IMG/VR virus record: IMGVR_UViG_3300008262_000463
Coordinates: 1 to 59,708 of that record
Origin: a virus
DNA: 59,708 bases
Strand: one strand, 5' to 3'
Part shown: positions 1-59,708 of the stretch, piece after piece
Numbering within the stretch: position 1 is the first letter of the stretch
Layout of the letters: every line of letters starts with the position of its first letter
Made by a program: the position numbers and the translations under genes
Notes under the pieces: model-generated
What the model was told of the DNA's origin: nothing
Database searches by the model: none
Seen by the model: only the letters and a program-made list of their open reading frames with translations

Positions 1-119
1 CTAACAAATGGTATTTTACTGCCTAAAAATCCAATTACTACGCCTATTAATCCTACTAGTGTAACAGCATGAACTGCATATGTCAACCAGATATCAGGAA
101 TGAATGACAAATACCACAT
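1..119 (-). CDS. Small inner-membrane protein, 3' end outside window
   Basis: The minus-strand frame starts at 119 (ATG) and runs off the left edge, so only about 40 residues are seen. They begin MWYLSFIPDIWLTYAVHAV and continue as one hydrophobic membrane segment (rich in V, G, I, L) followed by a short polar stretch. Small proteins with this start are common in T4-like phages of aquatic bacteria. A role in lysis, for example as an inner-membrane spanin, is possible, but I infer that only from topology. The start lies one base after the stop of the upstream gene, so the two are probably cotranscribed and coupled. Confidence 0.6.
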   Translation of the reverse strand, partial: MWYLSFIPDIWLTYAVHAVTLVGLIGVVIGFLGSKIPFV

Positions 120-120
120 T

Positions 121-450
121 TTATTTTGGTGCTTTTCTTGCTATCAATTTCATCAATATTGGATTTTTTCTTTTACGAACACCTGGTTCACCACCTGCAC
201 CGCCAGTACCAGCAATTGCGCCAGAACTTTGTACATTTGTAGGTGCGGCAGCCACAACACCATCTTCTTGAACAGGTACTCTGTGTAATTTGGCCAAATG
301 GTCCATAACCTCACCAGTAGAAGAAGAAATGTTTTTATTTAATTCTTCTCTTTCTTCATCTGATGGTGCTTGTTTTAATTTGTGTTTAAGATGGTTAAGT
401 TCGTCTTGTTTCTCAACAAACTTTTTAAATGTGAATATATCGTATGTCAT
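121..450 (-). CDS. Conserved hypothetical phage protein, 109 aa
   Basis: Starts at an ATG that overlaps the stop of the upstream gene (ATGA at 447-450) and has a GAGG ribosome site in front. The N-terminal 55 residues are charged and helical, with a heptad-like pattern around DELNHLKHKLKQ. Residues about 65-90 are a flexible Ala/Gly/Pro linker (GTGGAGGEPG), and the C-terminus is basic (RKRKNP, IARKAPK). No catalytic motif or membrane segment is visible. It lies at the end of the late virion block, so a virion or lysis accessory role is possible. The function is unknown. Confidence 0.6.
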   Translation of the reverse strand: MTYDIFTFKKFVEKQDELNHLKHKLKQAPSDEEREELNKNISSSTGEVMDHLAKLHRVPVQEDGVVAAAPTNVQSSGAIAGTGGAGGEPGVRKRKNPILMKLIARKAPK

Positions 451-833
451 ATTTTCCTCAAAGCTTCTGCAATATCCAAATCTATTGCAATATCTGTTGT
501 GTGAATTGATTTGCCGTTTATACCTTTAACAACTTCAGGTAATATATTCAAATATAAGAGAAATGTTTTGAGAATATCATAATCTCTTTCATCAATTCTA
601 TAAAACAATATTCTTGATGTTGCTTCTGGTCCAAAAACATTGTTCAATAGAATGATATGATTTAATATCAATCTTTCTTTCAGAGTTTTTGTTATTTTAT
701 ATCTACGAAACAAACGCTTGAGGTATTTGGTTCGTTTGATGTCTCCTTCAAACTCTGACATAATACAATTTGGTGCTTCATAACACTTCATTGCATACAA
801 TAAAAAATTACTTTCATTCAAATCATCAAACAT
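447..833 (-). CDS. Conserved hypothetical T4-like phage protein (DUF7207-like)
   Basis: I take the ATG at 833 (MFDDLNESNFLLYAMKCY) as the start. The reading frame extends upstream to a TTG at 866, but that part lies inside a terminator hairpin. The 128-residue protein has a characteristic N-terminus (FDDLNESNFLLYA), a basic middle (KRTKYLKRLFRRY) and a hydrophobic helix around ILNHIILLNNVFG. From memory this is a widely conserved small protein of T4-like marine phages, without known function. The family name is recalled, not checked. Its stop overlaps the next gene by four bases. Confidence 0.6.
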   Translation of the reverse strand: MFDDLNESNFLLYAMKCYEAPNCIMSEFEGDIKRTKYLKRLFRRYKITKTLKERLILNHIILLNNVFGPEATSRILFYRIDERDYDILKTFLLYLNILPEVVKGINGKSIHTTDIAIDLDIAEALRKI

Positions 834-857
834 CAATTCAAGTCCTAATATTAAAAA

Positions 858-883
858 CGGAGACAACCGTTAGATTGTCTCCG
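858..883 (-). terminator. Rho-independent terminator
   Basis: A perfect 9-bp inverted repeat (CGGAGACAA / TTGTCTCCG, 8-base loop) is followed on the minus strand by TTTTTAAT. It lies just after the stop of the Ig-domain virion protein gene and ends that transcript. Confidence 0.8.
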
Positions 884-919
884 CTGACATCAACATAAAC
901 CCTTTAAACGCATTACCTA

Positions 920-1579
920 TTAGGTAATTGTAATCGTTGCGTTTGAAGATGTTACAGAAGTTGCACCTGCTGCATTAACAATTGCACGAACCTTGAATGT
1001 TGTCAAGAATGTGTTAGCTGCGTTAGCTGTTAATGTTGCTGATGTATTTCCTGTGAAGAATGTTCCTGCTGTCGCTGTATTTGCCCAAACAGAACCATCG
1101 TTGTACTGCCAGTAGTATGTCAAAGTTGTTCCTGATGGTACAACAGAAGTTCCAACAGTAAATGTTACTGTGTTGCCAGCACCAGATGCAGCAGAACCAT
1201 TGGATGGTTGTGAAGTAATGGTGATGACTGCATCTTTGTATGTTGTATCTTCATCGTCGCCGTTCATTGTGTTCATTGCAACGAGAACTTCTTCTTGAAC
1301 ACGATTAGCACGGCCACCAGAACCAGTTGTGCGTAAAACCCAACCAGTATGTGCGCCTTTGTTTAGGTCAGCTGCAGCTTCTGCCGCAGATACGCCAAAC
1401 AGACCAATTGTTGCATTGACTGTATAGACATCTGCTGTTGTGTTGCTGAATAACAATGCAACGTTGGCAGCAGTAGGTCCTGCGGCCACAGCCTTAACTC
1501 CAGCTGCGTTGACAATTGTTGAATTTACAGCCCAATATGGTGCGTTGGCTGCATTATCGTTATTACCCCATGATGGCAT
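920..1579 (-). CDS. Virion structural protein with C-terminal Ig-like domain
   Basis: A 219-residue protein starting MPSWGNNDNAANAPYW, an N-terminus I recall from virion proteins of T4-like marine phages. Residues about 1-115 are Ala/Asn/Thr-rich. Residues about 120-219 (AVITITSQPSNGSA to SSNATITIT) have the alternating beta pattern of an immunoglobulin-like domain, including a YYWQYNDGS strand. Such domains decorate phage heads and tails and may bind glycans. It has its own late promoter (1612-1619), a strong ribosome site (AAAGGAG) and a terminator (858-883), which suggests high late expression. Decoration protein is an inference; structural protein is fairly safe. Confidence 0.65.
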   Translation of the reverse strand: MPSWGNNDNAANAPYWAVNSTIVNAAGVKAVAAGPTAANVALLFSNTTADVYTVNATIGLFGVSAAEAAADLNKGAHTGWVLRTTGSGGRANRVQEEVLVAMNTMNGDDEDTTYKDAVITITSQPSNGSAASGAGNTVTFTVGTSVVPSGTTLTYYWQYNDGSVWANTATAGTFFTGNTSATLTANAANTFLTTFKVRAIVNAAGATSVTSSNATITIT

Positions 1580-1611
1580 TTTTATCTCCTTTTAACCTCG
1601 GGTTATGTTGT

Positions 1612-1619
1612 TATTTATG
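1612..1619 (-). promoter_or_regulatory. T4-type late promoter (CATAAATA)
   Basis: CATAAATA on the minus strand, about 32 bases before the ATG of the Ig-domain protein gene. It differs from the T4 late consensus TATAAATA at the first base only. gp55, the late sigma factor, is encoded in this window. Confidence 0.55.
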
Positions 1620-1625
1620 TCTTTA

Positions 1626-3173
1626 TTAAACCGATTTCTTTCCGTAACCTTTTTCAAAGCCGTCTGGTGTGTCTGGTTTTCTGGCCAGTTGTGGATCAAT
1701 TTCCACATCATCACGCTTTTGACCGGTCATGGTTTTACCACCAGTCATAACGGCTTTTGCTTTAGGTCTTTTTCTGTCATCTCCTGCATTATCATCTTGT
1801 GACTGTTGTTTGTCACCTTTTTCAAAATCATACATATCTTCTTTCATATGTTTTCTTTTGTAGATGCTTTTGATAATGCGAGCAGACTTAGAATATTCTT
1901 TCTTCTCCATCTCATCAATCTGTTCAACTTCTTCATTCTTCATAGCAGCTTTACGGCGATCTATTTCTTTTTGCTGTGCTTCTATTTCTTTTTGAAGTCT
2001 CTTAGCTTCATCACCGTGTTCCTTTGCAGCTGCATCGAGTGAACGACCAGATAGTGCTTTGAATCTTGAACTAATTCTACCGTAAGCAGAAGATTCTTCC
2101 ATCTTACGAGATTCACGACCAATTGCTTTACTATAGTCTTGTGTAGATTTGTGTTCTGGTTTTGGTGGTGTAATTTCTTTGCCACTCAATACACTTTTTA
2201 ATCTAATGTTGTGACCACGAGCAGCATCTGAAGCTTGTCGTTTCATTGCATTTTGTTTATTGCGCTCTTCAATCTGTTCAATTTCTTCTTTGGCCATTGC
2301 CAAACCTTTTTCACGGCGTTTAATAATGTTTTGAGCCATATCTTTGTACTCACCAGATTTTGCGTGTGGTTTGAGCTGAGCAATTGTTTGTTTTGCTTTT
2401 TCTTTATATGCCGCTTTAGTTGCAGGACTAAGTTCATTTATTTGTGTTGATTCTTTATTCAATATTTGCCTATGATCTTTATCAACAACAATTCTGTGTT
2501 TGCTTATTAAAGACTTCAATATATCTTTTGACATTCTTCTTGTTGATGAATCAGATATACCAGAAACTTTTTTAATTGCACGATGAACAGCCGGCACAGA
2601 ACTCTTTTCTTCTGGTGAACTGTGTACACCCATAACTCTACTCAAATGTTGTTTAACATGATCGTGGTCTGATTGTGTTGCTGTGGGCAATTGATACACT
2701 TCTTTAATATTGGAAACAAACTCATAATCATCCATTGTTAAAGTGCCTTTGTCACGGATGCTAATTAACTTCTCAATAACTTTGTGTAGATCAGCATCAG
2801 ATTTAATATCTTCTCTTGCCAATTCTAACATACGAATAACAAGAGGAATATTTAATGTTACTGTATCTGTTTTATCTTTTGCTTCGTAAACTTCAATTGA
2901 TTCAAATTGATCTTTCGTATGATCTGATTTCCATTTCATGAACTCAGAAGATTTTGAATGTGCAACCTTAGTATTTTTAGGAACATATTCAGGATTAATT
3001 CCTCTCGATTTCAAATAACGAGATAACAAATCAGCTTCTGATGCACGAGCAGAAATTTCATCCAATTGTTCTTCACTAATACCGGCTTTTGCACCCCATG
3101 GATCAAGTGGATTTATTCCACTTTGACCTCTTGCTGGTTCAGGATTAATTCTAATTGCTTTTATTTTTTTCAT
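1626..3173 (-). CDS. Large charged late protein with repeated gp21-like cleavage motifs
   Basis: A 515-residue, very hydrophilic, Lys/Glu-rich protein without membrane segments. It contains motifs of the form EExEQI[D/E]E (about residues 296 and 417), plus QINELS and EEQLDEIS. Each holds an [I/L]-x-E triplet, the type of site cut by the T4 prohead protease gp21. A coiled-coil stretch (EAKRLQKEIEAQQKEIDRRK) is near residue 400. EEVEQIDE-containing proteins are common in T4-like marine phages and are usually listed as structural. I infer an internal head protein or a precursor cut into pieces. The start overlaps the upstream stop by four bases (3170-3173). Confidence 0.55.
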   Translation of the reverse strand: MKKIKAIRINPEPARGQSGINPLDPWGAKAGISEEQLDEISARASEADLLSRYLKSRGINPEYVPKNTKVAHSKSSEFMKWKSDHTKDQFESIEVYEAKDKTDTVTLNIPLVIRMLELAREDIKSDADLHKVIEKLISIRDKGTLTMDDYEFVSNIKEVYQLPTATQSDHDHVKQHLSRVMGVHSSPEEKSSVPAVHRAIKKVSGISDSSTRRMSKDILKSLISKHRIVVDKDHRQILNKESTQINELSPATKAAYKEKAKQTIAQLKPHAKSGEYKDMAQNIIKRREKGLAMAKEEIEQIEERNKQNAMKRQASDAARGHNIRLKSVLSGKEITPPKPEHKSTQDYSKAIGRESRKMEESSAYGRISSRFKALSGRSLDAAAKEHGDEAKRLQKEIEAQQKEIDRRKAAMKNEEVEQIDEMEKKEYSKSARIIKSIYKRKHMKEDMYDFEKGDKQQSQDDNAGDDRKRPKAKAVMTGGKTMTGQKRDDVEIDPQLARKPDTPDGFEKGYGKKSV

Positions 3174-4729
3174 TTTACTTTTGTTCTGTCTTTAATTGCT
3201 TCAAAAGCAGCCTTAGCGATTTTTGTAGTACGATTCATTGGTGTATCACATTGTGTTTCTTCTGGCACACAATTAGGAACTTTTTTGCCGCCTTTGTTTT
3301 TCATGCCAACCATTTGATAACCCTTCCAACAAGGATCACCACCTTTTACTTGTGTGTTTTCACCTTCTTGTACAGTTTTTTCTTTAGCAAGTTTGGTTGC
3401 TGTTGCATACATTACTGACTTAGCACGTTCACCGTAACGTTGTTTGAAACCTTGTAAACCTTTTTTCATACCTTTGACAATACGCTCTTTTTCTTGTGTT
3501 TCTGGTTCACTTAAAGTTCGTTCTGTTACAGATTCAACTTCTTCTTTAAAAGGATCTACACCTTTCGAATACATTTTAGATTTAGCTGTTTCCATTCCAT
3601 GTATTCTTTTCCAATCTTTTTTTGTACCAGATCTCATACCGAGTTTTTCACCTTTTGCTTTCATATCTTTTAAAGCTTTGTTGTGGTAGGATTTAAGAGT
3701 ATTAGTTGAAAGTTCGTCAATCTGTTCAACTTCTTCATTCATTTGTTTCTTGTCTTTAATATATCTAATTGGTGTTGATGAATGAACTCCTGCTGCGTCC
3801 ATTACATGACGAACAGCATCATTATGCGATTTATGGTCGTATTCCATTTCATCATTTCTTGCTACAGCGTGAGCAGTTTTTTTTGTTTTATTGTGAACAT
3901 TGTTTTCTGTATCACCAATAAGTTTTGGTTTTTCACCTGGTTTTTTATGATAAACTTTATAAGCGTGTTGTGTGTGGTTTTTACCAACTTCACCATAAGA
4001 ATCTTCACTTGAACCTTCGTGATATTTGTGTAGATATACTGTACCGTGCATAGCATTTTCATCAATCTGTTCAACTTCTTCACCCATTCTTTTCTTTAGA
4101 GAGTGTTCAGCTGTTGATTGAGCATCTTCTTTGTCATCGTGATAAGATACTGGTCCTTCACCCATGTGTTTACCATCTTTGAAGTGATGAACTTGGTATT
4201 CATTATACTCTGTGTCTTTGTACACTCTTGCAGTATGTTCACCTTCTCCATGTTTAGAAATTAAACGCTTGCCGGCAGTTAAACTTTCTTCTTTAACAGG
4301 TTTCATCGCCTGTTTCATTCCTTGTTTAGCGAGGTGTCTAGCAACAGAAAATTGAACACCAAATTTACCGGCTTTTGCTGATGGATTTTTCTTTACTGGA
4401 TCTGGAGTAAATGGGGGTTCATCTTTACTTGCATTTTTCGCATAACTATTCTCAATAATTTTTGCAATCGCTTCTTCACCATATGTTTCTTTTTTCTGTT
4501 TACGCAAAATATCAAAGTCTTGAGAATCAATCTTATTGTTCTTGTTTTTATCAATCTTGTGTTGATCGCCTTTTAATTCTTCTTTTACTTCTTTTTTGTT
4601 GCGGAGAAGTTCAAAGTCATGAGCATCGATTTTTTTATTTTTATTCATATCGATTTTATGCTGATCGCCTTTTAATGCTTCATTGACAGCATCGATCATA
4701 GATTGAGTTACTTTTGGTTTGGTGAACAT
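3170..4729 (-). CDS. Putative internal virion protein with tandem EF-hand-like loops
   Basis: The start is placed at 4729 (MFTKPKVTQS), which has a strong CGGAGAAG ribosome site; an earlier ATG at 4756 lacks one. The 519-residue protein has two EF-hand or dockerin-like calcium loops near the N-terminus (DMNKNKKIDAHDF and DKNKNNKIDSQDF), each preceded by LKGDQHKI. It has two copies of EEVEQIDE (followed by NAMHG and by LSTNTLKSY) and a C-terminal pair of cysteines in a CWKGY...VPNC motif that I recall from other phage virion proteins. The body is Lys/Glu/His-rich. The EEVEQIDE copies look like gp21 cleavage sites, so a cleaved, head-packaged protein is likely but unproven. Confidence 0.55.
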   Translation of the reverse strand: MFTKPKVTQSMIDAVNEALKGDQHKIDMNKNKKIDAHDFELLRNKKEVKEELKGDQHKIDKNKNNKIDSQDFDILRKQKKETYGEEAIAKIIENSYAKNASKDEPPFTPDPVKKNPSAKAGKFGVQFSVARHLAKQGMKQAMKPVKEESLTAGKRLISKHGEGEHTARVYKDTEYNEYQVHHFKDGKHMGEGPVSYHDDKEDAQSTAEHSLKKRMGEEVEQIDENAMHGTVYLHKYHEGSSEDSYGEVGKNHTQHAYKVYHKKPGEKPKLIGDTENNVHNKTKKTAHAVARNDEMEYDHKSHNDAVRHVMDAAGVHSSTPIRYIKDKKQMNEEVEQIDELSTNTLKSYHNKALKDMKAKGEKLGMRSGTKKDWKRIHGMETAKSKMYSKGVDPFKEEVESVTERTLSEPETQEKERIVKGMKKGLQGFKQRYGERAKSVMYATATKLAKEKTVQEGENTQVKGGDPCWKGYQMVGMKNKGGKKVPNCVPEETQCDTPMNRTTKIAKAAFEAIKDRTKVK

Positions 4730-4743
4730 TTTCTTCTCCGTTA

Positions 4744-5046
4744 TTAGCAGTTCCACTTGCGTAATGATTTGTTGATTCTTGAATCTGGATCTCTAGCAGT
4801 TTTAGCTGAGGTTAAACGCTTTTTCATTCCAGTCATTCTAGCACAGAATGATTTACGGCGATTAGCTGCCTTTGAGCCTGCTTTTAGTTTACTTGGCTTC
4901 GTTGTAACTGCCATAGAAAGCTTTGAACCTGGATTCTCACGGCGATACGATGCAATGCCTTTACGATTCAGACCACCTGATTCAGATTTGCCTTCTTTAC
5001 GTTGCCATGCGGCAGTTTCAGAAATGAATTCTTTAAACTTTAACAT
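4744..5046 (-). CDS. DUF6321-type small basic protein with capsid targeting N-terminus
   Basis: A 100-residue, strongly basic protein. The N-terminus MLKFKEFISE/TAAW matches the T4 internal-protein signal MKTYQEFIAE/A in length and in the [I/L]-x-E at positions 8-10. The rest (AAWQRKEGKSESGGLNRKG, RKSFCARMTGMKKRL, DPDSRINKSLRKWNC) is the conserved core I know as DUF6321, found in many tailed phages. Its conserved cysteines and basic residues suggest nucleic-acid binding, but no activity is known to me. It overlaps the upstream adenylyltransferase-kinase gene by 14 bases, so the two are translationally coupled. I infer packaging in the head. Confidence 0.7.
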   Translation of the reverse strand: MLKFKEFISETAAWQRKEGKSESGGLNRKGIASYRRENPGSKLSMAVTTKPSKLKAGSKAANRRKSFCARMTGMKKRLTSAKTARDPDSRINKSLRKWNC

Positions 5047-6889
5047 TTTTCTTCCTCAACAATTTAATTTTTCCGTATGTATCTGAAATCTTTTGCATAG
5101 GTTCTTTATTTGAAGAACCCCCAAGTACACCTGCAACACCCATATCGTTTGCACCAGGATCATCTATTGCTTCGTGGTATTGTTTCTTCTTATGTTTCTC
5201 ACCACGAATTGCATCTTTAGACTTTTGTTTATGTTTACCTGAACCTGGTCCTACTTTTTGTGAAGCGTGTGCTACTGGATTTCTATGCTTACGAAAATCT
5301 TTAAATTCTTTTTGTTCTCTGTAGGTAACATCGCCCATTCCTGACATAGGGTATACTGTTCCCTGTTGGCGAGTATCGTATTCTGGTCCTACTCCGCCGG
5401 TTCGTATCGCACCACTTGGGTTACGAACCAGACGTTTTAATTTCTCTTTTTCTTTGTCCCGCCGGAAGTTGGTTTCTTTTGGCTCTGGCTGGACTTCGAC
5501 TGTGGGCTGCGAGGCTTCGTGGTACGTTTTGAAGGTGTAACCGCCTGTGGCTTTGATGTCTCCGTCTCGGACATCATCTTTTTTGTTGAGTTTTCGCTGG
5601 AGCTGGATTCCTGGGAAGAGCTCGTTGACTCGACTGGTTTTACCTTCAGAAAGTCTATAATCTTTTTTAACATTTCTATATTCCTTAAATAACGTATTAA
5701 TATTTAATGATTTACGGCGTTCTAACCATTCTTGTGCAGTCTCACCGACAATCTTTGAATCCAAGAACTTACTGGTGGATTCATACACTTCATGTACATC
5801 TTCCTCTTTAATTTCTCCAGTATTATCGAAAACCACAAATTTGGAAAAGACTTCATTAAAGTATTTAGTATTTTCTTGTGATCGTAACCACTTGTCATGT
5901 CTCATGGACTCGACCATCATCCTTGACAATAATGAGTTTCTTTCACGACTGGTTTCATTTGTGGTATCAACAAAAATCATCATTGTTCCATACCCCAAAT
6001 CTTCTAGTTCTTCTTTGATCTGCATGATGCGGTCACGGTCATCAGCAGGACCATTGATAATCAAAGGACCACGATTTCTGATGGCTTCTCTACGATAATC
6101 TCTTGTTTGTTCTGAGAGTTTTTGTTTGTCACCGAGATATTCTTGTGCCTGTACAAGATTCAATTCAACAATTTTAGATTCTGCAATTGCTTCACGAATC
6201 ACCACATCTTTACCAGAACCTGGCCCACCGGTAACAAATATTGCTCTGAATTGACCACGGCTATTATCTTCATTCAAACCCATACCTTTTCTGGTATCAT
6301 GCATGAGTTCTTTTGCGTGTTTATCGTCAACATGAGCAGGAACACCTTGTCTAAAGGATGCAAAGTCACGATTCTTTGCGTGTTCTCTCATCTTGGTGCC
6401 TGACATACCTTCTGCACCTTCGGAATCTGGATCACGATGGCCAGCAGAGATAACAGTTATCTTTTTAAAGTTATATGGAACATGACCTTCTTTATTTGGT
6501 TTTCCATTGTATTTGTTTAAACTATCGTGAAATTCTTTTACACGGTCAGAACCAGCAACCACAACAAGATGATCGTGGCCTGCTTTACTAAGTTTTTCTG
6601 CATGGTGGAATATAGATGGTTGTTCTTTTGACGCAGCAACAAAATTTGTACCTGGAGAATATTTCTGTAAGTGCTTTATTTTTTGTTGTGCTGTTAATGG
6701 ATTCTTTTTATTATCTTGAGAATGTGAAGCAATAACTTCATGATGTGCATTTAAACGAGCTGCGGTCTCCCTTACCTTATCGATCATTTTTAAATGACCT
6801 GTGGTGGGAGGATTCATACGGCCAAAAGCAATAACTGCTGGCTTCTTAAATTCTTCTTGTTCTTGTATTATATCTTTAAATGACTTCAC
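5033..6889 (-). CDS. Nucleotidyltransferase (NMNAT-like) fused to a P-loop kinase; probable packaged enzyme
   Basis: A 618-residue protein. Residues 1-10 (MKSFKDIIQE) form a capsid targeting-like signal. Residues about 17-205 are a cytidylyltransferase-type domain: GRMNPPTTGH at 23-32 is the [HT]xGH site, and SGTKMR at 163-168 is the SxTxxR-type motif, as in nicotinamide-mononucleotide adenylyltransferases. Residues about 213-400 hold a P-loop kinase (GGPGSGKD, 221-228), possibly zeta-toxin or NadR-like. The C-terminal 200 residues are charged and unrecognised. NadR has the same adenylyltransferase-kinase order, so an NAD-related role is plausible; the substrate is not shown. The start overlaps the upstream stop by four bases. 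Confidence 0.7.
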   Translation of the reverse strand: MKSFKDIIQEQEEFKKPAVIAFGRMNPPTTGHLKMIDKVRETAARLNAHHEVIASHSQDNKKNPLTAQQKIKHLQKYSPGTNFVAASKEQPSIFHHAEKLSKAGHDHLVVVAGSDRVKEFHDSLNKYNGKPNKEGHVPYNFKKITVISAGHRDPDSEGAEGMSGTKMREHAKNRDFASFRQGVPAHVDDKHAKELMHDTRKGMGLNEDNSRGQFRAIFVTGGPGSGKDVVIREAIAESKIVELNLVQAQEYLGDKQKLSEQTRDYRREAIRNRGPLIINGPADDRDRIMQIKEELEDLGYGTMMIFVDTTNETSRERNSLLSRMMVESMRHDKWLRSQENTKYFNEVFSKFVVFDNTGEIKEEDVHEVYESTSKFLDSKIVGETAQEWLERRKSLNINTLFKEYRNVKKDYRLSEGKTSRVNELFPGIQLQRKLNKKDDVRDGDIKATGGYTFKTYHEASQPTVEVQPEPKETNFRRDKEKEKLKRLVRNPSGAIRTGGVGPEYDTRQQGTVYPMSGMGDVTYREQKEFKDFRKHRNPVAHASQKVGPGSGKHKQKSKDAIRGEKHKKKQYHEAIDDPGANDMGVAGVLGGSSNKEPMQKISDTYGKIKLLRKKNVKV

Positions 6890-8061
6890 TTTCTAACCCT
6901 TAATAAATTTGCTTTTGCAAACTCTGAACGATTGACCAACTTTGTTGGTTCTCCTGCATGATTTACAACAAATCCTTCTGGACCTGTTGGCTTATTATCT
7001 ATGTGATGTTCCAAACCGCCTTGGTGTTGTTCGAGTGTAGACACCATTAGATTTTTTGCTTTTTGTAAATGATCATGCATCTGCAAAAGGTTATTATAGT
7101 GTTTTTCATTTGCAGCAATATGATTTATATGTGTTTTTGCTTCTGCTTCTTTTCTTGACTGTGCAACAGGTGTTTTTAATTTTTCTGATTGCTTAACATA
7201 TTTTGATTGTATGTGTTTTGCAAGACCTTCGGCAGTTGGTGTTTCATCTGTTCTAACTGTATGGTTAATATATGTTGCTAAATGATTACCATCACCACGG
7301 TGCATTTCAGTTGCCTTATACATAGACTTTTTGTTTGCATCATGTATTTTCTTGGCTTCTTCCATGTGATGGTTAAAAGTCTTTTGATCAGCGTCAGAAT
7401 AGTGTACTTGTTTTGTGTCATGTGCTACAGATTTTGTCCACACATCAGGATGATTTGTGAAATGATGTACATCTGGATGAGAATCTGCTGACATTGTAGA
7501 AATATCATCACCATGATATTGTGTATGCACAACCACACCTAATTTTGATTTTCTAACTTTGTCTGCTTCTTCACCTTTGGCGGTGTATGTGATTGTATTG
7601 GGTGTAAAAGATACGCCTTTGTGTCCCTTGTCTTGTTTGTCACCCTCCGAGAACATAAGGTCGCCTTGATATACACCAGATTTTGGTGCAACTTTTTTCA
7701 AATGCACCAATGCAGAATTTAATTTTTCTGCAAGACCAGGTGCATGACCATGGTTCTTGGCTATGTCTTTTGAACTATAGTTGATTTTGGGATTTACATT
7801 AAATGCAGATTTACTGGCTACAAAAAATTTACCAGTTTTAGGGTGATGTCCGAACACAACGGAAGGAGATCCGTCATATTTCATGGTGAGTGCAGAACTT
7901 TCAGAACCAGATTTGATGTGTTCGTGGGCTTGATGGAGTGCGTTGTAGGCGTGGTCGAACCCTTCTTCTCCGTGGAGTAGGGGTCTATCTTCGGCATGAT
8001 GTATATGTTTGAGCTGCTTAGGCTCGGCTTCTTCTCTCAGAAAAGACAAAAAAGAATACAT
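6886..8061 (-). CDS. DUF6267-type, ligase-like nucleotidyltransferase with capsid targeting N-terminus
   Basis: The ATG at 8061 is preferred: it has an AAGGA ribosome site, whereas the longer frame needs a TTG at 8100. The 391-residue protein begins MYSFLSFLRE/EAEP, like the T4 capsid targeting signal. It then shows KYDGSPSVVFG (Lys61), matching motif I (KxDG) of covalent DNA/RNA ligases and capping enzymes, FFVASKSAF, VYQGDLMF (about 130-137, motif III-like) and LGVVVHTQYHG (about 174). I recall this family as DUF6267 in T4-like phages. A covalent nucleotidyl-lysine chemistry is an inference from the motifs; the substrate is unknown. It is first in the late operon from 8107. Confidence 0.65.
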   Translation of the reverse strand: MYSFLSFLREEAEPKQLKHIHHAEDRPLLHGEEGFDHAYNALHQAHEHIKSGSESSALTMKYDGSPSVVFGHHPKTGKFFVASKSAFNVNPKINYSSKDIAKNHGHAPGLAEKLNSALVHLKKVAPKSGVYQGDLMFSEGDKQDKGHKGVSFTPNTITYTAKGEEADKVRKSKLGVVVHTQYHGDDISTMSADSHPDVHHFTNHPDVWTKSVAHDTKQVHYSDADQKTFNHHMEEAKKIHDANKKSMYKATEMHRGDGNHLATYINHTVRTDETPTAEGLAKHIQSKYVKQSEKLKTPVAQSRKEAEAKTHINHIAANEKHYNNLLQMHDHLQKAKNLMVSTLEQHQGGLEHHIDNKPTGPEGFVVNHAGEPTKLVNRSEFAKANLLRVRK

Positions 8062-8106
8062 TGATTTCCTTCTAGAAATGCAACACACTATGGTTGCCAA
8101 TTTGCT

Positions 8107-8114
8107 TATTTATA
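8107..8114 (-). promoter_or_regulatory. T4-type late promoter (TATAAATA)
   Basis: A perfect TATAAATA on the minus strand, about 46 bases before the ATG at 8061. It separates the glycosyltransferase operon from the run of five overlapping or closely spaced virion genes that follows, and it would express them late. Confidence 0.7.
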
Positions 8115-8184
8115 TCACATTTCACTTTATACCTTGGGACAGTACAAAGATTGGGTTTGATACATAGTAATCAAAATCTACGGT

Positions 8185-8892
8185 TTAATACCAGGTCGAT
8201 CCTTCAAAATCCAACCAGTAATTTTTCATTTCTCCTTTTCCTTTGAAAATATGGAACGGAGTGGTGTGTATCAACCCTCTACCAGAATAGTAGTATATCA
8301 GATTTGGTGGTGCTGGGTCAAGCAGAGATGCAAATATCGATGTTCCGGTTTCAGCACCTATGAAATATTCTGCGGTTTGTATGTGGTATAAATTTTCTAG
8401 AAAATCTGTGCTGTATCTCCAACCACGGAATTGGTAGTCGAGCGGTTTATTGATACAAATTATTTTCTCATAATCACTATATTTGTTTTTATCGTATTCT
8501 TCTATCAAAGTGTGAAAGAAATTTTGTGGCCAATTTCTATAACCATTGTATGGTGCATCAAACAAAGGACAAACAACAATCTTTTTTTGTGTTTTTTCTT
8601 TATTCTTTATTGTTGCAAGATCACCAGAAATTGCTCTGAAATCCCAAAGATTTATTCTTTTCCATTTCAAATCTTCTGTGCCTGGTTCGATAGAAAAGAA
8701 ATCAGTATTTTTCAACAAAAACTCATACATTTTTCTAACATAATCTTCTTGTGAGATAGAATCCTGTTTCATGTGAAACATTATATGTTCTGAATCTTTT
8801 TGTCTTAAAAACTCCACAGCATTGCACACAGCGAGGAGATCACCATTTCTTAATGGCCCACCAAAGGCACCCAAATTTACATTCAATATCAT
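8185..8892 (-). CDS. Glycosyltransferase, probable GT-B fold (GT9-like)
   Basis: A 235-residue protein. The N-terminus (NLGAFGGPLRNGDLLAVCNA) and the C-terminal half (YFIGAETGTSIFASLLDPAPP) resemble the sugar-nucleotide side of heptosyltransferase-like GT9 enzymes, where a G-x-[ED]-[TS]-G motif binds the donor. A KIVVCPLFDAPYNGYRNWP strand opens the C-terminal domain. It closes the glycosylation operon and overlaps the upstream methyltransferase by four bases. The likely substrates are phage DNA, a virion protein or host surface sugar; the sequence does not decide. Family placement is by pattern only. Confidence 0.55.
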   Translation of the reverse strand: MILNVNLGAFGGPLRNGDLLAVCNAVEFLRQKDSEHIMFHMKQDSISQEDYVRKMYEFLLKNTDFFSIEPGTEDLKWKRINLWDFRAISGDLATIKNKEKTQKKIVVCPLFDAPYNGYRNWPQNFFHTLIEEYDKNKYSDYEKIICINKPLDYQFRGWRYSTDFLENLYHIQTAEYFIGAETGTSIFASLLDPAPPNLIYYYSGRGLIHTTPFHIFKGKGEMKNYWLDFEGSTWY

Positions 8893-9530
8893 TTCTTTGT
8901 GCCAATAACCGTTAATATGTTTGGAAGATTAGAATATGGTGTACGAATCGCATCCTCATCATTTCCAACATGGATAATTTTATAATCACAATGGGTCAAT
9001 AAATTTATTAGGCCATGACAATCAAAATGATGTATGTGTTCATTCTCTCGGCGGTGTTTCCAATTTCTAAAGAAATATGAACCTTGTGATTCATGCATCC
9101 ATGGTACAGACACACAAATATGTTTTATTTTTAGTTTGTTGATATATGTTGTTAAGTCTCTCTGTATTAGATGTTCTAATGAATCAAAGAATGTCATAAC
9201 ATCAACTTGAACATCTGTCGGTTCATTAATTTTAATTGCTCCATCTGGAACAGGATAATCTGATATATCATATCCATAAATTTGTTTTACTTGTTTTGTT
9301 TTATCACAATGTCTTAGAAAAGATCCATTGCCATAACCAAAATCACAAATAGAATTTATATTACCTATTTTATTTTGCAAAAGATTAAATCTCAATTCAG
9401 ACATTTTATCTGTAGTTGAATATGTGTCATATCGTGTCTCTGAATATACTTTGCTATAGTCTGGCATTGGGCCAGTTATAGTTCTTTGATACCAATGACC
9501 TTCTGCAATCTTCTCATAATTTTCAATCAT
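8889..9530 (-). CDS. Class I SAM-dependent methyltransferase
   Basis: A 213-residue protein. ICDFGYGNGSFLRHC (about 61-75) is motif I (the glycine-rich SAM loop), IYGYDISDYP is the acidic strand-2 motif, and DVMTFFDSLEHL is the D-x-[LF]-EH[LI] motif typical of Methyltransf_11/23 enzymes that act on small molecules or sugars. It is enclosed by glycosyltransferase genes with four-base overlaps on both sides, so it most likely methylates the glycan made by this cluster. No DNA-methylase motif (DPPY or PCQ) is present. Confidence 0.75.
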   Translation of the reverse strand: MIENYEKIAEGHWYQRTITGPMPDYSKVYSETRYDTYSTTDKMSELRFNLLQNKIGNINSICDFGYGNGSFLRHCDKTKQVKQIYGYDISDYPVPDGAIKINEPTDVQVDVMTFFDSLEHLIQRDLTTYINKLKIKHICVSVPWMHESQGSYFFRNWKHRRENEHIHHFDCHGLINLLTHCDYKIIHVGNDEDAIRTPYSNLPNILTVIGTKK

Positions 9531-10288
9531 AATTTTGTCAAATCCAAATCTTTTGCATGAACCAATTTTGCTTTACGGTTTAGATAAAAATGTTTTTCGA
9601 ATATTTTATTAATATCTTTACCATTGTCCCATTGGATGTTATCACCAACACGATATTCTGGTTTCCAATCTTCTGCTTTCCATACCACTAGGCATTCTTT
9701 GTTTAATAAGTCGGCAATCATACCAATACCAGTAAAATTGGTGATGAAAGGTTTTGGTGAAGTCTTAATGATGTAACAGTTAGTTAGGAGATCATTATTG
9801 TAGTCTAGGAACTTGCAATTATTCAGATTCGACAACACACCAGTCTCTCTACGATCATCGATTCCTGGATGATTCCAACGATCACCAACATAAATGGCAT
9901 TCATATCAACTGGTACATCAGATTGTGGAAACTTTAACTCAAAATCATCATCCACTTCGAACTCAAATTGGTAGTGATCTTTTAACCAATTCTCATATCG
10001 GCAAGTTTCAATCGGTCTGTTTGGATCTTCTTTATCTTCTCTTGTCCATGAACTGAGTTGAAAAACTGGTGCCAGTACTCCACCATATTTTATGGCTTCA
10101 TCATCGAAACAAACAATTTCAAAAAGGTCTTGGTATTTTAGAAATTCTAACATACCTTTAAACTTTTTCATTTCATTTCTAATTACGAAATTGACCTTTC
10201 CATGTTTTTTTACATAACCTGACACAACAGGCAAACATTGAACAAAGTCACCTAAATTTGCAGTACAATTATGATATAGTGTTATCAT
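9527..10288 (-). CDS. Glycosyltransferase-like protein (GT9/heptosyltransferase-like)
   Basis: The start is set at the ATG at 10288 (MITLYHNCTANLGDFVQCLP), which has an AAGGA ribosome site; a longer frame to 10309 starts inside the upstream gene without a site. The N-terminus has the N-L-G-D-x-[VI]-x-x-L-P signature of GT9 glycosyltransferases, followed by VNFVIRNEMKKF. The C-terminal part (NFTGIGMIADLLNKECLVVWKAEDW) fits the donor-binding lobe. The 253-residue length is short for GT9 (usually about 340), so it may be a minimal or diverged form. It overlaps its neighbours on both sides within the glycan operon. Confidence 0.55.
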   Translation of the reverse strand: MITLYHNCTANLGDFVQCLPVVSGYVKKHGKVNFVIRNEMKKFKGMLEFLKYQDLFEIVCFDDEAIKYGGVLAPVFQLSSWTREDKEDPNRPIETCRYENWLKDHYQFEFEVDDDFELKFPQSDVPVDMNAIYVGDRWNHPGIDDRRETGVLSNLNNCKFLDYNNDLLTNCYIIKTSPKPFITNFTGIGMIADLLNKECLVVWKAEDWKPEYRVGDNIQWDNGKDINKIFEKHFYLNRKAKLVHAKDLDLTKL

Positions 10289-11069
10289 GATATTCCTTAA
10301 ATGCAACAAACCAATCTTGATTCGATACTTTGTGTAATTCGAATATATCTGGATTAGACAAGTATGACATCAACAATAAAGTTTGATCATCATCAATTAA
10401 ATTGTTTTCCAATAATTTCATTGTATGTGTATAAACAAGATGTTCAAGTTTGTACCACATATCACGACCACCAACAATACATGGGCCTGTTACGTGTACA
10501 TCATTGTTTGCAATAACATCTTGTATTAAAGTACCTTCCACCCAATCTTTGATATTAAAAAAATGCATTTTATCTTTTGCAAAGGGATAAGACCATTTTT
10601 TAACACCGTTGAGTGTAGATTCATCACGGCAATAACCAAAATCTAACCAAGCAATCAAGTCAGTCTTTAAATGATTTAATGATTGATTTACAAAAGTTGA
10701 TTTTAGTAAATTGACCAGAACGTAGTCAGCCGACCAATATTCTGGATTTCGCACTTGCATGGGATTTATTTTGCTCAAGTATTCTTCACTCTTTTGTACC
10801 TTAGTAATATCTGATCTAAGTTGTGTGAAGTTCTTTTCAAAGTCAACAATAACGACTTCTGTGGGACGTTCTGCTCGATACAGTTTAACATCCTTGACAA
10901 ATTGTTTTGATGTGTACACAACCATTGGATTTTCTAGTTGTGCCATGTGTCGAAAACGATGTAGGTAAGTATCGTTTGTTCGGTGTAGATAGTGTGGCAG
11001 GCCTTTGTCTGGAGTCCAGTCACCACGGCCAATATCAAAGAAAGCAGTTACAATTCCAATTTCATTCAT
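10269..11069 (-). CDS. HtrL/YibB-family glycosyltransferase
   Basis: Start chosen at the ATG at 11069 (MNEIGIVTAFFDIGRGDW), because the upstream extension lies within the preceding gene. The 266-residue protein matches what I know of the HtrL_YibB family: the opening IVTAFFDIGR, then YLHRFRHMAQLENPMVVYT, LIAWLDFGYCRD (a D-x-[DG]-like donor/metal site) and a C-terminal DDDQTLLLMSY. Family members are linked to lipopolysaccharide or surface-glycan synthesis, and phage copies occur in glycosylation clusters. The acceptor is unknown. The gene sits in the middle of the seven-gene glycan operon. Confidence 0.7.
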   Translation of the reverse strand: MNEIGIVTAFFDIGRGDWTPDKGLPHYLHRTNDTYLHRFRHMAQLENPMVVYTSKQFVKDVKLYRAERPTEVVIVDFEKNFTQLRSDITKVQKSEEYLSKINPMQVRNPEYWSADYVLVNLLKSTFVNQSLNHLKTDLIAWLDFGYCRDESTLNGVKKWSYPFAKDKMHFFNIKDWVEGTLIQDVIANNDVHVTGPCIVGGRDMWYKLEHLVYTHTMKLLENNLIDDDQTLLLMSYLSNPDIFELHKVSNQDWFVAFKEYHDNTIS

Positions 11070-11802
11070 AATAATATTTCTTATAGTTATTAATGATCTG
11101 TGTATCTCTTGGCATTTCACTCATAAACTTTTCATAATCAAAACCTGTGTGGTGATTATGTGTATCCACTAAAAATGGATTCTTTGTATACTGTTTGCCA
11201 CACAGTAGATAATACACCACCATAAAACAATCTATCCAACCTATTGTGGGATAATATCTTTGTATTTCTTCCGTATTTTTAGAAAACCAATCTGTAACAC
11301 GGTCATAGTTGTTTATGAAAGTATCAATCTTATATATTGAACCTCCTCCACCACCGTAACACTTTGATCCTTCTTCTACTTTAACACCAGAAAAATCTTC
11401 TATCATTTTCAATACTTCTAGATGGATAAAATTGCCACCTTCTATGTCATGGCAGGCCATTTCCCATGTATCTTCAACAATAACTTTATTGTTCAGCCAA
11501 ACATCATCTTCTAACATCATCATGTGTGTTGCAGATGATCGTTTACTCGCATCATAAAATCTTTCCAGAAACTTTAAAACTTTATCTGTTTGATAACCAT
11601 ATGGTTGTTGTGGGCCACCAAGTTTCTCAATATAATATCGATAATCTGTTTTGTATGATTCTGCAAGATATGAAAAATTTTGTGTTGCATCCACACAAAG
11701 AAAATAATATTCGTCCGGATGATATTTGCGAGTATTCTCTACAACTTTTTCTGTTGCAGTTTTATAAATTGAAGCGCAATGAAAAAATGATATATTAGAC
11801 AC
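11062..11802 (-). CDS. Glycosyltransferase-like protein, GT-A type
   Basis: The protein of 246 residues starts with GTG (11802), preceded by AGGA at 11 bases; no ATG fits. HMMMLEDDVWL (about 93-103) looks like the DxD-type metal/donor site of GT-A enzymes and is followed by a conserved GWIDCFMVVYYLL segment. GGGGGSIYKI (about 152-161) resembles the acceptor-loop glycines of related enzymes. There is no membrane segment. It lies eight bases after the upstream glycosyltransferase and overlaps the next gene. The family is not certain; glycosyltransferase is a pattern-level call. Confidence 0.55.
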   Translation of the reverse strand: MSNISFFHCASIYKTATEKVVENTRKYHPDEYYFLCVDATQNFSYLAESYKTDYRYYIEKLGGPQQPYGYQTDKVLKFLERFYDASKRSSATHMMMLEDDVWLNNKVIVEDTWEMACHDIEGGNFIHLEVLKMIEDFSGVKVEEGSKCYGGGGGSIYKIDTFINNYDRVTDWFSKNTEEIQRYYPTIGWIDCFMVVYYLLCGKQYTKNPFLVDTHNHHTGFDYEKFMSEMPRDTQIINNYKKYYYE

Positions 11803-11809
11803 GTTGTAG

Positions 11810-12667
11810 TTATGTCCTTATCACAATCAAATCTTCTAATTTATATTTCTTCATTACATTTTGTTTCCATTCGGGAACTCTATCGTACTGATGTACAATA
11901 TAAAATTCTTCGCCGTCAGCATTATAAACTTTTCCGTCTTTATATACAGGTTCTTTTTCGGTTAGATTAGGTCTAAATTGTTCGATCTTATTTGGATCTA
12001 CAACAGTTCCAGCTTGACAAGCCCATGCATCTGACATTTGTGCCAGGTATGTAATGTCTTTAAAGGGTTGTTTACCAATCAACACATTGAATACAGCTTG
12101 ATCTACAATTGGAATAGGACGATTTACTGCATTTGTGAAGATATGAAATACCAAATCTTTGATATATTCGGATCGACCACCTAATACACCAACATTGTAA
12201 ATTACATTATCTTTGTATTCATCATACACATATGGTCCATAAGTCTGCATTAAGTTTTCATTACCCCATGGTTCATCTTTATATTTCAGACATTCCGAAC
12301 CACAAACTAATCCATATGAAAGTACATCTTCATCAAAATTCTTTTCTAACCACTCAAATGGATTCCTTTGAAAGTAAACATCTTTAACATCTGTTGTGAC
12401 AGCATAACGATATTCTTGCCAATGCAATTTTAAATATTCATAGATGAAAAGAAAACGAAGAACATGGATTGGAATATTTGTATCATTTGGCATCTGAATC
12501 AACCTAAATTTTCTTTCTAGTAATTCTTTTTTGGTTTCATCTGATGCATTGCCAACAACCAAAACTTTATCTCCGGTGAATCCACATTCATCGATAGATT
12601 CTACCCAAGGTTTTAATTGATTGTAGTTGTAGTTGGTGAATCCACCAATTATGAGGTCTTTCGCCAT
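11810..12667 (-). CDS. Glycosyltransferase, GT-A type with DxxD donor site
   Basis: A 285-residue protein. The opening LIIGGFTNYNYNQLKPWVES and VLVVGNASDETKKEL fit a nucleotide-sugar binding fold. YAVTTDVKDVYFQRNPFEWL (about 88-107) holds the acidic T-D-x-K-D-V-x-F-Q-x-[ND]-P-F motif typical of eukaryotic-like and bacterial GT-A families in which D...D coordinates the metal. VIYNVGVLGG and PIVDQAVFNVL match later conserved segments of the same type. It overlaps the upstream GT2 gene by 19 bases. The acceptor is unknown. Confidence 0.65.
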   Translation of the reverse strand: MAKDLIIGGFTNYNYNQLKPWVESIDECGFTGDKVLVVGNASDETKKELLERKFRLIQMPNDTNIPIHVLRFLFIYEYLKLHWQEYRYAVTTDVKDVYFQRNPFEWLEKNFDEDVLSYGLVCGSECLKYKDEPWGNENLMQTYGPYVYDEYKDNVIYNVGVLGGRSEYIKDLVFHIFTNAVNRPIPIVDQAVFNVLIGKQPFKDITYLAQMSDAWACQAGTVVDPNKIEQFRPNLTEKEPVYKDGKVYNADGEEFYIVHQYDRVPEWKQNVMKKYKLEDLIVIRT

Positions 12668-13359
12668 GGGTACTCTCCATTATATTTTTTTCGCATTACT
12701 TCATTTCCGTTATCAAAGAATTCTTTATTGACTGAACCGGGCCCACCGTCAACACGATAGTTTGCTGTGTATAGTCCCGTGCAGTCCCATTTTTGAAAGT
12801 GTTGTGATATTGCAGACAAGAAAACACGGTCTTGTCCCCAACCACCATGCCATACAGAAGCCAATCTTATCGCAACTTCAGTCTTTAGGCAATATGTATT
12901 GGTGTCAATATGATTTACTCCATGATATGTTTTCCATTTACCGAGAGATTCACAATCATCATTACATAGATATTCACCAGATTTACTGTATACTTTTCTA
13001 AGTGAATAACACCAATCTAGATTATTCTTTCGAATTGTATCGACACAAGTTTTAACATGGTTTTCATCATACCAATTATCTTGATCTAGATACATAACAT
13101 AATCAGTATCTATAAGATGAGTAAAAGCCGCATAAACACGATGGCCATAAAAACCATTGGCACCGACATTTATCGGAATATTACACAATTTGATATTTTC
13201 TTTTGAGTATTGTTTTACGATTTCATCCGTTGCTTGATAGAATTTTGGTCCATCAGCAACAACATAACAAGTGGTGAGGTATGTTTGATTTAATACGGAT
13301 TCAATGGCACATTTCAACTCTGGAGAACCAGTAGTTGGTATAATCACAGTAGCAGACAT
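12649..13359 (-). CDS. Family 2 glycosyltransferase
   Basis: The start is the ATG at 13359 (MSATVIIPTTGSPELKCAI) with AGGA upstream; a TTG at 13365 would be too close to that site. The 236-residue protein has the GT2 pattern: IIPTTG...AIESVLNQTY at the N-terminus, YVMYLDQDNWY (about 90-100, the DxD metal site) and WHGGWGQDRVFL (the [ED]D catalytic region). It is the first glycosyltransferase of the seven-gene run that extends to 8185, in which every gene overlaps or nearly abuts the next. GT2 is secure; donor and acceptor are not. Confidence 0.75.
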   Translation of the reverse strand: MSATVIIPTTGSPELKCAIESVLNQTYLTTCYVVADGPKFYQATDEIVKQYSKENIKLCNIPINVGANGFYGHRVYAAFTHLIDTDYVMYLDQDNWYDENHVKTCVDTIRKNNLDWCYSLRKVYSKSGEYLCNDDCESLGKWKTYHGVNHIDTNTYCLKTEVAIRLASVWHGGWGQDRVFLSAISQHFQKWDCTGLYTANYRVDGGPGSVNKEFFDNGNEVMRKKYNGEYPWRKTS

Positions 13360-13361
13360 AA

Positions 13362-13640
13362 TCAAGTCCTAGTAAGTTTCAATATTCTTTCTATTTGTTT
13401 TTCAATAACTGGTTTACGGTTTGGCCAATAGATATATTCTTTGTCGCCTGTAGTATGTAGTTTAGTTAAAAATGGGATAATGATCTTTTCAACTTGTTCC
13501 AATCTCTCTCTGAATTCTTCTACCGTGTCAGCTTTTTCTGAAATAACTTTATTATATTCTTCTTCGCTGACGGCAGAAAATCCGAAATCATCATCCATTT
13601 CATACTGTTTCGCTAACTTATCAAAATCTATGAGTGCCAT
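13362..13640 (-). CDS. Conserved small acidic phage protein
   Basis: A 92-residue protein, MALIDFDKLAKQYEMDDDF and FGFSAVSEEEYN, then a helical segment and a C-terminal YIYWPNRKPVIEKQIERIL. I recall close relatives in many T4-like phages (pattern: acidic FGFxAVxE start and a WPNR motif near the end), without known function. The WPNR segment with its following helix may bind a partner protein. It is adjacent to the glycan operon and to an unknown gene, so its operon membership gives no clue. Confidence 0.6.
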   Translation of the reverse strand: MALIDFDKLAKQYEMDDDFGFSAVSEEEYNKVISEKADTVEEFRERLEQVEKIIIPFLTKLHTTGDKEYIYWPNRKPVIEKQIERILKLTRT

Positions 13641-13648
13641 AATTATTC

Positions 13649-14938
13649 CTATTTTGCAATAATAAATTTACCAGAATCTTCTGTTCTAGATGTTATGTAT
13701 TTAAATAATTCCTGTATCAATCTATCTGATGGTGAAACATAATCTTGTGCATTTGAAATGTTTCTTTTATTTTTTTCCAACCATTCTATGAGTGTAGGAA
13801 AAACTTCATTTGTAACCAACATAGCACTCAAAGCACCACGCTCTTCATCAAATTCTGCTCTAGCCATTTTTTTAGCTTCTGGTTTTTTCAATCTTTTATC
13901 TTTTTCTTCCCATTCTTTTCGTAATTTTTCGGCTTGAACTTTATATTTTTCATTGACTTTTTTATAATCATTAAAAAGTTTTGTTGCTAATTGTTTATCG
14001 ATATATGAAACAATATCACAAAATATATTCCATGAACCAATAGAACCACCTCTTGCTTCCATGTCTCTACTTTCTAATTCGGCTTTCATGGTTGCCCTAG
14101 ATGCATCATGCCTAATCTTAATCATTTCACGATCAGATTTTGAAAATTTTATTTGTAAGTCTCTAGTTTGTGGTTGTTTTAAAGTATATTTTTTCCATGG
14201 TTGTTTTAATCCATGATATTGATATTTTAATATGGCTGTTTGTTCTTCTACTTTATCAAAGTTCACCTTTTTGATTGTTACAGTATTTGTTTGTTTCTTT
14301 AATGATATTGGTAATAGATCACCTGATGTTATAAGTTCACTAATCATGTTATTCATAATATCAAAACCATAGCTTTTACCACGACCAGTTACATATAAAT
14401 CTACATTTTCTTTTATTCGTTTTGTTGCTTTGTCTGTAGCAAAATATATGTCAGCTGGTGACCATTTGTTTACATCACCAAAAGCTGGAGCTGGTTTGTT
14501 TTTATTCGCTATCTTAAAAAGTGCTTCAATGTTTTTCATAACCACCTTATCACCACGGTAGTACCAAACATCACTAACATTAGGTTTCTTTGCAAATCCT
14601 GAGGAGATAGTTGTTATGTCCTCTACTAATTTTTTACCAATCAATGCTGAAGAAATATACCATGTTTTTTCTGTCATTAAGAAGCCTTCTATATCACCAT
14701 AAGGTATCTTCTGAGCACCAGTTGAAGCTTCAGTAAATTTATCATAGATAGACTGCAATGAATCATTCTTTGCCTTGAAAACACTTTTCCATTTTCTATC
14801 GAATTTAGAAAAATCATCCAATTCTTTATTTTTAGGATCTAAGAATTCACCTAGACTTTTTCCTTTGATTTGCAAATAATCTGCAATCGCACAAAAGAAG
14901 GCTTGTGATGATTCAGCTAGTGAGGTGGTATCGGCCAT
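13649..14938 (-). CDS. Conserved hypothetical protein, 429 aa
   Basis: A soluble protein of 429 residues that I do not recognise by function. Visible segments are VSDVWYYRGDKVVMKN, NKWSPADIYFATDKA (about 157-172), LYVTGRGKSYGFDIMNNMI, and LLPISLKKQTNTV (about 220-232), then a Lys/Glu-rich coiled stretch (LRKEWEEKDKRLKKPEAKK) near residue 340. The order of W-S-P-A-D, then K-rich PISLKK resembles a nuclease-like (PD-(D/E)xK) arrangement seen in some phage proteins, but I cannot confirm a catalytic site. A weak late-promoter-like box lies upstream at 14956. Confidence 0.5.
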   Translation of the reverse strand: MADTTSLAESSQAFFCAIADYLQIKGKSLGEFLDPKNKELDDFSKFDRKWKSVFKAKNDSLQSIYDKFTEASTGAQKIPYGDIEGFLMTEKTWYISSALIGKKLVEDITTISSGFAKKPNVSDVWYYRGDKVVMKNIEALFKIANKNKPAPAFGDVNKWSPADIYFATDKATKRIKENVDLYVTGRGKSYGFDIMNNMISELITSGDLLPISLKKQTNTVTIKKVNFDKVEEQTAILKYQYHGLKQPWKKYTLKQPQTRDLQIKFSKSDREMIKIRHDASRATMKAELESRDMEARGGSIGSWNIFCDIVSYIDKQLATKLFNDYKKVNEKYKVQAEKLRKEWEEKDKRLKKPEAKKMARAEFDEERGALSAMLVTNEVFPTLIEWLEKNKRNISNAQDYVSPSDRLIQELFKYITSRTEDSGKFIIAK

Positions 14939-14955
14939 TTTAAGTTAAATAAAAA

Positions 14956-14963
14956 TATTTATC
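14956..14963 (-). promoter_or_regulatory. Possible late promoter (GATAAATA)
   Basis: GATAAATA on the minus strand, 17 bases before the ATG at 14938, and overlapping the stop of the broken gene upstream. It is one base off the late consensus, and the leader would be short. Confidence 0.3.
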
Positions 14964-15288
14964 TGATTATTTGTATGTCTTTTCCAGAGGTCCAGATTTC
15001 AAGTTCTTTTCTTAGACGACCATCAGACTGTAGATTCTCATAACGATTTGTTGCTTTCTTCTTCCACCAGTCTATGATATTTGACAACTCAAACTTATCA
15101 TAGTTTTCATCTGGTATCAACTTGTCTGTTTTGCAGTTCACATAGTCAATGAAGTTCTTAAAACCATAGTTGGAATAATAGTATCTCTTTTGTTCGGTCA
15201 AGTTCTTTGCGTTACTAATTATCTGTTCGAATTTTTCTAGTTCAGGACTATCTTTTAACGCAGATTTGGTTAATGATATTATTTTCAT
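14959..15288 (-). pseudogene. C-terminal fragment of a broken DUF4338 gene
   Basis: The fragment is read from the ATG at 15288 (109 residues), but its frame is open upstream to the junction near 15320, where it reads ISSRKLKIS. Segments KNLTEQKRYYYSNYGF, NCKTDKLIP and NIIDWWKKKATNRYENL match the C-terminal region of DUF4338 proteins of T4-like phages as I remember them. It follows the N-terminal fragment (15318-15830) in a different frame. About 80-110 residues of the middle of the gene appear to be missing. It has no clear ribosome site. I read it as the dead 3' part of one gene, although an independent small protein cannot be excluded. Confidence 0.55.
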
Positions 15289-15317
15289 ACTGATCTTCAG
15301 TTTTCTACTTGAAATGT

Positions 15318-15830
15318 TCAACAAATGGCAGCCAATAACTTGCCACCAAGATAATTATACCCAAATGGTTGTGATGGTACAATAACGAAACCCATAATTG
15401 CAGATTGATTGAATCGTTTGGACCAGTCAGGATTCTGCGTAAAAACTTGTCCAAGAAGATCATTACGAGGCTTACAGTTGATGACTGGTGAACCCAATCG
15501 AATGAACCCCACATACTTTCCGGTGTTCTTCTCTTTGATACCAACTCTGATCTGTTTACCTACTGGTTGAATGTTCACATGGGAACTGGTAATTGACAAA
15601 AGTGTTTCCCATGTTTCATTTGGTGTTTCCTCAATAATAAAATCCATGTCTGCTGGTGCCATGGAGAAGTCTGAGAATAGATCATCTTCTGGTGGAAATA
15701 ATGATGTGGGAATTTCTGATAATGCATTTAACTTTTGATCACGCATATATTCATCAATGCGACCAAAGTTACCAAAATAATCCTCAAAGACCTTTGCACA
15801 ATGCAAAGCATCATCGACACTCAATTTCAT
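15318..15830 (-). pseudogene. N-terminal fragment of a broken DUF4338 gene
   Basis: A 170-residue product ending GYNYLGGKLLAAIC and a TGA. The segment YVGFIRLGSP...PRNDLLG...AIMGFVIVPSQPFGYNYLGGKLLA aligns with ICISSDFLDLTPRD...AIGSTIVPLQPLGFNYMGGKLLALLC in the intact 419-residue DUF4338 protein at 34471-35730, which continues for about 200 more residues. The frame here stops exactly after this motif, and the C-terminal region resumes in another frame (14959-15288). An internal deletion plus frameshift explains both. DUF4338 is the domain of DruA in Druantia defence; phage copies have no known role. Confidence 0.6.
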
Positions 15831-17218
15831 ACTTTGAATCCCTCAAAGCTTTTCTTTTCAGCATTACCAAAAGTGTTCAATGGTTTGTCGTTACCTTTGT
15901 GACCAGAATCTACAATATTACTTTGTGCTGATTGTTCAATATCATATAACTTCATTTTGGCTCTATCAATTCCAACTGTGAATCTCTTGTGAAAAGTTGG
16001 ATCATTATATCGATTCTTCAATTGTTTCACCATGATTTGACCAAGTTGGTCTAAATCTTCTGATGAAATCAAAGCAAACATTAAGTCTGCTGTCGCAGGT
16101 AAGCCAAACGACTCTGAAGTATCTTCCAGTCCCGGATCACTTGATGTATACCCGCTTCTAGTGGTTTGGGTCGCACTAACAATAGGTACATTGAATTCCA
16201 CAGCCAGTCCCCGTAGCTCTTCAGCAATTGCTTTGACGTAGGTGTACGAGTTAATAGAAGCGCCAGGTTTAATCCTAGCAGAACAGCAAATGTTAAGATA
16301 ATCAACAAAAATAATATCGGGAACAAAAGAACGCTTAAGATTAAGTTCATTTAATAAAGTTCTAAAGTGAATTACTGAAGCTGATGCGGTTGGATATTCT
16401 TTGATAATTAATTTGCCCGTTGTTTTATCACGGACACGATTGACCTTCTTATCGTATATATCTTTCGGCAATTCTTGAAGATCACCAATATCAACATTCA
16501 AAAGATTTGCATCAATACGTTCTGCAATCTTTTCTTCGGACATTTCTAACGTGAGGTAAAGAACATTTTTACCTTGAACCATACAGCCAGCGGCAACATG
16601 GCACATAAAAAGAGACTTGCCAACACCAGTGCCAGCAAGGGCGATATTAAGAGTTTTATTTGGAAGGCCACCTTTTGTAATCTTGTTAAAATAGTCCAAG
16701 TCAAAGGGTATTCTTTCTTCTTTTCTGTGATAGAATTCAAATCGTTCATCAGAGTTCTCCAAATAGTCATGGCCAACAGAGTTATCGAAACTTACAGATA
16801 GAGCGTCCGATAATATCTTGGGAATCTGACCTTTGTCGTGTTGTTTGTCTTTCCCGTCAAGAATAGAAATCGACCCAAGTACTGCGTTGTATATTGCTTT
16901 CTCTTGACAGAACTTTTCGGTTTTATCAACAAGCCATTGAATTTCGGAACTTGTTTCTTTATTAGATCCAATTTCTTGGAGATAAGTTTCGCACTTCTGT
17001 AATTCATCATCTGTAATATTAGTCTTTTCTTTGATGGTAATACTAAGTGCTTCAATTGTTGGCGCTTTATTATAAGTTTGCGTGAATGATGTAATTTCAT
17101 TGTAAACTAACTTCTCAACATTTGTAGAAAAATATTCTCTCTTTAAAAATGGTAATACTTTTCTGAGATAGTCCTCATTATAGATTAGGGTCTTTAATAT
17201 CGTCTGTTCCAGTTTCAT
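15827..17218 (-). CDS. 41: Replicative DNA helicase gp41 (DnaB family)
   Basis: A 463-residue protein, close to T4 gp41 (475). The N-terminal domain (about 1-150) is the helical DnaB-type region. AGTGVGKS at 195-202 is Walker A, VLYLTLEMSEEKI is the strand after it (RecA fold, catalytic Glu), DIIFVDYLN is Walker B, and PIVSATQTTRSG is the sensor motif with the conserved Q and R. It unwinds DNA 5' to 3' on the lagging strand at the phage fork and works with primase gp61, which is not in this window. The start overlaps the upstream hypothetical by 41 bases. Confidence 0.93.
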   Translation of the reverse strand: MKLEQTILKTLIYNEDYLRKVLPFLKREYFSTNVEKLVYNEITSFTQTYNKAPTIEALSITIKEKTNITDDELQKCETYLQEIGSNKETSSEIQWLVDKTEKFCQEKAIYNAVLGSISILDGKDKQHDKGQIPKILSDALSVSFDNSVGHDYLENSDERFEFYHRKEERIPFDLDYFNKITKGGLPNKTLNIALAGTGVGKSLFMCHVAAGCMVQGKNVLYLTLEMSEEKIAERIDANLLNVDIGDLQELPKDIYDKKVNRVRDKTTGKLIIKEYPTASASVIHFRTLLNELNLKRSFVPDIIFVDYLNICCSARIKPGASINSYTYVKAIAEELRGLAVEFNVPIVSATQTTRSGYTSSDPGLEDTSESFGLPATADLMFALISSEDLDQLGQIMVKQLKNRYNDPTFHKRFTVGIDRAKMKLYDIEQSAQSNIVDSGHKGNDKPLNTFGNAEKKSFEGFKV

Positions 17219-17540
17219 TAATATTTTCCTCTGCTTTCAATGCTACCAAATGTACTAAAAAATCACCCGCATATTGAATAAATTCTGGATCTTTTTGTAA
17301 TTTTTTTGGCTTTGTGTTCTCTGATTTTATCACATCGAAAGCAAATTGTAAATGGCCGGCATCTTCTTTTTCTTCAAATTTTATTTTGCCATATTTGATT
17401 GTGGTACCAGTATACTTACCCTTTAAAAATTCAATATGAACCGCTTGTGCATCATTTTCTGGTACATGAAATTGATAATCTATTCCTAATACCATTGCAT
17501 TTGCATAATCACTAACGTTCAGTTCTGTCTCGCTGCTCAT
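17178..17540 (-). CDS. Conserved hypothetical protein of the gp41-uvsX region
   Basis: The start is set at the ATG at 17540 (MSSETELNVSDYANAM) with a strong AGGAG site 7 bases upstream; the frame is open further but lies inside the preceding gene. The 120-residue acidic protein has a beta-rich core (AMVLGIDYQFHVPEND, VHIEFLKGKYTGTTIKYGKIKFEE). I recall a similar small protein next to uvsX/gp41 in many T4-like phages, with no assigned role. It overlaps the gp41 start by 41 bases, which suggests coupled translation. Confidence 0.6.
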   Translation of the reverse strand: MSSETELNVSDYANAMVLGIDYQFHVPENDAQAVHIEFLKGKYTGTTIKYGKIKFEEKEDAGHLQFAFDVIKSENTKPKKLQKDPEFIQYAGDFLVHLVALKAEENINETGTDDIKDPNL

Positions 17541-17760
17541 TTCTTTTCTCCTGTATTGTCTTTTCACCCCAAATTTTTCTTGGATTTCCACACAAAGAAC
17601 AATCGGAATTTCCACAATCAGCCCAATGTTTTTTGGCGAATCGATGTATACTGTCTACAATTACACCATATGCTTTGGCAATTTTAGATTGTTTCTTTGC
17701 GTGTGTTTGTGTCTTTAATCTTCTTTTTGAATGTCTTAATTTTGAATAATCATCACTCAT
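17512..17760 (-). CDS. Conserved small protein with CGNxxCxxCGNPRK zinc-type motif
   Basis: About 82 residues if started at the ATG at 17760; ATGs at 17763 and 17772 are alternatives inside the end of uvsX. The C-terminal half carries DCGNSDCSLCGNPRKIWGE, a compact Cys cluster (C-x4-C-x2-C) that I know from a widely conserved family of T4-like phages; with the nearby His it could bind zinc. The N-terminal half is very basic (RHSKRRLKTQTHAKKQSK). Nucleic-acid binding is plausible. It overlaps uvsX (stop at 17753) and the next gene, so it belongs to the replication operon. Confidence 0.65.
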   Translation of the reverse strand: MSDDYSKLRHSKRRLKTQTHAKKQSKIAKAYGVIVDSIHRFAKKHWADCGNSDCSLCGNPRKIWGEKTIQEKRNEQRDRTER

Positions 17761-18835
17761 CATCTGATCCATTTATTGTTTCAACTTCAAAGGTTTCTTG
17801 TACATCTTCATCTTTGATAATATCTGTTGCAGCAACACGATATTTGTTTTCAACAAATTCACGAAACTTTTTATCTTTCAATATTGACATCCAAAAGTCT
17901 TTGCTGTCAACATCTTTGATTCTATATTTTTTATCTTCGATTTCACCAGTCTTTACATCAACCTTACTGTACCAACCGTTGGATGGTTTAATAACGTGAC
18001 CAGATTCGAGTGCAATATCAAGTAGACCAGACCAACGGCTAATGCCACCATCAAAAGATACAGTAACAGGAATCTTTGATTTTTCTTTAACATAACGAGA
18101 TTTTTCAACATTGATAATAAAGTTGTAACCGACAATTTCTGTTCCTTCCTTTTCTTGTTGTCGACCAATAATAAAAATATTATCGGCTGAATAATAAGAA
18201 CCGGTGCCACCACCAACAATATCTTTAGGGAACATTCCAATTTCTTTGTAGGTATGATTGACTACAATCATTGGAATATCTTTCAATGATAGGTGTGGTG
18301 TGACCATTCTAAACAAACTTTTAACTTGTTTTGCTCTTGACATATCTGCAACAGATTTTTGTTCAAGTGCATCTTCAACTTCTTTCTTTGATGCCAAATT
18401 ACCGATAGAATCAACAACAATAATCAAACGATCACCACGTTCTAGGTTTGACAATTGATTCATTATGTCAAACTTTAATTGTTCTATATCGGTAATAGGA
18501 GTGTGCAGAACACGATCAGTATCAATACCAAAGCTGTCAAAGTAGGATTGAGGAGTACCAAACTCTGAATCATAGAATAAAAGCGCTGCATCATTATATT
18601 TCTCCAAATAAGATTTCGCCATCAATAACGAAAATGCGGTCTTGAAATGTTTTGATGGACCTGCCCACATTGTAAGACCTGGTGTTAAACCACCATCCAA
18701 TTTACCACTAAGTGCCACATTAACAATTGGCACAGAAGTGGGAATCATATCTTTCTCAGTAAAGAATTTTGATTTCGATAGAATAGCAGATTCTTTGATG
18801 CTACTATTCTTTTTAATTTTATCAAGTATTCCCAT
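17753..18835 (-). CDS. uvsX: UvsX RecA-like recombinase
   Basis: A 360-residue protein. GPSKHFKT at 59-66 is the Walker A form typical of UvsX (T4 has a similar G-P-S-K-x-F-K-[ST]). LLFYDSEFG holds the catalytic Glu, and RLIIVVDSIGNLASKKE is Walker B with the following loop. MIVVNHTYKEIG corresponds to the sensor and L2 region, and VGGGTGSYYSADNIFII follows. It forms filaments on single-stranded DNA and drives strand exchange for recombination-dependent replication. Its mediator UvsY (43675-44109) and helicase UvsW (41552-43039) are also encoded. The acidic C-terminal tail is typical. Confidence 0.93.
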   Translation of the reverse strand: MGILDKIKKNSSIKESAILSKSKFFTEKDMIPTSVPIVNVALSGKLDGGLTPGLTMWAGPSKHFKTAFSLLMAKSYLEKYNDAALLFYDSEFGTPQSYFDSFGIDTDRVLHTPITDIEQLKFDIMNQLSNLERGDRLIIVVDSIGNLASKKEVEDALEQKSVADMSRAKQVKSLFRMVTPHLSLKDIPMIVVNHTYKEIGMFPKDIVGGGTGSYYSADNIFIIGRQQEKEGTEIVGYNFIINVEKSRYVKEKSKIPVTVSFDGGISRWSGLLDIALESGHVIKPSNGWYSKVDVKTGEIEDKKYRIKDVDSKDFWMSILKDKKFREFVENKYRVAATDIIKDEDVQETFEVETINGSDDE

Positions 18836-18845
18836 AATTTACCTT

Positions 18846-19847
18846 TCAATCAAATCCATCTTTTCGGTTTCGTTTTTCTTTAAATGCATATTCAGCATCA
18901 TAATCATACTTAGGTTCTAACTTCTTAACAGGTTCTTCTGTATATACACCAGGAGAAATGTGTGTTGTTTTCACTTCTTGTGGTGCAATGTAATCACCTG
19001 GTCTTTCCATTGGCATATCATCTTGTTTACCTATTGGTGGTATTGTGATACCAGAAACAGGATCAATCTCTATATCGGCTAAATTGTTTTTCTCAATCTC
19101 AACTATATTTTCTTTTTTTGGTTCTGGTACAAAAACTGGTATTTCAATATCATTTTTTTCTGGTATGGTTTTTTCTTTAATCGGTTTCGATTGATTCATT
19201 GACATATTCGCAGCAATTAATAATAACACAGCCAGCGGGTCAAATACAACCATAATTAACATGATTACCAAACGAACTGCCTTATCTATGGCATTGGCAT
19301 CATCTGTACCATATACCAAATCACCAATATATTTTATTGGACCAACTTCGGCAAGTAATTTAGTTTCTTCTTGTAATAATGGCAATCTTCTTCTATTGAT
19401 TTCAGCCAATTCTTTTTGTGAATCCTGAATCTGTCTATCTATTCTTGCTGATGCAGTTTCGGGATCACCGGCACGTTTCAATAGATATTCTAATCTCTCT
19501 TTTACAATTTTCTCTTGTTGATTGAGTGTCCTTATTTCAACAGAATTTGCACCTGCCGTTAAAGTAGAATCAATGTGTGCTTTAGATAAGAAACCAAAAA
19601 TACCCATGCTGGTGATTATCATAAGAATGACCACAGCAGATGTCAGGTATGCTTTAAGAAGTCTTGGACATATGATCCAATTTCTATACAACCAAGATGC
19701 AGTAACTAGTTTACTAGCTTCTAACACCGATCCCATAATAACAATAGGCCAAAATGCACCTGTAAAGATGGCAGCTAGACCAATAATTGAATAGTATGCA
19801 GCAATTACAGAAAGAGCAATTGCGGTTGCAAATGTTAAAAGAATCAT
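18846..19847 (-). CDS. Multi-pass membrane protein with coiled coil
   Basis: A 333-residue protein. Residues about 1-85 contain three hydrophobic segments (LTFATAIALSVIAAYYSIIG, AAIFTGAFWPIVIMGSV, YLTSAVVILMIITSMGIFGF). A charged coiled coil covers about 100-165 (LNQQEKIVKERLEYLLKRA, QIQDSQKELAEINRRR). A fourth membrane segment (LVIMLIMVVFDPLAVLLLIA) is near 195, followed by a Pro/Glu-rich cytoplasmic tail. I recall similar proteins next to gp43 in marine T4-like phages; the function is unknown. Its ATG overlaps the gp43 stop (ATGA), so it is coexpressed with the polymerase. A membrane anchor for replication or a host-takeover factor are only guesses. Confidence 0.65.
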   Translation of the reverse strand: MILLTFATAIALSVIAAYYSIIGLAAIFTGAFWPIVIMGSVLEASKLVTASWLYRNWIICPRLLKAYLTSAVVILMIITSMGIFGFLSKAHIDSTLTAGANSVEIRTLNQQEKIVKERLEYLLKRAGDPETASARIDRQIQDSQKELAEINRRRLPLLQEETKLLAEVGPIKYIGDLVYGTDDANAIDKAVRLVIMLIMVVFDPLAVLLLIAANMSMNQSKPIKEKTIPEKNDIEIPVFVPEPKKENIVEIEKNNLADIEIDPVSGITIPPIGKQDDMPMERPGDYIAPQEVKTTHISPGVYTEEPVKKLEPKYDYDAEYAFKEKRNRKDGFD

Positions 19848-21202
19848 GAGAAAAAGTCCTCTAAAGAATTAGTTTTCTCTACTGTCCAACCGACAAGGTC
19901 CAAAATTGTTTTAATTGGTTCTAAGAATGTTTTTTCAAATTGCAATTCATAATCAATGAATTCCTGTAAACCAAATTCAGGAGGCAATCTTGAAGGATAA
20001 GAAATCACAGTATCTTTAAATGGATTTGGCATTTTTAGATATGTGAATTTCAATTTATCACCATCTTGAACAAACGGATATTTCTTCGTTAGTTTCTTTT
20101 CTTTTAGATAGTGATTGTAGAGTATCGCACCCTTAACATGAATGGGTGTTCCTTTCTTATATAGTGTAAGTGGATCCGAGTAATTACTTAGACCATTACA
20201 TCCTCTTGGAAAAGATACTTCTTCTGCCGGCAAACCATTAAAGTGTTTTCTGAAATCTTCAATATAGTTGTGCAACTCAGTTTCGGTGCCCGTTATAATT
20301 AGTTTAATCGTTTCTTTCATTCTCTCACGAATGATGGCTGGTGTGGAAGATTTTACCATTTCCAAACCCATAACTTTCATCTTTGGTTCTTTGTATTGCA
20401 CACCTTCATTATTATATACATTCAACACATATCGTTTCTTGGCAGTCCACAAACCTCTACTTGCAAGTGCTTCTCGCTTCATTTCCATTTTCTGTTGATA
20501 CGCATGGATATAATCAGCAAGTTCCTGATAACTCTTGTCAATGTACGGCTGAATTTTATCTTCACAGACCTTGTCCATGAAGGAGATGATTTTCGCATGA
20601 TCTTCGCTTCCAGACTGAAAGACAGTATCCACCAGTGATGCAAGATTGAGATAAATCGAATCAGTATCGGACGCAATGACATAATCTTCTTCCGTTTTTA
20701 GTAGTTTATTGAGATATTCATTTAACTTATTTTCAATCCAACGAATCGATAATTGTCCAGCCAATGTGACTGCAAGTGCCATACGCAAATCATAGAATCT
20801 AAAATATTGTGAGCCAAGAGCACCGTAAGCGGAGTTCAATGAAACTTTTTTAGCTAATTGAATATTGTTATACTTAGCAATTTTCTTTTCTAGTTCTTTT
20901 TTCTTTTCTGTATCTGTTTCGTTTTGATATTCTTGTTGTGCAGACAACATAAACTTTTTAAACTTTTTACGGTCTTGATACATTTCTTCCATCATCTTAG
21001 GCAGGAAACCTTGGAAGTCAGTCCTGAAGAGCTGACCGTTGGGTGTGAGAGTACAATGCATAGGTCCAAGAAAAGATGTATCAACTGTTTTGTCCAATAA
21101 ACTATTAACATTGACTTTATCGATTTGTTGTTCAAACAATACAATAGACTGAAGTTCTTTTTGAATTTCTTCAGTTGTTAATTCTTTTACATTACGAAAC
21201 AT
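19844..21202 (-). CDS. 43B: DNA polymerase gp43, C-terminal half (polymerase palm and thumb)
   Basis: A 452-residue protein that carries the rest of a family B polymerase. KVSLNSAYGALGSQYFRFYD (about 117-136) is motif B (Kx3NSxYG). VIASDTDSIYLNL is motif C with the two catalytic Asp. ALASRGLWTAKKRYVLNVY matches the KKRY motif, and the C-terminus is the thumb. T4 gp43 motif A is absent here; it lies in the separate N-terminal gene (21765-23063). Together the two give 884 residues (T4: 898). The start ATG overlaps the HNH stop (TAATG), so reinitiation is likely. Both products must associate to polymerise. Confidence 0.9.
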   Translation of the reverse strand: MFRNVKELTTEEIQKELQSIVLFEQQIDKVNVNSLLDKTVDTSFLGPMHCTLTPNGQLFRTDFQGFLPKMMEEMYQDRKKFKKFMLSAQQEYQNETDTEKKKELEKKIAKYNNIQLAKKVSLNSAYGALGSQYFRFYDLRMALAVTLAGQLSIRWIENKLNEYLNKLLKTEEDYVIASDTDSIYLNLASLVDTVFQSGSEDHAKIISFMDKVCEDKIQPYIDKSYQELADYIHAYQQKMEMKREALASRGLWTAKKRYVLNVYNNEGVQYKEPKMKVMGLEMVKSSTPAIIRERMKETIKLIITGTETELHNYIEDFRKHFNGLPAEEVSFPRGCNGLSNYSDPLTLYKKGTPIHVKGAILYNHYLKEKKLTKKYPFVQDGDKLKFTYLKMPNPFKDTVISYPSRLPPEFGLQEFIDYELQFEKTFLEPIKTILDLVGWTVEKTNSLEDFFS

Positions 21203-21735
21203 TATTTACACCACTTCTTTCTATTTTCCGTTACAGTCAATATTTGCAAATTATCAGGATGATGTAAACCACCTTTTGCAATTGGTTGAATATGGTCTAC
21301 TTCGTGCCCCTTAGGACAAATTAAATAAAATTCTTGAATTTTTATTTTTTCTTCATTAGTTAATTCGGGAGTTTGATTCCGTATTCTTGCTCTGCGTCTT
21401 GCCGCAATTTCATTTCTAATTCTTCGTTTATGTTCTTCACCTAGATAACGACTTCTTTGAGCACATGAATAACTACAATATTTGGAATCATACTTTTCAC
21501 TTTCAGTTCTAAACTTCTGTGTTTCATATTCTTTAGCACAATGCAAACATTCTACTTTGGCTTTGCGTTCTTTATTTTGACATTCTAAAACAAAAGGTTT
21601 CTTTATATCAAATTTTTGTAGGTGTTTTTTGATATTGGCATCCGAACAACCAAAATATTCAGCAACTTCACTACGCCTCATATTTTTGGTAATAAACAAC
21701 TCATATAGTTTATCCTTCGTGATATTGTATTTCAT
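21202..21735 (-). CDS. HNH homing endonuclease inserted between the two halves of gp43
   Basis: A 177-residue protein. The N-terminus (ITKDKLYELFITKNMRRSEVAEYF and GCSDANIKKHL) is a helix-turn-helix. The middle has zinc-finger cysteines (CLHCAKEYE, KYCSYSCAQRSR). The C-terminus is an HNH nuclease: GHEVDHIQPIAKGGLHHPDNLQ and ILTVTENRKKWC, with the DH and N/H pattern. It is free-standing, with its own ATG and a TTGGAG ribosome site, and lies between gp43N and gp43C with no intron-like sequence (29 bases upstream, direct overlap downstream). By analogy with split gp43 genes in Aeromonas T4-like phages, it probably caused or maintains the split. Confidence 0.88.
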   Translation of the reverse strand: MKYNITKDKLYELFITKNMRRSEVAEYFGCSDANIKKHLQKFDIKKPFVLECQNKERKAKVECLHCAKEYETQKFRTESEKYDSKYCSYSCAQRSRYLGEEHKRRIRNEIAARRRARIRNQTPELTNEEKIKIQEFYLICPKGHEVDHIQPIAKGGLHHPDNLQILTVTENRKKWCK

Positions 21736-21764
21736 AGATTCTCCAAATAAGTAACCACATCTAC

Positions 21765-23063
21765 TTATTTAGTATTTCTAAGTCTCAATTCTTCAAGTAA
21801 TTTGCGTTTTCTTTCAGATATATAACTTCTTTCTACAAGATTTTCAGGACTTATGGAATACTGCATCATAAGGTGGGGGTAAAGTGAATTTAGGTCAAAG
21901 CTAGCAACCCACTTGTGCAATCCTGTTTGTGGTTCTTTGACATATGCACCTTCAAATGCAGAATCTTTATCTTTAATGATTCTTGGTGGAACAATAATAT
22001 TTTTCTCCAACAAATAAGAATATGTTAGAGAATCCCACATACGAGTTTGTGCAAATACATCCTCATAATTTGTTTTGGTGTCATATGCAAGAGTTACTGC
22101 CAACTCCAACAACTTTAACTTATCTTCTAACTTCAGAATAAGGTCAACGTCTTTGATGTTATATTCGATAAATTTTTGATAGTTGAGTTTGTACAATTGG
22201 TGCAAGTTATCATACTCATCATATGATATTTTCTTTTCACCTAATTCTACATTAGCAATATTATCAAGTTTATAGGACTCTTGTGACTTGCCGCCTGGCG
22301 CATACCATTTGTACAATTCAATATAGTCAAGTGAAGCAAGACCAACCAATTCGTATGCAATCAATTGTCTGCCATTAATTACAGTAGTTCTTTCATTGAT
22401 TCTGTTCCAAGGTGATAACTTTTTGCAATCATCATCACCTAGAATCTTTTTGAATCGATTGATCAAGTATGGTATATCAAAGAATTTTGTATTCCAACCA
22501 GTTATGATATCTGGTGTTTTTTCTGACCACATTTTAAGAAAGTGTTTACACAAAGACCACTCATCTTTGCATTTATGATATGTAACATTCTCAGGATCAT
22601 TATTCTCATATGAACCGCAACCATAAACATATTTGTGTCCATCGATATAGTGAATAGCAATTGCTGTGATCGGTTCGTTTGCTTCGTAGGGATCAGGAAA
22701 ACCATTCTCAGATCCGACCTCAATATCGATAATTGCAATTTCTAATTTATCGAAATCATAGTCAATCATGCCTTTGTGTTGATCAGCAATAAAGGCATAT
22801 TCAAAACGAGTTTGTCCGTAAATTTTAGGACCATTTGAAACACCATCAAACTGTTTAATGTAATCTCTGGCTTCTTTCATTGTGCCAAAGATTTTTTGAT
22901 CTAGATAATCACCATCTAATGATGTAAAGTTTGTGATGCGTTTGGATGGAATATAGAGTGAAGGAGAATATTCAATTCTCTGCTTCACCCTTTTTCCGTT
23001 CTGTATACCTCTGTATAGTATGTTACTGCCAAAGGTTTGAACATTAGTATAGAATGATTTCAT
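21765..23063 (-). CDS. 43A: DNA polymerase gp43, N-terminal half (exonuclease and motif A)
   Basis: A 432-residue protein. IAIIDIEVGSENG (exo I, with catalytic D and E), ITGWNTKFFDIPYL (exo II) and YNIKDVDLILKL (exo III) form the proofreading exonuclease. FDLNSLYPHLMMQYSISPENL near 394-414 is polymerase motif A. The chain ends about 20 residues later with SERKRKLLEELRLRNTK, which does not look like the usual continuation and may be the scar of the insertion. The polymerase continues in the gene at 19844-21202. Four-base overlap with the upstream Sm-like gene; the sigma-70 promoter at 23419-23447 drives this group. Confidence 0.9.
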   Translation of the reverse strand: MKSFYTNVQTFGSNILYRGIQNGKRVKQRIEYSPSLYIPSKRITNFTSLDGDYLDQKIFGTMKEARDYIKQFDGVSNGPKIYGQTRFEYAFIADQHKGMIDYDFDKLEIAIIDIEVGSENGFPDPYEANEPITAIAIHYIDGHKYVYGCGSYENNDPENVTYHKCKDEWSLCKHFLKMWSEKTPDIITGWNTKFFDIPYLINRFKKILGDDDCKKLSPWNRINERTTVINGRQLIAYELVGLASLDYIELYKWYAPGGKSQESYKLDNIANVELGEKKISYDEYDNLHQLYKLNYQKFIEYNIKDVDLILKLEDKLKLLELAVTLAYDTKTNYEDVFAQTRMWDSLTYSYLLEKNIIVPPRIIKDKDSAFEGAYVKEPQTGLHKWVASFDLNSLYPHLMMQYSISPENLVERSYISERKRKLLEELRLRNTK

Positions 23064-23371
23064 CCTGTAATAATTTGTTTTTGTCCTGGCACAACAATTC
23101 CTGTACCGAAAATTTGATCATAGTTTTGTTTAAAATCTTCTGCTGGTTCATAAGAATATACAATATGTTTCTTACGAATGGCAATAGATGAACCGGTCTT
23201 TTGTTGAGCGTGAATTGGAAATGGTGCGAATCCAACATTTGGTGTTCCATCTTTACCACGAACAACCGCAATGGATACTGGATTGATAAAAACTATTTCT
23301 GTTTCAGATTCACCTTCCAGTTCACCTAGAATATCTTCACCGGTAATAAGTTTGGCTGCTAAAATTTTCAT
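23060..23371 (-). CDS. Sm-like small phage protein
   Basis: A 103-residue protein: KLITGEDILGELEGESETEIVFINP is the five-strand start of an Sm/LSm-like fold, and KKHIVYSYEPAEDFKQNY is the closing segment. The tail FGTGIVVPGQKQIITG is typical of a phage family I recall next to gp43. Sm-fold proteins bind RNA, but this family has no known activity. A second, related protein is at 41161-41559 (QNGEDIIGTISS ... CMIEPSEDFIEYYN). It is the first gene after the strong promoter at 23419-23447 and overlaps gp43N by four bases. Confidence 0.65.
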   Translation of the reverse strand: MKILAAKLITGEDILGELEGESETEIVFINPVSIAVVRGKDGTPNVGFAPFPIHAQQKTGSSIAIRKKHIVYSYEPAEDFKQNYDQIFGTGIVVPGQKQIITG

Positions 23372-23390
23372 ATTAATACCTCTTTTTTTA

Positions 23391-23398
23391 TATAAATA
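23391..23398 (+). promoter_or_regulatory. T4-type late promoter for the plus-strand operon
   Basis: A perfect TATAAATA on the plus strand, 76 bases before the first plus-strand start codon (23475). It is the only late box I find that faces right and it precedes the only rightward genes in the window. Confidence 0.6.
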
Positions 23399-23418
23399 AT
23401 AGAGTGAGTTGAATAGGA

Positions 23419-23447
23419 AGTATACTAGTTTCTGATTAGATTGTCAA
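23419..23447 (-). promoter_or_regulatory. Sigma-70 promoter for the gp43-uvsX-gp41 group
   Basis: Read on the minus strand: TTGACA (23447-23442), 17-base spacer, TATACT (23424-23419). The -35 box is perfect and the -10 has one mismatch. Transcription would start near 23412 and run into the Sm-like gene at 23371. Expected to be an early promoter read by host RNA polymerase. Confidence 0.8.
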
Positions 23448-23474
23448 TAAAAAGAAAGGTATATTTCGATTAAC

Positions 23475-23594
23475 ATGGATTACATCGCATATGGCATAGC
23501 AATACTTTCATTGGCCATCTCCATATATGTATTGTTAGAACTCCAAGAAATTAAAAACTTGGATTTATTCAATATATTCAAAAAGAAAAAGTGA
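23475..23594 (+). CDS. Membrane mini-protein, 39 aa
   Basis: ATG at 23475, TGA at 23592. One membrane segment (IAYGIAILSLAISIYVLLEL) takes up the N-terminal half, followed by a charged tail ending NIFKKKK. This is the topology of many small phage holin-accessory or superinfection proteins, but I see no family match. The ribosome site is weak (no clear GGAG). It opens the late plus-strand operon. Confidence 0.45.
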   Translation: MDYIAYGIAILSLAISIYVLLELQEIKNLDLFNIFKKKK

Positions 23595-23647
23595 CTTGAT
23601 TGAATTTGTGCGTGATTCGTTTTGCATAGTTTGATTAGGATACTAAA

Positions 23648-24091
23648 ATGTCAAAATTAGATTTATCTGCTGGTAAGGCAGCTCTTGGCTCGATCAAAGA
23701 AGCCAAACAATTAGGTAAAGAATTTGGTAGTGTAATCACCGATGAGCAGGCTGAAAATGAACGCCTTATCCAAGCACAACATAAAAAAAGATTAGAAGAT
23801 AAAGAGAAGGCTCTAAAGTGGGCCGAATTTGCTGAATTTCGTGCCGTAAAGGAATACGAAAAACAAAAAGAAAGAGAATCAGAGTTAGCCAAATTAAAGA
23901 AATCCGTTACTGATAAATATGGTAATAACGCTTGGAATGAAGTAGAACAAATTAAAGAGAAACAAAAAAAAGAGCATGATGAAGAAAAAGCTCTTATAGA
24001 TGCTGATCGTCACAAAGTGCAAGATTTGATGTGGTGGTGTGTTACAGTAGCGGCTCTCATAACATATTTTTTCAAGTTATACAAAATATGA
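23648..24091 (+). CDS. Coiled-coil protein with C-terminal membrane anchor
   Basis: A 147-residue protein with AGGA in front of the ATG. The body is a long charged helix (RLEDKEKALKWAEFAEFRAV, EYEKQKERESELAKLKKSV, EVEQIKEKQKKEHDEEKAL), predicted to be coiled coil. One membrane segment, MWWCVTVAALITYFFKLYKI, closes the chain. I recall relatives opening with LDLSAGKxALxSIKxAK in aquatic T4-like phages. Its orientation, late promoter and tail-anchor topology fit a lysis or spanin-like function, but this is inference. Its stop overlaps the next start (ATGA at 24088). Confidence 0.65.
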   Translation: MSKLDLSAGKAALGSIKEAKQLGKEFGSVITDEQAENERLIQAQHKKRLEDKEKALKWAEFAEFRAVKEYEKQKERESELAKLKKSVTDKYGNNAWNEVEQIKEKQKKEHDEEKALIDADRHKVQDLMWWCVTVAALITYFFKLYKI

Positions 24092-24228
24092 AACCGCCTA
24101 AAAAAAGTAACCAACCAATGATTGCAATTGTTACAGTTGTATCTATGTTAACATTGATATATCTTGATTACCATTCCGCCCAAGTTAAAAGAGAAGCAGA
24201 GAGAAAAGCTGAAACAAGAAATAGGTGA
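24088..24228 (+). CDS. Membrane mini-protein, 46 aa
   Basis: Starts at the ATG overlapping the previous stop (ATGA). Basic N-terminus (MKPPKKSNQ), one membrane segment (MIAIVTVVSMLTLIYLDY), then a charged periplasmic or cytoplasmic helix (HSAQVKREAERKAETRNR). Translation is presumably coupled to the coiled-coil gene before it. An N-terminal membrane segment with a charged helix is also the topology of inner-membrane spanins, but at 46 residues it is very short for one. Confidence 0.5.
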   Translation: MKPPKKSNQPMIAIVTVVSMLTLIYLDYHSAQVKREAERKAETRNR

Positions 24229-24235
24229 TTTTTTT

Positions 24236-24322
24236 ATGAGACTGGCTCCGAAGGTAGCACTAATAACATTACTGTGTATTTCATTACTATTCTTATTAGA
24301 GGTTTTAGTTAAACTAAAATGA
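24236..24322 (+). CDS. Membrane mini-protein, 28 aa
   Basis: ATG at 24236, TGA at 24320. The whole product is one membrane segment (ALITLLCISLLFLLEVLVKL) with MRLAPK before it. The stop overlaps the next start codon (ATGA), which favours real translation even at this size. Function unknown. Confidence 0.35.
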   Translation: MRLAPKVALITLLCISLLFLLEVLVKLK

Positions 24323-24414
24323 AACATCCAATCGAAATTCTTATGGACTTTTGGACCCATATGTTTTTAATTGGGTACTTTAGTCTATACGACATCACTA
24401 AGTATAAAATCTAA
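24319..24414 (+). CDS. Small hydrophobic protein, 31 aa
   Basis: Starts at an ATG overlapping the previous stop; ends TAA at 24412. The product (MKHPIEILMDFWTHMFLIGY, then FSLYDITKYKI) is amphipathic with a weak membrane segment. It is the last member of the five-gene plus-strand set. Reality rests only on the overlap and position. Confidence 0.35.
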   Translation: MKHPIEILMDFWTHMFLIGYFSLYDITKYKI

Positions 24415-24421
24415 AATCATT

Positions 24422-24470
24422 TTTTTCAATCTCCGGATTCTTGGATTTTTTTTCGGAGCCGGATTGAAAA
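24422..24470. repeat. Imperfect inverted repeat between convergent transcripts
   Basis: TTTTCAATC-CCGG (two-base bulge) pairs with CCGGATTGAAAA across about 22 bases. It lies where the plus-strand operon meets the end of the minus-strand rubrerythrin-tRNA transcript. Neither strand has a clear U-tract after the stem, so a terminator is only possible. The rest of 24471-24603 shows nothing I can name. Confidence 0.4.
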
Positions 24471-24603
24471 ATTTCGAAATTTGGAGCGGTCGGCCGCTAT
24501 GCTCGGCTAAACTAAGTGGGAACTCAATTCGTACTATTACAGACCGCATTTATAATATTATATATACACTCTCACAAAAAATCAATACTACTTCTGGTAA
24601 ACT

Positions 24604-24679
24604 TGGCCTGACCAGGAGGAATCGAACCCCCGTATAGATGCTTAGAAGGCACCTGCGTTATCCGCTACGCTATGGTCAG
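24604..24679 (-). tRNA. tRNA-Arg (anticodon TCT)
   Basis: Full cloverleaf on the minus strand: acceptor CTGACCA/TGGTCAG, D arm GCGT...ACGC, anticodon loop CTTCTAA, T arm GGGGG-TTCGATT-CCTCC, discriminator G, encoded CCA. It reads AGA (and AGG by wobble), codons frequent in AT-rich phage genes. It directly follows the rubredoxin stop. Confidence 0.95.
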
Positions 24680-24811
24680 TTATTCTTCAACAACCAATTC
24701 ATAATCTTGTTTTGAAACACCACACTCAGGACAGCCAACTGAATCTGGTAACATAGCATAATCTTCTTCTGTTAATATGTGGCCACAGACCACGCAACGA
24801 TAGTATCTCAT
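24680..24811 (-). CDS. Rubredoxin-like protein, 43 aa
   Basis: ATG at 24811 overlaps the rubrerythrin stop by one base (TAATG). The 43 residues contain YRCVVCGHILTEEDY and LPDSVGCPECGVSKQDYEL: two C-x2-C-G knuckles in the exact rubredoxin arrangement (LPDxxxCPxCGxxKxxYE) that binds one iron. Classical rubrerythrins carry this module at their C-terminus, whereas here it is a separate, coupled gene. It likely passes electrons to the diiron protein encoded just upstream. The stop codon abuts tRNA-Arg with no gap. Confidence 0.8.
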   Translation of the reverse strand: MRYYRCVVCGHILTEEDYAMLPDSVGCPECGVSKQDYELVVEE

Positions 24812-25263
24812 TATGCAATCTCCTGTTTCATTTGTTGATATTTGGAAGCATGAACTTTTTCGGCACCTTGTAGTGCTTTGAATCTCTTTGCGGCAAGTGC
24901 TAAGACTTTCTTAAATTTTTCAGCGTGTTCTACTGATTCATTAATTTGATCTTGTGCCTCTTTTGCTGCTTGTTCATTACCTTCTGCAATTGCTTCTTCC
25001 AACATTTTTGGATACATTTCGGTGTATTCATATGTTTCACAATCGATGGCTTTTTGAAGGCAATCGTTTACATCTAGTGTACCAACAAGCAGTTCTAAAT
25101 GTCCCCATGCGTGTTTTACTTCCTGTTCGGCAGTATGTTCAAAATGTTTTGCAACATCCTCATACCCTTGTTCTCGAGCAAGTTTGGCAAAATACTTGTA
25201 TTTCACATGAGCCTGCGATTCTCCAGCAAAAGCAGCCTCCAAATTTTTAATTGTGACACTCAT
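24811..25263 (-). CDS. Rubrerythrin (ferritin-like diiron domain only)
   Basis: A 150-residue protein: NLEAAFAGESQAHVKYKYFA and TAEQEVKHAWGHLELL (E-x6-Y, E-x2-H), then ETYEYTEMYPKMLEEA and SVEHAEKFKKVLA (E-x2-H) give the Glu/His ligands of a rubrerythrin diiron site. Length fits the four-helix domain without a rubredoxin tail. Rubrerythrins reduce hydrogen peroxide with electrons from rubredoxin; the partner is the next gene. A promoter lies at 25303-25331. A role in protecting the infected cell from oxidative stress is inferred. Confidence 0.88.
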   Translation of the reverse strand: MSVTIKNLEAAFAGESQAHVKYKYFAKLAREQGYEDVAKHFEHTAEQEVKHAWGHLELLVGTLDVNDCLQKAIDCETYEYTEMYPKMLEEAIAEGNEQAAKEAQDQINESVEHAEKFKKVLALAAKRFKALQGAEKVHASKYQQMKQEIA

Positions 25264-25302
25264 TTATTTTTCCTTTCAAATAATTAATGTTGATAGTATT
25301 AA

Positions 25303-25331
25303 ACTATACATTATTACTTAGTGCAAAGCAA
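25303..25331 (-). promoter_or_regulatory. Probable sigma-70 promoter of the rubrerythrin operon
   Basis: Minus strand: TTGCTT (25331-25326), 17-base spacer, TATAGT (25308-25303). The -10 is good and the -35 weaker than in the other promoters. The rubrerythrin ATG is at 25263, after a TTTGAAAGGA leader. Confidence 0.55.
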
Positions 25332-25390
25332 CACAAAAATGACTTATTACCTATATGATATTTTTTTATTGTGGTGATCGAAAAAAACAA

Positions 25391-25861
25391 TTAGGCCATG
25401 TTTAGAGTTTTTAGTCTATCGGCTGCATATGATGCCGCAAAGGCTTGAGGTTTGACCATTGGTATGACATTACAGGTACCACGAATATAACCAATGGCTT
25501 CGTTGATAACACAGTTTGACCCGTGTAATTCGGAAGGATTAATGTCCAGATGAACTTCAACATCACGACCTTCAAGTACATCTGCAAGTTTTAAATATAA
25601 CTCACTTACACGATATACTTCATTCATTAAACGAAATCTTGGACGATTTTGTTTTTGATCATAATCTTTTTCACGGTATACTTCACCAAACAATTTGCAT
25701 CCGTGTTTTCCATCAATATGAATTACAATTGCCAGAACATAATCTGCATACCACACTTTATCAATCTTGAATCTTTCTGAATCACAACCAATGTATATTT
25801 TTGTTTCTGTACTTTGTTTTTCAATAAATTCTTTTACTTCTTCAAGATTGATCTTTTTCAT
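25391..25861 (-). CDS. RNase H-like fold protein, DUF458/YkuK type
   Basis: A 156-residue protein. IYIGCDSERFK (with the first acidic residue), YADYVLAIVIHI, VYREKDYDQ and VEVHLDINPSELHGSNCV, then AIGYIRGTCNVIPMVKPQAFAASYAADRL are the conserved blocks of the YkuK/DUF458 family, which has an RNase H-like fold. D26, D-I-N and the final D provide a plausible acidic triad, but activity is unproven in the family. Phage copies are common in T4-like genomes. It is last in the transcript that begins with the tRNA array. Confidence 0.7.
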   Translation of the reverse strand: MKKINLEEVKEFIEKQSTETKIYIGCDSERFKIDKVWYADYVLAIVIHIDGKHGCKLFGEVYREKDYDQKQNRPRFRLMNEVYRVSELYLKLADVLEGRDVEVHLDINPSELHGSNCVINEAIGYIRGTCNVIPMVKPQAFAASYAADRLKTLNMA

Positions 25862-25865
25862 AAAG

Positions 25866-26201
25866 TCACCTTTTCGGTTTTGGTAATTGTGGAAGTTTTT
25901 TCCACTCCTCTATCCATTTTTCTTGTTCAGATTGTTTTTCAATAACTCTATCGAGTTTTTCATTTGCTTCTTTTAATCGTTGTATCACAATATCATTTTT
26001 ATCTCTTGTATCGTGTATGACTTTATGCATACCGTCTAATCTACCTTCAAATATGAGTACACGTTCTTTGAAGTAGTCAACATCACGGCCTCTTGACCAA
26101 GCAATAGCTAAGATGACCAATGTTGTACAAAACAATGCCATCAAGCAATACATTAATATTTCTTTTTTATCTTTATCTGTAAGTTCTTTTAATATTTTCA
26201 T
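25866..26201 (-). CDS. Membrane-anchored coiled-coil protein
   Basis: A 111-residue protein. A charged N-terminus (LKELTDKDKKEI) precedes one membrane segment (LMYCLMALFCTTLVILAIAW), then a long coiled coil (HKVIHDTRDKNDIVIQRL, EANEKLDRVIEKQSEQEKW) and a Pro-rich basic end (LPQLPKPKR). This is inner-membrane spanin-like topology, but many other phage proteins share it and it is not next to lysis genes that I can recognise. It lies between tRNA-Pro and the RNase H-like gene. Confidence 0.5.
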   Translation of the reverse strand: MKILKELTDKDKKEILMYCLMALFCTTLVILAIAWSRGRDVDYFKERVLIFEGRLDGMHKVIHDTRDKNDIVIQRLKEANEKLDRVIEKQSEQEKWIEEWKKLPQLPKPKR

Positions 26202-26216
26202 ATGTTTTTATAAAAA

Positions 26217-26294
26217 TGGTCCGAGTGGCAAGATTCGAACTTGCGATTTCCTGCTCCCAAAGCAGGCGGAATAACCAGACTATCCTACACTCGG
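26217..26294 (-). tRNA. tRNA-Pro (anticodon TGG)
   Basis: Minus-strand cloverleaf: acceptor CCGAGTG/CACTCGG, anticodon loop TTTGGGA, T loop TTCGAAT, discriminator A, encoded CCA. Reads CCN/CCA codons. Confidence 0.95.
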
Positions 26295-26299
26295 TTGTT

Positions 26300-26473
26300 T
26301 TATTTACTTTGATATCTAACTCGACAAGACACATTCATTTGTGATTTTGCCTGTTTAAGTGCTTTTTCAAAGGTGTGTTTTTTTGCTAAACATTCTTTTT
26401 CATTTTTAAATTCTTCTACAACTGCAAAATTTTCTATAGAACCTAACCAAATAATCAGTAAATAAGATATCAT
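26300..26473 (-). CDS. Small protein with N-terminal signal/anchor, within tRNA cluster
   Basis: A 57-residue frame, ATG at 26473 with a strong AGGAG site. The N-terminus (MISYLLIIWLGSIENFAVV) is a hydrophobic signal or anchor. The rest is charged with two cysteines (NEKECLAKKHTFEKALKQAK, MNVSCRVRYQSK). The pattern [FE]xxExxC....F....A....M...C is one I recall from small exported phage proteins; function unknown. It lies between tRNA-Thr and tRNA-Pro with only 5-14 bases on each side, so it is cut out of, or translated from, the tRNA precursor. Confidence 0.6.
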   Translation of the reverse strand: MISYLLIIWLGSIENFAVVEEFKNEKECLAKKHTFEKALKQAKSQMNVSCRVRYQSK

Positions 26474-26487
26474 GTTTATCTCCTATT

Positions 26488-26561
26488 TGGTGCCCCTTGA
26501 CAGAATCGAACTGCCAATTGCTCATTACAAGTGAGCTGTTATGCCATTTAACTAAAGAGGC
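26488..26561 (-). tRNA. tRNA-Thr (anticodon TGT)
   Basis: Minus-strand cloverleaf: acceptor GCCTCTT/AAGGGGC (one G-U), anticodon loop CTTGTAA, T loop TTCGATT, discriminator A, encoded CCA. Reads ACA/ACN. Confidence 0.95.
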
Positions 26562-26579
26562 AATTCAATACCTTATATA

Positions 26580-26664
26580 TGGTGGGTAGCCAGGGACTCG
26601 AACCCCGTATGCCTAAGGCGCCGGATTTACAGTCCGGTGCAGTAACCTGTTCTGCTCGCTACCC
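26580..26664 (-). tRNA. tRNA-Tyr (anticodon GTA)
   Basis: Minus-strand class II tRNA of 85 bases: acceptor GGGTAGC/GCTACCC, anticodon loop CTGTAAA, long variable arm (CGCCTTAGGCATA), T loop TTCGAGT, discriminator A, encoded CCA. Confidence 0.95.
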
Positions 26665-26670
26665 AATGAT

Positions 26671-26746
26671 AAGGGGCACACCAAGCGTTTCCCAACGAGT
26701 GGCTGTTGTTTAAGAGTAGGCGTGACGTTCGCGCTCACTCCCCCTT
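26671..26746 (-). ncRNA. Candidate structured small RNA at the head of the tRNA array
   Basis: The 76 bases between the promoter (26770-26798) and tRNA-Tyr fold, on the minus strand, into a three-way shape. The closing stem is AAGGGG/CCCCTT. One arm has GAGT...ACTC enclosing GTGA...TCAC, and the second has CCA-CT-CGTT/AACG-CT-TGG with a GGGA loop. Size and position recall the stable RNAs C and D that accompany the T4 tRNA genes, but I see no sequence match and no anticodon. It could be a stable RNA or a leader that helps processing. Confidence 0.5.
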
Positions 26747-26769
26747 TTACTTTTTAAAGAACAAATATT

Positions 26770-26798
26770 ATATTATCACTACCACAATATTTTGTCAA
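26770..26798 (-). promoter_or_regulatory. Sigma-70 promoter of the tRNA array
   Basis: Minus strand: TTGACA (26798-26793), 17-base spacer, TAATAT (26775-26770). Transcription would start near 26763 and read the structured RNA, tRNA-Tyr, tRNA-Thr, a small gene and tRNA-Pro. Confidence 0.75.
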
Positions 26799-26834
26799 GC
26801 TTTACTGTTGTAAAAATACAACACTTGGAAATAA

Positions 26835-26866
26835 AAAACCTCAAGATTTTTAGGCCTTGAGGTTTT
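26835..26866 (-). terminator. Rho-independent terminator
   Basis: Perfect 11-bp inverted repeat AAAACCTCAAG/CTTGAGGTTTT with a 10-base loop, followed on the minus strand by TTTTTTATTT. It lies just after the stop of the metallopeptidase gene (26883) and isolates the tRNA promoter downstream. Confidence 0.85.
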
Positions 26867-26882
26867 GGAATTTAATTATATT

Positions 26883-27419
26883 TTAAATTTGATTTTCAAA
26901 ATCCTGTTGCGGCCATTCTAACCAACCAAGTGGTTCTGCTACTATAGGTGTGTCTGGATCTTGAATATTTTTAAACACTTTGTGTAATTCTTCTTTAATA
27001 ACAAACTTAGTAAATAATCCTGTGCTCATACCGTAGGCTTCTATTTCCCATGGTTCAAACCAGTAATCTATGGTATCTACATTGACTTTTGTGCCACGCC
27101 ACCGAGTTGCTGATTCATTCATTTCAGAATAAGCATATTGTTTAACATGAACCATTTCGTGAGCGAGTGTTTCTAAAATATCTCTTGCGCCAATGCCTGG
27201 ATTTAACTCAATTAAAAATTCTCTTGGTTTTCCAGAATCATTGTATTCTTCAACACTAGCATATCCATATACATCTAGTTTATCATTGAACTTGATTTGT
27301 ACATAGATATTATCCATTAATTTCTTGGATAACAAATTTTCGGCATAAAAGAGAGCTGCACGCTTAACGAATGGTCGGAAGCGTTCTTTATCAGGACATT
27401 TAACGATGCTGAGTTTCAT
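26883..27419 (-). CDS. Zinc metallopeptidase-like protein (SprT-like HExxH)
   Basis: Start chosen at the ATG at 27419 (MKLSIVKCPDKERFRPFV) with an AAGGA site; the frame is open to 27470 but overlaps the deaminase gene. The 178-residue protein has LETLAHEMVHVKQYAYSEM (about 96-115), an HExxH zinc site, and a downstream EPWEIEAYG that can supply the third ligand (E). This is the compact layout of SprT-like or WSS1-like domains, and copies are common in T4-like phages. Substrate unknown. A terminator follows directly. Confidence 0.7.
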   Translation of the reverse strand: MKLSIVKCPDKERFRPFVKRAALFYAENLLSKKLMDNIYVQIKFNDKLDVYGYASVEEYNDSGKPREFLIELNPGIGARDILETLAHEMVHVKQYAYSEMNESATRWRGTKVNVDTIDYWFEPWEIEAYGMSTGLFTKFVIKEELHKVFKNIQDPDTPIVAEPLGWLEWPQQDFENQI

Positions 27420-27456
27420 CTTAGGTCCTTTCCCTTGATATACATTATTTATCTGA

Positions 27457-27930
27457 CTAACTAATTTCACCTGGTGAAATTTCTATCTCTATGTTGCATT
27501 GTTTCAAAAACTCAATTCCATGGCTGTCACGGTAATGTTTTCGAAAGTAGACCTTTTTAATTCCAGAGGTGTAGATTTGTTTTGCACAATCTATGCACGG
27601 GGCATGGGTCAGGAACATCGTGGAACCGTCTCCTGATTCAGGACCTTTAGCGAGTTTCGCAATCGCATTGGCCTCTGCATGGATGACTTCTGGTTTGGTC
27701 TTTAGATTATAACTGGTGCCATCTTCTTCACGGAATTCATGTTCGTATGGTGACTTATAATCTCGGTATTCACAATCGTTAGTCCAACCGGCAGGCATAC
27801 CATTATAACCAATGGAAATGATTCTGTCATCTTTGACAATAATTGCACCCACCTGTAAACGCTTTGCACTTGATAACTGAGCAAAGCGGTGTGCAACATC
27901 CATGTATGCGTTAATATATTTTTGTTTCAT
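27457..27930 (-). CDS. cd: Deoxycytidylate (dCMP) deaminase
   Basis: A 157-residue zinc deaminase: VIHAEANAIAKL (HAE, zinc His and catalytic Glu) and THAPCIDCAKQIY (PCxxC, zinc cysteines), with the N-terminal VGAIIVKDDRIISIGYNGMP. It converts dCMP to dUMP for thymidylate synthesis, as T4 Cd does (193 residues; this copy lacks some insertions). The lookalike families (cytidine and guanine deaminases) lack the YNGxPxG motif. The gene follows tRNA-Met. Confidence 0.9.
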   Translation of the reverse strand: MKQKYINAYMDVAHRFAQLSSAKRLQVGAIIVKDDRIISIGYNGMPAGWTNDCEYRDYKSPYEHEFREEDGTSYNLKTKPEVIHAEANAIAKLAKGPESGDGSTMFLTHAPCIDCAKQIYTSGIKKVYFRKHYRDSHGIEFLKQCNIEIEISPGEIS

Positions 27931-27937
27931 AATAAAG

Positions 27938-28014
<77 letters not shown>

Positions 28015-28018
28015 AAGA

Positions 28019-28207
28019 TTACCAATAACCATCATCAATCCAAATTCTAAAAGTTAAACATAACATTTCAATAATTAAAGTGTCGTTGTCGATAACCCAT
28101 TCATCAGATTTTGTAATATATGCATCTACACGCCAATGAAAAGGATTACATTTAAATGTTATATTGAAACCAGAATACTTCAAATAATTTAAAATCTTAT
28201 TTGACAT
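28019..28207 (-). CDS. Hypothetical small protein, 62 aa
   Basis: Starts at the ATG at 28207 (MSNKILNYLKYSGFNITF), overlapping the end of the upstream gene by 11 bases. It is Trp/Ile-rich with a hydrophobic C-terminus (LIIEMLCLTFRIWIDDGYW). No family is recognised. The stop lies four bases from tRNA-Met. Confidence 0.45.
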   Translation of the reverse strand: MSNKILNYLKYSGFNITFKCNPFHWRVDAYITKSDEWVIDNDTLIIEMLCLTFRIWIDDGYW

Positions 28208-28394
28208 ATTCAATATTATCTTTTTTAATATAATGCACTTCTCTCAAAGAGTCATTATTTGGAATAAATTTATTAACAGGAATAAAAGTGATACCATCAA
28301 TATTTTTTGATGGCCAATGTGACCAAGTGTAATAGGTCTGCTGGTTCGTTTTGGTACGAACAGTTAAAATGGTAGGAGTTTTCACATTTTTCAT
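28197..28394 (-). CDS. Hypothetical small protein, 65 aa, possibly from a leaderless mRNA
   Basis: A 65-residue protein, MKNVKTPTILTVRTKTNQQT then YYTWSHWPSKNIDGITFIPV and EVHYIKKDNIEYVK, a beta-rich pattern I recall as a conserved small phage protein without function. The ATG at 28394 is exactly where transcription from the promoter at 28401-28429 should begin, and no ribosome site is visible. It is followed, with overlap, by a second small gene. Confidence 0.55.
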   Translation of the reverse strand: MKNVKTPTILTVRTKTNQQTYYTWSHWPSKNIDGITFIPVNKFIPNNDSLREVHYIKKDNIEYVK

Positions 28395-28400
28395 ACTATA

Positions 28401-28429
28401 ATAATACTACAAACGGAGAGGTATGTCAA
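28401..28429 (-). promoter_or_regulatory. Sigma-70 promoter embedded in a terminator
   Basis: Minus strand: TTGACA (28429-28424), 17-base spacer, TATTAT (28406-28401). The -35 box forms the loop of the Hsp20 terminator hairpin (28413-28441). The start site would fall at about the ATG of the next gene (28394). Confidence 0.6.
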
Positions 28430-28441
28430 GTACCTCTCCGT
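28413..28441 (-). terminator. Rho-independent terminator of the Hsp20 operon
   Basis: Perfect 11-bp inverted repeat ACGGAGAGGTA/TACCTCTCCGT with a 7-base loop, 12 bases after the Hsp20 stop. On the minus strand it is followed by TTTGTAGTATTATT, a modest U-tract. Confidence 0.75.
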
Positions 28442-28452
28442 ATTATTACCAA

Positions 28453-28902
28453 CTACTCATCACCGTTAATGGTAATCCTTTTAATGGCATCCTGAGTTTG
28501 TACCAGATTTTCCAACCAAACTTTTAACATACCATTTACCATTTCGGCATTTTTAATTTCAATCTTATCTGCCAATGTAAATGTACGAATAAAGTTGCGG
28601 TTAGCAATTCCTTTATAGAAGTATTCTTCAGAAGAATCATCTTCTTTTGCGGAACCTTTGATAACCAGTTTATTACCTTCCAATGTAACTTCAATATCAG
28701 ATTTGGCAAAACCTGCTACTGCCAATTCAATAATGTATTTGTTTTTCTCAACTTGTTTGATATTGTAAGGTGGGTAATTTGCAATTGCTTTTTTACCGAT
28801 CTCGGTTGTCATCTGTGATACATCATCAAAAAATTTATCAAAGCCGATAGAAAAAGGTTGCAGGTGTTTTGAATAGTCAATAAGGCTAGGAAATGTAGTC
28901 AT
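28453..28902 (-). CDS. Small heat shock protein Hsp20 (IbpA-like)
   Basis: A 149-residue protein with an alpha-crystallin domain (about 45-135): YPPYNIKQVEKNKYIIELAV, AGFAKSDIEVTLEGNKLVIK, YFYKGIANRNFIRTFTLAD, then VNGMLKVWLENL (the GxLxxxL motif). These are ATP-independent holdases that keep unfolded proteins soluble; hsp20 genes are a known feature of T4-like aquatic phages. It is cotranscribed with the small protein upstream, from the promoter at 29212-29240, and ends at a terminator. A role in virion assembly or host stress is inferred. Confidence 0.9.
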   Translation of the reverse strand: MTTFPSLIDYSKHLQPFSIGFDKFFDDVSQMTTEIGKKAIANYPPYNIKQVEKNKYIIELAVAGFAKSDIEVTLEGNKLVIKGSAKEDDSSEEYFYKGIANRNFIRTFTLADKIEIKNAEMVNGMLKVWLENLVQTQDAIKRITINGDE

Positions 28903-28913
28903 AATATATCTCC

Positions 28914-29150
28914 TTAAGCAAATGATTTGTAAGATTTCAATGCTTTTTCAAAAGCACCGGAGTAATCATATTTTGTGGCAGATTCAACAAACACATCAGA
29001 AGCATGAACCATCTGACGAGCAAATTGTGCCTGAGCATCTACAAAAAGTTGTAGTGGCTCACGAATAGTTTCTTCATTTACAAATGTGTTAAGGAATTGA
29101 GTTTTGGCGTATTGAACAGAATCAATAGCCGTGTTGAGGTACGCTTTCAT
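28914..29150 (-). CDS. Phasin-like small helical protein
   Basis: A 78-residue all-helical protein (SVQYAKTQFLNTFVNEE, LQLFVDAQAQFARQMVHASD). The Ala/Phe/Gln pattern with DAQxxFxxQ resembles the phasin family, which coats polyhydroxyalkanoate granules, but at this length the match is weak. It is first in the Hsp20 operon; a phasin and a small heat shock protein can both bind exposed hydrophobic surfaces. The function is inferred only. Confidence 0.4.
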   Translation of the reverse strand: MKAYLNTAIDSVQYAKTQFLNTFVNEETIREPLQLFVDAQAQFARQMVHASDVFVESATKYDYSGAFEKALKSYKSFA

Positions 29151-29211
29151 AGTTTTCTCCTTTGTTAAGCGAGTTAATCAAAATTGCCGCCCAATAGGCA
29201 CGGCACCATTT

Positions 29212-29240
29212 ACTATACTAGTATTTATACTAGGTGTCAA
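29212..29240 (-). promoter_or_regulatory. Sigma-70 promoter of the Hsp20 operon
   Basis: Minus strand: TTGACA (29240-29235), 17-base spacer, TATAGT (29217-29212). It overlaps the 3' end of regA. The leader runs to the ATG at 29150. Confidence 0.8.
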
Positions 29241-29644
29241 TAAGATCCTGGTTTTTTACCAATATTATATTTTGGTACTAAATTCCAGTCATCTTTTTCT
29301 TTATGTGAAATGATCTTTACCTGTGATAGAAATATAGGTGGTGGATCTTCTACCTTTTTTCTATCTACAATTTCCACCAAACCCCAGTCCTCTAGCAGTT
29401 TGGCTATGGCATTCCTACGAGATAAGTCATTCTCTGAAATGTCATTAGGTTTACCATCTAAAGCAAACAGTTCCTTAAAGTGTACGATATAGTACTTGCC
29501 TTGTTTGTGTAATATGTGGCAAGACTGGTATAGGGTTTTGTCTTTTTTGGAAGCAACACCGATTCTGGTAAGCGTTTCACGAACCTTCAGAAAATCGTCT
29601 TTTTCATCTAATATCACTTCTATTAAATCTGTAATCGAAATCAT
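29237..29644 (-). CDS. regA: RegA translational repressor
   Basis: A 135-residue protein that matches T4 RegA throughout: DDFLKVRETLTRIGVASKK, TLYQSCHILHKQGKYYIV, HFKELFALDG, AKLLEDWGLVEI and WNLVPKYNIGKK. RegA binds the start regions of early phage mRNAs and blocks ribosome binding. The order gp44-gp62-regA is the T4 order. The start overlaps the gp62 stop by four bases. The C-terminus extends a few residues beyond T4's. Confidence 0.93.
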   Translation of the reverse strand: MISITDLIEVILDEKDDFLKVRETLTRIGVASKKDKTLYQSCHILHKQGKYYIVHFKELFALDGKPNDISENDLSRRNAIAKLLEDWGLVEIVDRKKVEDPPPIFLSQVKIISHKEKDDWNLVPKYNIGKKPGSY

Positions 29645-30033
29645 GATTTTTTCATTCCGCCTGTATCTGTTCTTTTTATTATTTCAGCGATCTGCTCATC
29701 ATTTAGAATACGCAAGGCTTCTTTGGCCTTCTCATTTGAGTAACCAAAATATGTCTTAATATATCCTAGATTCTTGTCGGCCGATGATTTCTGCCACGGT
29801 TCAAATTTCCGTTTCATAGACCTAATGGTATTTAGAAGGTACTGGAACTGTAAATCTGGTGACAGATCCGGATGCTTGTTCATCTCATTGGCATAAAGTA
29901 CACAATCCATATGGTAAGACAATGAACGGTTAACGACAAAAGCATTGTAATCCTTTAGATCCAATTCGTCCCTAAACGGATTCTTCTTGGTTTGTAGTAT
30001 GGCAGGTACGATTTCTTTAAATAAATCTGGCAT
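29641..30033 (-). CDS. 62: Clamp loader small subunit gp62
   Basis: A protein of 130 residues from the ATG at 30033 (MPDLFKEIVPAILQTK); a GTG at 30042 is an alternative. No good ribosome site is seen for either, so translation may be coupled to the upstream endonuclease gene, whose stop is at 30017. The assignment rests on position between gp44 and regA, helical composition and segments known in marine T4-like gp62 (NAFVVNRSLSYHMDCVLYAN, RKFEPWQK). T4 gp62 is 187 residues; marine ones are shorter. It forms the clamp loader with four gp44 subunits. Confidence 0.8.
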   Translation of the reverse strand: MPDLFKEIVPAILQTKKNPFRDELDLKDYNAFVVNRSLSYHMDCVLYANEMNKHPDLSPDLQFQYLLNTIRSMKRKFEPWQKSSADKNLGYIKTYFGYSNEKAKEALRILNDEQIAEIIKRTDTGGMKKS

Positions 30034-30529
30034 TTTTTTCACTTATTGAAACAATTTTAATACCTTTTTCAAATTTGTAATCATAATGAGTTTCACTATT
30101 TAATAAAGGTTTTAAACTGTAAATCAAAGTATTTTCTATATCTGTCAGGTTAATATATTCAGGCAAATCTTGTGGTGAAATTGATATAGTTTTAACTGTA
30201 ATATCGCTCAGATCACGACCAAATATATCAATATATTTGTATGCAGCAGAATGATTTTCATCAGGCCTTTCTGTTCCACGAACACCAGATATAAATCTAC
30301 CTATTCTTTTATGAATAGAAGATTCAGAACACCCAACATAAATTGGCTGTTCATTTTTATATAAAATATATATTCCTCTATTTGCCAATTTTCTATTAGT
30401 AAAAAAACCTTGAGCAGTTTCTTCTCTAATTATAACTTTTTCAAAATTATCTAAAGAAATTTCTTTTAAAAATAAAGGAAGAAAATCTTCGGGCTCATAT
30501 TGAATTTCAAAAAATATATTTCTTTTCAT
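30017..30529 (-). CDS. GIY-YIG homing endonuclease-like protein
   Basis: A 170-residue protein. GIYILYKNEQPIYVGCSESS (about 52-71) is the GIY-YIG motif (GIYILY...YVG), followed by HKRIGRFISGVRGTERPDEN with the catalytic Arg/His region and IENTLIYSLKPLLN carrying the catalytic Glu and final helix. It lies between gp44 and gp62, overlapping one base with gp44 (30529) and 17 bases with gp62. In T4 these two genes are adjacent and translationally coupled, so this is an insertion. A mobile endonuclease is the likely explanation. Confidence 0.8.
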   Translation of the reverse strand: MKRNIFFEIQYEPEDFLPLFLKEISLDNFEKVIIREETAQGFFTNRKLANRGIYILYKNEQPIYVGCSESSIHKRIGRFISGVRGTERPDENHSAAYKYIDIFGRDLSDITVKTISISPQDLPEYINLTDIENTLIYSLKPLLNSETHYDYKFEKGIKIVSISEKNARFI

Positions 30530-31461
30530 TATTTAAACTCACAATCAACCATGATTTCTGTAAGACAAGCGGTTGTGTTGATTTCGTGGTCAGCAACAAA
30601 CGCAGCCTGATATTGATACTTGGCAAGAATTAAAACCAACTGAGGTACGGATTGTGGTTTCAAAACTTCATACAGACCTTCATAAAGTTTACGATATAGT
30701 TTTGTTGGATCGTTATCTAGATTGTTGGTGACCCATTTACGAGCAGATGAAAAATCTTTACCTTTCAATGCTGTAATAAGATTAGACAAATCAACATCAG
30801 CAACACTACCAAGAATACCTTTATCGATTACACCAGATACGGAATATCTTTGTAGTTCATTGAGAACTCTCCTATTATCAGGAAAGTGTTTTGTGATGAG
30901 TGCTGCAAGAACAGACTTTTCATATTGAACATTTTCTTGTTCTAGAATGTGTTCAATTCTTTTCATCAATGATGTAGCCATTTTCTGTTTGCAACCATTG
31001 ATCTTGAAATCAACAACAGCACAACGAGAATGAATTGGATCGATGATACGATTCTTGAAATTACAAGTAAAGATGAACGAACAATTGGATGCAAATTCTT
31101 CTATTGCACCACGCATTGCAGGTTGTGTTGAGTTTGGATTTAGATAGTCTGCCTCATCAATAATGACAACCTTTCGGCCACCCATAAGTGAAACAGATGA
31201 GGCATAGTTTTTGATTTTGGTGCGTAGAACATCGATGCCTGATTCATCTGAACCGTTGATAATGATATAATCACAACCAACCTGTTCACACAAAGCTCGA
31301 GCAACTGTAGTTTTACCAACACCTGCACTACCAGATAATAGTAGATTAGGAATTTCTTTTCGATTTACATATTCTTGAAAGGTATTCTTTAATGCATCTG
31401 GTAGAATACATTCCTCAATAGTTTTTGGCCGATACTTCTCGACCCAAAGTAGATGTTCCAT
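30529..31461 (-). CDS. 44: Clamp loader large subunit gp44
   Basis: A 310-residue AAA+ protein (T4: 319). GSAGVGKT at 44-51 is Walker A, VVIIDEADYLN (DEAD at 102-105) is Walker B, FIFTCNFKNRIIDPIHSRC holds sensor 1 and the SRC arginine finger motif, and a helical collar follows. Four copies with one gp62 load the gp45 clamp onto primer ends using ATP. The stop overlaps the GIY-YIG start by one base. Confidence 0.93.
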   Translation of the reverse strand: MEHLLWVEKYRPKTIEECILPDALKNTFQEYVNRKEIPNLLLSGSAGVGKTTVARALCEQVGCDYIIINGSDESGIDVLRTKIKNYASSVSLMGGRKVVIIDEADYLNPNSTQPAMRGAIEEFASNCSFIFTCNFKNRIIDPIHSRCAVVDFKINGCKQKMATSLMKRIEHILEQENVQYEKSVLAALITKHFPDNRRVLNELQRYSVSGVIDKGILGSVADVDLSNLITALKGKDFSSARKWVTNNLDNDPTKLYRKLYEGLYEVLKPQSVPQLVLILAKYQYQAAFVADHEINTTACLTEIMVDCEFK

Positions 31462-31488
31462 TCACATTCTCCATAATATATTTACAAC

Positions 31489-31764
31489 TCATTTTACTTC
31501 ATTCATACCTTCAAATAAAGCCACAAACTCATTGAACTCAGCAGTTTCAGACTGAATGCTTTGATTGTATTGTGCCTTAGCTAACTTCTTAATAATCTTT
31601 TTAGGAATTTTTAATGCATCAAATGTTCCATCAACAATATCTTTGATTGCTTCATTCTCTGAATCAATTTTTGTCATAGATGAATTGATTTCTGAGATAG
31701 CATCTTTTAATGTTTTCAACTGTTCTTCATTAAAGTTTCCAAATAATGTTTGTACTGTAGTCAT
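31489..31764 (-). CDS. DsbA-like double-stranded DNA-binding protein
   Basis: A 91-residue acidic, helical protein between gp45 and gp44. EAIKDIVDGTFDALKIPKKI and IKKLAKAQYNQSIQSETAEF (about 40-75) resemble the IKDI...LGVDGKMFNRL and DVFEAETEEV segments of T4 DsbA, a small DNA-binding protein linked to late transcription. The call is by pattern and memory, so it is moderate. Alternative: an unrelated small phage helical protein. Confidence 0.5.
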   Translation of the reverse strand: MTTVQTLFGNFNEEQLKTLKDAISEINSSMTKIDSENEAIKDIVDGTFDALKIPKKIIKKLAKAQYNQSIQSETAEFNEFVALFEGMNEVK

Positions 31765-31767
31765 AGT

Positions 31768-32382
31768 TTATCCAAATATACAATTAATAATTAATCGATA
31801 CCGCTTAACTGTTGGTGAACAAGCCGAATGTAAATGATTCGAATCAAAAATTACAGCACGACCTCTTTGAGGTGTGATTACTTGATTTCTGGTTAAACTA
31901 CCAACCGGTTCTCCATAAAATTTTTCATTATAGAGTACGGTATCACCATCACCACCGTTTACATAGTATAGAAGTGTTTTTCTTCCACCAAGATAAACTC
32001 CGTCTTTGTAAGATTCAGGATTAGAATCATCCACATGAGGTGGTTCTAAAGTTGGAGAACCTTGAGGCATCAATAGGTTTGCTTTGATACGTGTTGTTCC
32101 AGTAACCTTGCCAACATATCTCTCATATTCAGCAATCAAAGGTGCAATATAAGGTAAGAAAATACTTTTTGTTACATTGTCCTCTACAAAATAATGTTTA
32201 AATTGAATATGTTCTTTAGTTGGTTCATCAATACTCCAAAGATTATCCGTTGGTTGTGAATATGTGGAATACTTAGAGAACTTCCATTGTACATCTTCTC
32301 CACACAATAGTTCATAAATGGACTTTTGAAATATTAAAGGAATAAAATCATCGATGATTACTGGTTCCACTTTATTCGCCAA
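31768..32382 (-). CDS. 2OG-Fe(II) dioxygenase, first copy
   Basis: A 204-residue protein: LEPPHVDDSNPE (HxD iron ligands, about 115), LLYYVNGGDGDTVLYN (beta-strand with a GG-D turn typical of the fold), and VIFDSNHLHSACSPTVKRYR with the distal His and the Arg that binds 2-oxoglutarate. It belongs to the prolyl-hydroxylase-like group common in aquatic T4-like phages. Substrate unknown. It lies between gp45 and the DsbA-like gene and overlaps gp45 by 11 bases. Confidence 0.72.
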   Translation of the reverse strand: MANKVEPVIIDDFIPLIFQKSIYELLCGEDVQWKFSKYSTYSQPTDNLWSIDEPTKEHIQFKHYFVEDNVTKSIFLPYIAPLIAEYERYVGKVTGTTRIKANLLMPQGSPTLEPPHVDDSNPESYKDGVYLGGRKTLLYYVNGGDGDTVLYNEKFYGEPVGSLTRNQVITPQRGRAVIFDSNHLHSACSPTVKRYRLIINCIFG

Positions 32383-32893
32383 TCTTTGTTAATTTACTTT
32401 CAAATGCAATCCAATACTGAATGTCATCTCTACTGTTCTTAAAGTTGACCATGCCTTTAAAAGAGATACTAACATCATATGATCCAGGAATCATTTTGAG
32501 ATTTTCGATATTGAATACAATCTTATATTGTTTTCCTTTGCCTTCACCAACAGCGATAGAATTGGTGTGTGCAGAATCATCTTTTGCATCAAAAGAAACA
32601 ACTTCAATTGTTGAACCATCAGAAATGATGCCAATGTGTGGTGATGAAAGCGTTGAAGCAGTTTTCATCAGAATATCATAATCATCAGATTTCAATGTAA
32701 AACTATCATCAACTGTTGGCATGACAAGTTCTTTTTCTGGAGGGACAACAAGAGTTTCCTTTGCTGCCATCCTGTAACTTGTTTTTCTGTTACCAGATTT
32801 GAATAGAATATTTGAATCTGTAAAATCAATTTCACCGTCTTTGAAAAGACCTTGTACAGACAAAAATTGGTTTAGGTCGTATACACAAATCAC
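32372..32893 (-). CDS. 45: Sliding clamp gp45, N-terminally truncated
   Basis: The C-terminal about 170 residues of gp45. ICVYDLNQFLSVQGLFKDG aligns with AIYDLNGFLGILSLV around residue 53 of T4 gp45 (228 aa), and the rest follows in order (LKSDDYDILMKTASTLSSP, DSAHTNSIAV, FNIENLKMIPGSYDVSISF). About 50 N-terminal residues are missing: the only start is a GTG at 32893 without a ribosome site, a stop codon lies six codons before it, and the upstream sequence encodes the DUF5664 protein. In T4 gp45 is the essential clamp for polymerase and late transcription. The truncation is either a real deletion or an assembly error. Confidence 0.8.
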   Translation of the reverse strand: MICVYDLNQFLSVQGLFKDGEIDFTDSNILFKSGNRKTSYRMAAKETLVVPPEKELVMPTVDDSFTLKSDDYDILMKTASTLSSPHIGIISDGSTIEVVSFDAKDDSAHTNSIAVGEGKGKQYKIVFNIENLKMIPGSYDVSISFKGMVNFKNSRDDIQYWIAFESKLTKIGE

Positions 32894-32901
32894 AAATTGA
32901 A

Positions 32902-33237
32902 TTATTTGTCAATAGAATACTTTACATCATGTTCATATAAAAAATATAGGCAACACATTGCGTGTGCCAAGTGGTGAATACCAGATTCAGGATCAATCTG
33001 TTCACCTTCTTTCCATGCCCACAGATGGCGTTGCATGGCATCAAAGTACCTGCGTTTAGAATCGGGAACAATTTTCCAATTATCGGCTTCATACTTCTCA
33101 GCACCAAAAGTTAATACTTTTACCATCTCTTTTAGTGCTAACGGTGGAATCAAACCATATTGTAATTTTCCCCCGTCAAACTTACGGCCACCAGTTGAGG
33201 CATTTTGTGATGCCTTAACTATGTCTTTGAATTTCAT
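32902..33237 (-). CDS. dATP/dGTP diphosphohydrolase-like protein (DUF5664 type)
   Basis: A 111-residue helical protein. GGRKFDGGKLQYGLIPPLAL and FGAEKYEADNWKIVPDSKRR, then YFDAMQRHLWAWKEGE and HHLAHAMCCLYFLYEHD are the blocks of the phage dATP/dGTP diphosphohydrolase domain (MazG-related, DUF5664), with E, K, H and D residues for metal and phosphate. Such enzymes remove host nucleotides or shift dNTP pools. The closest use here is unknown. It is directly upstream of the truncated gp45. Confidence 0.7.
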   Translation of the reverse strand: MKFKDIVKASQNASTGGRKFDGGKLQYGLIPPLALKEMVKVLTFGAEKYEADNWKIVPDSKRRYFDAMQRHLWAWKEGEQIDPESGIHHLAHAMCCLYFLYEHDVKYSIDK

Positions 33238-34034
33238 TACATTTCACCCACATAGTTTGCAACAGCAGGCATATCTCCTTGAAAATGATATGTGCCGATA
33301 TGTGAGGTTCTCATCCAAGGACACAACCAAATCTGTCCTCCGATGTTTCTCCACCATTGGCAGAACATATAATCTTCTGAGAGATATCGCTCTGATTTTT
33401 CATCAATAACGGTATCAAAATATGCATGAATGTAACGAGTGCCATCAAAATTGGCTTGACCAACATGATCTGGTTTGTAACGAAACTCTGGATAAGCTTT
33501 TTCCCATTTAGGAAATACTTCACGCTTGACCATCATAAATCCAGTTCCAATCTCCATAACTTCAAGTGGCTCTGTGACCGAAAACTGTGCGGTTCCTTTA
33601 ACAGGATTAAACACATAATCACCTGTAACTTTTTCTAAGAGACCTGGATCAATGTCAGGATTCTTTTCCATTGCACGTTTAACAGAACGCCATTTAATTG
33701 CTTTCTTAGGATATGGTGCGCCGATGACATCACGATCTAATGCCAACATTGCAATAACATCTTGTGGATTAAAGTGAATGTCTGAATCAATAAACAACAT
33801 ATGTGTGCAATCTGAACGATGTAGAAATTCATCAACAAGATAATTTCTTGCACGTGTAATTAATGATTCATTAAACAGGAAAGAAAATTTGATGGGTACA
33901 CCATAAGACATCAACATACCTTGTAGATCAAGGCATGATTTCATGTACAACCCATAATTTTGTCCACCATACATTGGGGTTGCAACGAATAAACTTTTCT
34001 TTTGTAAATCTTCTTTTTTAATTGAAATTTCCAT
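33237..34034 (-). CDS. Glycosyltransferase, GT-A fold
   Basis: A 265-residue protein. FVATPMYGGQNYGLYMKSCL and SLITRARNYLVDEFLHRSDC, then MLFIDSDIHFNPQDV (DxD site, about 77-91), VIGAPYPKKAIKW and EDYMFCQWWRNIGGQIWLCP (the [ED]D acceptor side) give a complete GT2-like core. It is outside the glycan operon at 8185-13359, in the replication region, where T4-like aquatic phages often have it. In T4, replication-region glycosyltransferases modify DNA; here the acceptor is unknown. Terminator at 34058-34083 lies before its start, so it may have its own promoter or be read through. Confidence 0.68.
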   Translation of the reverse strand: MEISIKKEDLQKKSLFVATPMYGGQNYGLYMKSCLDLQGMLMSYGVPIKFSFLFNESLITRARNYLVDEFLHRSDCTHMLFIDSDIHFNPQDVIAMLALDRDVIGAPYPKKAIKWRSVKRAMEKNPDIDPGLLEKVTGDYVFNPVKGTAQFSVTEPLEVMEIGTGFMMVKREVFPKWEKAYPEFRYKPDHVGQANFDGTRYIHAYFDTVIDEKSERYLSEDYMFCQWWRNIGGQIWLCPWMRTSHIGTYHFQGDMPAVANYVGEM

Positions 34035-34057
34035 TATAACTCCAATGTGTGATAAAA

Positions 34058-34083
34058 GGGAGAGTTACCGAAGTAACCCTCCC
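34058..34083 (-). terminator. Terminator with UUCG loop
   Basis: Minus strand: GGGAGGGTTAC-TTCG-GTAACTCTCCC followed by TTTT; one A-C mismatch in an 11-bp stem. It lies after the HTH gene (34098). The UUCG tetraloop is also used at 44721 and 51161. Confidence 0.85.
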
Positions 34084-34097
34084 AACTCAAATCAATA

Positions 34098-34364
34098 TTA
34101 CTGATTGAAAGAGTAACCGGCACGCAAAGCTGCCTGAACGAGAGCTTTGCTTGGTTTACCCATGCGGTAGAACTTAACCAAACGACCATCTTCTGTACGC
34201 TTGGAGTTTGTGTAGATGCAATGGCCTTCTTTGCGAAGTTCATCGATACGGGCGGTAACATTGCTGATACCAAAACGGCGTTGTGCTTGTGCTACGGTGA
34301 AAGTGTTGTAACCACTTTTTGCTTTGAGGGCGTTCAACATTTTGTCTTTTGCAGATAACTTCAT
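34098..34364 (-). CDS. Small winged-helix DNA-binding protein
   Basis: An 88-residue basic protein. TFTVAQAQRRFGISNVTARI (about 22-41) is a helix-turn-helix, followed by the wing (DELRKEGHCIYTNSKRTEDG). It has its own strong promoter (34421-34449) and its own terminator (34058-34083), so it is expressed as a single early gene. It is a candidate early regulator of phage or host transcription; no family name is certain. Confidence 0.65.
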   Translation of the reverse strand: MKLSAKDKMLNALKAKSGYNTFTVAQAQRRFGISNVTARIDELRKEGHCIYTNSKRTEDGRLVKFYRMGKPSKALVQAALRAGYSFNQ

Positions 34365-34420
34365 TATATAAACTCCTTGTTCATAGTTAAATTAAATCCT
34401 TGCTTTAAGCAAGTTCTCAC

Positions 34421-34449
34421 AGTATACTATTATGTATATGATTTGTCAA
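34421..34449 (-). promoter_or_regulatory. Sigma-70 promoter of the HTH gene
   Basis: Minus strand: TTGACA (34449-34444), 17-base spacer, TATACT (34426-34421). Identical in boxes and spacing to the gp43 promoter at 23419. Leader of about 50 bases to the ATG at 34364. Confidence 0.82.
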
Positions 34450-34470
34450 GATTATTTGTGGTATACTTGA

Positions 34471-35730
34471 CTATCGACCAACTTGTGGTAGATATTTTGC
34501 CTTGGTTTCTTCCCAAGACAGGTATATCAAATCGTCATAGAAAAGAGAATCATATGAAACGGTATTCTTTTTCTTTAACATTGATATACGACCCTTAGCA
34601 TACTTGGTTTTCCAAATATTGGCAAGAGTTTCTTCACTGGTATCAAACGACTTTACCAGTTTATCTTCCTTAATTTCTTTCCTTAGAAATTCAGAAGTAT
34701 TATTATAGAGGTAAGAAAAATATATACCTCTTTGGTGTTCCGTTCTTATTAGATTTTTTGGAATACCTAATTTTGAATAAGCGAAATTCAATGACCTATT
34801 TTTGTGATCTCGCTTAAGTGGAAGACCTTGTGTGTTTTTGGCTTCCCACCACTCAAAATATTTTCTTGTATGGTTTTCTTTAATCCAATTGAAAACCATT
34901 CTGCTTGTTTCTCTTGTAGGTTCAAATGCAACAGAACCAGAAGAAAAACCCATTTTTTTCCAATGTTCTAACCCATCATATTGTGAAAGTCCATTAGATT
35001 TTGTATTTCCGTATAAAGATGTTGTGGTGACACCAACTAGAACATCACCATATCTTTCTTGCCAATCTTTCTGTACGGTATCAGAGAGACACAACAAAGC
35101 AAGTAACTTGCCGCCCATGTAGTTAAATCCCAAAGGTTGTAAAGGTACGATAGTAGAACCAATTGCGGTATGGTTAATCATGCCTTGTTGTGTCTTAACC
35201 TCTCTTGACCATCCAATTTCTTTATCTCTTGGTGTTAAATCTAAAAAATCTGATGAGATACAAATTACACCAAGATATTTTTTAGTTACATCATCAACAA
35301 TAGTATAGAATAAGTTTCTTCCTATATTTGAATTGTTTTTCATTGTAGAAGAAAATGTTCGAATGGCATTCCATGTTTCTGCCAAATCGCCATTTGAAAT
35401 TTGCATTACAGGTTTTAACTTTTCATAATCATCAGGTTCTTTTGGCATCCAGAAGTTAGATTTAACTTGTTTGATAAGTTTCTCTTGTTCTTTACTAACC
35501 ATTTGAACTTCATCACCAAATAATGTTGATATCTGTTCTACTGGATATCTCTCTTTGACTTCACACCATTTTTGATACAATGTATATTCACGAACATCCA
35601 TTTGTGATGCGTAAGACAGGTTTTCAATGAGCCTATCTTTGACTTCATTTGTGTCGATGTGTTCAATTTTAGGATTGCTTTCTTGCCAATCCTGCCATTG
35701 TTTATCTACGAATTCTATGGGTGTTGCCAT
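34471..35730 (-). CDS. DUF4338 (DruA-like) protein, intact copy
   Basis: A 419-residue protein. The core has NLFYTIVDDVTKKYLGVICI, INHTAIGSTIVPLQPLGFNY and MGGKLLALLCLSDTVQKDW, then LVGVTTTSLYGNTKSNGLSQ. These are the blocks of DUF4338, the domain of DruA from the Druantia defence system. What the domain does chemically is not known to me, and phage copies have no assigned role. A broken relative lies at 14959-15830. Its start overlaps the deformylase stop by one base, so the two are coupled. Confidence 0.65.
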   Translation of the reverse strand: MATPIEFVDKQWQDWQESNPKIEHIDTNEVKDRLIENLSYASQMDVREYTLYQKWCEVKERYPVEQISTLFGDEVQMVSKEQEKLIKQVKSNFWMPKEPDDYEKLKPVMQISNGDLAETWNAIRTFSSTMKNNSNIGRNLFYTIVDDVTKKYLGVICISSDFLDLTPRDKEIGWSREVKTQQGMINHTAIGSTIVPLQPLGFNYMGGKLLALLCLSDTVQKDWQERYGDVLVGVTTTSLYGNTKSNGLSQYDGLEHWKKMGFSSGSVAFEPTRETSRMVFNWIKENHTRKYFEWWEAKNTQGLPLKRDHKNRSLNFAYSKLGIPKNLIRTEHQRGIYFSYLYNNTSEFLRKEIKEDKLVKSFDTSEETLANIWKTKYAKGRISMLKKKNTVSYDSLFYDDLIYLSWEETKAKYLPQVGR

Positions 35731-36299
35731 TATGCTAGTTTCATTTTCTTCAATAGTTTATTTCTTTTCTTAATACCCATTGCCAAAGCAAGAGGTTTAA
35801 CTCTCTCAGTATACACGACACCATTCATATGATCAAGCTCATGCAGAAAACAACGAGCAGATATGCCAGAAAATTGTGCTGTTTTTTCGGCACCAGTAAA
35901 GTCTTGATACTTCACTTTGATTTCAGCAGGTCTAGTAATTCTTAATCCTAAGAAAGGAAAAGACAAACAACCTTCTACTATGTGTGCCATCTCATGTGAA
36001 ACGTGTGTAACTTCTGGATTAAAAAATGCCACATATTCATCATCAGCACCCATAACAAAGACACGGTATGGCATTCCACATTGATTGGCAGACAATCCAA
36101 CGCCACGATATTCTTTGCAGGTATCAGTCAATCTAGATGCTAGTGCATTTGGATCGATTGGTGGATTATCAAAATCAAATTTTGGCATTGCTTGAGCCAA
36201 AATAGGATCAGTTTCTTTAACCAATTTCAATAATTGTTTTGGTTGTGGTGGTGCAATTACTGCTTCTTGGTTTGTATCAATTGTAATAATTTCAGACAT
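35730..36299 (-). CDS. def: Peptide deformylase
   Basis: A 189-residue protein with all three motifs in order: GVGLSANQCG (motif 1), EGCLSFP (motif 2, Cys ligand) and CFLHELDHMNG (motif 3, HExxH). It removes the formyl group from new proteins; phage deformylases are known in aquatic T4-like phages and may support phage or photosystem protein production. The N-terminal 20 residues are a Gln/Pro-rich extension before the usual start of the fold (LLKLVKETDPILAQAMPKFD). Confidence 0.88.
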   Translation of the reverse strand: MSEIITIDTNQEAVIAPPQPKQLLKLVKETDPILAQAMPKFDFDNPPIDPNALASRLTDTCKEYRGVGLSANQCGMPYRVFVMGADDEYVAFFNPEVTHVSHEMAHIVEGCLSFPFLGLRITRPAEIKVKYQDFTGAEKTAQFSGISARCFLHELDHMNGVVYTERVKPLALAMGIKKRNKLLKKMKLA

Positions 36300-36308
36300 T
36301 ATAATCTC

Positions 36309-36890
36309 CTATTTAAATTTTGGTCCACAGACCCATCCAACAAGTGAATATCTTTCTCCTTGTTTTATTGGTGTAACCTCATGTAATGTCCAAGAAGGAA
36401 AAATTGTCATGACACCGATACCTTTTGGTGCATTATCTGGATCTTTTGAATTGTACAATAAAAGATCTCCTCCTTTATACATTTTCTCATCACTTAATTG
36501 TATTGTAAATGATAACTTTCTGTGAGTATTTCCTTCATATGTAGAATCTATATGTTTGCCATAAAAACTTCCTTTTTTATTATAAGCAGTAAATTGAAGT
36601 TCTTCAATAAAAGTCAAATCATAGTTAAAGAATTTTTCATTTATATTTTTTACAACATCTGTACATCTTCGATATATCCATTCAAATTCAGAAAAGTATT
36701 CTCTCTCACATCTAAACCAACAGATATCAGTAATTCTCCTTTTTTCATCTTCTTCACCATCATTAATGAGTGCTTTATTTAAATTAGATTTTTTACCTAA
36801 TTTGATTATTTCTATACACTCTTGTTCGGTGAATACTTGTACCCAAGCCCACCTCTCATCAAATTTATCTTTTCCTAAAAACCAAGGCAT
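36309..36890 (-). CDS. 2OG-Fe(II) dioxygenase, second copy
   Basis: A 193-residue protein of the prolyl 4-hydroxylase group. GKHIDSTYEGNTHRKLSFTI (HxD, about 115-134), YKGGDLLLYN (double-stranded beta core), MTIFPSWTLHEVTPIKQGER (distal His) and YSLVGWV (R-x-S substrate side) fit the family. It begins MPWFLGKDKF and is cotranscribed with the deformylase and gp46. It is distinct from the copy at 31768. Substrate unknown. Confidence 0.72.
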   Translation of the reverse strand: MPWFLGKDKFDERWAWVQVFTEQECIEIIKLGKKSNLNKALINDGEEDEKRRITDICWFRCEREYFSEFEWIYRRCTDVVKNINEKFFNYDLTFIEELQFTAYNKKGSFYGKHIDSTYEGNTHRKLSFTIQLSDEKMYKGGDLLLYNSKDPDNAPKGIGVMTIFPSWTLHEVTPIKQGERYSLVGWVCGPKFK

Positions 36891-36899
36891 AATATTCTC

Positions 36900-38540
36900 C
36901 TATTTTGCAATCTGACTAAAATTGTTTTTCTTTTCAAATCTAATAATTGATCTGAATTTATCAAACAATTGGTCACCTTTATGTGATATGACAAATATGT
37001 TTGTATCTGAACCCATTTCATGTATCAGTTTTAAAAATTCTTCTGTGCCAGTACCATCTAATGATGAATCAAATACTTCATCAAGTATTAATAGATTGGT
37101 ATTAGTACTGTTCTTTAATTTTGCAATCTGTCTCCATGTAAACAATAGAGCCAAATCAATTCGCATCTTTTCACCTTCTGAAAAGTTTGCATAACTAAAT
37201 TCATCTCGGTGATTAATCAACTTATTCATGATTGGTAAGTACTGTCGAATAATCTTGGTTTTAATACCAGTATCTTTCAACAACGATCCAGCAAACTCAT
37301 AATATTGTTTTTCAACGGATAATTCTTCTTGCTTCTTTACCAACAGTCCAAGTTCTTCTTTAAGTTCTCGTAGTTTATCATTTGAACTTTCAATACTATC
37401 TTTATGTGTAGACAAAGCTTCTACTTCTTTTTGTAATTTGTCCACAAACTTATGTACTGCCGATATGGTTGAATTGTGTTTTACAATTTCATTATTGTGT
37501 GATGAAATGTGTTTGATGATTGAATGTATTTCTTCTATTCGTTGGTTTGCTTTAGCAATCTCCGTTGAGATTTCCGCAAGGCCTTCCCGTTGTGTAGTGA
37601 CTTTTGATTTTCTTTCGGTAACTTGTTCTGACTTGAATTCTCCGTCAATGATTTGTTTGCAGGTTGGGCAGTTGTCGTGTTCTTCATAGAAAGCAATATC
37701 CTTTTCATTTTTCTTAATGTTGGTTTCAATCTTGGATTCTAACTGTAACAGCTTTTTACTTTTCTTTTCTACGGAAACTTTATCTTGAATTTTTTTCTGG
37801 AGAACATCAATGTGTTTCTGGATTAATTCAATATCTCTTTGTAACCTAAAGTTTTGGTCTATACTAGATGCAATCTCTGCTTTCTTTTTGGCAATCTCCT
37901 CGTCATTACGATTTCTATGTTCTTCAATACTTTGTTTTTGGAAATTAATTCTTTCGGATGTCAAGTCCATTTCATACTTATTTTTTGTGGAAATGTCTTT
38001 GATACTAGACATCTTTTCTTTGACAATGCCATTCATCGATGAGAAGATACCAATGTCTAATAAATCTTCAATGATTGCTCGCCTGTCTGCTGGCGATAAC
38101 TGCATGAACGGAACAAATGAGGCCGAACCAAGAATCACCACTTGTGTAAATGATTTGTAGTTAATCTTTAGAATGAACTTCTCTAAGAACTCTTGATAGT
38201 CTTTTGCCTTAGCATCTTGGTCAAGTAACTTATCTCCAAGGTAAACTTCAAACACATTTGGCTTAATACCACGAATTACTTTATAATTCTTTTTACCAAT
38301 GGCAAATTCAACCTCAACAACACAAGCTTGCTGATTGATGGAGTTTAGTAATTGTGGTTTGTTTATCTTACGAAATGGTTTACCAAAAAGACCAAAACAC
38401 AATGCATCCAAAATAGTGGACTTACCCGCACCATTGTGACCAATAATGAGTGTGTTTGGTGATTTTTGAAAGTTGATTTCTGTAAATGCTTGGCCGGTAG
38501 ATAAAAAATTACACCATCTGACCTTTTGGAAGGTAATCAT
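36900..38540 (-). CDS. 46: Recombination endonuclease subunit gp46 (Rad50-like)
   Basis: A 546-residue SMC-like ATPase (T4: 560). GHNGAGKST at 34-42 is Walker A. Long coiled coils flank NCPTCKQ (CxxC zinc hook, middle). YANFSEGEKMRIDLALLF is the ABC signature, and NLLILDEVFDSSLD is Walker B. It works with gp47 to resect DNA ends for recombination-dependent replication and helps degrade host DNA. A small HNH gene and a 62-residue gene now separate it from gp47. Confidence 0.93.
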   Translation of the reverse strand: MITFQKVRWCNFLSTGQAFTEINFQKSPNTLIIGHNGAGKSTILDALCFGLFGKPFRKINKPQLLNSINQQACVVEVEFAIGKKNYKVIRGIKPNVFEVYLGDKLLDQDAKAKDYQEFLEKFILKINYKSFTQVVILGSASFVPFMQLSPADRRAIIEDLLDIGIFSSMNGIVKEKMSSIKDISTKNKYEMDLTSERINFQKQSIEEHRNRNDEEIAKKKAEIASSIDQNFRLQRDIELIQKHIDVLQKKIQDKVSVEKKSKKLLQLESKIETNIKKNEKDIAFYEEHDNCPTCKQIIDGEFKSEQVTERKSKVTTQREGLAEISTEIAKANQRIEEIHSIIKHISSHNNEIVKHNSTISAVHKFVDKLQKEVEALSTHKDSIESSNDKLRELKEELGLLVKKQEELSVEKQYYEFAGSLLKDTGIKTKIIRQYLPIMNKLINHRDEFSYANFSEGEKMRIDLALLFTWRQIAKLKNSTNTNLLILDEVFDSSLDGTGTEEFLKLIHEMGSDTNIFVISHKGDQLFDKFRSIIRFEKKNNFSQIAK

Positions 38541-38547
38541 ATTATAT

Positions 38548-39141
38548 TCATCGTTTCAGTAAATTTTGTTTCCATGGTAAAATTTGAAGGTTCTCTAATT
38601 TAGAAACTTCTTCTGGAGAAACACCTTTATCAAAAGATTCTCTCACACTTATTTTGTGGTCTAATTGATAACCATCGGCAACACCACATTTGGTTCTTTT
38701 GTAACCTTTTGGATTCAAAAGTAATTCATTCTCTTTATATGTTTGTTCCGACAATTTTGTTACTCTATTCCTATATCTTTTATATTCCGGAGTATCATCT
38801 TTCATTAAAGTTTTTCTATATTGTTCCGTTTGCATATAAGATTTATCGCAATGTTTCAATTTCAAAAGGTATTCTTCACTTCGATTTAAACATATTCTGG
38901 AACAATATTTTTGTTTAGCTGAAGGTACGGTTTCAAATTCTTTTTTGCAAAACAAACAATTTGTTTTATATTTTGTTATTATATTATTATGTTGTCCAGG
39001 TTTCAAGCCTCTAGGAACAGTTATGCCGTATTTTCTTCTGTGTCTACAAATGGTTGGTACAGAACAATTTAATATTTTGGCCAATTCTTTATTGGTTTTT
39101 GTGGAATCGGACAACAGTTTAATTTTTTCGTTTTCAGTCAT
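38548..39141 (-). CDS. HNH endonuclease between gp47 and gp46
   Basis: A 197-residue protein. The N-terminus (TNKELAKILNCSVPTICRHR) is a helix-turn-helix. NCLFCKKEFETVPSAKQKYC and SRICLNR are zinc cysteines. The C-terminus is GVADGYQLDHKISVRESF and PEEVSKLENLQILPWKQN, an HNH core (DH...N). The arrangement matches the HNH gene in gp43, so the two are related mobile endonucleases. A late promoter at 39159-39166 lies just upstream, with a TAGGAG ribosome site. Confidence 0.85.
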   Translation of the reverse strand: MTENEKIKLLSDSTKTNKELAKILNCSVPTICRHRRKYGITVPRGLKPGQHNNIITKYKTNCLFCKKEFETVPSAKQKYCSRICLNRSEEYLLKLKHCDKSYMQTEQYRKTLMKDDTPEYKRYRNRVTKLSEQTYKENELLLNPKGYKRTKCGVADGYQLDHKISVRESFDKGVSPEEVSKLENLQILPWKQNLLKR

Positions 39142-39158
39142 AGTATCTCCTATAACCT

Positions 39159-39166
39159 TATTTATA
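39159..39166 (-). promoter_or_regulatory. Late promoter (TATAAATA) of the HNH gene
   Basis: Perfect TATAAATA on the minus strand, 18 bases before the ATG at 39141. The leader would be about 12 bases but contains AGGAG. Late expression of a mobile endonuclease, as known for T4 I-TevI, would limit its early toxicity; this is inferred. Confidence 0.55.
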
Positions 39167-39171
39167 TAAAT

Positions 39172-39360
39172 CTACTTTTCCACCATACTTTTTGAAATCT
39201 TATCATAGTCTTTCATATTGGGTATGGTACAACGAGCACCACACCAATGGCACCACAATTGAATTTTTCCAGGTTCCAAATGTGGATTGGGTTTCATATG
39301 ATGCCAATTAAATTTGTGAGATATTTTCATCACAAAACGGTAAATATATCCTTTAATCAT
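39172..39360 (-). CDS. Conserved small protein with CHWCG motif
   Basis: A 62-residue protein. MIKGYIYRFVMKISHKFNWH is a basic, amphipathic start; GKIQLWCHWCGARCTI holds CxxCxxxC cysteines that could bind zinc. I recall similar small proteins next to gp47 in T4-like phages; function unknown. Its start overlaps the gp47 stop by four bases. Confidence 0.6.
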   Translation of the reverse strand: MIKGYIYRFVMKISHKFNWHHMKPNPHLEPGKIQLWCHWCGARCTIPNMKDYDKISKSMVEK

Positions 39361-40427
39361 GCCTGTTCTTGGTTTAATGCCTCAACATATAATTCTTTCA
39401 TCATAGTTTTCAGCTTTTCATTATCAATGTGATCTTCTTTTAGTGCATCAACATACTTGTTAATAATAGTAACAGTATCTTCTGCTTGATCAATCATATC
39501 ATCTTCTACACCTTCTGTCAAGTCAGTAAAATCTTCCGCAATGGTAATATCAATTGGATTGACATTGTACAGATTATTCATAAACTTATCAAAGAGGTAT
39601 GGGTTAGTTTTGTTAACCACCACAACCTTTACATAGGTATTGGTATACTTCTTTAAGTCCAAACCGTTAATTTCAGTAATTGATTTCTCTTTATCATCGT
39701 AGAGAATACGATAAAACATTATGTTAGGATTGACAATAAACTCAAGATCCCTACTATCCAAATCAAAAATGTGAAAGCCCCTAGCGTCATTATAATCTTG
39801 CCAAGTGAGTTCGTATGGGTTTCCAAGGTAGTGTATGTTTCCTTGAGAAGAGCGATGATGATAATGGCCACTAAAGACCATATCAAACTTAGAGAATAAA
39901 TCACGGTCTAATCCTTCATTTGATGGCATACCACGATGCATGGCAAATCCGGCAATTTCAAAATGGCCCATGCAAATGTCTGCCTGTGTTTGTTTTAACT
40001 GATCCATAGATTCCAGATGATTATCAGGACAAATCCATGGCATCATACAAATTGCGGTACCACCAACATAAATTGTGTGTGGTGCATCGATAACTGTAAT
40101 GTTGTTATATTCACGCAACAACAAGTCAACAGAATTTACTTCATTGGTATTCTTGAAATATGTATCGTGGTTACCGGCAAGCATATGAACTTTAATATTT
40201 CTTTTTGCCAGTTCATCAAAGAACATATCTTTTGTCCTTTTGAGTGAATAAAAGTTTACATATTTCCTACGATCAAACGTATCACCGAGTATAAGGACAG
40301 TATCGATGCCATTACTGTCAAGATGTGGAAAAAATACTCCTGAATAAAACTTTTCATAATAATCAAGAAAGTGCTGTGAATCGTTCCTTGCTCCAAAGTG
40401 TTGATCGGTTATTATCGCTATTTTCAT
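39357..40427 (-). CDS. 47: Recombination endonuclease subunit gp47 (Mre11-like)
   Basis: A 356-residue metallophosphoesterase (T4: 339). DQHFGARND, LILGDTFDRRKYVN, LAGNHDTYFK, CMGHFEIAG and FSGHYHHRS are the ordered metal-binding motifs. It is the nuclease partner of gp46. The N-terminus is overlapped by the end of a 62-residue gene (40363-40551). Confidence 0.93.
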   Translation of the reverse strand: MKIAIITDQHFGARNDSQHFLDYYEKFYSGVFFPHLDSNGIDTVLILGDTFDRRKYVNFYSLKRTKDMFFDELAKRNIKVHMLAGNHDTYFKNTNEVNSVDLLLREYNNITVIDAPHTIYVGGTAICMMPWICPDNHLESMDQLKQTQADICMGHFEIAGFAMHRGMPSNEGLDRDLFSKFDMVFSGHYHHRSSQGNIHYLGNPYELTWQDYNDARGFHIFDLDSRDLEFIVNPNIMFYRILYDDKEKSITEINGLDLKKYTNTYVKVVVVNKTNPYLFDKFMNNLYNVNPIDITIAEDFTDLTEGVEDDMIDQAEDTVTIINKYVDALKEDHIDNEKLKTMMKELYVEALNQEQA

Positions 40428-40551
40428 ATTTAATCTCTATAACAAAGTCTTTTGACATTTCTTCTGCAAATTTAGCTGCATCGGTTATATCTTTAAAGTA
40501 TTTAAAAAACCTAAAACATTCATCTTTTCCACACCAACTAACTTTATACAT
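40363..40551 (-). CDS. Conserved small protein overlapping gp47
   Basis: A 62-residue protein, MYKVSWCGKDECFRFFKYFK, DAAKFAEEMSKDFVIEIKYE. A small family with this start and an FVIEIK strand is one I recall between gp55 and gp47; function unknown. The last 21 codons overlap the gp47 start region in another frame, so the C-terminal 20 residues may be a non-conserved extension. It starts five bases after the gp55 stop. Confidence 0.55.
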   Translation of the reverse strand: MYKVSWCGKDECFRFFKYFKDITDAAKFAEEMSKDFVIEIKYENSDNNRSTLWSKERFTALS

Positions 40552-40555
40552 GATA

Positions 40556-41089
40556 TCACTCTCCTAAGAACTTTTCAATACCTTTTATCTTCTTTGCCGT
40601 TTTCTTAGCCTTTTTACCTTCTTCATAATTCTCAATGAATTCGGCAATATTCTCATATAATTCAAACTGTCTAGTTGTACCATCTTCCAATTCCATCATT
40701 TCATATTCATCTAGAATACCAAACATCTCTGTGGACTTATACTTGACATATAACTGTTTCTTTTCCTTTTGTATCCTACGGAGAAAAGCAAAGTAAATTA
40801 TCTGTGTAAAGTATGCAAATGGATTTTTAGATTTGGTGGGATCAAAATTGTCAAAGTACATCAAACAGTTTTCAATGCCATCTGAAATCATTTCATCACG
40901 ATAGGTATAGTTTATGAAGTTAGGTTTGTGAGACAGACCTTCTGCAATCTTCATAAAACATTCTCCTATGTAATTTGGTATAGGAGGTTCTTCTGTCTTA
41001 TTCTTCTTTGCAAGTTTTTTGGCCTTCTTGTAGTCCACTAAGGCCTGTAGGAAGTCTGCGTTATTGATATAGTGTTTTTCTTTTTTCAT
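40556..41089 (-). CDS. 55: Late sigma factor gp55
   Basis: Start taken as the ATG at 41089 (MKKEKHYINNADFL); a GTG at 41098 is possible. The 177-residue protein (T4: 185) contains INYTYRDEMISDGIENCLMY and FDPTKSKNPFAYFTQIIYFA, a region-2-like segment that recognises the late -10 box. It directs host RNA polymerase to TATAAATA promoters such as those marked in this window; in T4 it needs gp33 and the gp45 clamp for full activity. Confidence 0.9.
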   Translation of the reverse strand: MKKEKHYINNADFLQALVDYKKAKKLAKKNKTEEPPIPNYIGECFMKIAEGLSHKPNFINYTYRDEMISDGIENCLMYFDNFDPTKSKNPFAYFTQIIYFAFLRRIQKEKKQLYVKYKSTEMFGILDEYEMMELEDGTTRQFELYENIAEFIENYEEGKKAKKTAKKIKGIEKFLGE

Positions 41090-41107
41090 AATTACCACAT
41101 AATGTTA

Positions 41108-41127
41108 TTGACAAAGTGTTGACAAAG
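41108..41127 (+). repeat. Direct repeat of TTGACAAAG
   Basis: TTGACAAAG occurs at 41108-41116 and 41119-41127 in the short gap upstream of gp55. With TAAAGT at 41131 the first copy makes a plus-strand -35/-10 pair with 17-base spacing, which would read against uvsW. It may instead be an operator or coincidence. Confidence 0.35.
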
Positions 41128-41160
41128 GTGTAAAGTCTCGGTGTGCTCGGATGAAATATA

Positions 41161-41559
41161 TTAATGGATTATATCTTTATCACCAGGCATATCTCTAAGA
41201 TGATTCATAATTTCTTCGATATCTTCTTCAAAGGTATCAGGATCTTCTATCTGATCTTTAATAATTTTTTTTGCTTTTAATAGGTCAGATATTTTTTTCA
41301 CAGTATTATTATAATATTCAATGAAGTCTTCCGATGGTTCAATCATGCACAATATATCTTTATCGGTAAGAGTAACTTCGTTTGTTTTAACTAGTTGTAC
41401 AGGCAACCAATGTGTCATTCCTAATATTGGCATCCCATTACGAGATGTTATTTCAACTACCATAGGATGCGATACATTATAAACACCACTAGTATTACTG
41501 GATATTGTTCCGATAATATCTTCGCCATTCTGTAACCTGACCATTTTGATATTATCCAT
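41161..41559 (-). CDS. Sm-like phage protein, second copy
   Basis: A 132-residue protein. MVRLQNGEDIIGTISSNTSG and YNVSHPMVVEITSRNGMPIL, then ILCMIEPSEDFIEYYNN are the pattern of the Sm-like protein at 23060-23371 (KLITGEDILGE ... VYSYEPAEDFKQNY). It has an added acidic helical C-terminus (about 95-132). RNA binding is possible but untested. It overlaps uvsW by eight bases. Confidence 0.6.
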   Translation of the reverse strand: MDNIKMVRLQNGEDIIGTISSNTSGVYNVSHPMVVEITSRNGMPILGMTHWLPVQLVKTNEVTLTDKDILCMIEPSEDFIEYYNNTVKKISDLLKAKKIIKDQIEDPDTFEEDIEEIMNHLRDMPGDKDIIH

Positions 41560-43039
41560 TTTTTAATCCTATTTTATAAATCTTGAAAGGAAACTGCTCT
41601 TCATTATATATCTTTGTCCTTTCAATGAAATGTTTTAGTGTAAAGTTCATATGTTTTTTGTATCTTAAATCATCTGCAATGTCATAGAGTGTTGCAACTT
41701 CTTTACCTTCATTCTGTCTTAATCCACGACCAATACTTTGTAGAGTACGAATCGTAGACTTTGTTGGCATTGCAAAAATAATATTGTGGAGATTTTTAAT
41801 ATTGATACCTGTTGAAAAAGTACCAAAAGATGCCACGATGATGGCATCATTTTCTATCTCCATAATTTTTCTTATTTCTTCTCTATCTTCGGCTTCTACT
41901 CCGCCATGTACAAAGAATACTTTTCTTTCGCCTATATTTTTTGTATCTTTAATTAAATTGTATAATATCTTGCCATGTTTGTCAACCATCTGATATAGTA
42001 CGAGAGTATTTTTCTGTAAAGATACCGCAAGATTTTTTATGAACTTGTTTCTCTGTTCATTTTCTATTAGATACTTGATCTCATCTTGATATGTTTTGTC
42101 TTTCAGTTTAAGACAATCTTCATCTGTATGTTTTATGACCAAACATTTAATATCAAAGTTTGATAGTTTGCCTTTGTCGATAAGTTCTTTAGTTGATATT
42201 ACTTTTTCTACTTCACCAAAAAGACCTTCTAATACTAACTTGTGTGTTTTTGTACCATCTAAAGTACCAGTAAGACCTATTCTATATTTGGCTTTTGTGC
42301 AAGAAGTAAGTATCGTTGTTAGAGATTGTGCTTTGAATAGGTGTGCTTCATCACCTATGATATAATCAAACTGTTCGAAATATTCTTTTGGTAATTTATA
42401 TAACGATTGCCATGTAGAAATAATTACAGGAAGTGTTGATTCTTTTTCTTTACCTTGATATATTCTATGTACATTATTCTGTGAATCAAAACCGTAATCA
42501 GAAAAATCAGAATACAATTGTTCCACAAGAGAAGTGGTTGGTACAATTATGAGGCCTTTAAGTTTTTGATAATCTAATAATTGTCTTACGATTAGATAAA
42601 TTATGAGAGATTTACCAGAAGCGGTAGGAGATAATATCAAAGCTCTGCGTTGTTGCATCACATGAATGAATGCTTTGATCTGATGTTCGTTTGCCGTTAT
42701 AGGCCGATCTGCTGATTCTAAATTAAGTGATTCTGCAAACTTCTGTGCATGATATACTGAAAATTCATCTTGAACATCCAGATTATCTTGTATTTCAAAA
42801 GTGTAATTTCTTTCTTTACAGAACAGTTGAAGATAAGAAAGTAATCCGATATAGAGGCAATTATTTCTTAAATCAAAAAGTCTTATCTTTCCATCCCATA
42901 TTCGATTACGATATGCAGGAACAAATTGGTATCCTGGTACGAAAAATGTAAAGTATTCTGATAACTCTTTTGCAAAATGTTTCTCACAAGTTACCTTTAA
43001 ATATACCTCATTGACTTTGTTAATTAATAAATCACTCAT
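41552..43039 (-). CDS. uvsW: UvsW helicase
   Basis: A 495-residue superfamily 2 helicase. The N-terminus has a small double-strand binding domain (AKELSEYFTFFVPGYQFVPA). LSPTASGKS (137-144) is Walker A, DYIIGDEAHLF is motif II, RIGLTGTLDG is motif III, and IVASFGTFSTGINIKNLHNI with QSIGRGLRQNEGK form motifs V and VI. It unwinds R-loops and branched DNA, switching replication from origin- to recombination-dependent mode. Its start overlaps the upstream gene by four bases. Confidence 0.92.
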   Translation of the reverse strand: MSDLLINKVNEVYLKVTCEKHFAKELSEYFTFFVPGYQFVPAYRNRIWDGKIRLFDLRNNCLYIGLLSYLQLFCKERNYTFEIQDNLDVQDEFSVYHAQKFAESLNLESADRPITANEHQIKAFIHVMQQRRALILSPTASGKSLIIYLIVRQLLDYQKLKGLIIVPTTSLVEQLYSDFSDYGFDSQNNVHRIYQGKEKESTLPVIISTWQSLYKLPKEYFEQFDYIIGDEAHLFKAQSLTTILTSCTKAKYRIGLTGTLDGTKTHKLVLEGLFGEVEKVISTKELIDKGKLSNFDIKCLVIKHTDEDCLKLKDKTYQDEIKYLIENEQRNKFIKNLAVSLQKNTLVLYQMVDKHGKILYNLIKDTKNIGERKVFFVHGGVEAEDREEIRKIMEIENDAIIVASFGTFSTGINIKNLHNIIFAMPTKSTIRTLQSIGRGLRQNEGKEVATLYDIADDLRYKKHMNFTLKHFIERTKIYNEEQFPFKIYKIGLKNG

Positions 43040-43674
43040 TCTTTTTTATCAAATTGATAGAACCATGAATCTGGAGTACCAACACTCCATTTAGAAACAT
43101 TTTCTACCGAATATATTTCTGTGGGTATTTTAAAATCAGGATTTTTTGTAACTGGAGGAACAAGTGATACATCATACCACAAACATCTATTGTTTGGTTG
43201 ACAGGCAAATTGACCATTGTCTAGTTGTATAAAGTTATAAGATTTATGTTCTTGAACACCTTCTGAAAAACTGGTGTCAATTCTATTTAAATCTGGTGCT
43301 GCAAAATCTATTGTAAAAAGGTATTTACCAAAATAAAATTGTTTGTCTTTACCAAAATATTTTACTTTAAGTCCACGCAAATTAGATTTTTCTATGACCG
43401 CCATATCATATGAGAGGCAATCCCATATTTGCAAATGATCTAAAGGTAAATGTTGATCTACAGATTTCCAAACATAAGCTGAAATTGGCAGTTTATCAAA
43501 CAAAGCACCATAGTCAGTTAACATACATTCAATACGAAACGCTTGACCTTTAATTGCTTTTGCGGTCATCCATACACAAGGTTCTAATTCTCCATGACCT
43601 TTTTCATGGTTATAAAGAAACTCTTTGCGTACAAAACATTTTATTGGTGGTATATTAACAACTAAAAAAGACAT
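43036..43674 (-). CDS. Conserved hypothetical protein between uvsY and uvsW
   Basis: A 212-residue protein. It starts MSFLVVNIPPIKCFVRKEFL, followed by LEPCVWMTAKAIKGQAFRIE, LPLDHLQIWDCLSYDMAVIE and YFGKYLFTIDFAAPD. It is beta-rich, aromatic and without membrane segments. I recall the same protein in this position in cyanophages; no function is assigned. Its position between uvsY and uvsW suggests a link with recombination or with the virion, and nothing decides between them. Confidence 0.6.
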   Translation of the reverse strand: MSFLVVNIPPIKCFVRKEFLYNHEKGHGELEPCVWMTAKAIKGQAFRIECMLTDYGALFDKLPISAYVWKSVDQHLPLDHLQIWDCLSYDMAVIEKSNLRGLKVKYFGKDKQFYFGKYLFTIDFAAPDLNRIDTSFSEGVQEHKSYNFIQLDNGQFACQPNNRCLWYDVSLVPPVTKNPDFKIPTEIYSVENVSKWSVGTPDSWFYQFDKKE

Positions 43675-44109
43675 TTATTGTCCTCCTATGAATTTTTCCC
43701 ACGATATAAAGTCACGCAATTGCCATGTTCTCTGTTTCAATTCATTCAGAATAGATTCCAAAACAGAAATAGTTTCTTCATGGTATACTTTCTTTTCTAG
43801 AAGTTTAATCAAATCTCCGTCTGCCTCAAGATATGTGGTTATGTCAGATTTCAAAGTAAATTGAAATGGTTCCCACCCGTAACTTTGCAGTTCTTCTTGA
43901 GACATTTTACCTGTGTAGTATTCCCACTTTATTTTCCGCATACGCAAGTAATCAAACTGTGCCTTTTTTGAGGCAATCTTATGTTTGGTAAGTATTGCAA
44001 GATATTTGTTGTGGAGTTTAGGTATCTTCAACAGTTCTTTTCCAGGTTCAGTCTGGTCAATATCTGTGTCTGTTTCCCAATTCTTCAATACGTGTTCTAA
44101 AGTTTCCAT
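43675..44109 (-). CDS. uvsY: UvsY recombination mediator
   Basis: A 144-residue helical protein (T4: 137). Identified by position before uvsW and by segments LAILTKHKIASKKAQFDYLR, MRKIKWEYYTGKMSQEEL and LKSDITTYLEADGDLIKLLE, which follow the T4 pattern (KKEM...KLDYYSG...LSADKDVL). It loads UvsX onto gp32-coated single-stranded DNA. A possible promoter is at 44142-44170. Confidence 0.85.
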   Translation of the reverse strand: METLEHVLKNWETDTDIDQTEPGKELLKIPKLHNKYLAILTKHKIASKKAQFDYLRMRKIKWEYYTGKMSQEELQSYGWEPFQFTLKSDITTYLEADGDLIKLLEKKVYHEETISVLESILNELKQRTWQLRDFISWEKFIGGQ

Positions 44110-44141
44110 AATTTATAATAAAAAAGTAACATTAAACCTAT

Positions 44142-44170
44142 AATCTAACATAAAAGATGTTAGAAGTCAA
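44142..44170 (-). promoter_or_regulatory. Possible sigma-70 promoter of uvsY
   Basis: Minus strand: TTGACT (44170-44165), 17-base spacer, TAGATT (44147-44142). Spacing is right; the -10 box is poor. It lies just past the end of the broken tail-tube gene. Confidence 0.4.
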
Positions 44171-44173
44171 GCT

Positions 44174-44629
44174 TTATGTTAGAGATTCAAATTCAAAGTA
44201 ATCGTAAGTAAAGGTTGCCGTTGCGGTCATAATATCATCCGCAGACATTTTGGTATCAAACTGTAAGTCTGATAAAGAGATAGGAAATGCATTAACGAAT
44301 CTAACTCTCAATTTTGGATTGTTCAAATTATTTAAAACGGTTAAAGTGGCATCAGAATAATTCTTTAATGCCGTTCTTTCGGTTCTGGTATATCGGTTCT
44401 GTAGAGAAGTAAGTCTTTTTCTTTCATCAAAACTAGTAGGAGAAGCTATAGAAAGAAACCAGTCATGGAGATGTCTCCAAGTGTCTAGGTTCTCATCAAT
44501 ATTAAAGTCTATATTCAGTTGATTGTATGTTATTTTGTTACCAGGTGCATATATGTCGGCATTTTGTTTGTTAGAGTTATTTCTTGTTGAATGAATACCA
44601 TCTTTAACTGGAGTTCTTTTAACTGTTGG
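44174..44629 (-). pseudogene. gp19-like tail-tube gene without its 5' end
   Basis: An open frame of 151 codons, closed by TAA (44174-44176) and by an upstream stop at 44630-44632, with no ATG or GTG before its last third. It encodes YAPGNKITYNQLNIDFNID, NLDTWRHLHDWFLSI, YSDATLTVLNNLNNPKLRVR, NAFPISLSDLQFDT and TATATFTYDYFEFES. This order matches the C-terminal two thirds of gp19-type tail tubes, including gp19 in this window (FADWSVQILNDEDF, MYPLDLAPIDLDWGSND). The N-terminal about 40-50 residues are missing, and the region upstream belongs to an unrelated small gene in another frame. I read it as a decayed paralogue. Confidence 0.65.
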
Positions 44630-44703
44630 TTATAGAATTCCAATTCTTTAATTTTTCTGGAACGAATGTCCAGTAGGTCAGACATTAATAGTATTTCGCT
44701 CAT
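44530..44703 (-). CDS. Small helical protein after gp23, possibly truncated
   Basis: From the ATG at 44703, 57 residues: MSEILLMSDLLDIRSRKIKE, then LEFYNQQLKELQLKMVFIQQ and EITLTNKMPTYMHLVTK. The middle is a coiled-coil helix and the QQEI-LT end is the kind that is usually followed by another helix. The last 100 bases overlap the open frame of the tail-tube remnant, so the gene may have lost its own 3' end at that junction. Function unknown. Confidence 0.45.
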   Translation of the reverse strand: MSEILLMSDLLDIRSRKIKELEFYNQQLKELQLKMVFIQQEITLTNKMPTYMHLVTK

Positions 44704-44720
44704 ATTACTATTTATGAGCC

Positions 44721-44751
44721 AAAAAAAAAGGACCTCCGAAGAGGTCCTTTT
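44721..44751 (-). terminator. Terminator after gp23, UUCG loop
   Basis: Minus strand: GGACCTC-TTCG-GAGGTCC followed by nine T. It ends the capsid transcript 27 bases after the gp23 stop. Confidence 0.92.
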
Positions 44752-44777
44752 AACTATCACTCTACGGTGACTTAATA

Positions 44778-46121
44778 TTACATCAGGTTCTTAACTGCAA
44801 AAATACGATAGTAGACGTTGCTACGTGGCGTAATCTGAGAAGTTCCAGCACCTGTTGCCAAAGGACCCTTAGCGAATGGGTTTGGTACCATTCCGTAACG
44901 AGTCTTGAAACCAATCTTTGGTTGGAAGGTAAACTGGTCAACAGCACGAACCATTTGCAGAGGAACGTATGGGCAGTAGAACAGACCTGCGTCATATGGA
45001 GAAGCACCTTTGTAACCGATTGTAACCAGTTCTTGGTTGCTTGTGTAACCACCGAAATATGGATCAATGTAAACCTTGATACGGCCATGCAACATACCAG
45101 CAAATGTGTTGCCTGTGTCGTCAACTTGCAGGTCAGCAGACAGAGCAGGTGTGTACTGAAGAACACCAGCCATTGCCATTGCAGAAGCAACATCTGAAGA
45201 AACGATCAGAACGTTACCTTTACCTCTACGAGTCTGTTTTGCAATAACGTTTGCATCACGCTCGATTTGGAAAATCAGACCTTTGAAACGCTCAACTGAC
45301 CAACGACCGTTAGAATCTGTGTCAAGGTCAAAATTACCAGCAGTAGTAACACCATACTGAGCACCTGCAACAGCAGACAGATAGATTGTACGGATAACTT
45401 CACGGTTGATCTCTGCAAGGATTTCTGTAGACAGGATGTTAGACAATTCTGTTTCAGCATCCAGACCATGAATTGCCTTCAGGTCTTGAGCGAGTTCAAG
45501 TGAGTACTCGGCTTTCAGAGCACGTGACTGAGCAGTTACGGAAACTTTCTCAATGCTAAATGCCATCTCTTTGAAAGCTGCGCCAGCGTCAGAACCAAGA
45601 GCTTCAGCAGTTGCTGTTGGCATACCAATACCAGTTGTAAATGCGTTAGCAGTCAAATCTGCGATTGGATTTGTTAGGATGTCATTATCTGGTGTTGTTG
45701 TACCACGGAAACCGTATGGGTTAGCAGCAGATGAAGCACCAGAAAATACTGTGTTTGCCTCATTGTAGAATGCCTCACCACCACCTTGTGTAGCGTAACG
45801 AGCACGCATTGCGAAAATCAGACCTGTTGGACCTGTCATTGGCTGAACGCCAGCAACATCATACGCAATCAGGTTTGGCAGCGCACGGCGAACCAAGCTA
45901 ATCAAGATTGGATCAAAGTTCTGAATGCCAGAACCAGTAACGTTTGTTGGAGCAGATGCAGTTGCCTCCATCAAAGACATTCTGTCTTGATTCATTGCTT
46001 GTTGTTGATTCTCCAATACGAGAGCTGTAACAGCTTTCTTATATGGATCTTTAATAGAATCCAACTCTGGATGCTCCAGAACTGGCTTCCATTTGGATTG
46101 AAGTTCTTCTGTTAAGTACAT
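44778..46121 (-). CDS. 23: Major capsid protein gp23
   Basis: A 447-residue protein (T4: 521), HK97-like. The N-terminal about 52 residues are a scaffolding peptide. SLME/ATASAPTNVTG (cut expected between E52 and A53) is the gp21 site. Then comes the conserved core: NFDPILISLVRRALPNLIAY, GVQPMTGPTGLIFAMRARYA, AMAGVLQYTPALS and QFTFQPKIGFKTRYGMVPNP. The ribosome site is AAAAGGAAA. A strong terminator follows. The [L]-x-E/A site here sets the local gp21 specificity used in the findings. Confidence 0.95.
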   Translation of the reverse strand: MYLTEELQSKWKPVLEHPELDSIKDPYKKAVTALVLENQQQAMNQDRMSLMEATASAPTNVTGSGIQNFDPILISLVRRALPNLIAYDVAGVQPMTGPTGLIFAMRARYATQGGGEAFYNEANTVFSGASSAANPYGFRGTTTPDNDILTNPIADLTANAFTTGIGMPTATAEALGSDAGAAFKEMAFSIEKVSVTAQSRALKAEYSLELAQDLKAIHGLDAETELSNILSTEILAEINREVIRTIYLSAVAGAQYGVTTAGNFDLDTDSNGRWSVERFKGLIFQIERDANVIAKQTRRGKGNVLIVSSDVASAMAMAGVLQYTPALSADLQVDDTGNTFAGMLHGRIKVYIDPYFGGYTSNQELVTIGYKGASPYDAGLFYCPYVPLQMVRAVDQFTFQPKIGFKTRYGMVPNPFAKGPLATGAGTSQITPRSNVYYRIFAVKNLM

Positions 46122-46152
46122 TTTATTTCCTTTTGTTTAAAAAAACGGTTAA

Positions 46153-47340
46153 TTATTTAACCAAAGTTTGTGAAATTACTTTAGTATAAGCTTCCATCAA
46201 AGGATCGACAGAAGTTGTTGGCTTCTTATCTTCTTCAATAGGAGTTTCGTCATTTAAATCTGATGAATCTGCAACCTTAACTTCTGCCTTGAAATATGAC
46301 TCTTTCAAAGTATTCATTTTGGTAACAAATTCTTCTTCGGTAGTGTACTCAACACCCTCTGCGAGTGATTTTAGTTTTTCTACCTGGGTTTGAGTCAGGC
46401 CTTCACACGCTGTGTAGATAGCCTCAACTTTTTTCTTCTCATTCAATTCTTTTTGAAGTTCGATACCACGATTAATTTGCTCATTGAGTGACTCTTCCAA
46501 CTCACCAACTTTACCGGTAAGTTCACCAACGATATCAACTTTATCTTCTGGAATGTCGATGTAATGATCTTCAAACAACTGCTTCAGACCACCAATGAAG
46601 TCTTCGGTAATTTCAGCACGGAGACCTTGCTCGATTGCAACTTCATTGTCTTTCATCCATTCTTCGACCATATAGTTTAGATAGTCATCAATCTTAGATG
46701 CCAAATCTTCTTTAACTTGTTCGATTGCTGCTTCGAATTGTTCTGCCAGTTGTGCTTCTGCTTCAGCAATAACTTCTTCTGCACGAGCAATAACTGCTGC
46801 TTCGAAAATTGTGGAAGCTTTCTGAACAAATTCTTCTGAAAGATTTTCACCAGAAAGAAGTGCATCAATATCTTCTTTCATTTTTTCTTTGTTCATCATT
46901 TTCTTGATGAGAGCTTTATCTTGTGCCTCATCTTCATGCTTTTCTTCTTTTTCTTCAGCAACTACTTCTTCTTCGGTTTCTGTTTCTTCACCGTAAGATT
47001 GGAATGTAGCGCCTGGATTCTTTTCAAATTTCTGTTTAGCGGCTTTACCTTCTGGCTGCTCTACAGAACCAGTTTGACCTGGTTGACCAGTAATTTTCTT
47101 TGCTGGCTCGGAACCAACTGGTGGTGTTGCACCTGGTGGTGTTGCTTGTGGTGTACCTTTGGTTGCATCTGGACCTGCATCGGTTGTTTTGGTAACTTCT
47201 GTACCAATATCACCAACTTCTTTAGTACCGTAAGCAACATCGCCGGACAATTTTTCTGATTTATCTTGGCCACCCTTTTTGGATGCAACAGAGGCATTCA
47301 GAATTTCTTTAGCGGCTTCAGACAGATTAAATTTTGCCAT
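46153..47340 (-). CDS. 22: Prohead scaffold core protein gp22
   Basis: A 395-residue protein (T4: 269; marine ones are longer). An Ala/Pro/Gly/Thr-rich low-complexity stretch covers about 50-105, and an acidic coiled-coil body (EAEAQLAEQFEAAIEQVKED, LEESLNEQINRGIELQKELN) follows. It fills the prohead and is degraded by gp21 before packaging. Late promoter TATAAATA at 47369 precedes it. Position between gp21 and gp23 is as in T4. Confidence 0.85.
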   Translation of the reverse strand: MAKFNLSEAAKEILNASVASKKGGQDKSEKLSGDVAYGTKEVGDIGTEVTKTTDAGPDATKGTPQATPPGATPPVGSEPAKKITGQPGQTGSVEQPEGKAAKQKFEKNPGATFQSYGEETETEEEVVAEEKEEKHEDEAQDKALIKKMMNKEKMKEDIDALLSGENLSEEFVQKASTIFEAAVIARAEEVIAEAEAQLAEQFEAAIEQVKEDLASKIDDYLNYMVEEWMKDNEVAIEQGLRAEITEDFIGGLKQLFEDHYIDIPEDKVDIVGELTGKVGELEESLNEQINRGIELQKELNEKKKVEAIYTACEGLTQTQVEKLKSLAEGVEYTTEEEFVTKMNTLKESYFKAEVKVADSSDLNDETPIEEDKKPTTSVDPLMEAYTKVISQTLVK

Positions 47341-47368
47341 TTTGAAAATCTCCTTGATTTATATTGGA

Positions 47369-47376
47369 TATTTATA
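47369..47376 (-). promoter_or_regulatory. Late promoter (TATAAATA) of gp22-gp23
   Basis: Perfect TATAAATA on the minus strand, 29 bases before the gp22 ATG, within a 37-base gap after gp21. AAGGAG follows. Confidence 0.7.
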
Positions 47377-47377
47377 A

Positions 47378-48025
47378 TTAAAGTTTTTTAATGAAGTTTT
47401 CAAATATGCGTAGACTTACTTTTTCGATATCCTGTCTTGAAGCCTGTTTGACTTCTTTTATTGCTCTCGAATGATCTACTTCGGTCCAAACGCCATCTAC
47501 TAACATCCATTCTTTACCTTCCATGATACCTTGTACAAATGCACCTGGTGCGGAAGGATCTGCTACAATATCTGCCGCTGTGGCTAGATAAAAATCGGAT
47601 TGAACAACATTAATACCTTCTTTGTTCATTTTTAAAGAACCCATACCTCTTGACGATACACCTAATTGTGCGCCACCTTCAATAAGACTTCTGGCGATAT
47701 TACCCATAGGTGTGTCTAAGATTTTTGCTTTACCGACCCATTGTGTACCATCTTCTCTCAATGATACAATCATGTGAGATACACGATCAAGATTAATTGT
47801 TGGTGTTTCTGGATGTCCTAATTCACCAAACGCACGCTTCTTGTCGATGTATTCCTCTGTATATCGAGCGACCTCTTTTCTCATGGTATTGTATTCGTAC
47901 AGTCTACCATTTCGATTTTTCTTTTCTGCAACTAGAAAAGGTCCTTCGATATGCAAAGCCTTTTTGCCATCTGATTCTTCAACCAGATAACTAACTGTTT
48001 CGGTAATTTCTTTGATGAGTTTCAT
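47378..48025 (-). CDS. 21: Prohead maturation protease gp21
   Basis: A 215-residue serine protease (T4: 212). FGELGHPETPTINLDRVSHM (about 66-85) holds the catalytic His region; GGAQLGVSSRGMGSL holds the Ser; a C-terminal Asp-rich segment follows. It cleaves gp22, gp23 and the internal proteins at [L/I]-x-E sites during head maturation. Its substrates in this window probably include gp23, gp68 and the proteins at 1626-8061. Confidence 0.9.
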   Translation of the reverse strand: MKLIKEITETVSYLVEESDGKKALHIEGPFLVAEKKNRNGRLYEYNTMRKEVARYTEEYIDKKRAFGELGHPETPTINLDRVSHMIVSLREDGTQWVGKAKILDTPMGNIARSLIEGGAQLGVSSRGMGSLKMNKEGINVVQSDFYLATAADIVADPSAPGAFVQGIMEGKEWMLVDGVWTEVDHSRAIKEVKQASRQDIEKVSLRIFENFIKKL

Positions 48026-48027
48026 CT

Positions 48028-48447
48028 TTATAATCCCATTGATGACCGTCTACGCATAGTAAGACTTCTTTTTCTTATAGATTGTCTAAGCTTAGCACGG
48101 CGTTTAAATTTACTTCTTCTTGCTGCCAACTTTCGGTTTCTACGCTCAGCAGGTGTCATTCTTACCAACTTGCCACCTCTCGTTGTATAACCTTTTATGG
48201 CTGACAACTTTTTACGTCTTTGTACAACTATACGACCTTTTGAATTTCTTCTAAAACGAACTTTTATTACTTTTGTTCGTCCCATTTTCATAACATTTGC
48301 TTCATCTAAACCATCAAACATAGACAAAGCAATTTCAGCTTTTTTATGAGTTAACTTATCATCTGCCAACTCATCTATTTTTTTCTGCAATATTTCTTTT
48401 GCTTCTAAAACATTGCCTTCCAAAATTTTAGAAATAAAATCTTTCAT
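48028..48447 (-). CDS. 68: Prohead core protein gp68-like, with basic C-terminus
   Basis: A 139-residue protein. N-terminus MKDFISKILE/GNVLEAKEIL has the [I/L]-x-E at positions 8-10 as in capsid targeting signals and the GNVLEAKE start seen in prohead core proteins. Residues about 35-55 are acidic-helical. From about 58 the chain is extremely basic (KVIKVRFRRNSKGRIVVQRR, RRSKFKRRAKLRQSIRKRSL), which suggests DNA binding inside the head. Location between gp20/gp67 and gp21 is that of T4 gp68 (141 residues). Confidence 0.7.
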   Translation of the reverse strand: MKDFISKILEGNVLEAKEILQKKIDELADDKLTHKKAEIALSMFDGLDEANVMKMGRTKVIKVRFRRNSKGRIVVQRRKKLSAIKGYTTRGGKLVRMTPAERRNRKLAARRSKFKRRAKLRQSIRKRSLTMRRRSSMGL

Positions 48448-48992
48448 TATGGTTTTAACGAATATGCACCATAGTTAAATGCAGCAGGATCATTAAATTG
48501 ACCACGTTGATAATGTGCATTATCTTTACGTAGTTCTAAAATAATTGTATATGTTGCATTAGATACTTGACCTTTTGTAACAATAGCAATATCGCCATTA
48601 TTATTTGCTGTTACTGTAGGATTTTTAATTGTGATCCAGTTACCGGCACCATCATACTCACCATTGCCTTGCAAGAATAATAGAGGAACACCATTTTCTG
48701 GACTTGCACTTGATATATCTCTCCAATACAATTCAACACTACCGCTGCCCGTATCTGTATCATACCAAACACGATTGACAGTCAGACCATAATACGATAG
48801 TGTCGTATTTGCAGCACCACCATGAACATTAGCTACAGGAAAACTATTTGTTGCTAATGCGCCATAGAGCGTATTTGCTTGAATTCGTGCTACATTACTT
48901 TCTTGACCAGAACCATCAAACGCTCCAGTTAATTTAATAACCGCAGTTTGTGTATCATCTTTTAAAACTTGATAAGAAAATCTGTTTGCCAT
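48447..48992 (-). CDS. Virion structural protein in the portal-prohead operon
   Basis: A 181-residue beta-rich protein. It starts MANRFSYQVLKDDTQTAVIK and has LTGAFDGSGQESNVARI, VNRVWYDTDTGSGSVELYW and NPTVTANNNGDIAIVTKG. I recall this start (AVIKLTGxFDGSGxE) from conserved structural proteins of marine T4-like phages. It is likely a head-decoration or head-associated protein. It overlaps gp68 by one base. Confidence 0.6.
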   Translation of the reverse strand: MANRFSYQVLKDDTQTAVIKLTGAFDGSGQESNVARIQANTLYGALATNSFPVANVHGGAANTTLSYYGLTVNRVWYDTDTGSGSVELYWRDISSASPENGVPLLFLQGNGEYDGAGNWITIKNPTVTANNNGDIAIVTKGQVSNATYTIILELRKDNAHYQRGQFNDPAAFNYGAYSLKP

Positions 48993-48995
48993 TTT

Positions 48996-49214
48996 TTATT
49001 CCTCTGTTTCCTCTGCTTGTATCGGCGCTTGGCCAGACCAAGCTAAATTGCCATATGGTATTGTTACATATTTATTTAATTTGTCTATACGGTACAGAGC
49101 TACTCTACGACCATCAGCAAACTGCCTAACAGAAACTCTTTTCATCAATAATACAGATGGAGGTTCCATAGTTGAATATACTGCTTCAGTTCTAAGTTCT
49201 TTAAGTGTTTTCAA
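48996..49214 (-). CDS. Hypothetical small protein, 72 aa (TTG start)
   Basis: The frame starts at TTG 49214 with AGGA nearby and overlaps the gp67-like gene by 14 bases; an ATG at 49169 would leave 57 residues. The first residues MKTLKELRTE/AVYS recall the T4 internal-protein signal MKTYQEFIAE/A, although position 8 is Arg. Later segments: MKRVSVRQFADGRRVALYRI and PYGNLAWSGQAPIQAEETEE. No family recognised. Because it is between gp67-like and other head genes, a head role is plausible. Confidence 0.5.
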   Translation of the reverse strand: MKTLKELRTEAVYSTMEPPSVLLMKRVSVRQFADGRRVALYRIDKLNKYVTIPYGNLAWSGQAPIQAEETEE

Positions 49215-49437
49215 CTGGTGTATCCTGTGCAGTTGCTAAATCTGGTTCAATGTTTGTTTCTGTTGGTTCTTCTACTTCTTCTTCATTATTATTAAAATAA
49301 TTTTGTGCTACCGCTTGTTTTGCCGCATCTAAATGTGCAGTAACTCTATCGTGAATAGAAGAATATAATGCCTGTCTAAATTGAACGGCATCATCATTTT
49401 GTGCATAATCAACAATTTGTTTAGTAATGTCTGTCAT
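49201..49437 (-). CDS. 67: Prohead core protein gp67-like
   Basis: A 78-residue acidic protein. Residues 1-45 are helical (DYAQNDDAVQFRQALYSSIH, DRVTAHLDAAKQAVAQNYF), and the C-terminus is Glu-rich (NNNEEEVEEPTETNIEPD). Size, acidity and place directly after gp20 match T4 gp67 (80 residues). T4 gp67 is part of the scaffold core. The assignment is by position and composition, not motif. Confidence 0.6.
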   Translation of the reverse strand: MTDITKQIVDYAQNDDAVQFRQALYSSIHDRVTAHLDAAKQAVAQNYFNNNEEEVEEPTETNIEPDLATAQDTPVENT

Positions 49438-49456
49438 AATAGTTCCTCAATCAAAA

Positions 49457-49464
49457 TATTTATA
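49457..49464 (-). promoter_or_regulatory. Late promoter (TATAAATA) of gp67-gp21
   Basis: Perfect TATAAATA on the minus strand, overlapping the end of gp20, 20 bases before the ATG at 49437. Would produce a transcript starting with the prohead core genes. Confidence 0.65.
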
Positions 49465-51127
49465 ATATGCGTTTTAACTTATGAAAAGTTTTTTCTTCAT
49501 TGGTAGAAGATTGTTTTGCTTGTGCTGCGGCTAAATCTTGCTGTGCTTGAATATCATCTGGATGTGTTGGTTGACTTGGTACTTGTGCCATAAGTTGTGC
49601 TTGTGCCACATCATTGGTAACACCAACTGGCAGACCAAGACCTGCTTCTTTTTCTTCATCCATTTCTTCTTGCATTGTCTTGATTTCATCGTCAGTAAAT
49701 CGCAGAACATTTCTTTGTATCCATGTCTGTGAGAAATAACGACCAGTATATACATCAAGTAATTGTAGATAACCAAGACGCTCTTTCATCAACTCAGCTT
49801 CTTTAAGTTCTTTAAAGTTATTGTCTTTAATGAAATCATATGTAATGTTTTCTCTAAATTCTTCCCATTCTTCTTTGGTACAAATACCTTTAAGAATACA
49901 TTGTACTTTTAATGCTTGATCAAAAAGATCTGAAAAACGGTTGCGTAAACGATCTACGAATTTAGAAAACTTTAATTCATCACGGGTAATTTCATTTGAA
50001 CGACCGAGAGAGAAACCTGATGTTTCTGGATTTAAACGAGAAACAGGAACAGAAAGTGCTTTGTATAATTTCTTTTCAAAATATTTAACATCTTCCAGTT
50101 CACCTAAGTTTTGTCCACCAGGTAATGTATCGATCTCTGTACCTTTTCCACCTTCACGGCGTGGTAACCAAAAATCTTCCATCATCGATAAAAATTTACG
50201 GTCATCACGAACTTCACCTGTGTTTGCATCATAAACAAGTTTGTTCTTGTACTTGACCATAATATCACGAAGGTATTGTTCTGCCTTTAACTTAGGAAGA
50301 TTACCTACATCGATGTAGAATATACGGCGTTCTGGTGCTCTAGAAATACGGTAGATAACAGTTGCATCTTCAATCATACGCAACTGATTTAATGGTTTGA
50401 TTGCTTTGTGTAGATAAGAAAGAACGATTGCTCTACGTGAATCCATTAAACCAGATAGTACATTTACAATAGAGTCTGTTGTGATTCTAACACCAACAGG
50501 ACCAAAATTGGATGATGTTCCTGTTGTTACTTTGTCATTGTAGATGTAGTATTCATTTACCACTTTTTGTATTTCTACATTGGTATTTGGATCTTTTACT
50601 TTTTTAATCTCACGAACTTTTCTAAGTTTGCGTGGATCAACATAACGTAGTTCTTTAATACCTTGCATTGGATTTTCACGGTCAATAATCATATGATAGA
50701 ATAAACGACCGTCAACATAAAATCTACGGAATATATCTTGTGACATATTCTTATAGTTTAACAATCTCAATATAGTTTTAAATTCTTCTTTGATAGAATT
50801 TTTAATTTTATCTGGTTGTTTTAAGCCATCTAAAACTATATCAATTGTTTTTCCATTATCATCTTGGCAAATTGCTTCACCAACAATATCATCAATGGCA
50901 GATTCAATTTCTGGTTGCATTGCCATTTCACGATATCGTGTAATAAGTTCTACATCATTTTTTGCTGTGCCATCTAGATCAACATATGTTCCATAATAAG
51001 CGGCAGAAGTAATAGTAAGTGCGCCGTCATCGTTTGATGGAGGCGTGAAAGATTGTTGCACTTCCTCATCTTGTTCAGATTTGTTTCGTGCAATGCTAAA
51101 ACCAAAGAGTGAAAATTTATTTGCCAT
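49460..51127 (-). CDS. 20: Portal protein gp20
   Basis: A 555-residue protein (T4: 524). Key conserved stretches: DVELITRYREMAMQPEIESA, RRFYVDGRLFYHMIIDREN, IQELRYVDPRKLRKVREIKK-like (KELRYVDPRKLRKVREIKK), FRISRAPERR-like (YRISRAPERRIFYIDVGNLP), LPGGQNLGELEDVKYFEKKL and PVSRLNPETSGFSLGRSNEI. It forms the dodecameric ring at the head vertex through which DNA passes. The Gln/Ala-rich C-terminus is variable. It follows the UUCG-type hairpin after gp19. Confidence 0.95.
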   Translation of the reverse strand: MANKFSLFGFSIARNKSEQDEEVQQSFTPPSNDDGALTITSAAYYGTYVDLDGTAKNDVELITRYREMAMQPEIESAIDDIVGEAICQDDNGKTIDIVLDGLKQPDKIKNSIKEEFKTILRLLNYKNMSQDIFRRFYVDGRLFYHMIIDRENPMQGIKELRYVDPRKLRKVREIKKVKDPNTNVEIQKVVNEYYIYNDKVTTGTSSNFGPVGVRITTDSIVNVLSGLMDSRRAIVLSYLHKAIKPLNQLRMIEDATVIYRISRAPERRIFYIDVGNLPKLKAEQYLRDIMVKYKNKLVYDANTGEVRDDRKFLSMMEDFWLPRREGGKGTEIDTLPGGQNLGELEDVKYFEKKLYKALSVPVSRLNPETSGFSLGRSNEITRDELKFSKFVDRLRNRFSDLFDQALKVQCILKGICTKEEWEEFRENITYDFIKDNNFKELKEAELMKERLGYLQLLDVYTGRYFSQTWIQRNVLRFTDDEIKTMQEEMDEEKEAGLGLPVGVTNDVAQAQLMAQVPSQPTHPDDIQAQQDLAAAQAKQSSTNEEKTFHKLKRIL

Positions 51128-51160
51128 ATTGTTTTATATCCAAATCAAAAAATGCATAAT

Positions 51161-51182
51161 AGAAGGGGCCGAAGCCCCTTCT
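51161..51182 (-). terminator. Terminator after gp19, UUCG loop
   Basis: Minus strand: AGAAGGGGC-TTCG-GCCCCTTCT, a perfect 9-bp stem, then ATTATGCATTTTTT. The U-tract is displaced, so it may be partial. It lies 14 bases after the gp19 stop. Confidence 0.75.
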
Positions 51183-51196
51183 GTAGTATAATAAAA

Positions 51197-51739
51197 TTAA
51201 GTTGTAGTATCTGATTCCCACCATTGATATGCAAAGGTTACCGCATATTCTTCAATGGTATCATTTGAACCCCAATCTAAATCAATTGGTGCCAAATCTA
51301 ATGGGTACATACCAACAAATTTATATGTTTTCAATATTTCACCAGTCTTTGCAAACTGTTTAACAATCGCATCTACTGTGTATCCGCTAGGACCTCTTGC
51401 AGCTGGATTGCGAAGGTTTGTTCCATGACTGTTGATTGCGTTCATCCATGCTTCCATACTATTGCGAATTGTAAAGTCCTCATCGTTAAGAATCTGAACT
51501 GACCAATCAGCAAATGTACGGTTGCCTGCAAATTTAATTTCACGACCAAAGTAATAAAGTGGCACTTGACCAATTGTAGAACCTGGCAACTGAGCTGTTT
51601 TGCACATAAAAACTGATTTCTGTGAAGCTGCAATTGCATTATCTACGAGAGTTGGAATTGTGAGAGTTACTTCAAATAAATTTGGGCGTGCGCCGTCACT
51701 TATCATATTAGATCTAAATTCTGCTACATTGAATGCCAT
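51197..51739 (-). CDS. 19: Tail tube protein gp19
   Basis: A 180-residue protein (T4: 163). FRSNMISDGARPNLFEVTLT, CKTAQLPGSTIGQVPLYYFG, REIKFAGNRTFADWSVQILN and MYPLDLAPIDLDWGSNDTIE are the T4 pattern. It polymerises into the tube inside the sheath. It is followed by a hairpin terminator. A degenerate paralogue lies at 44174-44629. Confidence 0.93.
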   Translation of the reverse strand: MAFNVAEFRSNMISDGARPNLFEVTLTIPTLVDNAIAASQKSVFMCKTAQLPGSTIGQVPLYYFGREIKFAGNRTFADWSVQILNDEDFTIRNSMEAWMNAINSHGTNLRNPAARGPSGYTVDAIVKQFAKTGEILKTYKFVGMYPLDLAPIDLDWGSNDTIEEYAVTFAYQWWESDTTT

Positions 51740-51768
51740 TCTTTTCTCCTATATCGTTGAATTATTTA

Positions 51769-53481
51769 TTAGAATCTACCAACGACTTCACTAAAATCAA
51801 CACCAGTTCTAACAGCAACGAAGTTCAACTGGATAAAGTTGATTGAACGAGCAGGCTTAATGTAAATATCACCAACAAAACGGTTAGAATCAATAACTTC
51901 AGCTGTGTTATTAGTATTATCACAAACAACACGGAAGTCATAGATACCACGGCGACCTTGAACATCACGCAAGAATGGTGTAACTAAAGCTACAAATTGA
52001 GCACGGGTAAATTCATCGTTAAATTCAAACAATGAATATCTTGCTGCACGAGCAATTGTTTTTTCAAGAACAATAAACAAACGGCGAACGTTAATTCTAT
52101 CAAAGGCCGATGGTTTATCTTGTAAAGTTTTGTCACCAAATAAAACAATGCCTGAACCAGCAATAGAAACGACTGGATTAATACCTTTAGAATACAAAGT
52201 ATCTCTTTCAGATTTATTTGGATTCCATGCCAGTTTGACAACATTTTTAACAAAACCACGGTTTAAACCAGCTGGTGAATACCATGGATCACGAATGTTA
52301 TCTGTGTATACGCAAAGTCCAGCAACGTCACCGTTTAGTGGTACCCAACGGTATACATTGTTATACTTGTCGAATGTATATTTCCAACCACAGTCTGAAA
52401 CAACATATGAAGATGTACGGTTTAAGTTTCCATACCATGTGATAATATCGTCTGCTTCATCTCCAATATTGTTAACAACAGAAGCTGATGGTGGAGAAAT
52501 AAATGCTACACAATCTTTTCTTGCATTTGCAATATTATCAATTACATATTGCTGTACTGTTGTTGATGCATTTCCTGTAACAACAAGAGAAATGTCAGTT
52601 TCTTCAGCATTTCCAAATAAATCCCAAGCTGTTTCAATGTTTGCATCGGTTGGAGTTGCATCGGCACCTTTTGTCAAACGGTAAGTTTGAGCACCGTTGA
52701 CTGTTCTAAATGTTGTACCACTCATAGTTTGACCCCATGTAGCTACAGTATTTGCGTAGTCTACTGGATCAGCAGCATAAATGTATCTCGAACTTCTGTA
52801 GAGAACATTTTTGTAGTAATTTGAATTGCCTAATGCATCAACGGCATCACTTGCTTTTGATAGATATGGCCATACTTCAAGAACTGTATTTTTTGTACCA
52901 GTAATTAAACCACCTGCGTCAGTAACAATGATGTGCATTTCATCATTTGTTGCACCTGCAGCGGTAGCTTGTACGGATGTACCTGGTGCACCAGTAAAAT
53001 ATGTTGAAACGCCTATACTGTTTACTGTCCAAGTACTAAAAGTACCACCAGCATCCAATAAAGAAATAGTAATTGAGTTACCTAATGCACCAGGATATTT
53101 GGCAACAAAAGGACCAATTGCATTTGCATTATTTTGATTTAGATAAGATGCATCAAAAGCTTGTTCGTTTTTAATTTGTGTGGATGAACCACCTGCATTT
53201 GATATACCATTGTAACAAGCATCACCTACTGCACGGACAGTTTTAAGATTATTACCGTATGCTAAAAAGCTTGCAGCAGTAAAGAAAGAAATTGCAGTAT
53301 TTGTGTCTGGTTTTCCAAAATTAGATGCTAAAGCAATTTCACTATCAATATTTTTTATAGATTCTGCTGGACCCCATGTGAAGTTACCAACAAAGGCACC
53401 GGATGTAGACAGTATTGAAGGTATTACTGTGGTTAAGTCAACTTCAGATACATTTACGCCTGGAGAGATTTGAAATGCCAT
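51769..53481 (-). CDS. 18: Tail sheath protein gp18
   Basis: A 570-residue protein (T4: 659). MAFQISPGVNVSEVDLTTVI and STSGAFVGNFTWGPAESIKN open the chain; DTLYSKGINPVVSIAGSGIV, LFGDKTLQDKPSAFDRINVR and RLFIVLEKTIARAARYSLFE form the conserved C-terminal contraction domain. The middle domain is shorter than in T4 and is the part exposed on the surface. The late promoter at 53533 lies upstream. Confidence 0.95.
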   Translation of the reverse strand: MAFQISPGVNVSEVDLTTVIPSILSTSGAFVGNFTWGPAESIKNIDSEIALASNFGKPDTNTAISFFTAASFLAYGNNLKTVRAVGDACYNGISNAGGSSTQIKNEQAFDASYLNQNNANAIGPFVAKYPGALGNSITISLLDAGGTFSTWTVNSIGVSTYFTGAPGTSVQATAAGATNDEMHIIVTDAGGLITGTKNTVLEVWPYLSKASDAVDALGNSNYYKNVLYRSSRYIYAADPVDYANTVATWGQTMSGTTFRTVNGAQTYRLTKGADATPTDANIETAWDLFGNAEETDISLVVTGNASTTVQQYVIDNIANARKDCVAFISPPSASVVNNIGDEADDIITWYGNLNRTSSYVVSDCGWKYTFDKYNNVYRWVPLNGDVAGLCVYTDNIRDPWYSPAGLNRGFVKNVVKLAWNPNKSERDTLYSKGINPVVSIAGSGIVLFGDKTLQDKPSAFDRINVRRLFIVLEKTIARAARYSLFEFNDEFTRAQFVALVTPFLRDVQGRRGIYDFRVVCDNTNNTAEVIDSNRFVGDIYIKPARSINFIQLNFVAVRTGVDFSEVVGRF

Positions 53482-53532
53482 TTTGTTATCTCCTTGATTA
53501 TTATGTTATTTGGCAATTAGATACCATAATGA

Positions 53533-53540
53533 TATTTATG
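53533..53540 (-). promoter_or_regulatory. Late promoter (CATAAATA) of gp18
   Basis: CATAAATA on the minus strand, 52 bases before the gp18 ATG and just after the gp17 stop side. One base off the late consensus. The leader contains AAGGAG. Confidence 0.55.
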
Positions 53541-53551
53541 ATGGTTCATAT

Positions 53552-55231
53552 TTAGAGATTCCTCATGGCATCTTTAATGAATTTAGAATAAGTTTCAGAT
53601 CCGTCTGCCAATTCCCATAAATCTCCGTCCATAACTTCAAATGAGTGTTGTAAACCATTGTCAATAATAGGTTCTGGCACCAATTCTTCATCAATCTGGT
53701 TCATGTTTTCTAATTGTATTTGTTTACGAATGTCATGATTTACAATTTCTTTGAAGTATTTCTGTGTTGCAGCCCAACCAAAAAGAACAAGTGTCATAGC
53801 TAAGTCATCGTTTGCACCATCTTCTGCCGCAAAAGAAGTCTTATTGGCTACAAATGTTGTTAATTGTGAGATGGTGTCAAAATCTGGTATGGTTAATTTG
53901 TCACCTTCAATCAAAGTCTTTAAGTTGGAACAACCAATTCTTTTGACTGCCGGTGACATTTTGACACCCATCTGTACTCCACGACCAAAACCAGCAGACA
54001 ATTGTTGGGGTTTCTTATTACCTGTAAATACTTTCCAAAGGTTTTCATACTCAAGGTCTTGGTGAATTATATCTGCAACTTGAGGATTATTATTAATCTC
54101 GACTAGAATATACGCATCGTTGTATAATTTGGCTGCGTTTACAATTACTGTTGGAAAAAGTATAGGTGAAATAGATGAACTGTTGTAGGTTGCTACCTGT
54201 CTATAAGGTGTGGTTGAAATATCAAATACAGAAAACGATTGACAGTCCAAATTTCGACCCTCTGATACATCTACAGTAATTGCATAAAGATGATCTTTCT
54301 TATCTTCATCATTGCCTTTGAATGGATACTCATAGATTTTTAACATATCATGAGTAGAGATAGGTGGACTCCATGCCATTGTTTGCAGTTTTATACCAGA
54401 AATAAGTGTATTGGTCGAACCTAAAAACTCAGTTTCAAACTCTTGTCTGAACTGTCTTTCAGATGTATTCTTGATTGTTTCTTCTTTCCAATCTTCATCA
54501 CGACCTGGTACCATTGACCAATGAACTTCAAATGGCACATAATTATTATTTTTATTAATTGCATCTGTCCAAATTTTATAAAACAGATTCATACCGTTTG
54601 GTGTAGAAACAATAATAATCTTTGTTTTTGTACCAGCAGTAATAACTGGATAAACTGAGGTAAAGAATTCTGTTGCAATGTTTCCTGGAACGAAAGCAAA
54701 CTCATCAAGAAAAACGATGTTAAACGAACCAGAACGAGCCGCAGATGAAGATGTTGACGATGCAACAATTACAGAACCATTTTCAAGTTCTACACGACCT
54801 TTGTTCCATTCGACCACACCTTGTTGTAACCATAGTGGAAGATTCTCATAGGCCAATTGTAACTTACCAAGAATACCACGAGCAGTTTCACCACGGTTGG
54901 CAAGAACTGCAATACTCTGTGAATCTTTAAATATGAGTGCCCAAAGAAGATAGGCAACTGTGGTTGTTGTTTTACCAACCTGACGAGGACATTTCATAAT
55001 AACAAAACGATTATCATGGAAAGTTTTAATCATGTCCCGTTGAAAGTCATACATATCAAAAGGTGTGACACCATGATCTAGTGTAATAATCTTTATGTAC
55101 TTGGCAAAGTAAATAGGATCTTCAGCACACCTGATATATTCATCAAGTTGCTCTTGAGTGTAATTGATCTGTACGCCAACCCTTTTTAATAACGGGTTGT
55201 CACGGTATGTATTTTTAGTTTGCTTTGCCAT
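53552..55231 (-). CDS. 17: Terminase large subunit gp17
   Basis: A 559-residue protein (T4: 610). CPRQVGKTT (81-89) is Walker A, NIVFLDEFAF (171-180) is Walker B with the catalytic Glu, VSTPNGMN is the coupling motif. The C-terminal nuclease has AITVDVSEGRNLD (first Asp), ILVEINNNPQVADII and DGANDDLAMTLVL (last Asp pair). It pumps and cuts DNA during head filling. It overlaps the gp16 gene by 17 bases, as in T4. Confidence 0.95.
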   Translation of the reverse strand: MAKQTKNTYRDNPLLKRVGVQINYTQEQLDEYIRCAEDPIYFAKYIKIITLDHGVTPFDMYDFQRDMIKTFHDNRFVIMKCPRQVGKTTTTVAYLLWALIFKDSQSIAVLANRGETARGILGKLQLAYENLPLWLQQGVVEWNKGRVELENGSVIVASSTSSSAARSGSFNIVFLDEFAFVPGNIATEFFTSVYPVITAGTKTKIIIVSTPNGMNLFYKIWTDAINKNNNYVPFEVHWSMVPGRDEDWKEETIKNTSERQFRQEFETEFLGSTNTLISGIKLQTMAWSPPISTHDMLKIYEYPFKGNDEDKKDHLYAITVDVSEGRNLDCQSFSVFDISTTPYRQVATYNSSSISPILFPTVIVNAAKLYNDAYILVEINNNPQVADIIHQDLEYENLWKVFTGNKKPQQLSAGFGRGVQMGVKMSPAVKRIGCSNLKTLIEGDKLTIPDFDTISQLTTFVANKTSFAAEDGANDDLAMTLVLFGWAATQKYFKEIVNHDIRKQIQLENMNQIDEELVPEPIIDNGLQHSFEVMDGDLWELADGSETYSKFIKDAMRNL

Positions 55232-55637
55232 TCTTCAGGAGTTTTCCTAATTCGGCAGTAGAACCAACAAATATGGCTTTGTCGATATTGGTGTTATTAG
55301 TTTCTTTCTTAACACCTTCCATGTCACGAATTTCTTTTTGTATTTTAAGAAGTCTATCATTTGCTTCTGTCATATTCTTTAACAGAGTTGCATAAACTTC
55401 AAAGGCTCTTGGATGTTGACCTGCTTTTGCAATGTTAAGTATTTCTTCCATTGCATCTTTGCCTTGATCTATAATGCCTTGTAGATTTTCTTTTGATTGT
55501 TGGTAAGCATCAGTCAAATCTTGTTTTAAATCTGGATCATTATAATGTTGTTGCAACACCACAGGTGCCTTTTTTTCTTCTGGCACCGTTGGTGTTACAT
55601 CAAATATTTCTTCCATTTTTTTATCAAATTCACTCAT
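55215..55637 (-). CDS. 16: Terminase small subunit gp16
   Basis: A 140-residue helical protein (T4: 164). The coiled-coil (YATLLKNMTEANDRLLKIQK, about 85-105) is the oligomer core; the N-terminus has MSEFDKKMEEIFDVTPTVPE. It binds DNA and starts packaging together with gp17. Assigned from place directly before gp17, length and helical composition. Confidence 0.85.
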   Translation of the reverse strand: MSEFDKKMEEIFDVTPTVPEEKKAPVVLQQHYNDPDLKQDLTDAYQQSKENLQGIIDQGKDAMEEILNIAKAGQHPRAFEVYATLLKNMTEANDRLLKIQKEIRDMEGVKKETNNTNIDKAIFVGSTAELGKLLKNGKAN

Positions 55638-55652
55638 ATTATATAATCCATT

Positions 55653-56228
55653 TTAAGTCAATCTTACTTTGACTGTACCATCTGTAAAGTAATATAAACC
55701 ACCAACTGATATAGAATTGTTGGCTGCATCAGAATCATTCAAGTAAGGACCACTTACTGTTACAGTAAAAGAATTGGCCGCATTAAAAGCTGCGTTTGCA
55801 TGAATAAACGATGTATTGCCTATATCTCTGGCAGTTGAATCCACAAGAGGTATTGTGTTTGCATAATTAAATGCAGCTTGTGCTAATGCAGATACCGTAT
55901 TGATTGAATTGCTTACATTTGCAATAGTTTCTTTGGTGTTTGCAAAAGCAAGAATGGTATTACCAAATTGTGGATCTAATCGAATTGCATCTGCAAGTTC
56001 TTTTAATGTATCTAATGCACCTGGTGCACCACCAATTAAAATGGAAGTTGCATTAGATATGGCGGTGTTTACATACAATTCTGTTGCAAGTCTAGAACCA
56101 CCAGCAGTTACACCATCATGTACAGATAGTGTTTTTCTAGTAAGGTCTACAATAATTTCACCATTTGCACCAACTATAGTGTTGGTGTTTGAACTGTGAT
56201 ATCTTCTAAATTGTAAGGTTTTTGACAT
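55653..56228 (-). CDS. Small structural/fibre-like protein in neck operon
   Basis: A 191-residue protein. SKTLQFRRYHSSNTNTIVGA and NGEIIVDLTRKTLSVHDGVT, then AGGSRLATELYVNTAIS are the short beta and link motif seen at the N-terminus of many phage fibres, where GEIxxDxxxxxxxxHDGxTxGG is common. The middle is Asn/Ala-rich helical; the end SVGGLYYFTDGTVKVRLT is beta. It lies between gp15 and gp16, where marine T4-like phages often have such an insertion. It may be a whisker- or collar-type fibre. Confidence 0.6.
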   Translation of the reverse strand: MSKTLQFRRYHSSNTNTIVGANGEIIVDLTRKTLSVHDGVTAGGSRLATELYVNTAISNATSILIGGAPGALDTLKELADAIRLDPQFGNTILAFANTKETIANVSNSINTVSALAQAAFNYANTIPLVDSTARDIGNTSFIHANAAFNAANSFTVTVSGPYLNDSDAANNSISVGGLYYFTDGTVKVRLT

Positions 56229-56229
56229 T

Positions 56230-57312
56230 TTAATACCTTTGTTGTAAATCTAGATTTGTATTTTTTAAAGATAAATCATCTTGTAATTCTTCTGTACCAA
56301 ATTGTACGTGCATATCTCCAACCGGTTCAATCTCATCTCTTTCATTAATTCTAATGTCATAAACAAAATCATTATTTCCGTTGGCAGTTAAAGGATTAGG
56401 TTTAATATCTATTCTAGCAAATTTTGTTGGCATAATTTCATAAGAAGTGAAATTATATTTAGCGTTTGATTCTGCACCATTAATTATTTTATCTGATACA
56501 AAATTGCCTTGTATATTTTTTAATTTTAATCTATTAGGTTCCCAACTTTCTACAATACCACTAGCTGTTGCAGATTGTGATGAATAACCTTGATATACCA
56601 ATTCACCCAATTTATAATTTCCTATTCCTGATGCCGCCATATTCATTTGAATAATATCTGTAGATTGTATACCATTTAATATATTAGTAATTGAGTGTTT
56701 AATCAAACCACCAGTATCAGAAATCTTACCAAATATAAATCCTTTAACCGTAAAATTTAATGTCCATATAATCATTCTGGTTTCAGAATTTTTATCACCT
56801 TCATATACTATTTCATGTGATGCATTATTTAATATAACAGGCACTTCTTTTACAATACCCATTTCTGGAATTAAATTTAATTTAATTGTATAATCTGGTG
56901 TAAAATATGGAAGTATATGTTCTATAATTTGAGTACCATCTTCCATATTACGGACATAAATGTATAGAGAAAAATCAAAATTATATGGTACTGGATTATA
57001 CTGAGATACAATACCTTCTGTTGTTCTTGCAAATTGCTTTATATTTGTATTTTGTTTTCTTGATACATCATATGTTAAACCATTCATTTCAAATGACATA
57101 CGAGGTAAAGCAATTTGTACCTTCTTTTGTAAATTAGGATCATCTTCTAATCTTCTAACATACAATTCTTTGGTTGCATATGCCAAAGGTACTAATACTC
57201 TTTGATCTTCAGAACGGTCTGTATTATAACGAACAAGTGTAATCTTGTCAAATAGGCTACCAAAACCTACGACTAATTTTCTTATAACTCTATTGTATGT
57301 TATATCTGACAT
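56230..57312 (-). CDS. 15: Tail sheath stabiliser and completion protein gp15
   Basis: A 360-residue protein (T4: 272). The N-terminal two thirds (LVVGFGSLFDKITLVRYNTD, VPLAYATKELYVRRLEDDPN, ALPRMSFEMNGLTYDVSRKQ, VPYNFDFSLYIYVRN) is clearly gp15. Residues about 230-292 hold an extra domain (YKLGELVYQGYSSQSATASG, VESWEPNRLKLKNIQGNF) related to one in gp14 next door, which explains the greater length. It forms the tail's last ring and joins the neck. One-base overlap with gp14. Confidence 0.9.
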   Translation of the reverse strand: MSDITYNRVIRKLVVGFGSLFDKITLVRYNTDRSEDQRVLVPLAYATKELYVRRLEDDPNLQKKVQIALPRMSFEMNGLTYDVSRKQNTNIKQFARTTEGIVSQYNPVPYNFDFSLYIYVRNMEDGTQIIEHILPYFTPDYTIKLNLIPEMGIVKEVPVILNNASHEIVYEGDKNSETRMIIWTLNFTVKGFIFGKISDTGGLIKHSITNILNGIQSTDIIQMNMAASGIGNYKLGELVYQGYSSQSATASGIVESWEPNRLKLKNIQGNFVSDKIINGAESNAKYNFTSYEIMPTKFARIDIKPNPLTANGNNDFVYDIRINERDEIEPVGDMHVQFGTEELQDDLSLKNTNLDLQQRY

Positions 57313-58196
57313 TATAGACTACCAAAAGGATTAGATTCAGAGAAATCAATAATTGAATCTGATTCAGTTTTAATTGTTTTGTTACCATAAGAACTATCTG
57401 CAACATTATCCAAATATGGATCATATGTTGTTAAGAAGTACCGTGCATTACTGCTTTGACCAATAACTCTCATATTGGTTGCAAATGTACCTTTGATTGT
57501 AGTGATTGTTAATATGCTAGTATTTGGTGACCAAGTTTGTACGACAGCTTGACACGTAGCATTTGCAAAAGTGTTGTCATTTGATTGATATACAATCTCA
57601 TCTAATTCATATGTGCCTGTACCTGCACCAGTAATCAGTTTAATTGTGTATGCATTTTGTTCAACAATCTCATCAATTTCTTCTGTACCAGTATCAATGA
57701 CTTCTTGTGAATACTTGAATTTCTCTAGTTTCAATTCGTAGAAATATGGCTGTTTGCGACCTAACATATGAAAATCTTTTGACTGTTCTGAAAAAGTAAT
57801 TTCATATAATTCGCCAGTACCATTTAAGAATGGCACATAAACAAGATCACCTTCACGTGGTCTTGTCATTATTGTTTGTGGTACTCTCTGTGCAAAAGAA
57901 CGCTTTGACAACATAACGTTCACGGAATCTTTAATTTCTAAACCAAACTTGGAAAAGAATTCTTGCTGACCTTGGTAATCCAATGGATCAGAAGAAAGAT
58001 ACATTTCTAATGGATATGCAGATTGAAACTTTTTAATTGGATCTTCACCGTACAATAAATCTCTTGCAATATCATTATCATTAGGCAAATAAAATGCATC
58101 AAAGCCCATGATCTTGATAGATTCAACTATTAAATCTTCAATGACCCTTTGTTCTGCATTAGAATTGTAGTTGTTGAAATAAAGATTGGTTGGCAT
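57312..58196 (-). CDS. 14: Neck protein gp14
   Basis: A 294-residue protein (T4: 256). MPTNLYFNNYNSNAEQRVIE, IMGFDAFYLPNDNDIARDLL, YGEDPIKKFQSAYPLEMYLS and FLNGTGELYEITFSEQSKDF follow the T4 gp14 pattern. Residues about 195-255 (YELDEIVYQSNDNTFANATC, VVQTWSPNTSILTITTIKGT) are an added domain also seen in gp15. With gp13 it forms the neck below the portal. Confidence 0.9.
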   Translation of the reverse strand: MPTNLYFNNYNSNAEQRVIEDLIVESIKIMGFDAFYLPNDNDIARDLLYGEDPIKKFQSAYPLEMYLSSDPLDYQGQQEFFSKFGLEIKDSVNVMLSKRSFAQRVPQTIMTRPREGDLVYVPFLNGTGELYEITFSEQSKDFHMLGRKQPYFYELKLEKFKYSQEVIDTGTEEIDEIVEQNAYTIKLITGAGTGTYELDEIVYQSNDNTFANATCQAVVQTWSPNTSILTITTIKGTFATNMRVIGQSSNARYFLTTYDPYLDNVADSSYGNKTIKTESDSIIDFSESNPFGSL

Positions 58197-58970
58197 TTAG
58201 TTCATGAACCATTCTAGCGGTGCACCATATTCGGATTGCATTTCTGTTTCCAGTTTTTCTATTTCACCAACTGCTTCTTCATAGATTTTATCGCCGTTCA
58301 TTGTAACGCCACCTGGCAATTGTAGACCAGAGAATTTCTTGAGGTTATTTCCCCAAGTTCTTTTGATTAATGCCGTTGTATACTCTTTCATCCAACGGTC
58401 ATTCCATACCCGATTATAAACGGAAGGATCAATGTTGGCATAACACTCTGATACCACTATCATTCCTTCTGGTGCTTGTGAAGTTCCCCAAGACCATTCG
58501 ATGAATAGCTTCTGCATATGTCTCTGGAATCGAATAGGAGTCTCTCCAGAGAACATCAATTCAAGTGACCTAAGGTGCTGCATGGTCAGATTGTAATTGA
58601 CATAGGATGCTGAGGTAAAGTCATAGAGTTCATTCAGACGGAGTTGGTATCTGAGGTCGAACATATTGAAAGTGGCAAGTGAATCATAGATTGGAAATAT
58701 TCTGGTAACACCAACAATATCCAAACGATTATTTGAACTGTCCTGAACTTGGCTCATATCCAAATATTTCTGTTGGATATCTCCAGAAGTTATTCTACGA
58801 ACATAATATATTTTTTGTAAACCATCGAAGTGATAATCTTGCCAGTATTGGAGTGCATCATCGATACGATCCTCTATTTGATCGTCATCAACGTTAATTT
58901 CAATTACCGGGAATCCTAATCTACGAAGGCAGTATTCTTTGAAAGTTCTTCTGTCAGTAACGGCAGGCAT
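58197..58970 (-). CDS. 13: Neck protein gp13
   Basis: A 257-residue protein (T4: 309). TFKEYCLRRLGFPVIEINVD, DDQIEDRIDDALQYWQDYHF and FSGETPIRFQRHMQKLFIEW are conserved in gp13 of T4-like phages. It forms the neck ring with gp14. It is the first gene after the late promoter at 58993 and starts the neck-terminase operon. The ATG follows TAGGGAGCAAAAT. Confidence 0.88.
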   Translation of the reverse strand: MPAVTDRRTFKEYCLRRLGFPVIEINVDDDQIEDRIDDALQYWQDYHFDGLQKIYYVRRITSGDIQQKYLDMSQVQDSSNNRLDIVGVTRIFPIYDSLATFNMFDLRYQLRLNELYDFTSASYVNYNLTMQHLRSLELMFSGETPIRFQRHMQKLFIEWSWGTSQAPEGMIVVSECYANIDPSVYNRVWNDRWMKEYTTALIKRTWGNNLKKFSGLQLPGGVTMNGDKIYEEAVGEIEKLETEMQSEYGAPLEWFMN

Positions 58971-58992
58971 ATTTTGCTCCCTATTATTAGGG

Positions 58993-59000
58993 TATTTATG
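58993..59000 (-). promoter_or_regulatory. Late promoter (CATAAATA) of the gp13 operon
   Basis: CATAAATA on the minus strand, 22 bases before the gp13 ATG (leader includes AGGGAG). It lies in the 50-base gap between gp13 and the glycine-rich tail gene upstream. Confidence 0.6.
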
Positions 59001-59020
59001 AATGATTTAAAACAGAAAAA

Positions 59021-59708
59021 TTAAGCTATGAATGTTCCTGATGATGTAAATGTGTGGTAAGTATATCCACCAGATGATGTAATAGTTCCACCTGTACCCT
59101 TCTGATTTCCTAAGTAGCGAATAATTACTATACCAGAACCACCTGCTTTTGCTGGATAAGCTGTATTGCCCTGTCCGCCTCCTCCACCACCTGTATTAAT
59201 AGTTCCATCAGTTTGATTGTTTGTACTTAAAGTGCCGCCTTGTCCACCACCACCTTGACCTCCAGCACCACCAGTGCCAATATTGTGTGCACCGCCACCT
59301 CCACCACCTGCATAAAAGGTTCCAAGAGATTCCCAATTAATACCTATACCACCATTGCCACCTAAACCTGATGATGTTTGTGAAGCATTTGCACCAACTG
59401 CATTAGCACCACCGCCACCTCCACCTGAGATATGGTTACCACCAAGGTGATATCCACTACCACCAGCATATCCTTGTCCCGTTGTTCCAGCTCCGCCACT
59501 ATATACTACACCTGCAGTGCTTCCCGTAGCACCTCCTCCAGAACCTCCACTTTTAGCTGCTTCAAAAGCTGGAGCATTTGATCCTCCTCCACCGCCTCCT
59601 CCACCAAAAGCGGTAAGGTTTAATGCGCTAGAATTTGATCCAGTAGAGCCAGCGTTAGTTGCTATAGCACCACCAGAACCAACAACGACTGAATATGTTG
59701 TTCCTGGA
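59021..59708 (-). CDS. Glycine-rich tail fibre-type protein, 5' end outside window
   Basis: An open minus-strand frame from the right edge to TAA (59021-59023), about 228 residues of the C-terminus. It is dominated by runs of Gly (GGGGGGGG, GGGGGGANAVGANASQ, GGGGGGAHNIGTGGAGGQ) and ends SGIVIIRYLGNQKGTGG, then YTYHTFTSSGTFIA. The IVIIRY and HTFTSSGTF elements are those of the phage glycine-rich fibre domain. Poly-glycine II helices of this type form fibre tips that bind receptors. The start is not visible. Confidence 0.75.
   Translation of the reverse strand, partial: PGTTYSVVVGSGGAIATNAGSTGSNSSALNLTAFGGGGGGGGSNAPAFEAAKSGGSGGGATGSTAGVVYSGGAGTTGQGYAGGSGYHLGGNHISGGGGGGANAVGANASQTSSGLGGNGGIGINWESLGTFYAGGGGGGAHNIGTGGAGGQGGGGQGGTLSTNNQTDGTINTGGGGGGQGNTAYPAKAGGSGIVIIRYLGNQKGTGGTITSSGGYTYHTFTSSGTFIA

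Follow-up and report, generated by a model that had tools for sequence, protein, structure and literature searches.

Predicted T4-type capsid targeting sequences on three consecutive, probably late, genes of a freshwater T4-like phage

The window, a 59,708-nucleotide stretch of viral DNA, comes from a freshwater relative of T4 in which three enzyme or accessory genes carry a ten-residue tag of the kind by which T4 packs its injected proteins into the head. We are largely confident that it holds a late operon whose proteins begin with cleavable capsid targeting sequences like that of T4 IPIII, that these proteins are packaged and are then probably cut and ejected at infection, and that the ORFs downstream are probably polyproteins. 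In the proposed mechanism F4 and F7 would dock the tagged protein to the prohead core, gp21 would cleave after Glu10, and the mature domain would remain inside the head alongside the DNA and then be ejected at infection; the same protease would cut the downstream polyproteins at internal EEVEQIDE-type sites. The tag, the protease, the conservation of the site, its co-occurrence with the S77 protease, the late promoter and the swapping of modules are established at the level of sequence.

Three consecutive genes begin with the tag

The operon lies on the minus strand and consists of the following features.

8107..8114, minus strand: TATAAATA, the core of a late promoter of the T4 type, 46 nt upstream of the first gene's start
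6886..8061, minus strand: DUF6267 protein with ligase-like motifs, 391 aa, tag codons 8061-8032 (PF19782, E=3.3e-94)
5033..6889, minus strand: NadD-like nucleotidyltransferase with P-loop kinase, 618 aa, tag codons 6889-6860 (PF01467, E=1.3e-7)
4744..5046, minus strand: DUF6321 protein, 100 aa, tag codons 5046-5017 (PF19846, E=1.3e-18)

A sequence-only reading of this DNA had called these products late enzymes, and the promoter core, which is present within 90 nt upstream at 31 of 42 homologous loci, suggests late expression. It had also claimed three consecutive tagged N-termini. Read directly, all three ORFs have a ten-residue N-terminal propeptide ending in [L/I]-x-E, namely, MYSFLSFLRE/E in the DUF6267 protein (ATG at 8061), MKSFKDIIQE/Q in the nucleotidyltransferase-kinase (GTG at 6889) and MLKFKEFISE/T in the DUF6321 protein (ATG at 5046), where the slash is the predicted cut. 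A strict regular expression for the tag (M, one or two residues, F or Y, two residues, F, I or L, a hydrophobic residue, any residue, E) matched 27 of the 2,349 N-termini in 14 T4-like genomes. In 400 runs with shuffled N-termini there were 1.74 ± 1.25 matches with a maximum of 6, and the motif shifted ten residues inward did not occur in the same genomes. At the shuffle-derived rate the chance that three given consecutive genes are all tagged is about 4e-10. Thus the claim holds far above chance, and a chance origin of the motif was ruled out. A start-codon artefact was also rejected because homologues begin at the same residue with ATG.

The tag is kept among homologues, as the earlier reading expected of its [I/L]-x-E ending. 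Of 43 distinct homologues of the DUF6267 protein, 42 match the strict expression, with F4, F7, L/I8 and E10 each conserved in 42/43, and F4, F7, L8 and E10 stay the same while their codons change synonymously. In the nucleotidyltransferase family the tag is looser: 38 of 45 homologues match, with F4 in 43/45, E10 in 41/45 and L or I at position 7 in 38/45. Mutagenesis of T4 IPIII has assigned positions 4 and 7 to targeting and positions 8 and 10 to processing, and these are the positions conserved in DUF6267. Some homologues count against the main reading: Glu10 is missing from the nucleotidyltransferases L089 and L126 and from that of HTVC008M, and the DUF6267 proteins of cyanophages S-SZBM1 and S-CRM01 have no tag. 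In favour of the main reading, S-CRM01 has five consecutive tagged genes, one of which is a kinase reported from its virions.

The DUF6267 protein has motifs of the covalent nucleotidyltransferase (ligase) superfamily (KxDG, EGxV and the motif V lysine), in which K61, D63, G64, E362, G363, V365 and K374 are invariant in 24 sequences. Its predicted structure has a pLDDT of 87, and residues 9-17, in the tag region, are modelled as disordered. A fold search placed a tRNA ligase and a DNA ligase adenylation domain among the top matches, which were weak (E 0.19-0.6, TM 0.16), and a PDB sequence search with its profile gave weak, apparently unrelated matches. The nucleotidyltransferase carries FGRMNPPTTGH, a motif of the HxGH/TxGH type with G31 and H32 invariant. 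A PDB sequence search with its profile gave no match; in the fold search its model had NadD structures among the top matches (E ~5e-5 to 3e-4) and also matched polynucleotide/adenylate kinases. By motif, family match and predicted fold the enzyme appears to be of the NMNAT/NadD type.

The window encodes the S77 protease and its head-assembly partners

The following head genes of the window bear on the tag.

44778..46121, minus strand: gp23 major capsid protein (PF07068, E=4.6e-141), predicted cut SLME/A, Glu52 codon 45968-45966
46153..47340, minus strand: gp22 scaffold, the prohead core (PF25623, E=5.4e-71)
47378..48025, minus strand: gp21 prohead protease, S77 (PF03420, E=6.5e-31; phrog_207, E=2.9e-77)
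48028..48447, minus strand: gp68-like prohead core protein, MKDFISKILE/G from 48447 (weak phrog_1064 match, E=0.011, residues 1-44)

The tag would be expected to dock on the gp22 scaffold. The SLME/A site that had been noticed in gp23 is indeed there (RMSLME/ATAS). The gp68 N-terminus MKDFISKILE, which had been counted as a further tag, agrees in the cleavage half of the motif only, since position 7 is Lys where a hydrophobic residue is expected. The N-terminus of gp21 itself, MKLIKEITE/T, likewise fits the cleavage site.

The site also tracks the protease. A Glu-ended site precedes DUF6321 in 12 of the 12 S77-encoding records examined and in none of 4 complete genomes without S77; complete genomes replaced short non-T4 contigs as this control because the contigs are fragments. 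In a comparison of 92 contexts the DUF6321 domain begins directly after the predicted cut. Because the conserved positions match the T4 mutagenesis, S77 is in the window and the tag tracks S77, the tag reading is well supported.

The downstream ORFs are probably polyproteins

Two ORFs follow the operon on the same strand.

3170..4756, minus strand: candidate polyprotein, 519 aa from 4729 or 528 aa from 4756; junctions EEVEQIDE/ at 4081-4058, EEVEQIDE/ at 3736-3713 and EEVESVTE/ at 3544-3521
1626..3173, minus strand: candidate polyprotein, 515 aa; junctions SEEQLDE/ at 3057, ESTQINE/ at 2433, EEIEQIEE/ at 2265 and EEVEQIDE/ at 1911 (last base of the Glu codon)

Together they hold seven EEVEQIDE-like sites between 4756 and 1626, and the first shares modules with cyanophage DUF6321 proteins of the gp114 type. 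In relatives, small modules are strung into tag-initiated polyproteins with EEVEQIDE-like sites between the modules. T4 itself has no junction of this type. These ORFs are probably polyproteins of small modules that the same protease would cut at the internal sites, a feature that the earlier reading did not notice. Alternatively, the EEVEQIDE repeats are short linkers or interaction motifs between modules and not cleavage sites; the downstream ORFs would then not be polyproteins, although the upstream tags would still be genuine. We regard this as a real possibility, though a doubtful one. It is favoured by the lack of a strict tag at the start of the 519-aa and 515-aa ORFs and by the density of generic [LIVM]xE sites, which in these two ORFs alone does not exceed that of shuffled sequences (P=0.20 and 0.09) and was for that reason dropped as proof of cutting. 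However, depending on the phage, the same modules stand either after an N-terminal tag or after an internal EExE[IL][DE]E site, and the junction motif was found 25 times as against 1.1 in shuffles, while non-T4 contigs totalling 235 kb contain none.

Published virion proteomes contain homologues from two of the families

A homologue of the nucleotidyltransferase is present in the published virion proteomes of four cyanophages, S-SM1, S-SCSM1, S-SZBM1 and S-CREM2, and all four of these copies are tagged. DUF6321 proteins were found in virions of S-CREM2 (ORF137) and S-SCSM1 (SSCSM1_29). The virion list of S-CREM2 includes all four genes with a strict tag as against 23/177 (p=0.00041 among non-structural genes); with all genes included, the association of tag and virion detection has p=0.0033. 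Since two families have virion homologues and the tag predicts virion detection, packaging of the tagged proteins is well supported through homologues. The earlier proposal that these enzymes are packed into the head thus gains support from homologues for two of the three families. DUF6267 has not been reported in a virion, which counts against the main reading, as does the absence of the tagged 105-aa proteins SSZBM1_191 and SSCSM1_30 from the published virion sets. The S-SZBM1 DUF6267 protein, missing from that phage's list, is the untagged one. No peptide showing a cut at the predicted Glu was found in the open-access literature, and this counts against the main reading.

Another reading accepts the tag and its docking to the prohead core but gives the proteins a role in head assembly, like that of gp67 and gp68: they would be cut and mostly expelled, and the host would receive no useful amounts of them. 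Such a role is favoured by gp67 and gp68, which carry this type of site and are degraded in T4, and by the few peptides for S-CREM2 ORF154 (3) and ORF137 (4). On the other hand, the large enzyme domains are folded and lack internal clusters of sites behind the single N-terminal one, homologues persist in mature CsCl-purified virions, and the S-CREM2 SAM hydrolase and kinase gave 19 and 21 unique peptides. We therefore consider a role confined to head assembly improbable. Still less credible is contamination of virions by highly expressed cytosolic proteins, with the motif serving otherwise, e.g. forming an amphipathic helix for interactions inside infected cells: the S-CREM2 authors allow explicitly for carry-over of abundant proteins, and S-CBWM1, without the T4-type tag, also has a virion-reported NMNAT, but the tag goes with virion detection in S-CREM2 and with S77, exactly the T4 targeting and processing positions are conserved, and the cut site sits exactly at the domain border.

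The virion homologues suggest that such tagging is a shared route of protein delivery into the host at infection. Cleavage at the predicted residues and ejection would follow packaging, and the delivered proteins may act, as the earlier reading proposed, in the first minutes of infection and thus in early takeover, e.g. in NAD or nucleic-acid-end metabolism, or in counter-defence. We lean slightly towards a broader proposal, that environmental T4-like phages share a general cargo code in which a tag of the IPIII type loads single enzymes or whole module polyproteins into the head and gp21 frees them with cuts at N-terminal and at internal EEVEQIDE-type sites, each phage injecting its own set. 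That cargo would include NadD-like enzymes, kinases, a SAM hydrolase, a Cas9-like nuclease and DUF6267, plus many module peptides.

Relation to known systems

Several cyanophage studies have reported virion enzymes without explaining how these enter the particle or whether they are contaminants; in the papers on virion NMNATs neither a route of packaging nor the tag is described. The tag is a candidate mechanism for this entry and a rule that predicts virion content, and ten N-terminal residues suffice to flag 'hypothetical' genes as candidate injected proteins. In the open-access literature we found no paper on DUF6267 or DUF6321 by name and no description of cargo polyproteins cut by a head protease; on capsid targeting sequences together with cyanophages, the one paper found was a T4 review. 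Because the literature covered was open-access, any claim of novelty is provisional.

The closest known system is that of T4 IPI, IPII and IPIII, whose capsid targeting sequence is cut by gp21 (peptidase S77). Shared with it are the ten-residue tag ending in [L/I]-x-E, the aromatic residue at 4 and the hydrophobic one at 7, and presumably late expression. In both cases, moreover, one genome encodes the tagged proteins, the cognate S77 protease, the gp22 core and a gp23 with the site. However, the T4 proteins are small, whereas the cargo here is made up of large enzymes and of a DUF6321 domain, which is basic; the mature parts of the two sets are unrelated in sequence, and the T4 proteins include no counterpart of the candidate polyproteins. 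In phages of the phiKZ/SPN3US type a prohead protease resembling gp21 likewise cuts many packaged proteins after Glu as the head matures, and these proteins are ejected, but the consensus is different (S/A-x-E in phiKZ), the phages belong to another lineage and no IPIII-like ten-residue tag has been described.

The virion NMNAT/cytidylyltransferases of S-SM1 (T4-GC190), S-SCSM1, S-SZBM1 and S-CREM2 have a homologous nucleotidyltransferase domain and a similar tag. They were found in purified virions. Unlike them, the enzyme in the window has an extra P-loop kinase domain and a long disordered C-terminal part. The cyanophage gp114/T4-GC119 family has the same DUF6321 domain at the C-terminus, with a Glu immediately before it. 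Members of that family carry the domain as a fusion at the end of a long modular protein, whereas the window encodes it as a tagged ORF of its own beside the modular protein.

Tagged ORFs and head genes

The window, a 59.7 kb virus record from a T4-like phage, has T4-like head genes, namely, gp23 for the major capsid protein (PF07068, E=4.6e-141), the gp21 prohead protease gene of family S77 (PF03420, E=6.5e-31), and the scaffold gene gp22. As the sequence-only reading had claimed, three consecutive ORFs begin with a ten-residue T4 IPIII-type signal ending in [L/I]-x-E (the tag), and the gp68-like N-terminus and the gp23 site that it cited were also read in the window. The tag signal in the window is real. 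A slash marks a predicted cut.

8061-6886, minus, DUF6267 ORF (PF19782), MYSFLSFLRE
6889-5033, minus, cytidylyltransferase-like enzyme with P-loop domain (PF01467), MKSFKDIIQE, GTG start
5046-4744, minus, DUF6321 ORF (PF19846), MLKFKEFISE
48447-48028, minus, gp68-like ORF, MKDFISKILE
gp23, predicted cut SLME/A at Glu52, read from sequence

A strict motif (M, 1-2 residues, F/Y, two residues, F/I/L, hydrophobic, any, E) was found in 27 of 2,349 N-termini from 14 T4-like genomes, and shuffling each N-terminus gave 1.74 ± 1.25 with a maximum of 6 in 400 runs. Shifted ten residues inward, it did not occur in these genes. With the hydrophobic part held fixed, Glu came next in 29/87 N-termini versus 5/56 internal Met contexts (summed counts). 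Exactly two T4 genes matched, both with the internal protein signal MKTYQEFIAE.

Conservation and putative late promoter

Alignment of N-termini, by which conservation of the signal was to be judged, upheld it for DUF6267. Among 43 distinct sequences of at least 45% identity, F4, F7, L/I8, and E10 were each present in 42, codons 4, 7, 8, and 10 have synonymous changes, and positions 2, 5, 6, 9, and 12-17 vary. In T4 IPIII, targeting depends mainly on residues 4 and 7 and processing on 8 and 10 (PMC9026906, a review of T4 work), the same four positions. The nucleotidyltransferase mostly agreed, with a tag of looser core (MKSFLELVEE) in 38/45 homologues and other spellings in distant ones (MRFSDFLQE, MKFKDFINE, MKFSEFLRE), but the Glu is missing in loci L089 and L126 (MKSFLEKLESD) and in HTVC008M (MKTLKELLRK).

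The DUF6267 start has the box TATAAATA, the core of T4 late promoters, 46 nt upstream, and 31 of 42 distinct homologous loci have it no more than 90 nt upstream. None precedes the window nucleotidyltransferase, whose GTG start overlaps the DUF6267 stop. Window-wide the box is not enriched (6 found, 6.3 expected); the late-promoter argument is its position and conservation. Other minus-strand boxes lie upstream of gp22 (47369-47376), of a 78-aa ORF behind the portal gene (49457-49464), and of ORF 39141-38548 (39159-39166).

Homologues in purified virions

Homologues were reported in purified virions of four cyanophages: the S-SM1 cytidylyltransferase T4-GC190 (PMC3037559), S-CREM2 ORF154 cytidylyltransferase together with ORF137 (PMC10665884 Table 3), SSZBM1_140 of S-SZBM1 (PMC9146016 Table 1), and the S-SCSM1 NMNAT (PMC9602691). 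All four nucleotidyltransferases are tagged (MKKFSAFLNE/A, MKNFSSFLTE/A, MRFRQFIIE/A, MKSFLQFLKE/A). ORF137 and SSCSM1_29, labelled a virion protein in the S-SCSM1 record, have a C-terminal DUF6321. By contrast, DUF6267 of S-SZBM1 has no tag (MAKNTHLEHLEDD) and does not appear in the virion list of that phage. The S-CBWM1 virion NMNAT is without a tag; PMC10665884 classes this phage as non-T4. Distant homology (27% identity, E=1e-11) links the 429-aa window ORF 13649-14938 (minus), which has no strict tag, to SSCSM1_90 of S-SCSM1, a protein whose label places it in the virion.

In S-CREM2 the strict-tag genes (SAM hydrolase MKDFDSFLEE, kinase MKRFDAFLTE, ORF136 MQTFSMFFSE, and the cytidylyltransferase) are all in the virion list, 4/4 versus 46/200 other called genes (p=0.0033), or versus 23/177 without known structural genes (p=0.00041). 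Likewise listed are ORF13 (MKDLHSFLTE) and ORF12, a Cas9-like nuclease (L211 7704-10313, minus) with the tag PLRFASFMAE/A offset about 15 residues behind an RWSxW motif. S-CRM01 g128 and its as yet unassigned counterparts in three more cluster C phages start in this way too (GFSSFLKE/A, GFSNFLKE/A, GFSSFIAE/A; last ORF in L265, L266, L267). In S-CRM01 (L264 5206-9149) five consecutive IPIII-like tagged genes, encoding a kinase (MISFDQFLSE), a cytidylyltransferase (MKLFNQFFKE), and three hypotheticals, adjoin an untagged DUF6267 gene. This run is a cargo island partly syntenic with the window. According to PMC10665884, S-CRM01 virions contain a protein kinase that is a homologue of the S-CREM2 one. 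Contrary to the rule, the tagged 105-aa SSZBM1_191 and SSCSM1_30 are missing from the published virion sets.

L202 4216-4536, SSCSM1_30, small protein, perfect tag MKTFKQFMSE/SVNISGDFNGN
L201 45312-45629, SSZBM1_191, small protein, perfect tag MKSFKSFLSE/SVNISGDFNGN

Packaging of the enzymes in the head, proposed in the sequence-only reading, is strongly supported through the virion proteomes of homologues and the statistics; in the window phage the cargo would be cleaved, ejected, and active early in infection.

DUF6321 and the S77 protease

[LIVMF]-x-E lies within three residues before the DUF6321 domain in 38 of 92 distinct contexts; five more (S-SM1, Syn9, S-SZBM1, S-CREM2, L143) have the Glu and, as scored, less than the full consensus. 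The remaining 49, starting MARTAAW, MAKTPAW, or SGGTPAW, have no such Glu. It is present in all 12 records that encode S77 alongside DUF6321 (the window; contigs G007, G015, G025, G026, G027; S-SM1, S-CREM2, S-SZBM1, S-SCSM1, P-SSM2, Syn9) versus 0/4 complete genomes without S77 (HTVC035P, P-SCSP1k, Skadi-2, HTVC028P), by our count a 1 in 1,820 arrangement. The predicted cut is the exact start of the conserved domain. In the podovirus P-SCSP1k a signal-less DUF6321 gene (L204 259-513) directly follows the major capsid gene, so the protein may belong to the virion even where gp21 is lacking.

Possible cargo functions and candidate polyproteins

The structural model of the 618-aa enzyme has a NadD-like and a polynucleotide/adenylate-kinase-like domain (fold matches, E about 1e-5 to 1e-4) and a low-confidence C-terminal third. 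DUF6267 retains KxDG, EGxV, and K374; its model (pLDDT 87) gave no significant structural match to ligases, and residues 9-17 fall below 50, as would be expected of a removable tag. Our guesses for early roles are NAD supply, nucleic-acid-end repair, or counter-defence.

A general cargo code that extends the tag to polyproteins is plausible. Among relatives, what comes before DUF6321, or before a CWxGY module, is either the tag at the N-terminus or an acidic [ILV]-[DE]-E site inside the protein, as in L085 (MKSFKTYITE/RCWPGYK...EEEQIDE/VAAW) and L090 (MKTFKAFISE/EVELLDE/...EEVEQVDE/RCWSGY...EEQQIDE/VAAW), and similarly in L094, L095, L034, and L081. The 14 T4-like genomes have 25 copies of the junction motif versus 1.1 in shuffles and 2 in reversed proteins, and 235 kb of non-T4 contigs have none. 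Downstream of the tagged ORFs, window ORFs 4756-3170 and 3173-1626 have three and four candidate junctions, respectively. Generic [LIVM]xE sites are not enriched in these two ORFs taken alone, so the polyprotein case rests on module swapping and the specific junction motif. The candidate polyprotein 3170-4729 (minus) opens with two dockerin/EF-hand-like repeats (GDQHKIDMNKNKKIDAHDF, GDQHKIDKNKNNKIDSQDF; PF00404, E=4.5e-5), and a GTG start at 4756 would prepend MELLITE/KK, also a possible site.

Follow-up and report, generated by a model that had tools for sequence, protein, structure and literature searches.

The T4-type replicative DNA polymerase gene (gp43) of the phage analysed here is divided into two genes with a free-standing HNH endonuclease gene between them, and another 65 contigs, belonging to three divergent groups, have gp43 broken at the same site (34 in group 1, 30 in group 2 and one in group 3; these are hand counts, with repeats removed by hand and the window record not included). 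The window, by which we mean the whole stretch analysed, comprises the 59,708 nucleotides of IMG/VR record IMGVR_UViG_3300008262_000463. The best reading of these loci is probably that of a homing, self-spreading split gp43 allele whose halves would reassemble.

The gp43 locus of the window

On the minus strand of the window, the N-half of gp43 is followed by the HNH gene and then by the C-half (Table 1). The N-half matches the Pfam family DNA_pol_B_exo1 and the start of DNA_pol_B, and the C-half matches the remainder of DNA_pol_B; the PHROG family phrog_262 (DNA polymerase) is covered from 6 to 438 by the N-half and from 424 to 851 by the C-half. The N-half contains SFDLNSLYPHL, and the C-half SLNSAYGALG and ASDTDSIYL, which we take to be motifs A, B and C, respectively. 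Together the two halves thus contain everything expected of a T4-type family B polymerase (exonuclease, palm, fingers, thumb and the three motifs), encoded in two genes instead of as a single polypeptide. In the alignment with RB69 gp43, whose numbering was taken from a deletion-variant chain and shifted by hand, the N-half extends to about residue 431 and the C-half starts at about residue 456, which places the break inside the palm, downstream of motif A and ahead of the fingers. A sequence-only reading of this DNA had proposed both the division of the motifs between two genes and a break inside the palm, and the Pfam and PHROG matches, the motifs, the RB69 alignment and the two contigs described next bear it out.

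The same arrangement is found in two other contigs, one (L001) 99.7% identical to the window over 5,619 nt and the other (L083) encoding three proteins that are all 100% identical to those of the window. Because both repeat the arrangement, an assembly error is ruled out as its source, and the split of gp43 in the window is confirmed as real. An intact gp43 elsewhere in the same genome was also looked for as a refutation; within the window record, which is only 59.7 kb long, the C-half has a single polymerase match, the locus itself. The overlapping stop and start codons reported earlier are present at the joint between the HNH gene and the C-half (TAATG), whereas 29 nt separate the stop codon of the N-half from the start of the HNH gene. 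Downstream of the C-half there is a 333-aa ORF and then UvsX, and the closest named relatives are cyanophages and HTVC008M.

Table 1. Positions of the split gp43 locus and its features in the window
Feature	Position	Strand	Basis
gp43 N-half, 432 aa, with the 3'-5' exonuclease and, in the palm, motif A	21765..23063	-	ORFs, Pfam/PHROG matches, RB69 alignment
Motif A aspartate codon (SFDLNSLYPH)	21894..21896	-	sequence and alignment to RB69 gp43
N-tail: N-half residues 411-432, putative helix-1 arm; conserved among split phages (dN/dS ~0.22)	21768..21833	-	
HNH endonuclease, free-standing, 177 aa, HTH at the N terminus	21202..21735	-	
gp43 C-half, 452 aa, with fingers, thumb and motifs B and C; its ATG shares nucleotides with the HNH stop	19844..21202	-	
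C-head: C-half residues 1-29, putative helix-2 arm; conserved among split phages, lacking in intact relatives; helix predicted at 10-29	21116..21202	-	
Motif B region (KKVSLNSAYGALG)	20813..20851	-	sequence and conserved columns of C-half alignment
Motif C DTD	20660..20668	-	sequence; D179 T180 D181 invariant in C-half alignment
Apparently exchanged tract; the intact L004 gene has ~119 nt in its place, and the flanks are ~88-91% identical to L002-L005	21047..21841	-	

Intact and split alleles and their nucleases

Scanning incomplete viral contigs with the window C-half gave 80 loci, of which 12 were split and 66 intact, and two (L014 and L032) had no N-half and were set aside. The corresponding scan with a group-2 C-half also gave 80 loci (12 split, 65 intact), three of which (L140, L184 and L196) were set aside for the same reason. 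Intact group-1 genes run uninterrupted through a short linker at the site (..SPETLIEPENYTDEMREVLSQGVSVDKLL..), in place of which the group-1 split genes carry an N-tail (SPENLVERSYIEDRKQKLIEELKLRNTK) and a C-head (MFRNVKELTTEELQKELQAIELFEQEIGK). The group-2 split genes have their own tail and head (SPETLVEKHELNNRIAELEKML and MWKDVRKMSREEIVEELEALKQVRELS), and the single group-3 split contig (L133) has a third pair. The motifs are invariant across 44 C-half sequences. Between groups 1 and 2 the HNH proteins are about 50% identical and the polymerases about 45-54%, and therefore the cassette that both groups share may simply be old.

The HNH gene is tied to this locus. The N-half precedes all 54 full-length homologues found in viral contigs, and the C-half follows 51 of them, the contig ending at the other three. 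The HNH motif pattern is present in 53 of the 54, and a dN/dS of 0.07 (22 sequences) indicates strong purifying selection. The window protein scores 21.3 bits against PF01844, just under the cut-off of 21.4, and three relatives (L007, L119 and L129) score above it. When the window HNH was compared with 50,697 phage records by tblastn, eight partial matches were obtained, none covering 80% of the protein; the group-2 HNH gave 12, a single one of which reached at least 80% coverage (Roseobacter phage CRP-2, 28.5% identity), and the GIY-YIG-like protein described below gave none. In the genome contigs database there was one match, a partial one in Pseudanabaena over 31 residues, and NCBIfam held nothing specific for the nucleases.

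The nuclease can be replaced or lost. Five of the 30 group-2 contigs (L142, L154, L161, L162 and L239) carry a GIY-YIG-like nuclease instead of the HNH, an assignment that comes from a match of L154, the one tested, to PF22945 (E=1.5e-4, below the cut-off of that family). This protein has an HTH at its C terminus, and a two-sequence comparison (L161, E=8e-11) shows its homology with the HTH at the N terminus of the HNH. In L148 and L157, only the end of an HNH is left, and in three of the 34 group-1 contigs (L006, L008 and L015) the HNH is deleted and gp43 is still split; the split therefore outlives the nuclease. These three contigs keep the last 20-30 nt of the HNH gene, leading into the C-half start, and their junctions differ. 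More generally, 42 of 44 distinct start contexts have an upstream frame of at least 30 codons whose stop lies no more than 20 nt from the C-half ATG, often as TAATG, which is consistent with translational coupling. Other genes also occur at the site, for example a Dam methyltransferase (PF05869) in L118.

Exchange of the junction between backbones

Four intact relatives (L002-L005) have about 93% protein identity to the window and differ from it only around the junction. In 100-nt bins, the window is about 85-99% identical to L002 and L004 in most of the gene, except at about 21950..21051, where it resembles the split contigs L009 and L011 (80-95% in most bins), which elsewhere in the gene are only about 65-80% identical to it in most bins. 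Because the window is otherwise close to intact relatives and its junction matches other split phages, the junction appears to have been recently exchanged. The alignment with an unsplit gp43, which the sequence-only reading had suggested as a check, places the break and shows that about 119 nt of L004 are replaced by 795 nt in the window; this alignment spans window positions 14841..27705, and the main flanking pieces are about 88-91% identical to L002-L005 on both sides (85-92% over all pieces). In the window lineage, an intact L002-like gene thus appears to have received a cassette that was already split. To describe the polymerase as split by the HNH, as had been done, is therefore misleading for this phage.

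Intact/split sister pairs likewise differ by short exchanged tracts. The split, HNH-less L006 and the intact L051 are 98-100% identical outside the junction and 67-79% identical in the bins next to it, and the pair L125/L141 follows the same pattern, with identity dropping again further into the C side. In both pairs identity stays near 100% until about 60-120 nt from the junction on the N side and until the start of the C side, and is 62-79% in the bins adjoining the junction; the ungapped upstream display of these alignments is out of register.

We also placed the split and intact states on a tree of the core polymerase with 149 tips (106 intact and 43 split), obtained from 298 loci by retaining 149 of 255 sequences after near-identical ones (95%) had been removed within each class; L200 was counted as intact. 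The split state is polyphyletic in this tree, with 22 Fitch changes between split and intact, fewer than when the labels were shuffled on the same tree (mean 37.5, range 28-42), and therefore much of the state is inherited vertically. The nearest neighbour is intact for 15 of the 43 split sequences, and split or a tie for 28, and the window, L006 and L008 are nested within a mostly intact clade. As judged from these comparisons, the split/intact state is repeatedly exchanged, yet partly inherited; from the nesting in the midpoint-rooted tree, we infer that the change ran from intact to split.

Of the 23 group-1 split sequences, the 20 that have both an HNH and a full N-half form 190 pairs. In 189 of these the HNH proteins are more alike than either polymerase half, although at fourfold sites this holds for only 129. 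By rank correlation (HNH with N-half 0.14, HNH with C-half 0.10, N-half with C-half 0.43), similarity of the HNH bears almost no relation to that of the polymerase.

That the junction is swapped only by ordinary homologous recombination during co-infection, with the nuclease as a passive passenger, is in our judgement unlikely. The edges of the tract do lie in conserved stretches (around motif A and at ..GFLPKMMEEMY) usable as recombination edges, and L006 is nearly identical to its intact sister outside the junction despite having no HNH. However, the strong constraint on the HNH and the re-occupation of its site by a second nuclease fold suggest that nuclease activity matters.

New ends, proposed mechanism and known split genes

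Split phages share a conserved N-half end (..SERKRKLLEELRLRNTK). The Jukes-Cantor-type (JC) dN/dS ratios point to purifying selection on the N-tail and the C-head in both group 1 (0.22 and 0.25) and group 2 (0.18 and 0.27; the value of 0.34 for the group-2 'coreN' is an artefact of variable alignment ends). Both arms occur in one chain in the one-piece gene of L182 (SPETLVEKDELNSRIAELESSGENDDELKSLKKVKELSTKVSVDKLL) and in Synechococcus phage S-CAM7 (four records of 50,697). In a model of the L182 protein (pLDDT 89; best Z 47.3 to RB69 gp43, rmsd 3.8, 800 aligned), two helices, 409-422 and 426-441, are confidently predicted with a short turn between them. The break of the split relatives falls at this turn, and their N-tail and C-head match the two arms of the predicted hairpin; the window C-half modelled alone (pTM 0.41) has a helical C-head from 10 to 29. 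By this prediction the break sits at the tip of a helical hairpin, which forms an insertion in the palm located between motif A and the fingers. The one-piece linker of L182 would be either ancestral or re-fused. The end of the N-half had been taken for a possible scar, a reading that we reject because tail and head are shared by split phages and constrained. The claim that the halves must bind each other we judge right, with motif A in one and motif C in the other; the two arms probably pair between the chains and so bring both motifs into one active site.

It is highly improbable that a group I intron or an intein rejoins the polymerase into one continuous product. Intein halves are usually longer than the extra ends of about 20 and 29 aa, which are moreover constrained as protein. 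The HNH-less loci leave only 160-176 nt between N-half codon 412 and C-half codon 30, and the upstream frame nearly always stops close to the C-half ATG. By its record annotation, Aeromonas phage 25 also bears a group IA2 intron in 43B, whereas Rfam gave no intron match up to E=10 in the window, in agreement with the earlier claim, nor did L006, L008 or L015 yield a match at gathering scores. The PolB of jumbo phage MIJ3 is likewise encoded by two genes that flank an HNH gene; it is published as split by an intein plus an HNH and has intein blocks (PMC6892783). No Pfam intein match was seen for the N-half or the C-half of the window. Nor do we give much credence to a dead polymerase in a phage replicated by another one, for which the incomplete window record would leave room, since all eight longer split records (54-174 kb, possibly fragments themselves) have PolB only at the split locus, the motifs are invariant in the 44 C-halves, purifying selection acts on both halves as well as on their new ends, and the split is maintained in three divergent groups.

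Under the homing reading, a two-piece T4-type replicative polymerase would travel as a mobile split allele. The N-half would retain one hairpin arm as its tail and the C-half bear the other as its head, and their pairing would assemble an active enzyme. The intervening nuclease, HNH or GIY-YIG-like with a homologous HTH, would most likely cut the one-piece gene of a co-infecting phage, and repair from the split allele would copy nuclease, tail and head with a short co-conversion tract. The split would then persist even after deletion of the nuclease. In its fullest form, to which we give about even weight, this would be a self-spreading gene-fission element: the nuclease would turn one-piece polymerase genes of co-infecting phages into two-piece genes and bring matched dimerisation helices, unrelated nuclease folds would be interchangeable provided that the site-recognising HTH is kept, and the two-subunit polymerase would outlast the nuclease. 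Domain swapping is reported for phage homing endonucleases in the available part of PMC10448857.

The precedent in Aeromonas phages cited by the sequence-only reading holds. In phages 25 and 44RR, a T4-type gp43 is likewise encoded in two genes around a free-standing homing-type nuclease (43A, a seg-type nuclease, 43B); for phage 25, PMC2988022 relates that the two products, 43A and 43B, are active and purify together (original Petrov et al. 2010), and leaves unclear whether the nuclease caused the split. There the break is in the fingers, 43A running about 75 residues past the present break, whereas here it is predicted at the palm hairpin tip, and the Aeromonas nuclease is of GIY-YIG type, whereas here it is an HNH or a GIY-YIG-like protein with an HTH. 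Unlike the Aeromonas case, the present one concerns other phages and comes with comparative evidence of repeated exchange of the split state and of nuclease loss. The nrdA/mobE locus of phage Aeh1, described in PMC2988022 as well, is likewise an essential gene split by a free-standing nuclease with function kept, with another gene and nuclease, and it is for gp43 only that a population of intact/split sister pairs is compared. Fission of the mitochondrial cox2 of Campsomeris into complementary polypeptides is also linked to a nuclease gene, in a single lineage and with no mobile allele in the abstract of PMC5374615. In gut Jug phages, DNA polymerase genes are often split by endonucleases, according to the part available of a preprint (PMC12363816). 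A gp43 break at the present site was not found in the open-licence PMC literature searched, and the parts available of PMC2993671, PMC10580990, PMC10448857, PMC7544198 and PMC8351571 describe none. A split gp43 with a nuclease is thus known; what would be new, on the comparisons made here, are the break site, the nucleases, the phages and the evidence, from comparing related phages directly, that the split state is exchanged.

The transition from a one-chain to an obligate two-subunit enzyme is usually visible only afterwards. Here intact genes, splits with either nuclease, nuclease-less splits and one-chain hairpin versions coexist in related phages, some intact/split pairs being nearly identical outside the junction, so that homing-driven fission, whether it can be reversed and how a new protein interface evolves are directly testable in an essential replicative polymerase. 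Fragmented gp43 genes in metagenomes call for caution before they are dismissed as assembly errors. If the homing reading is true, the element brings its own dimerisation helices, and a broken essential enzyme would therefore spread like a mobile element.

Further interruptions of gp43

In the related viral contig L106, the C-half of gp43 is itself interrupted, with an ORF of Vsr-like appearance lying between the two pieces, and this polymerase is possibly in three pieces. The second break lies near the place where gp43 is broken in Aeromonas phage 25.

Features of the interrupted gp43 C-half in L106
Feature	Position in L106	Size	Remark
C1, first C-half piece	4034-4360		
ORF between C1 and C2	within 4034-6251	258 aa	
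C2, second C-half piece	5196-6251		opening codons appear frame-shifted

A 275-aa ORF, HNH-like as judged by eye, interrupts the exonuclease part of the N-half in L105 (1155-3471); since this break adds to the one at the usual HNH, this gp43 is in three pieces. The N part of the L200 gp43 holds an insertion (1703-2947), in which our nuclease queries found no nuclease; its junction is intact.

Genes at and near the break

Close to gp43 in the window, which belongs to a T4-like phage, a rubrerythrin gene adjoins a rubredoxin-like gene (24680-25263). The HNH of L129 (3252-4052) carries an apparent tandem pair of HTH units. Small additional ORFs lie between the nuclease and the C-half in L118, L120, L129, L087, L021, L009, L013 and L107, including a Dam-type methyltransferase in L118; the gp43 break seems to be a place where genes accumulate.
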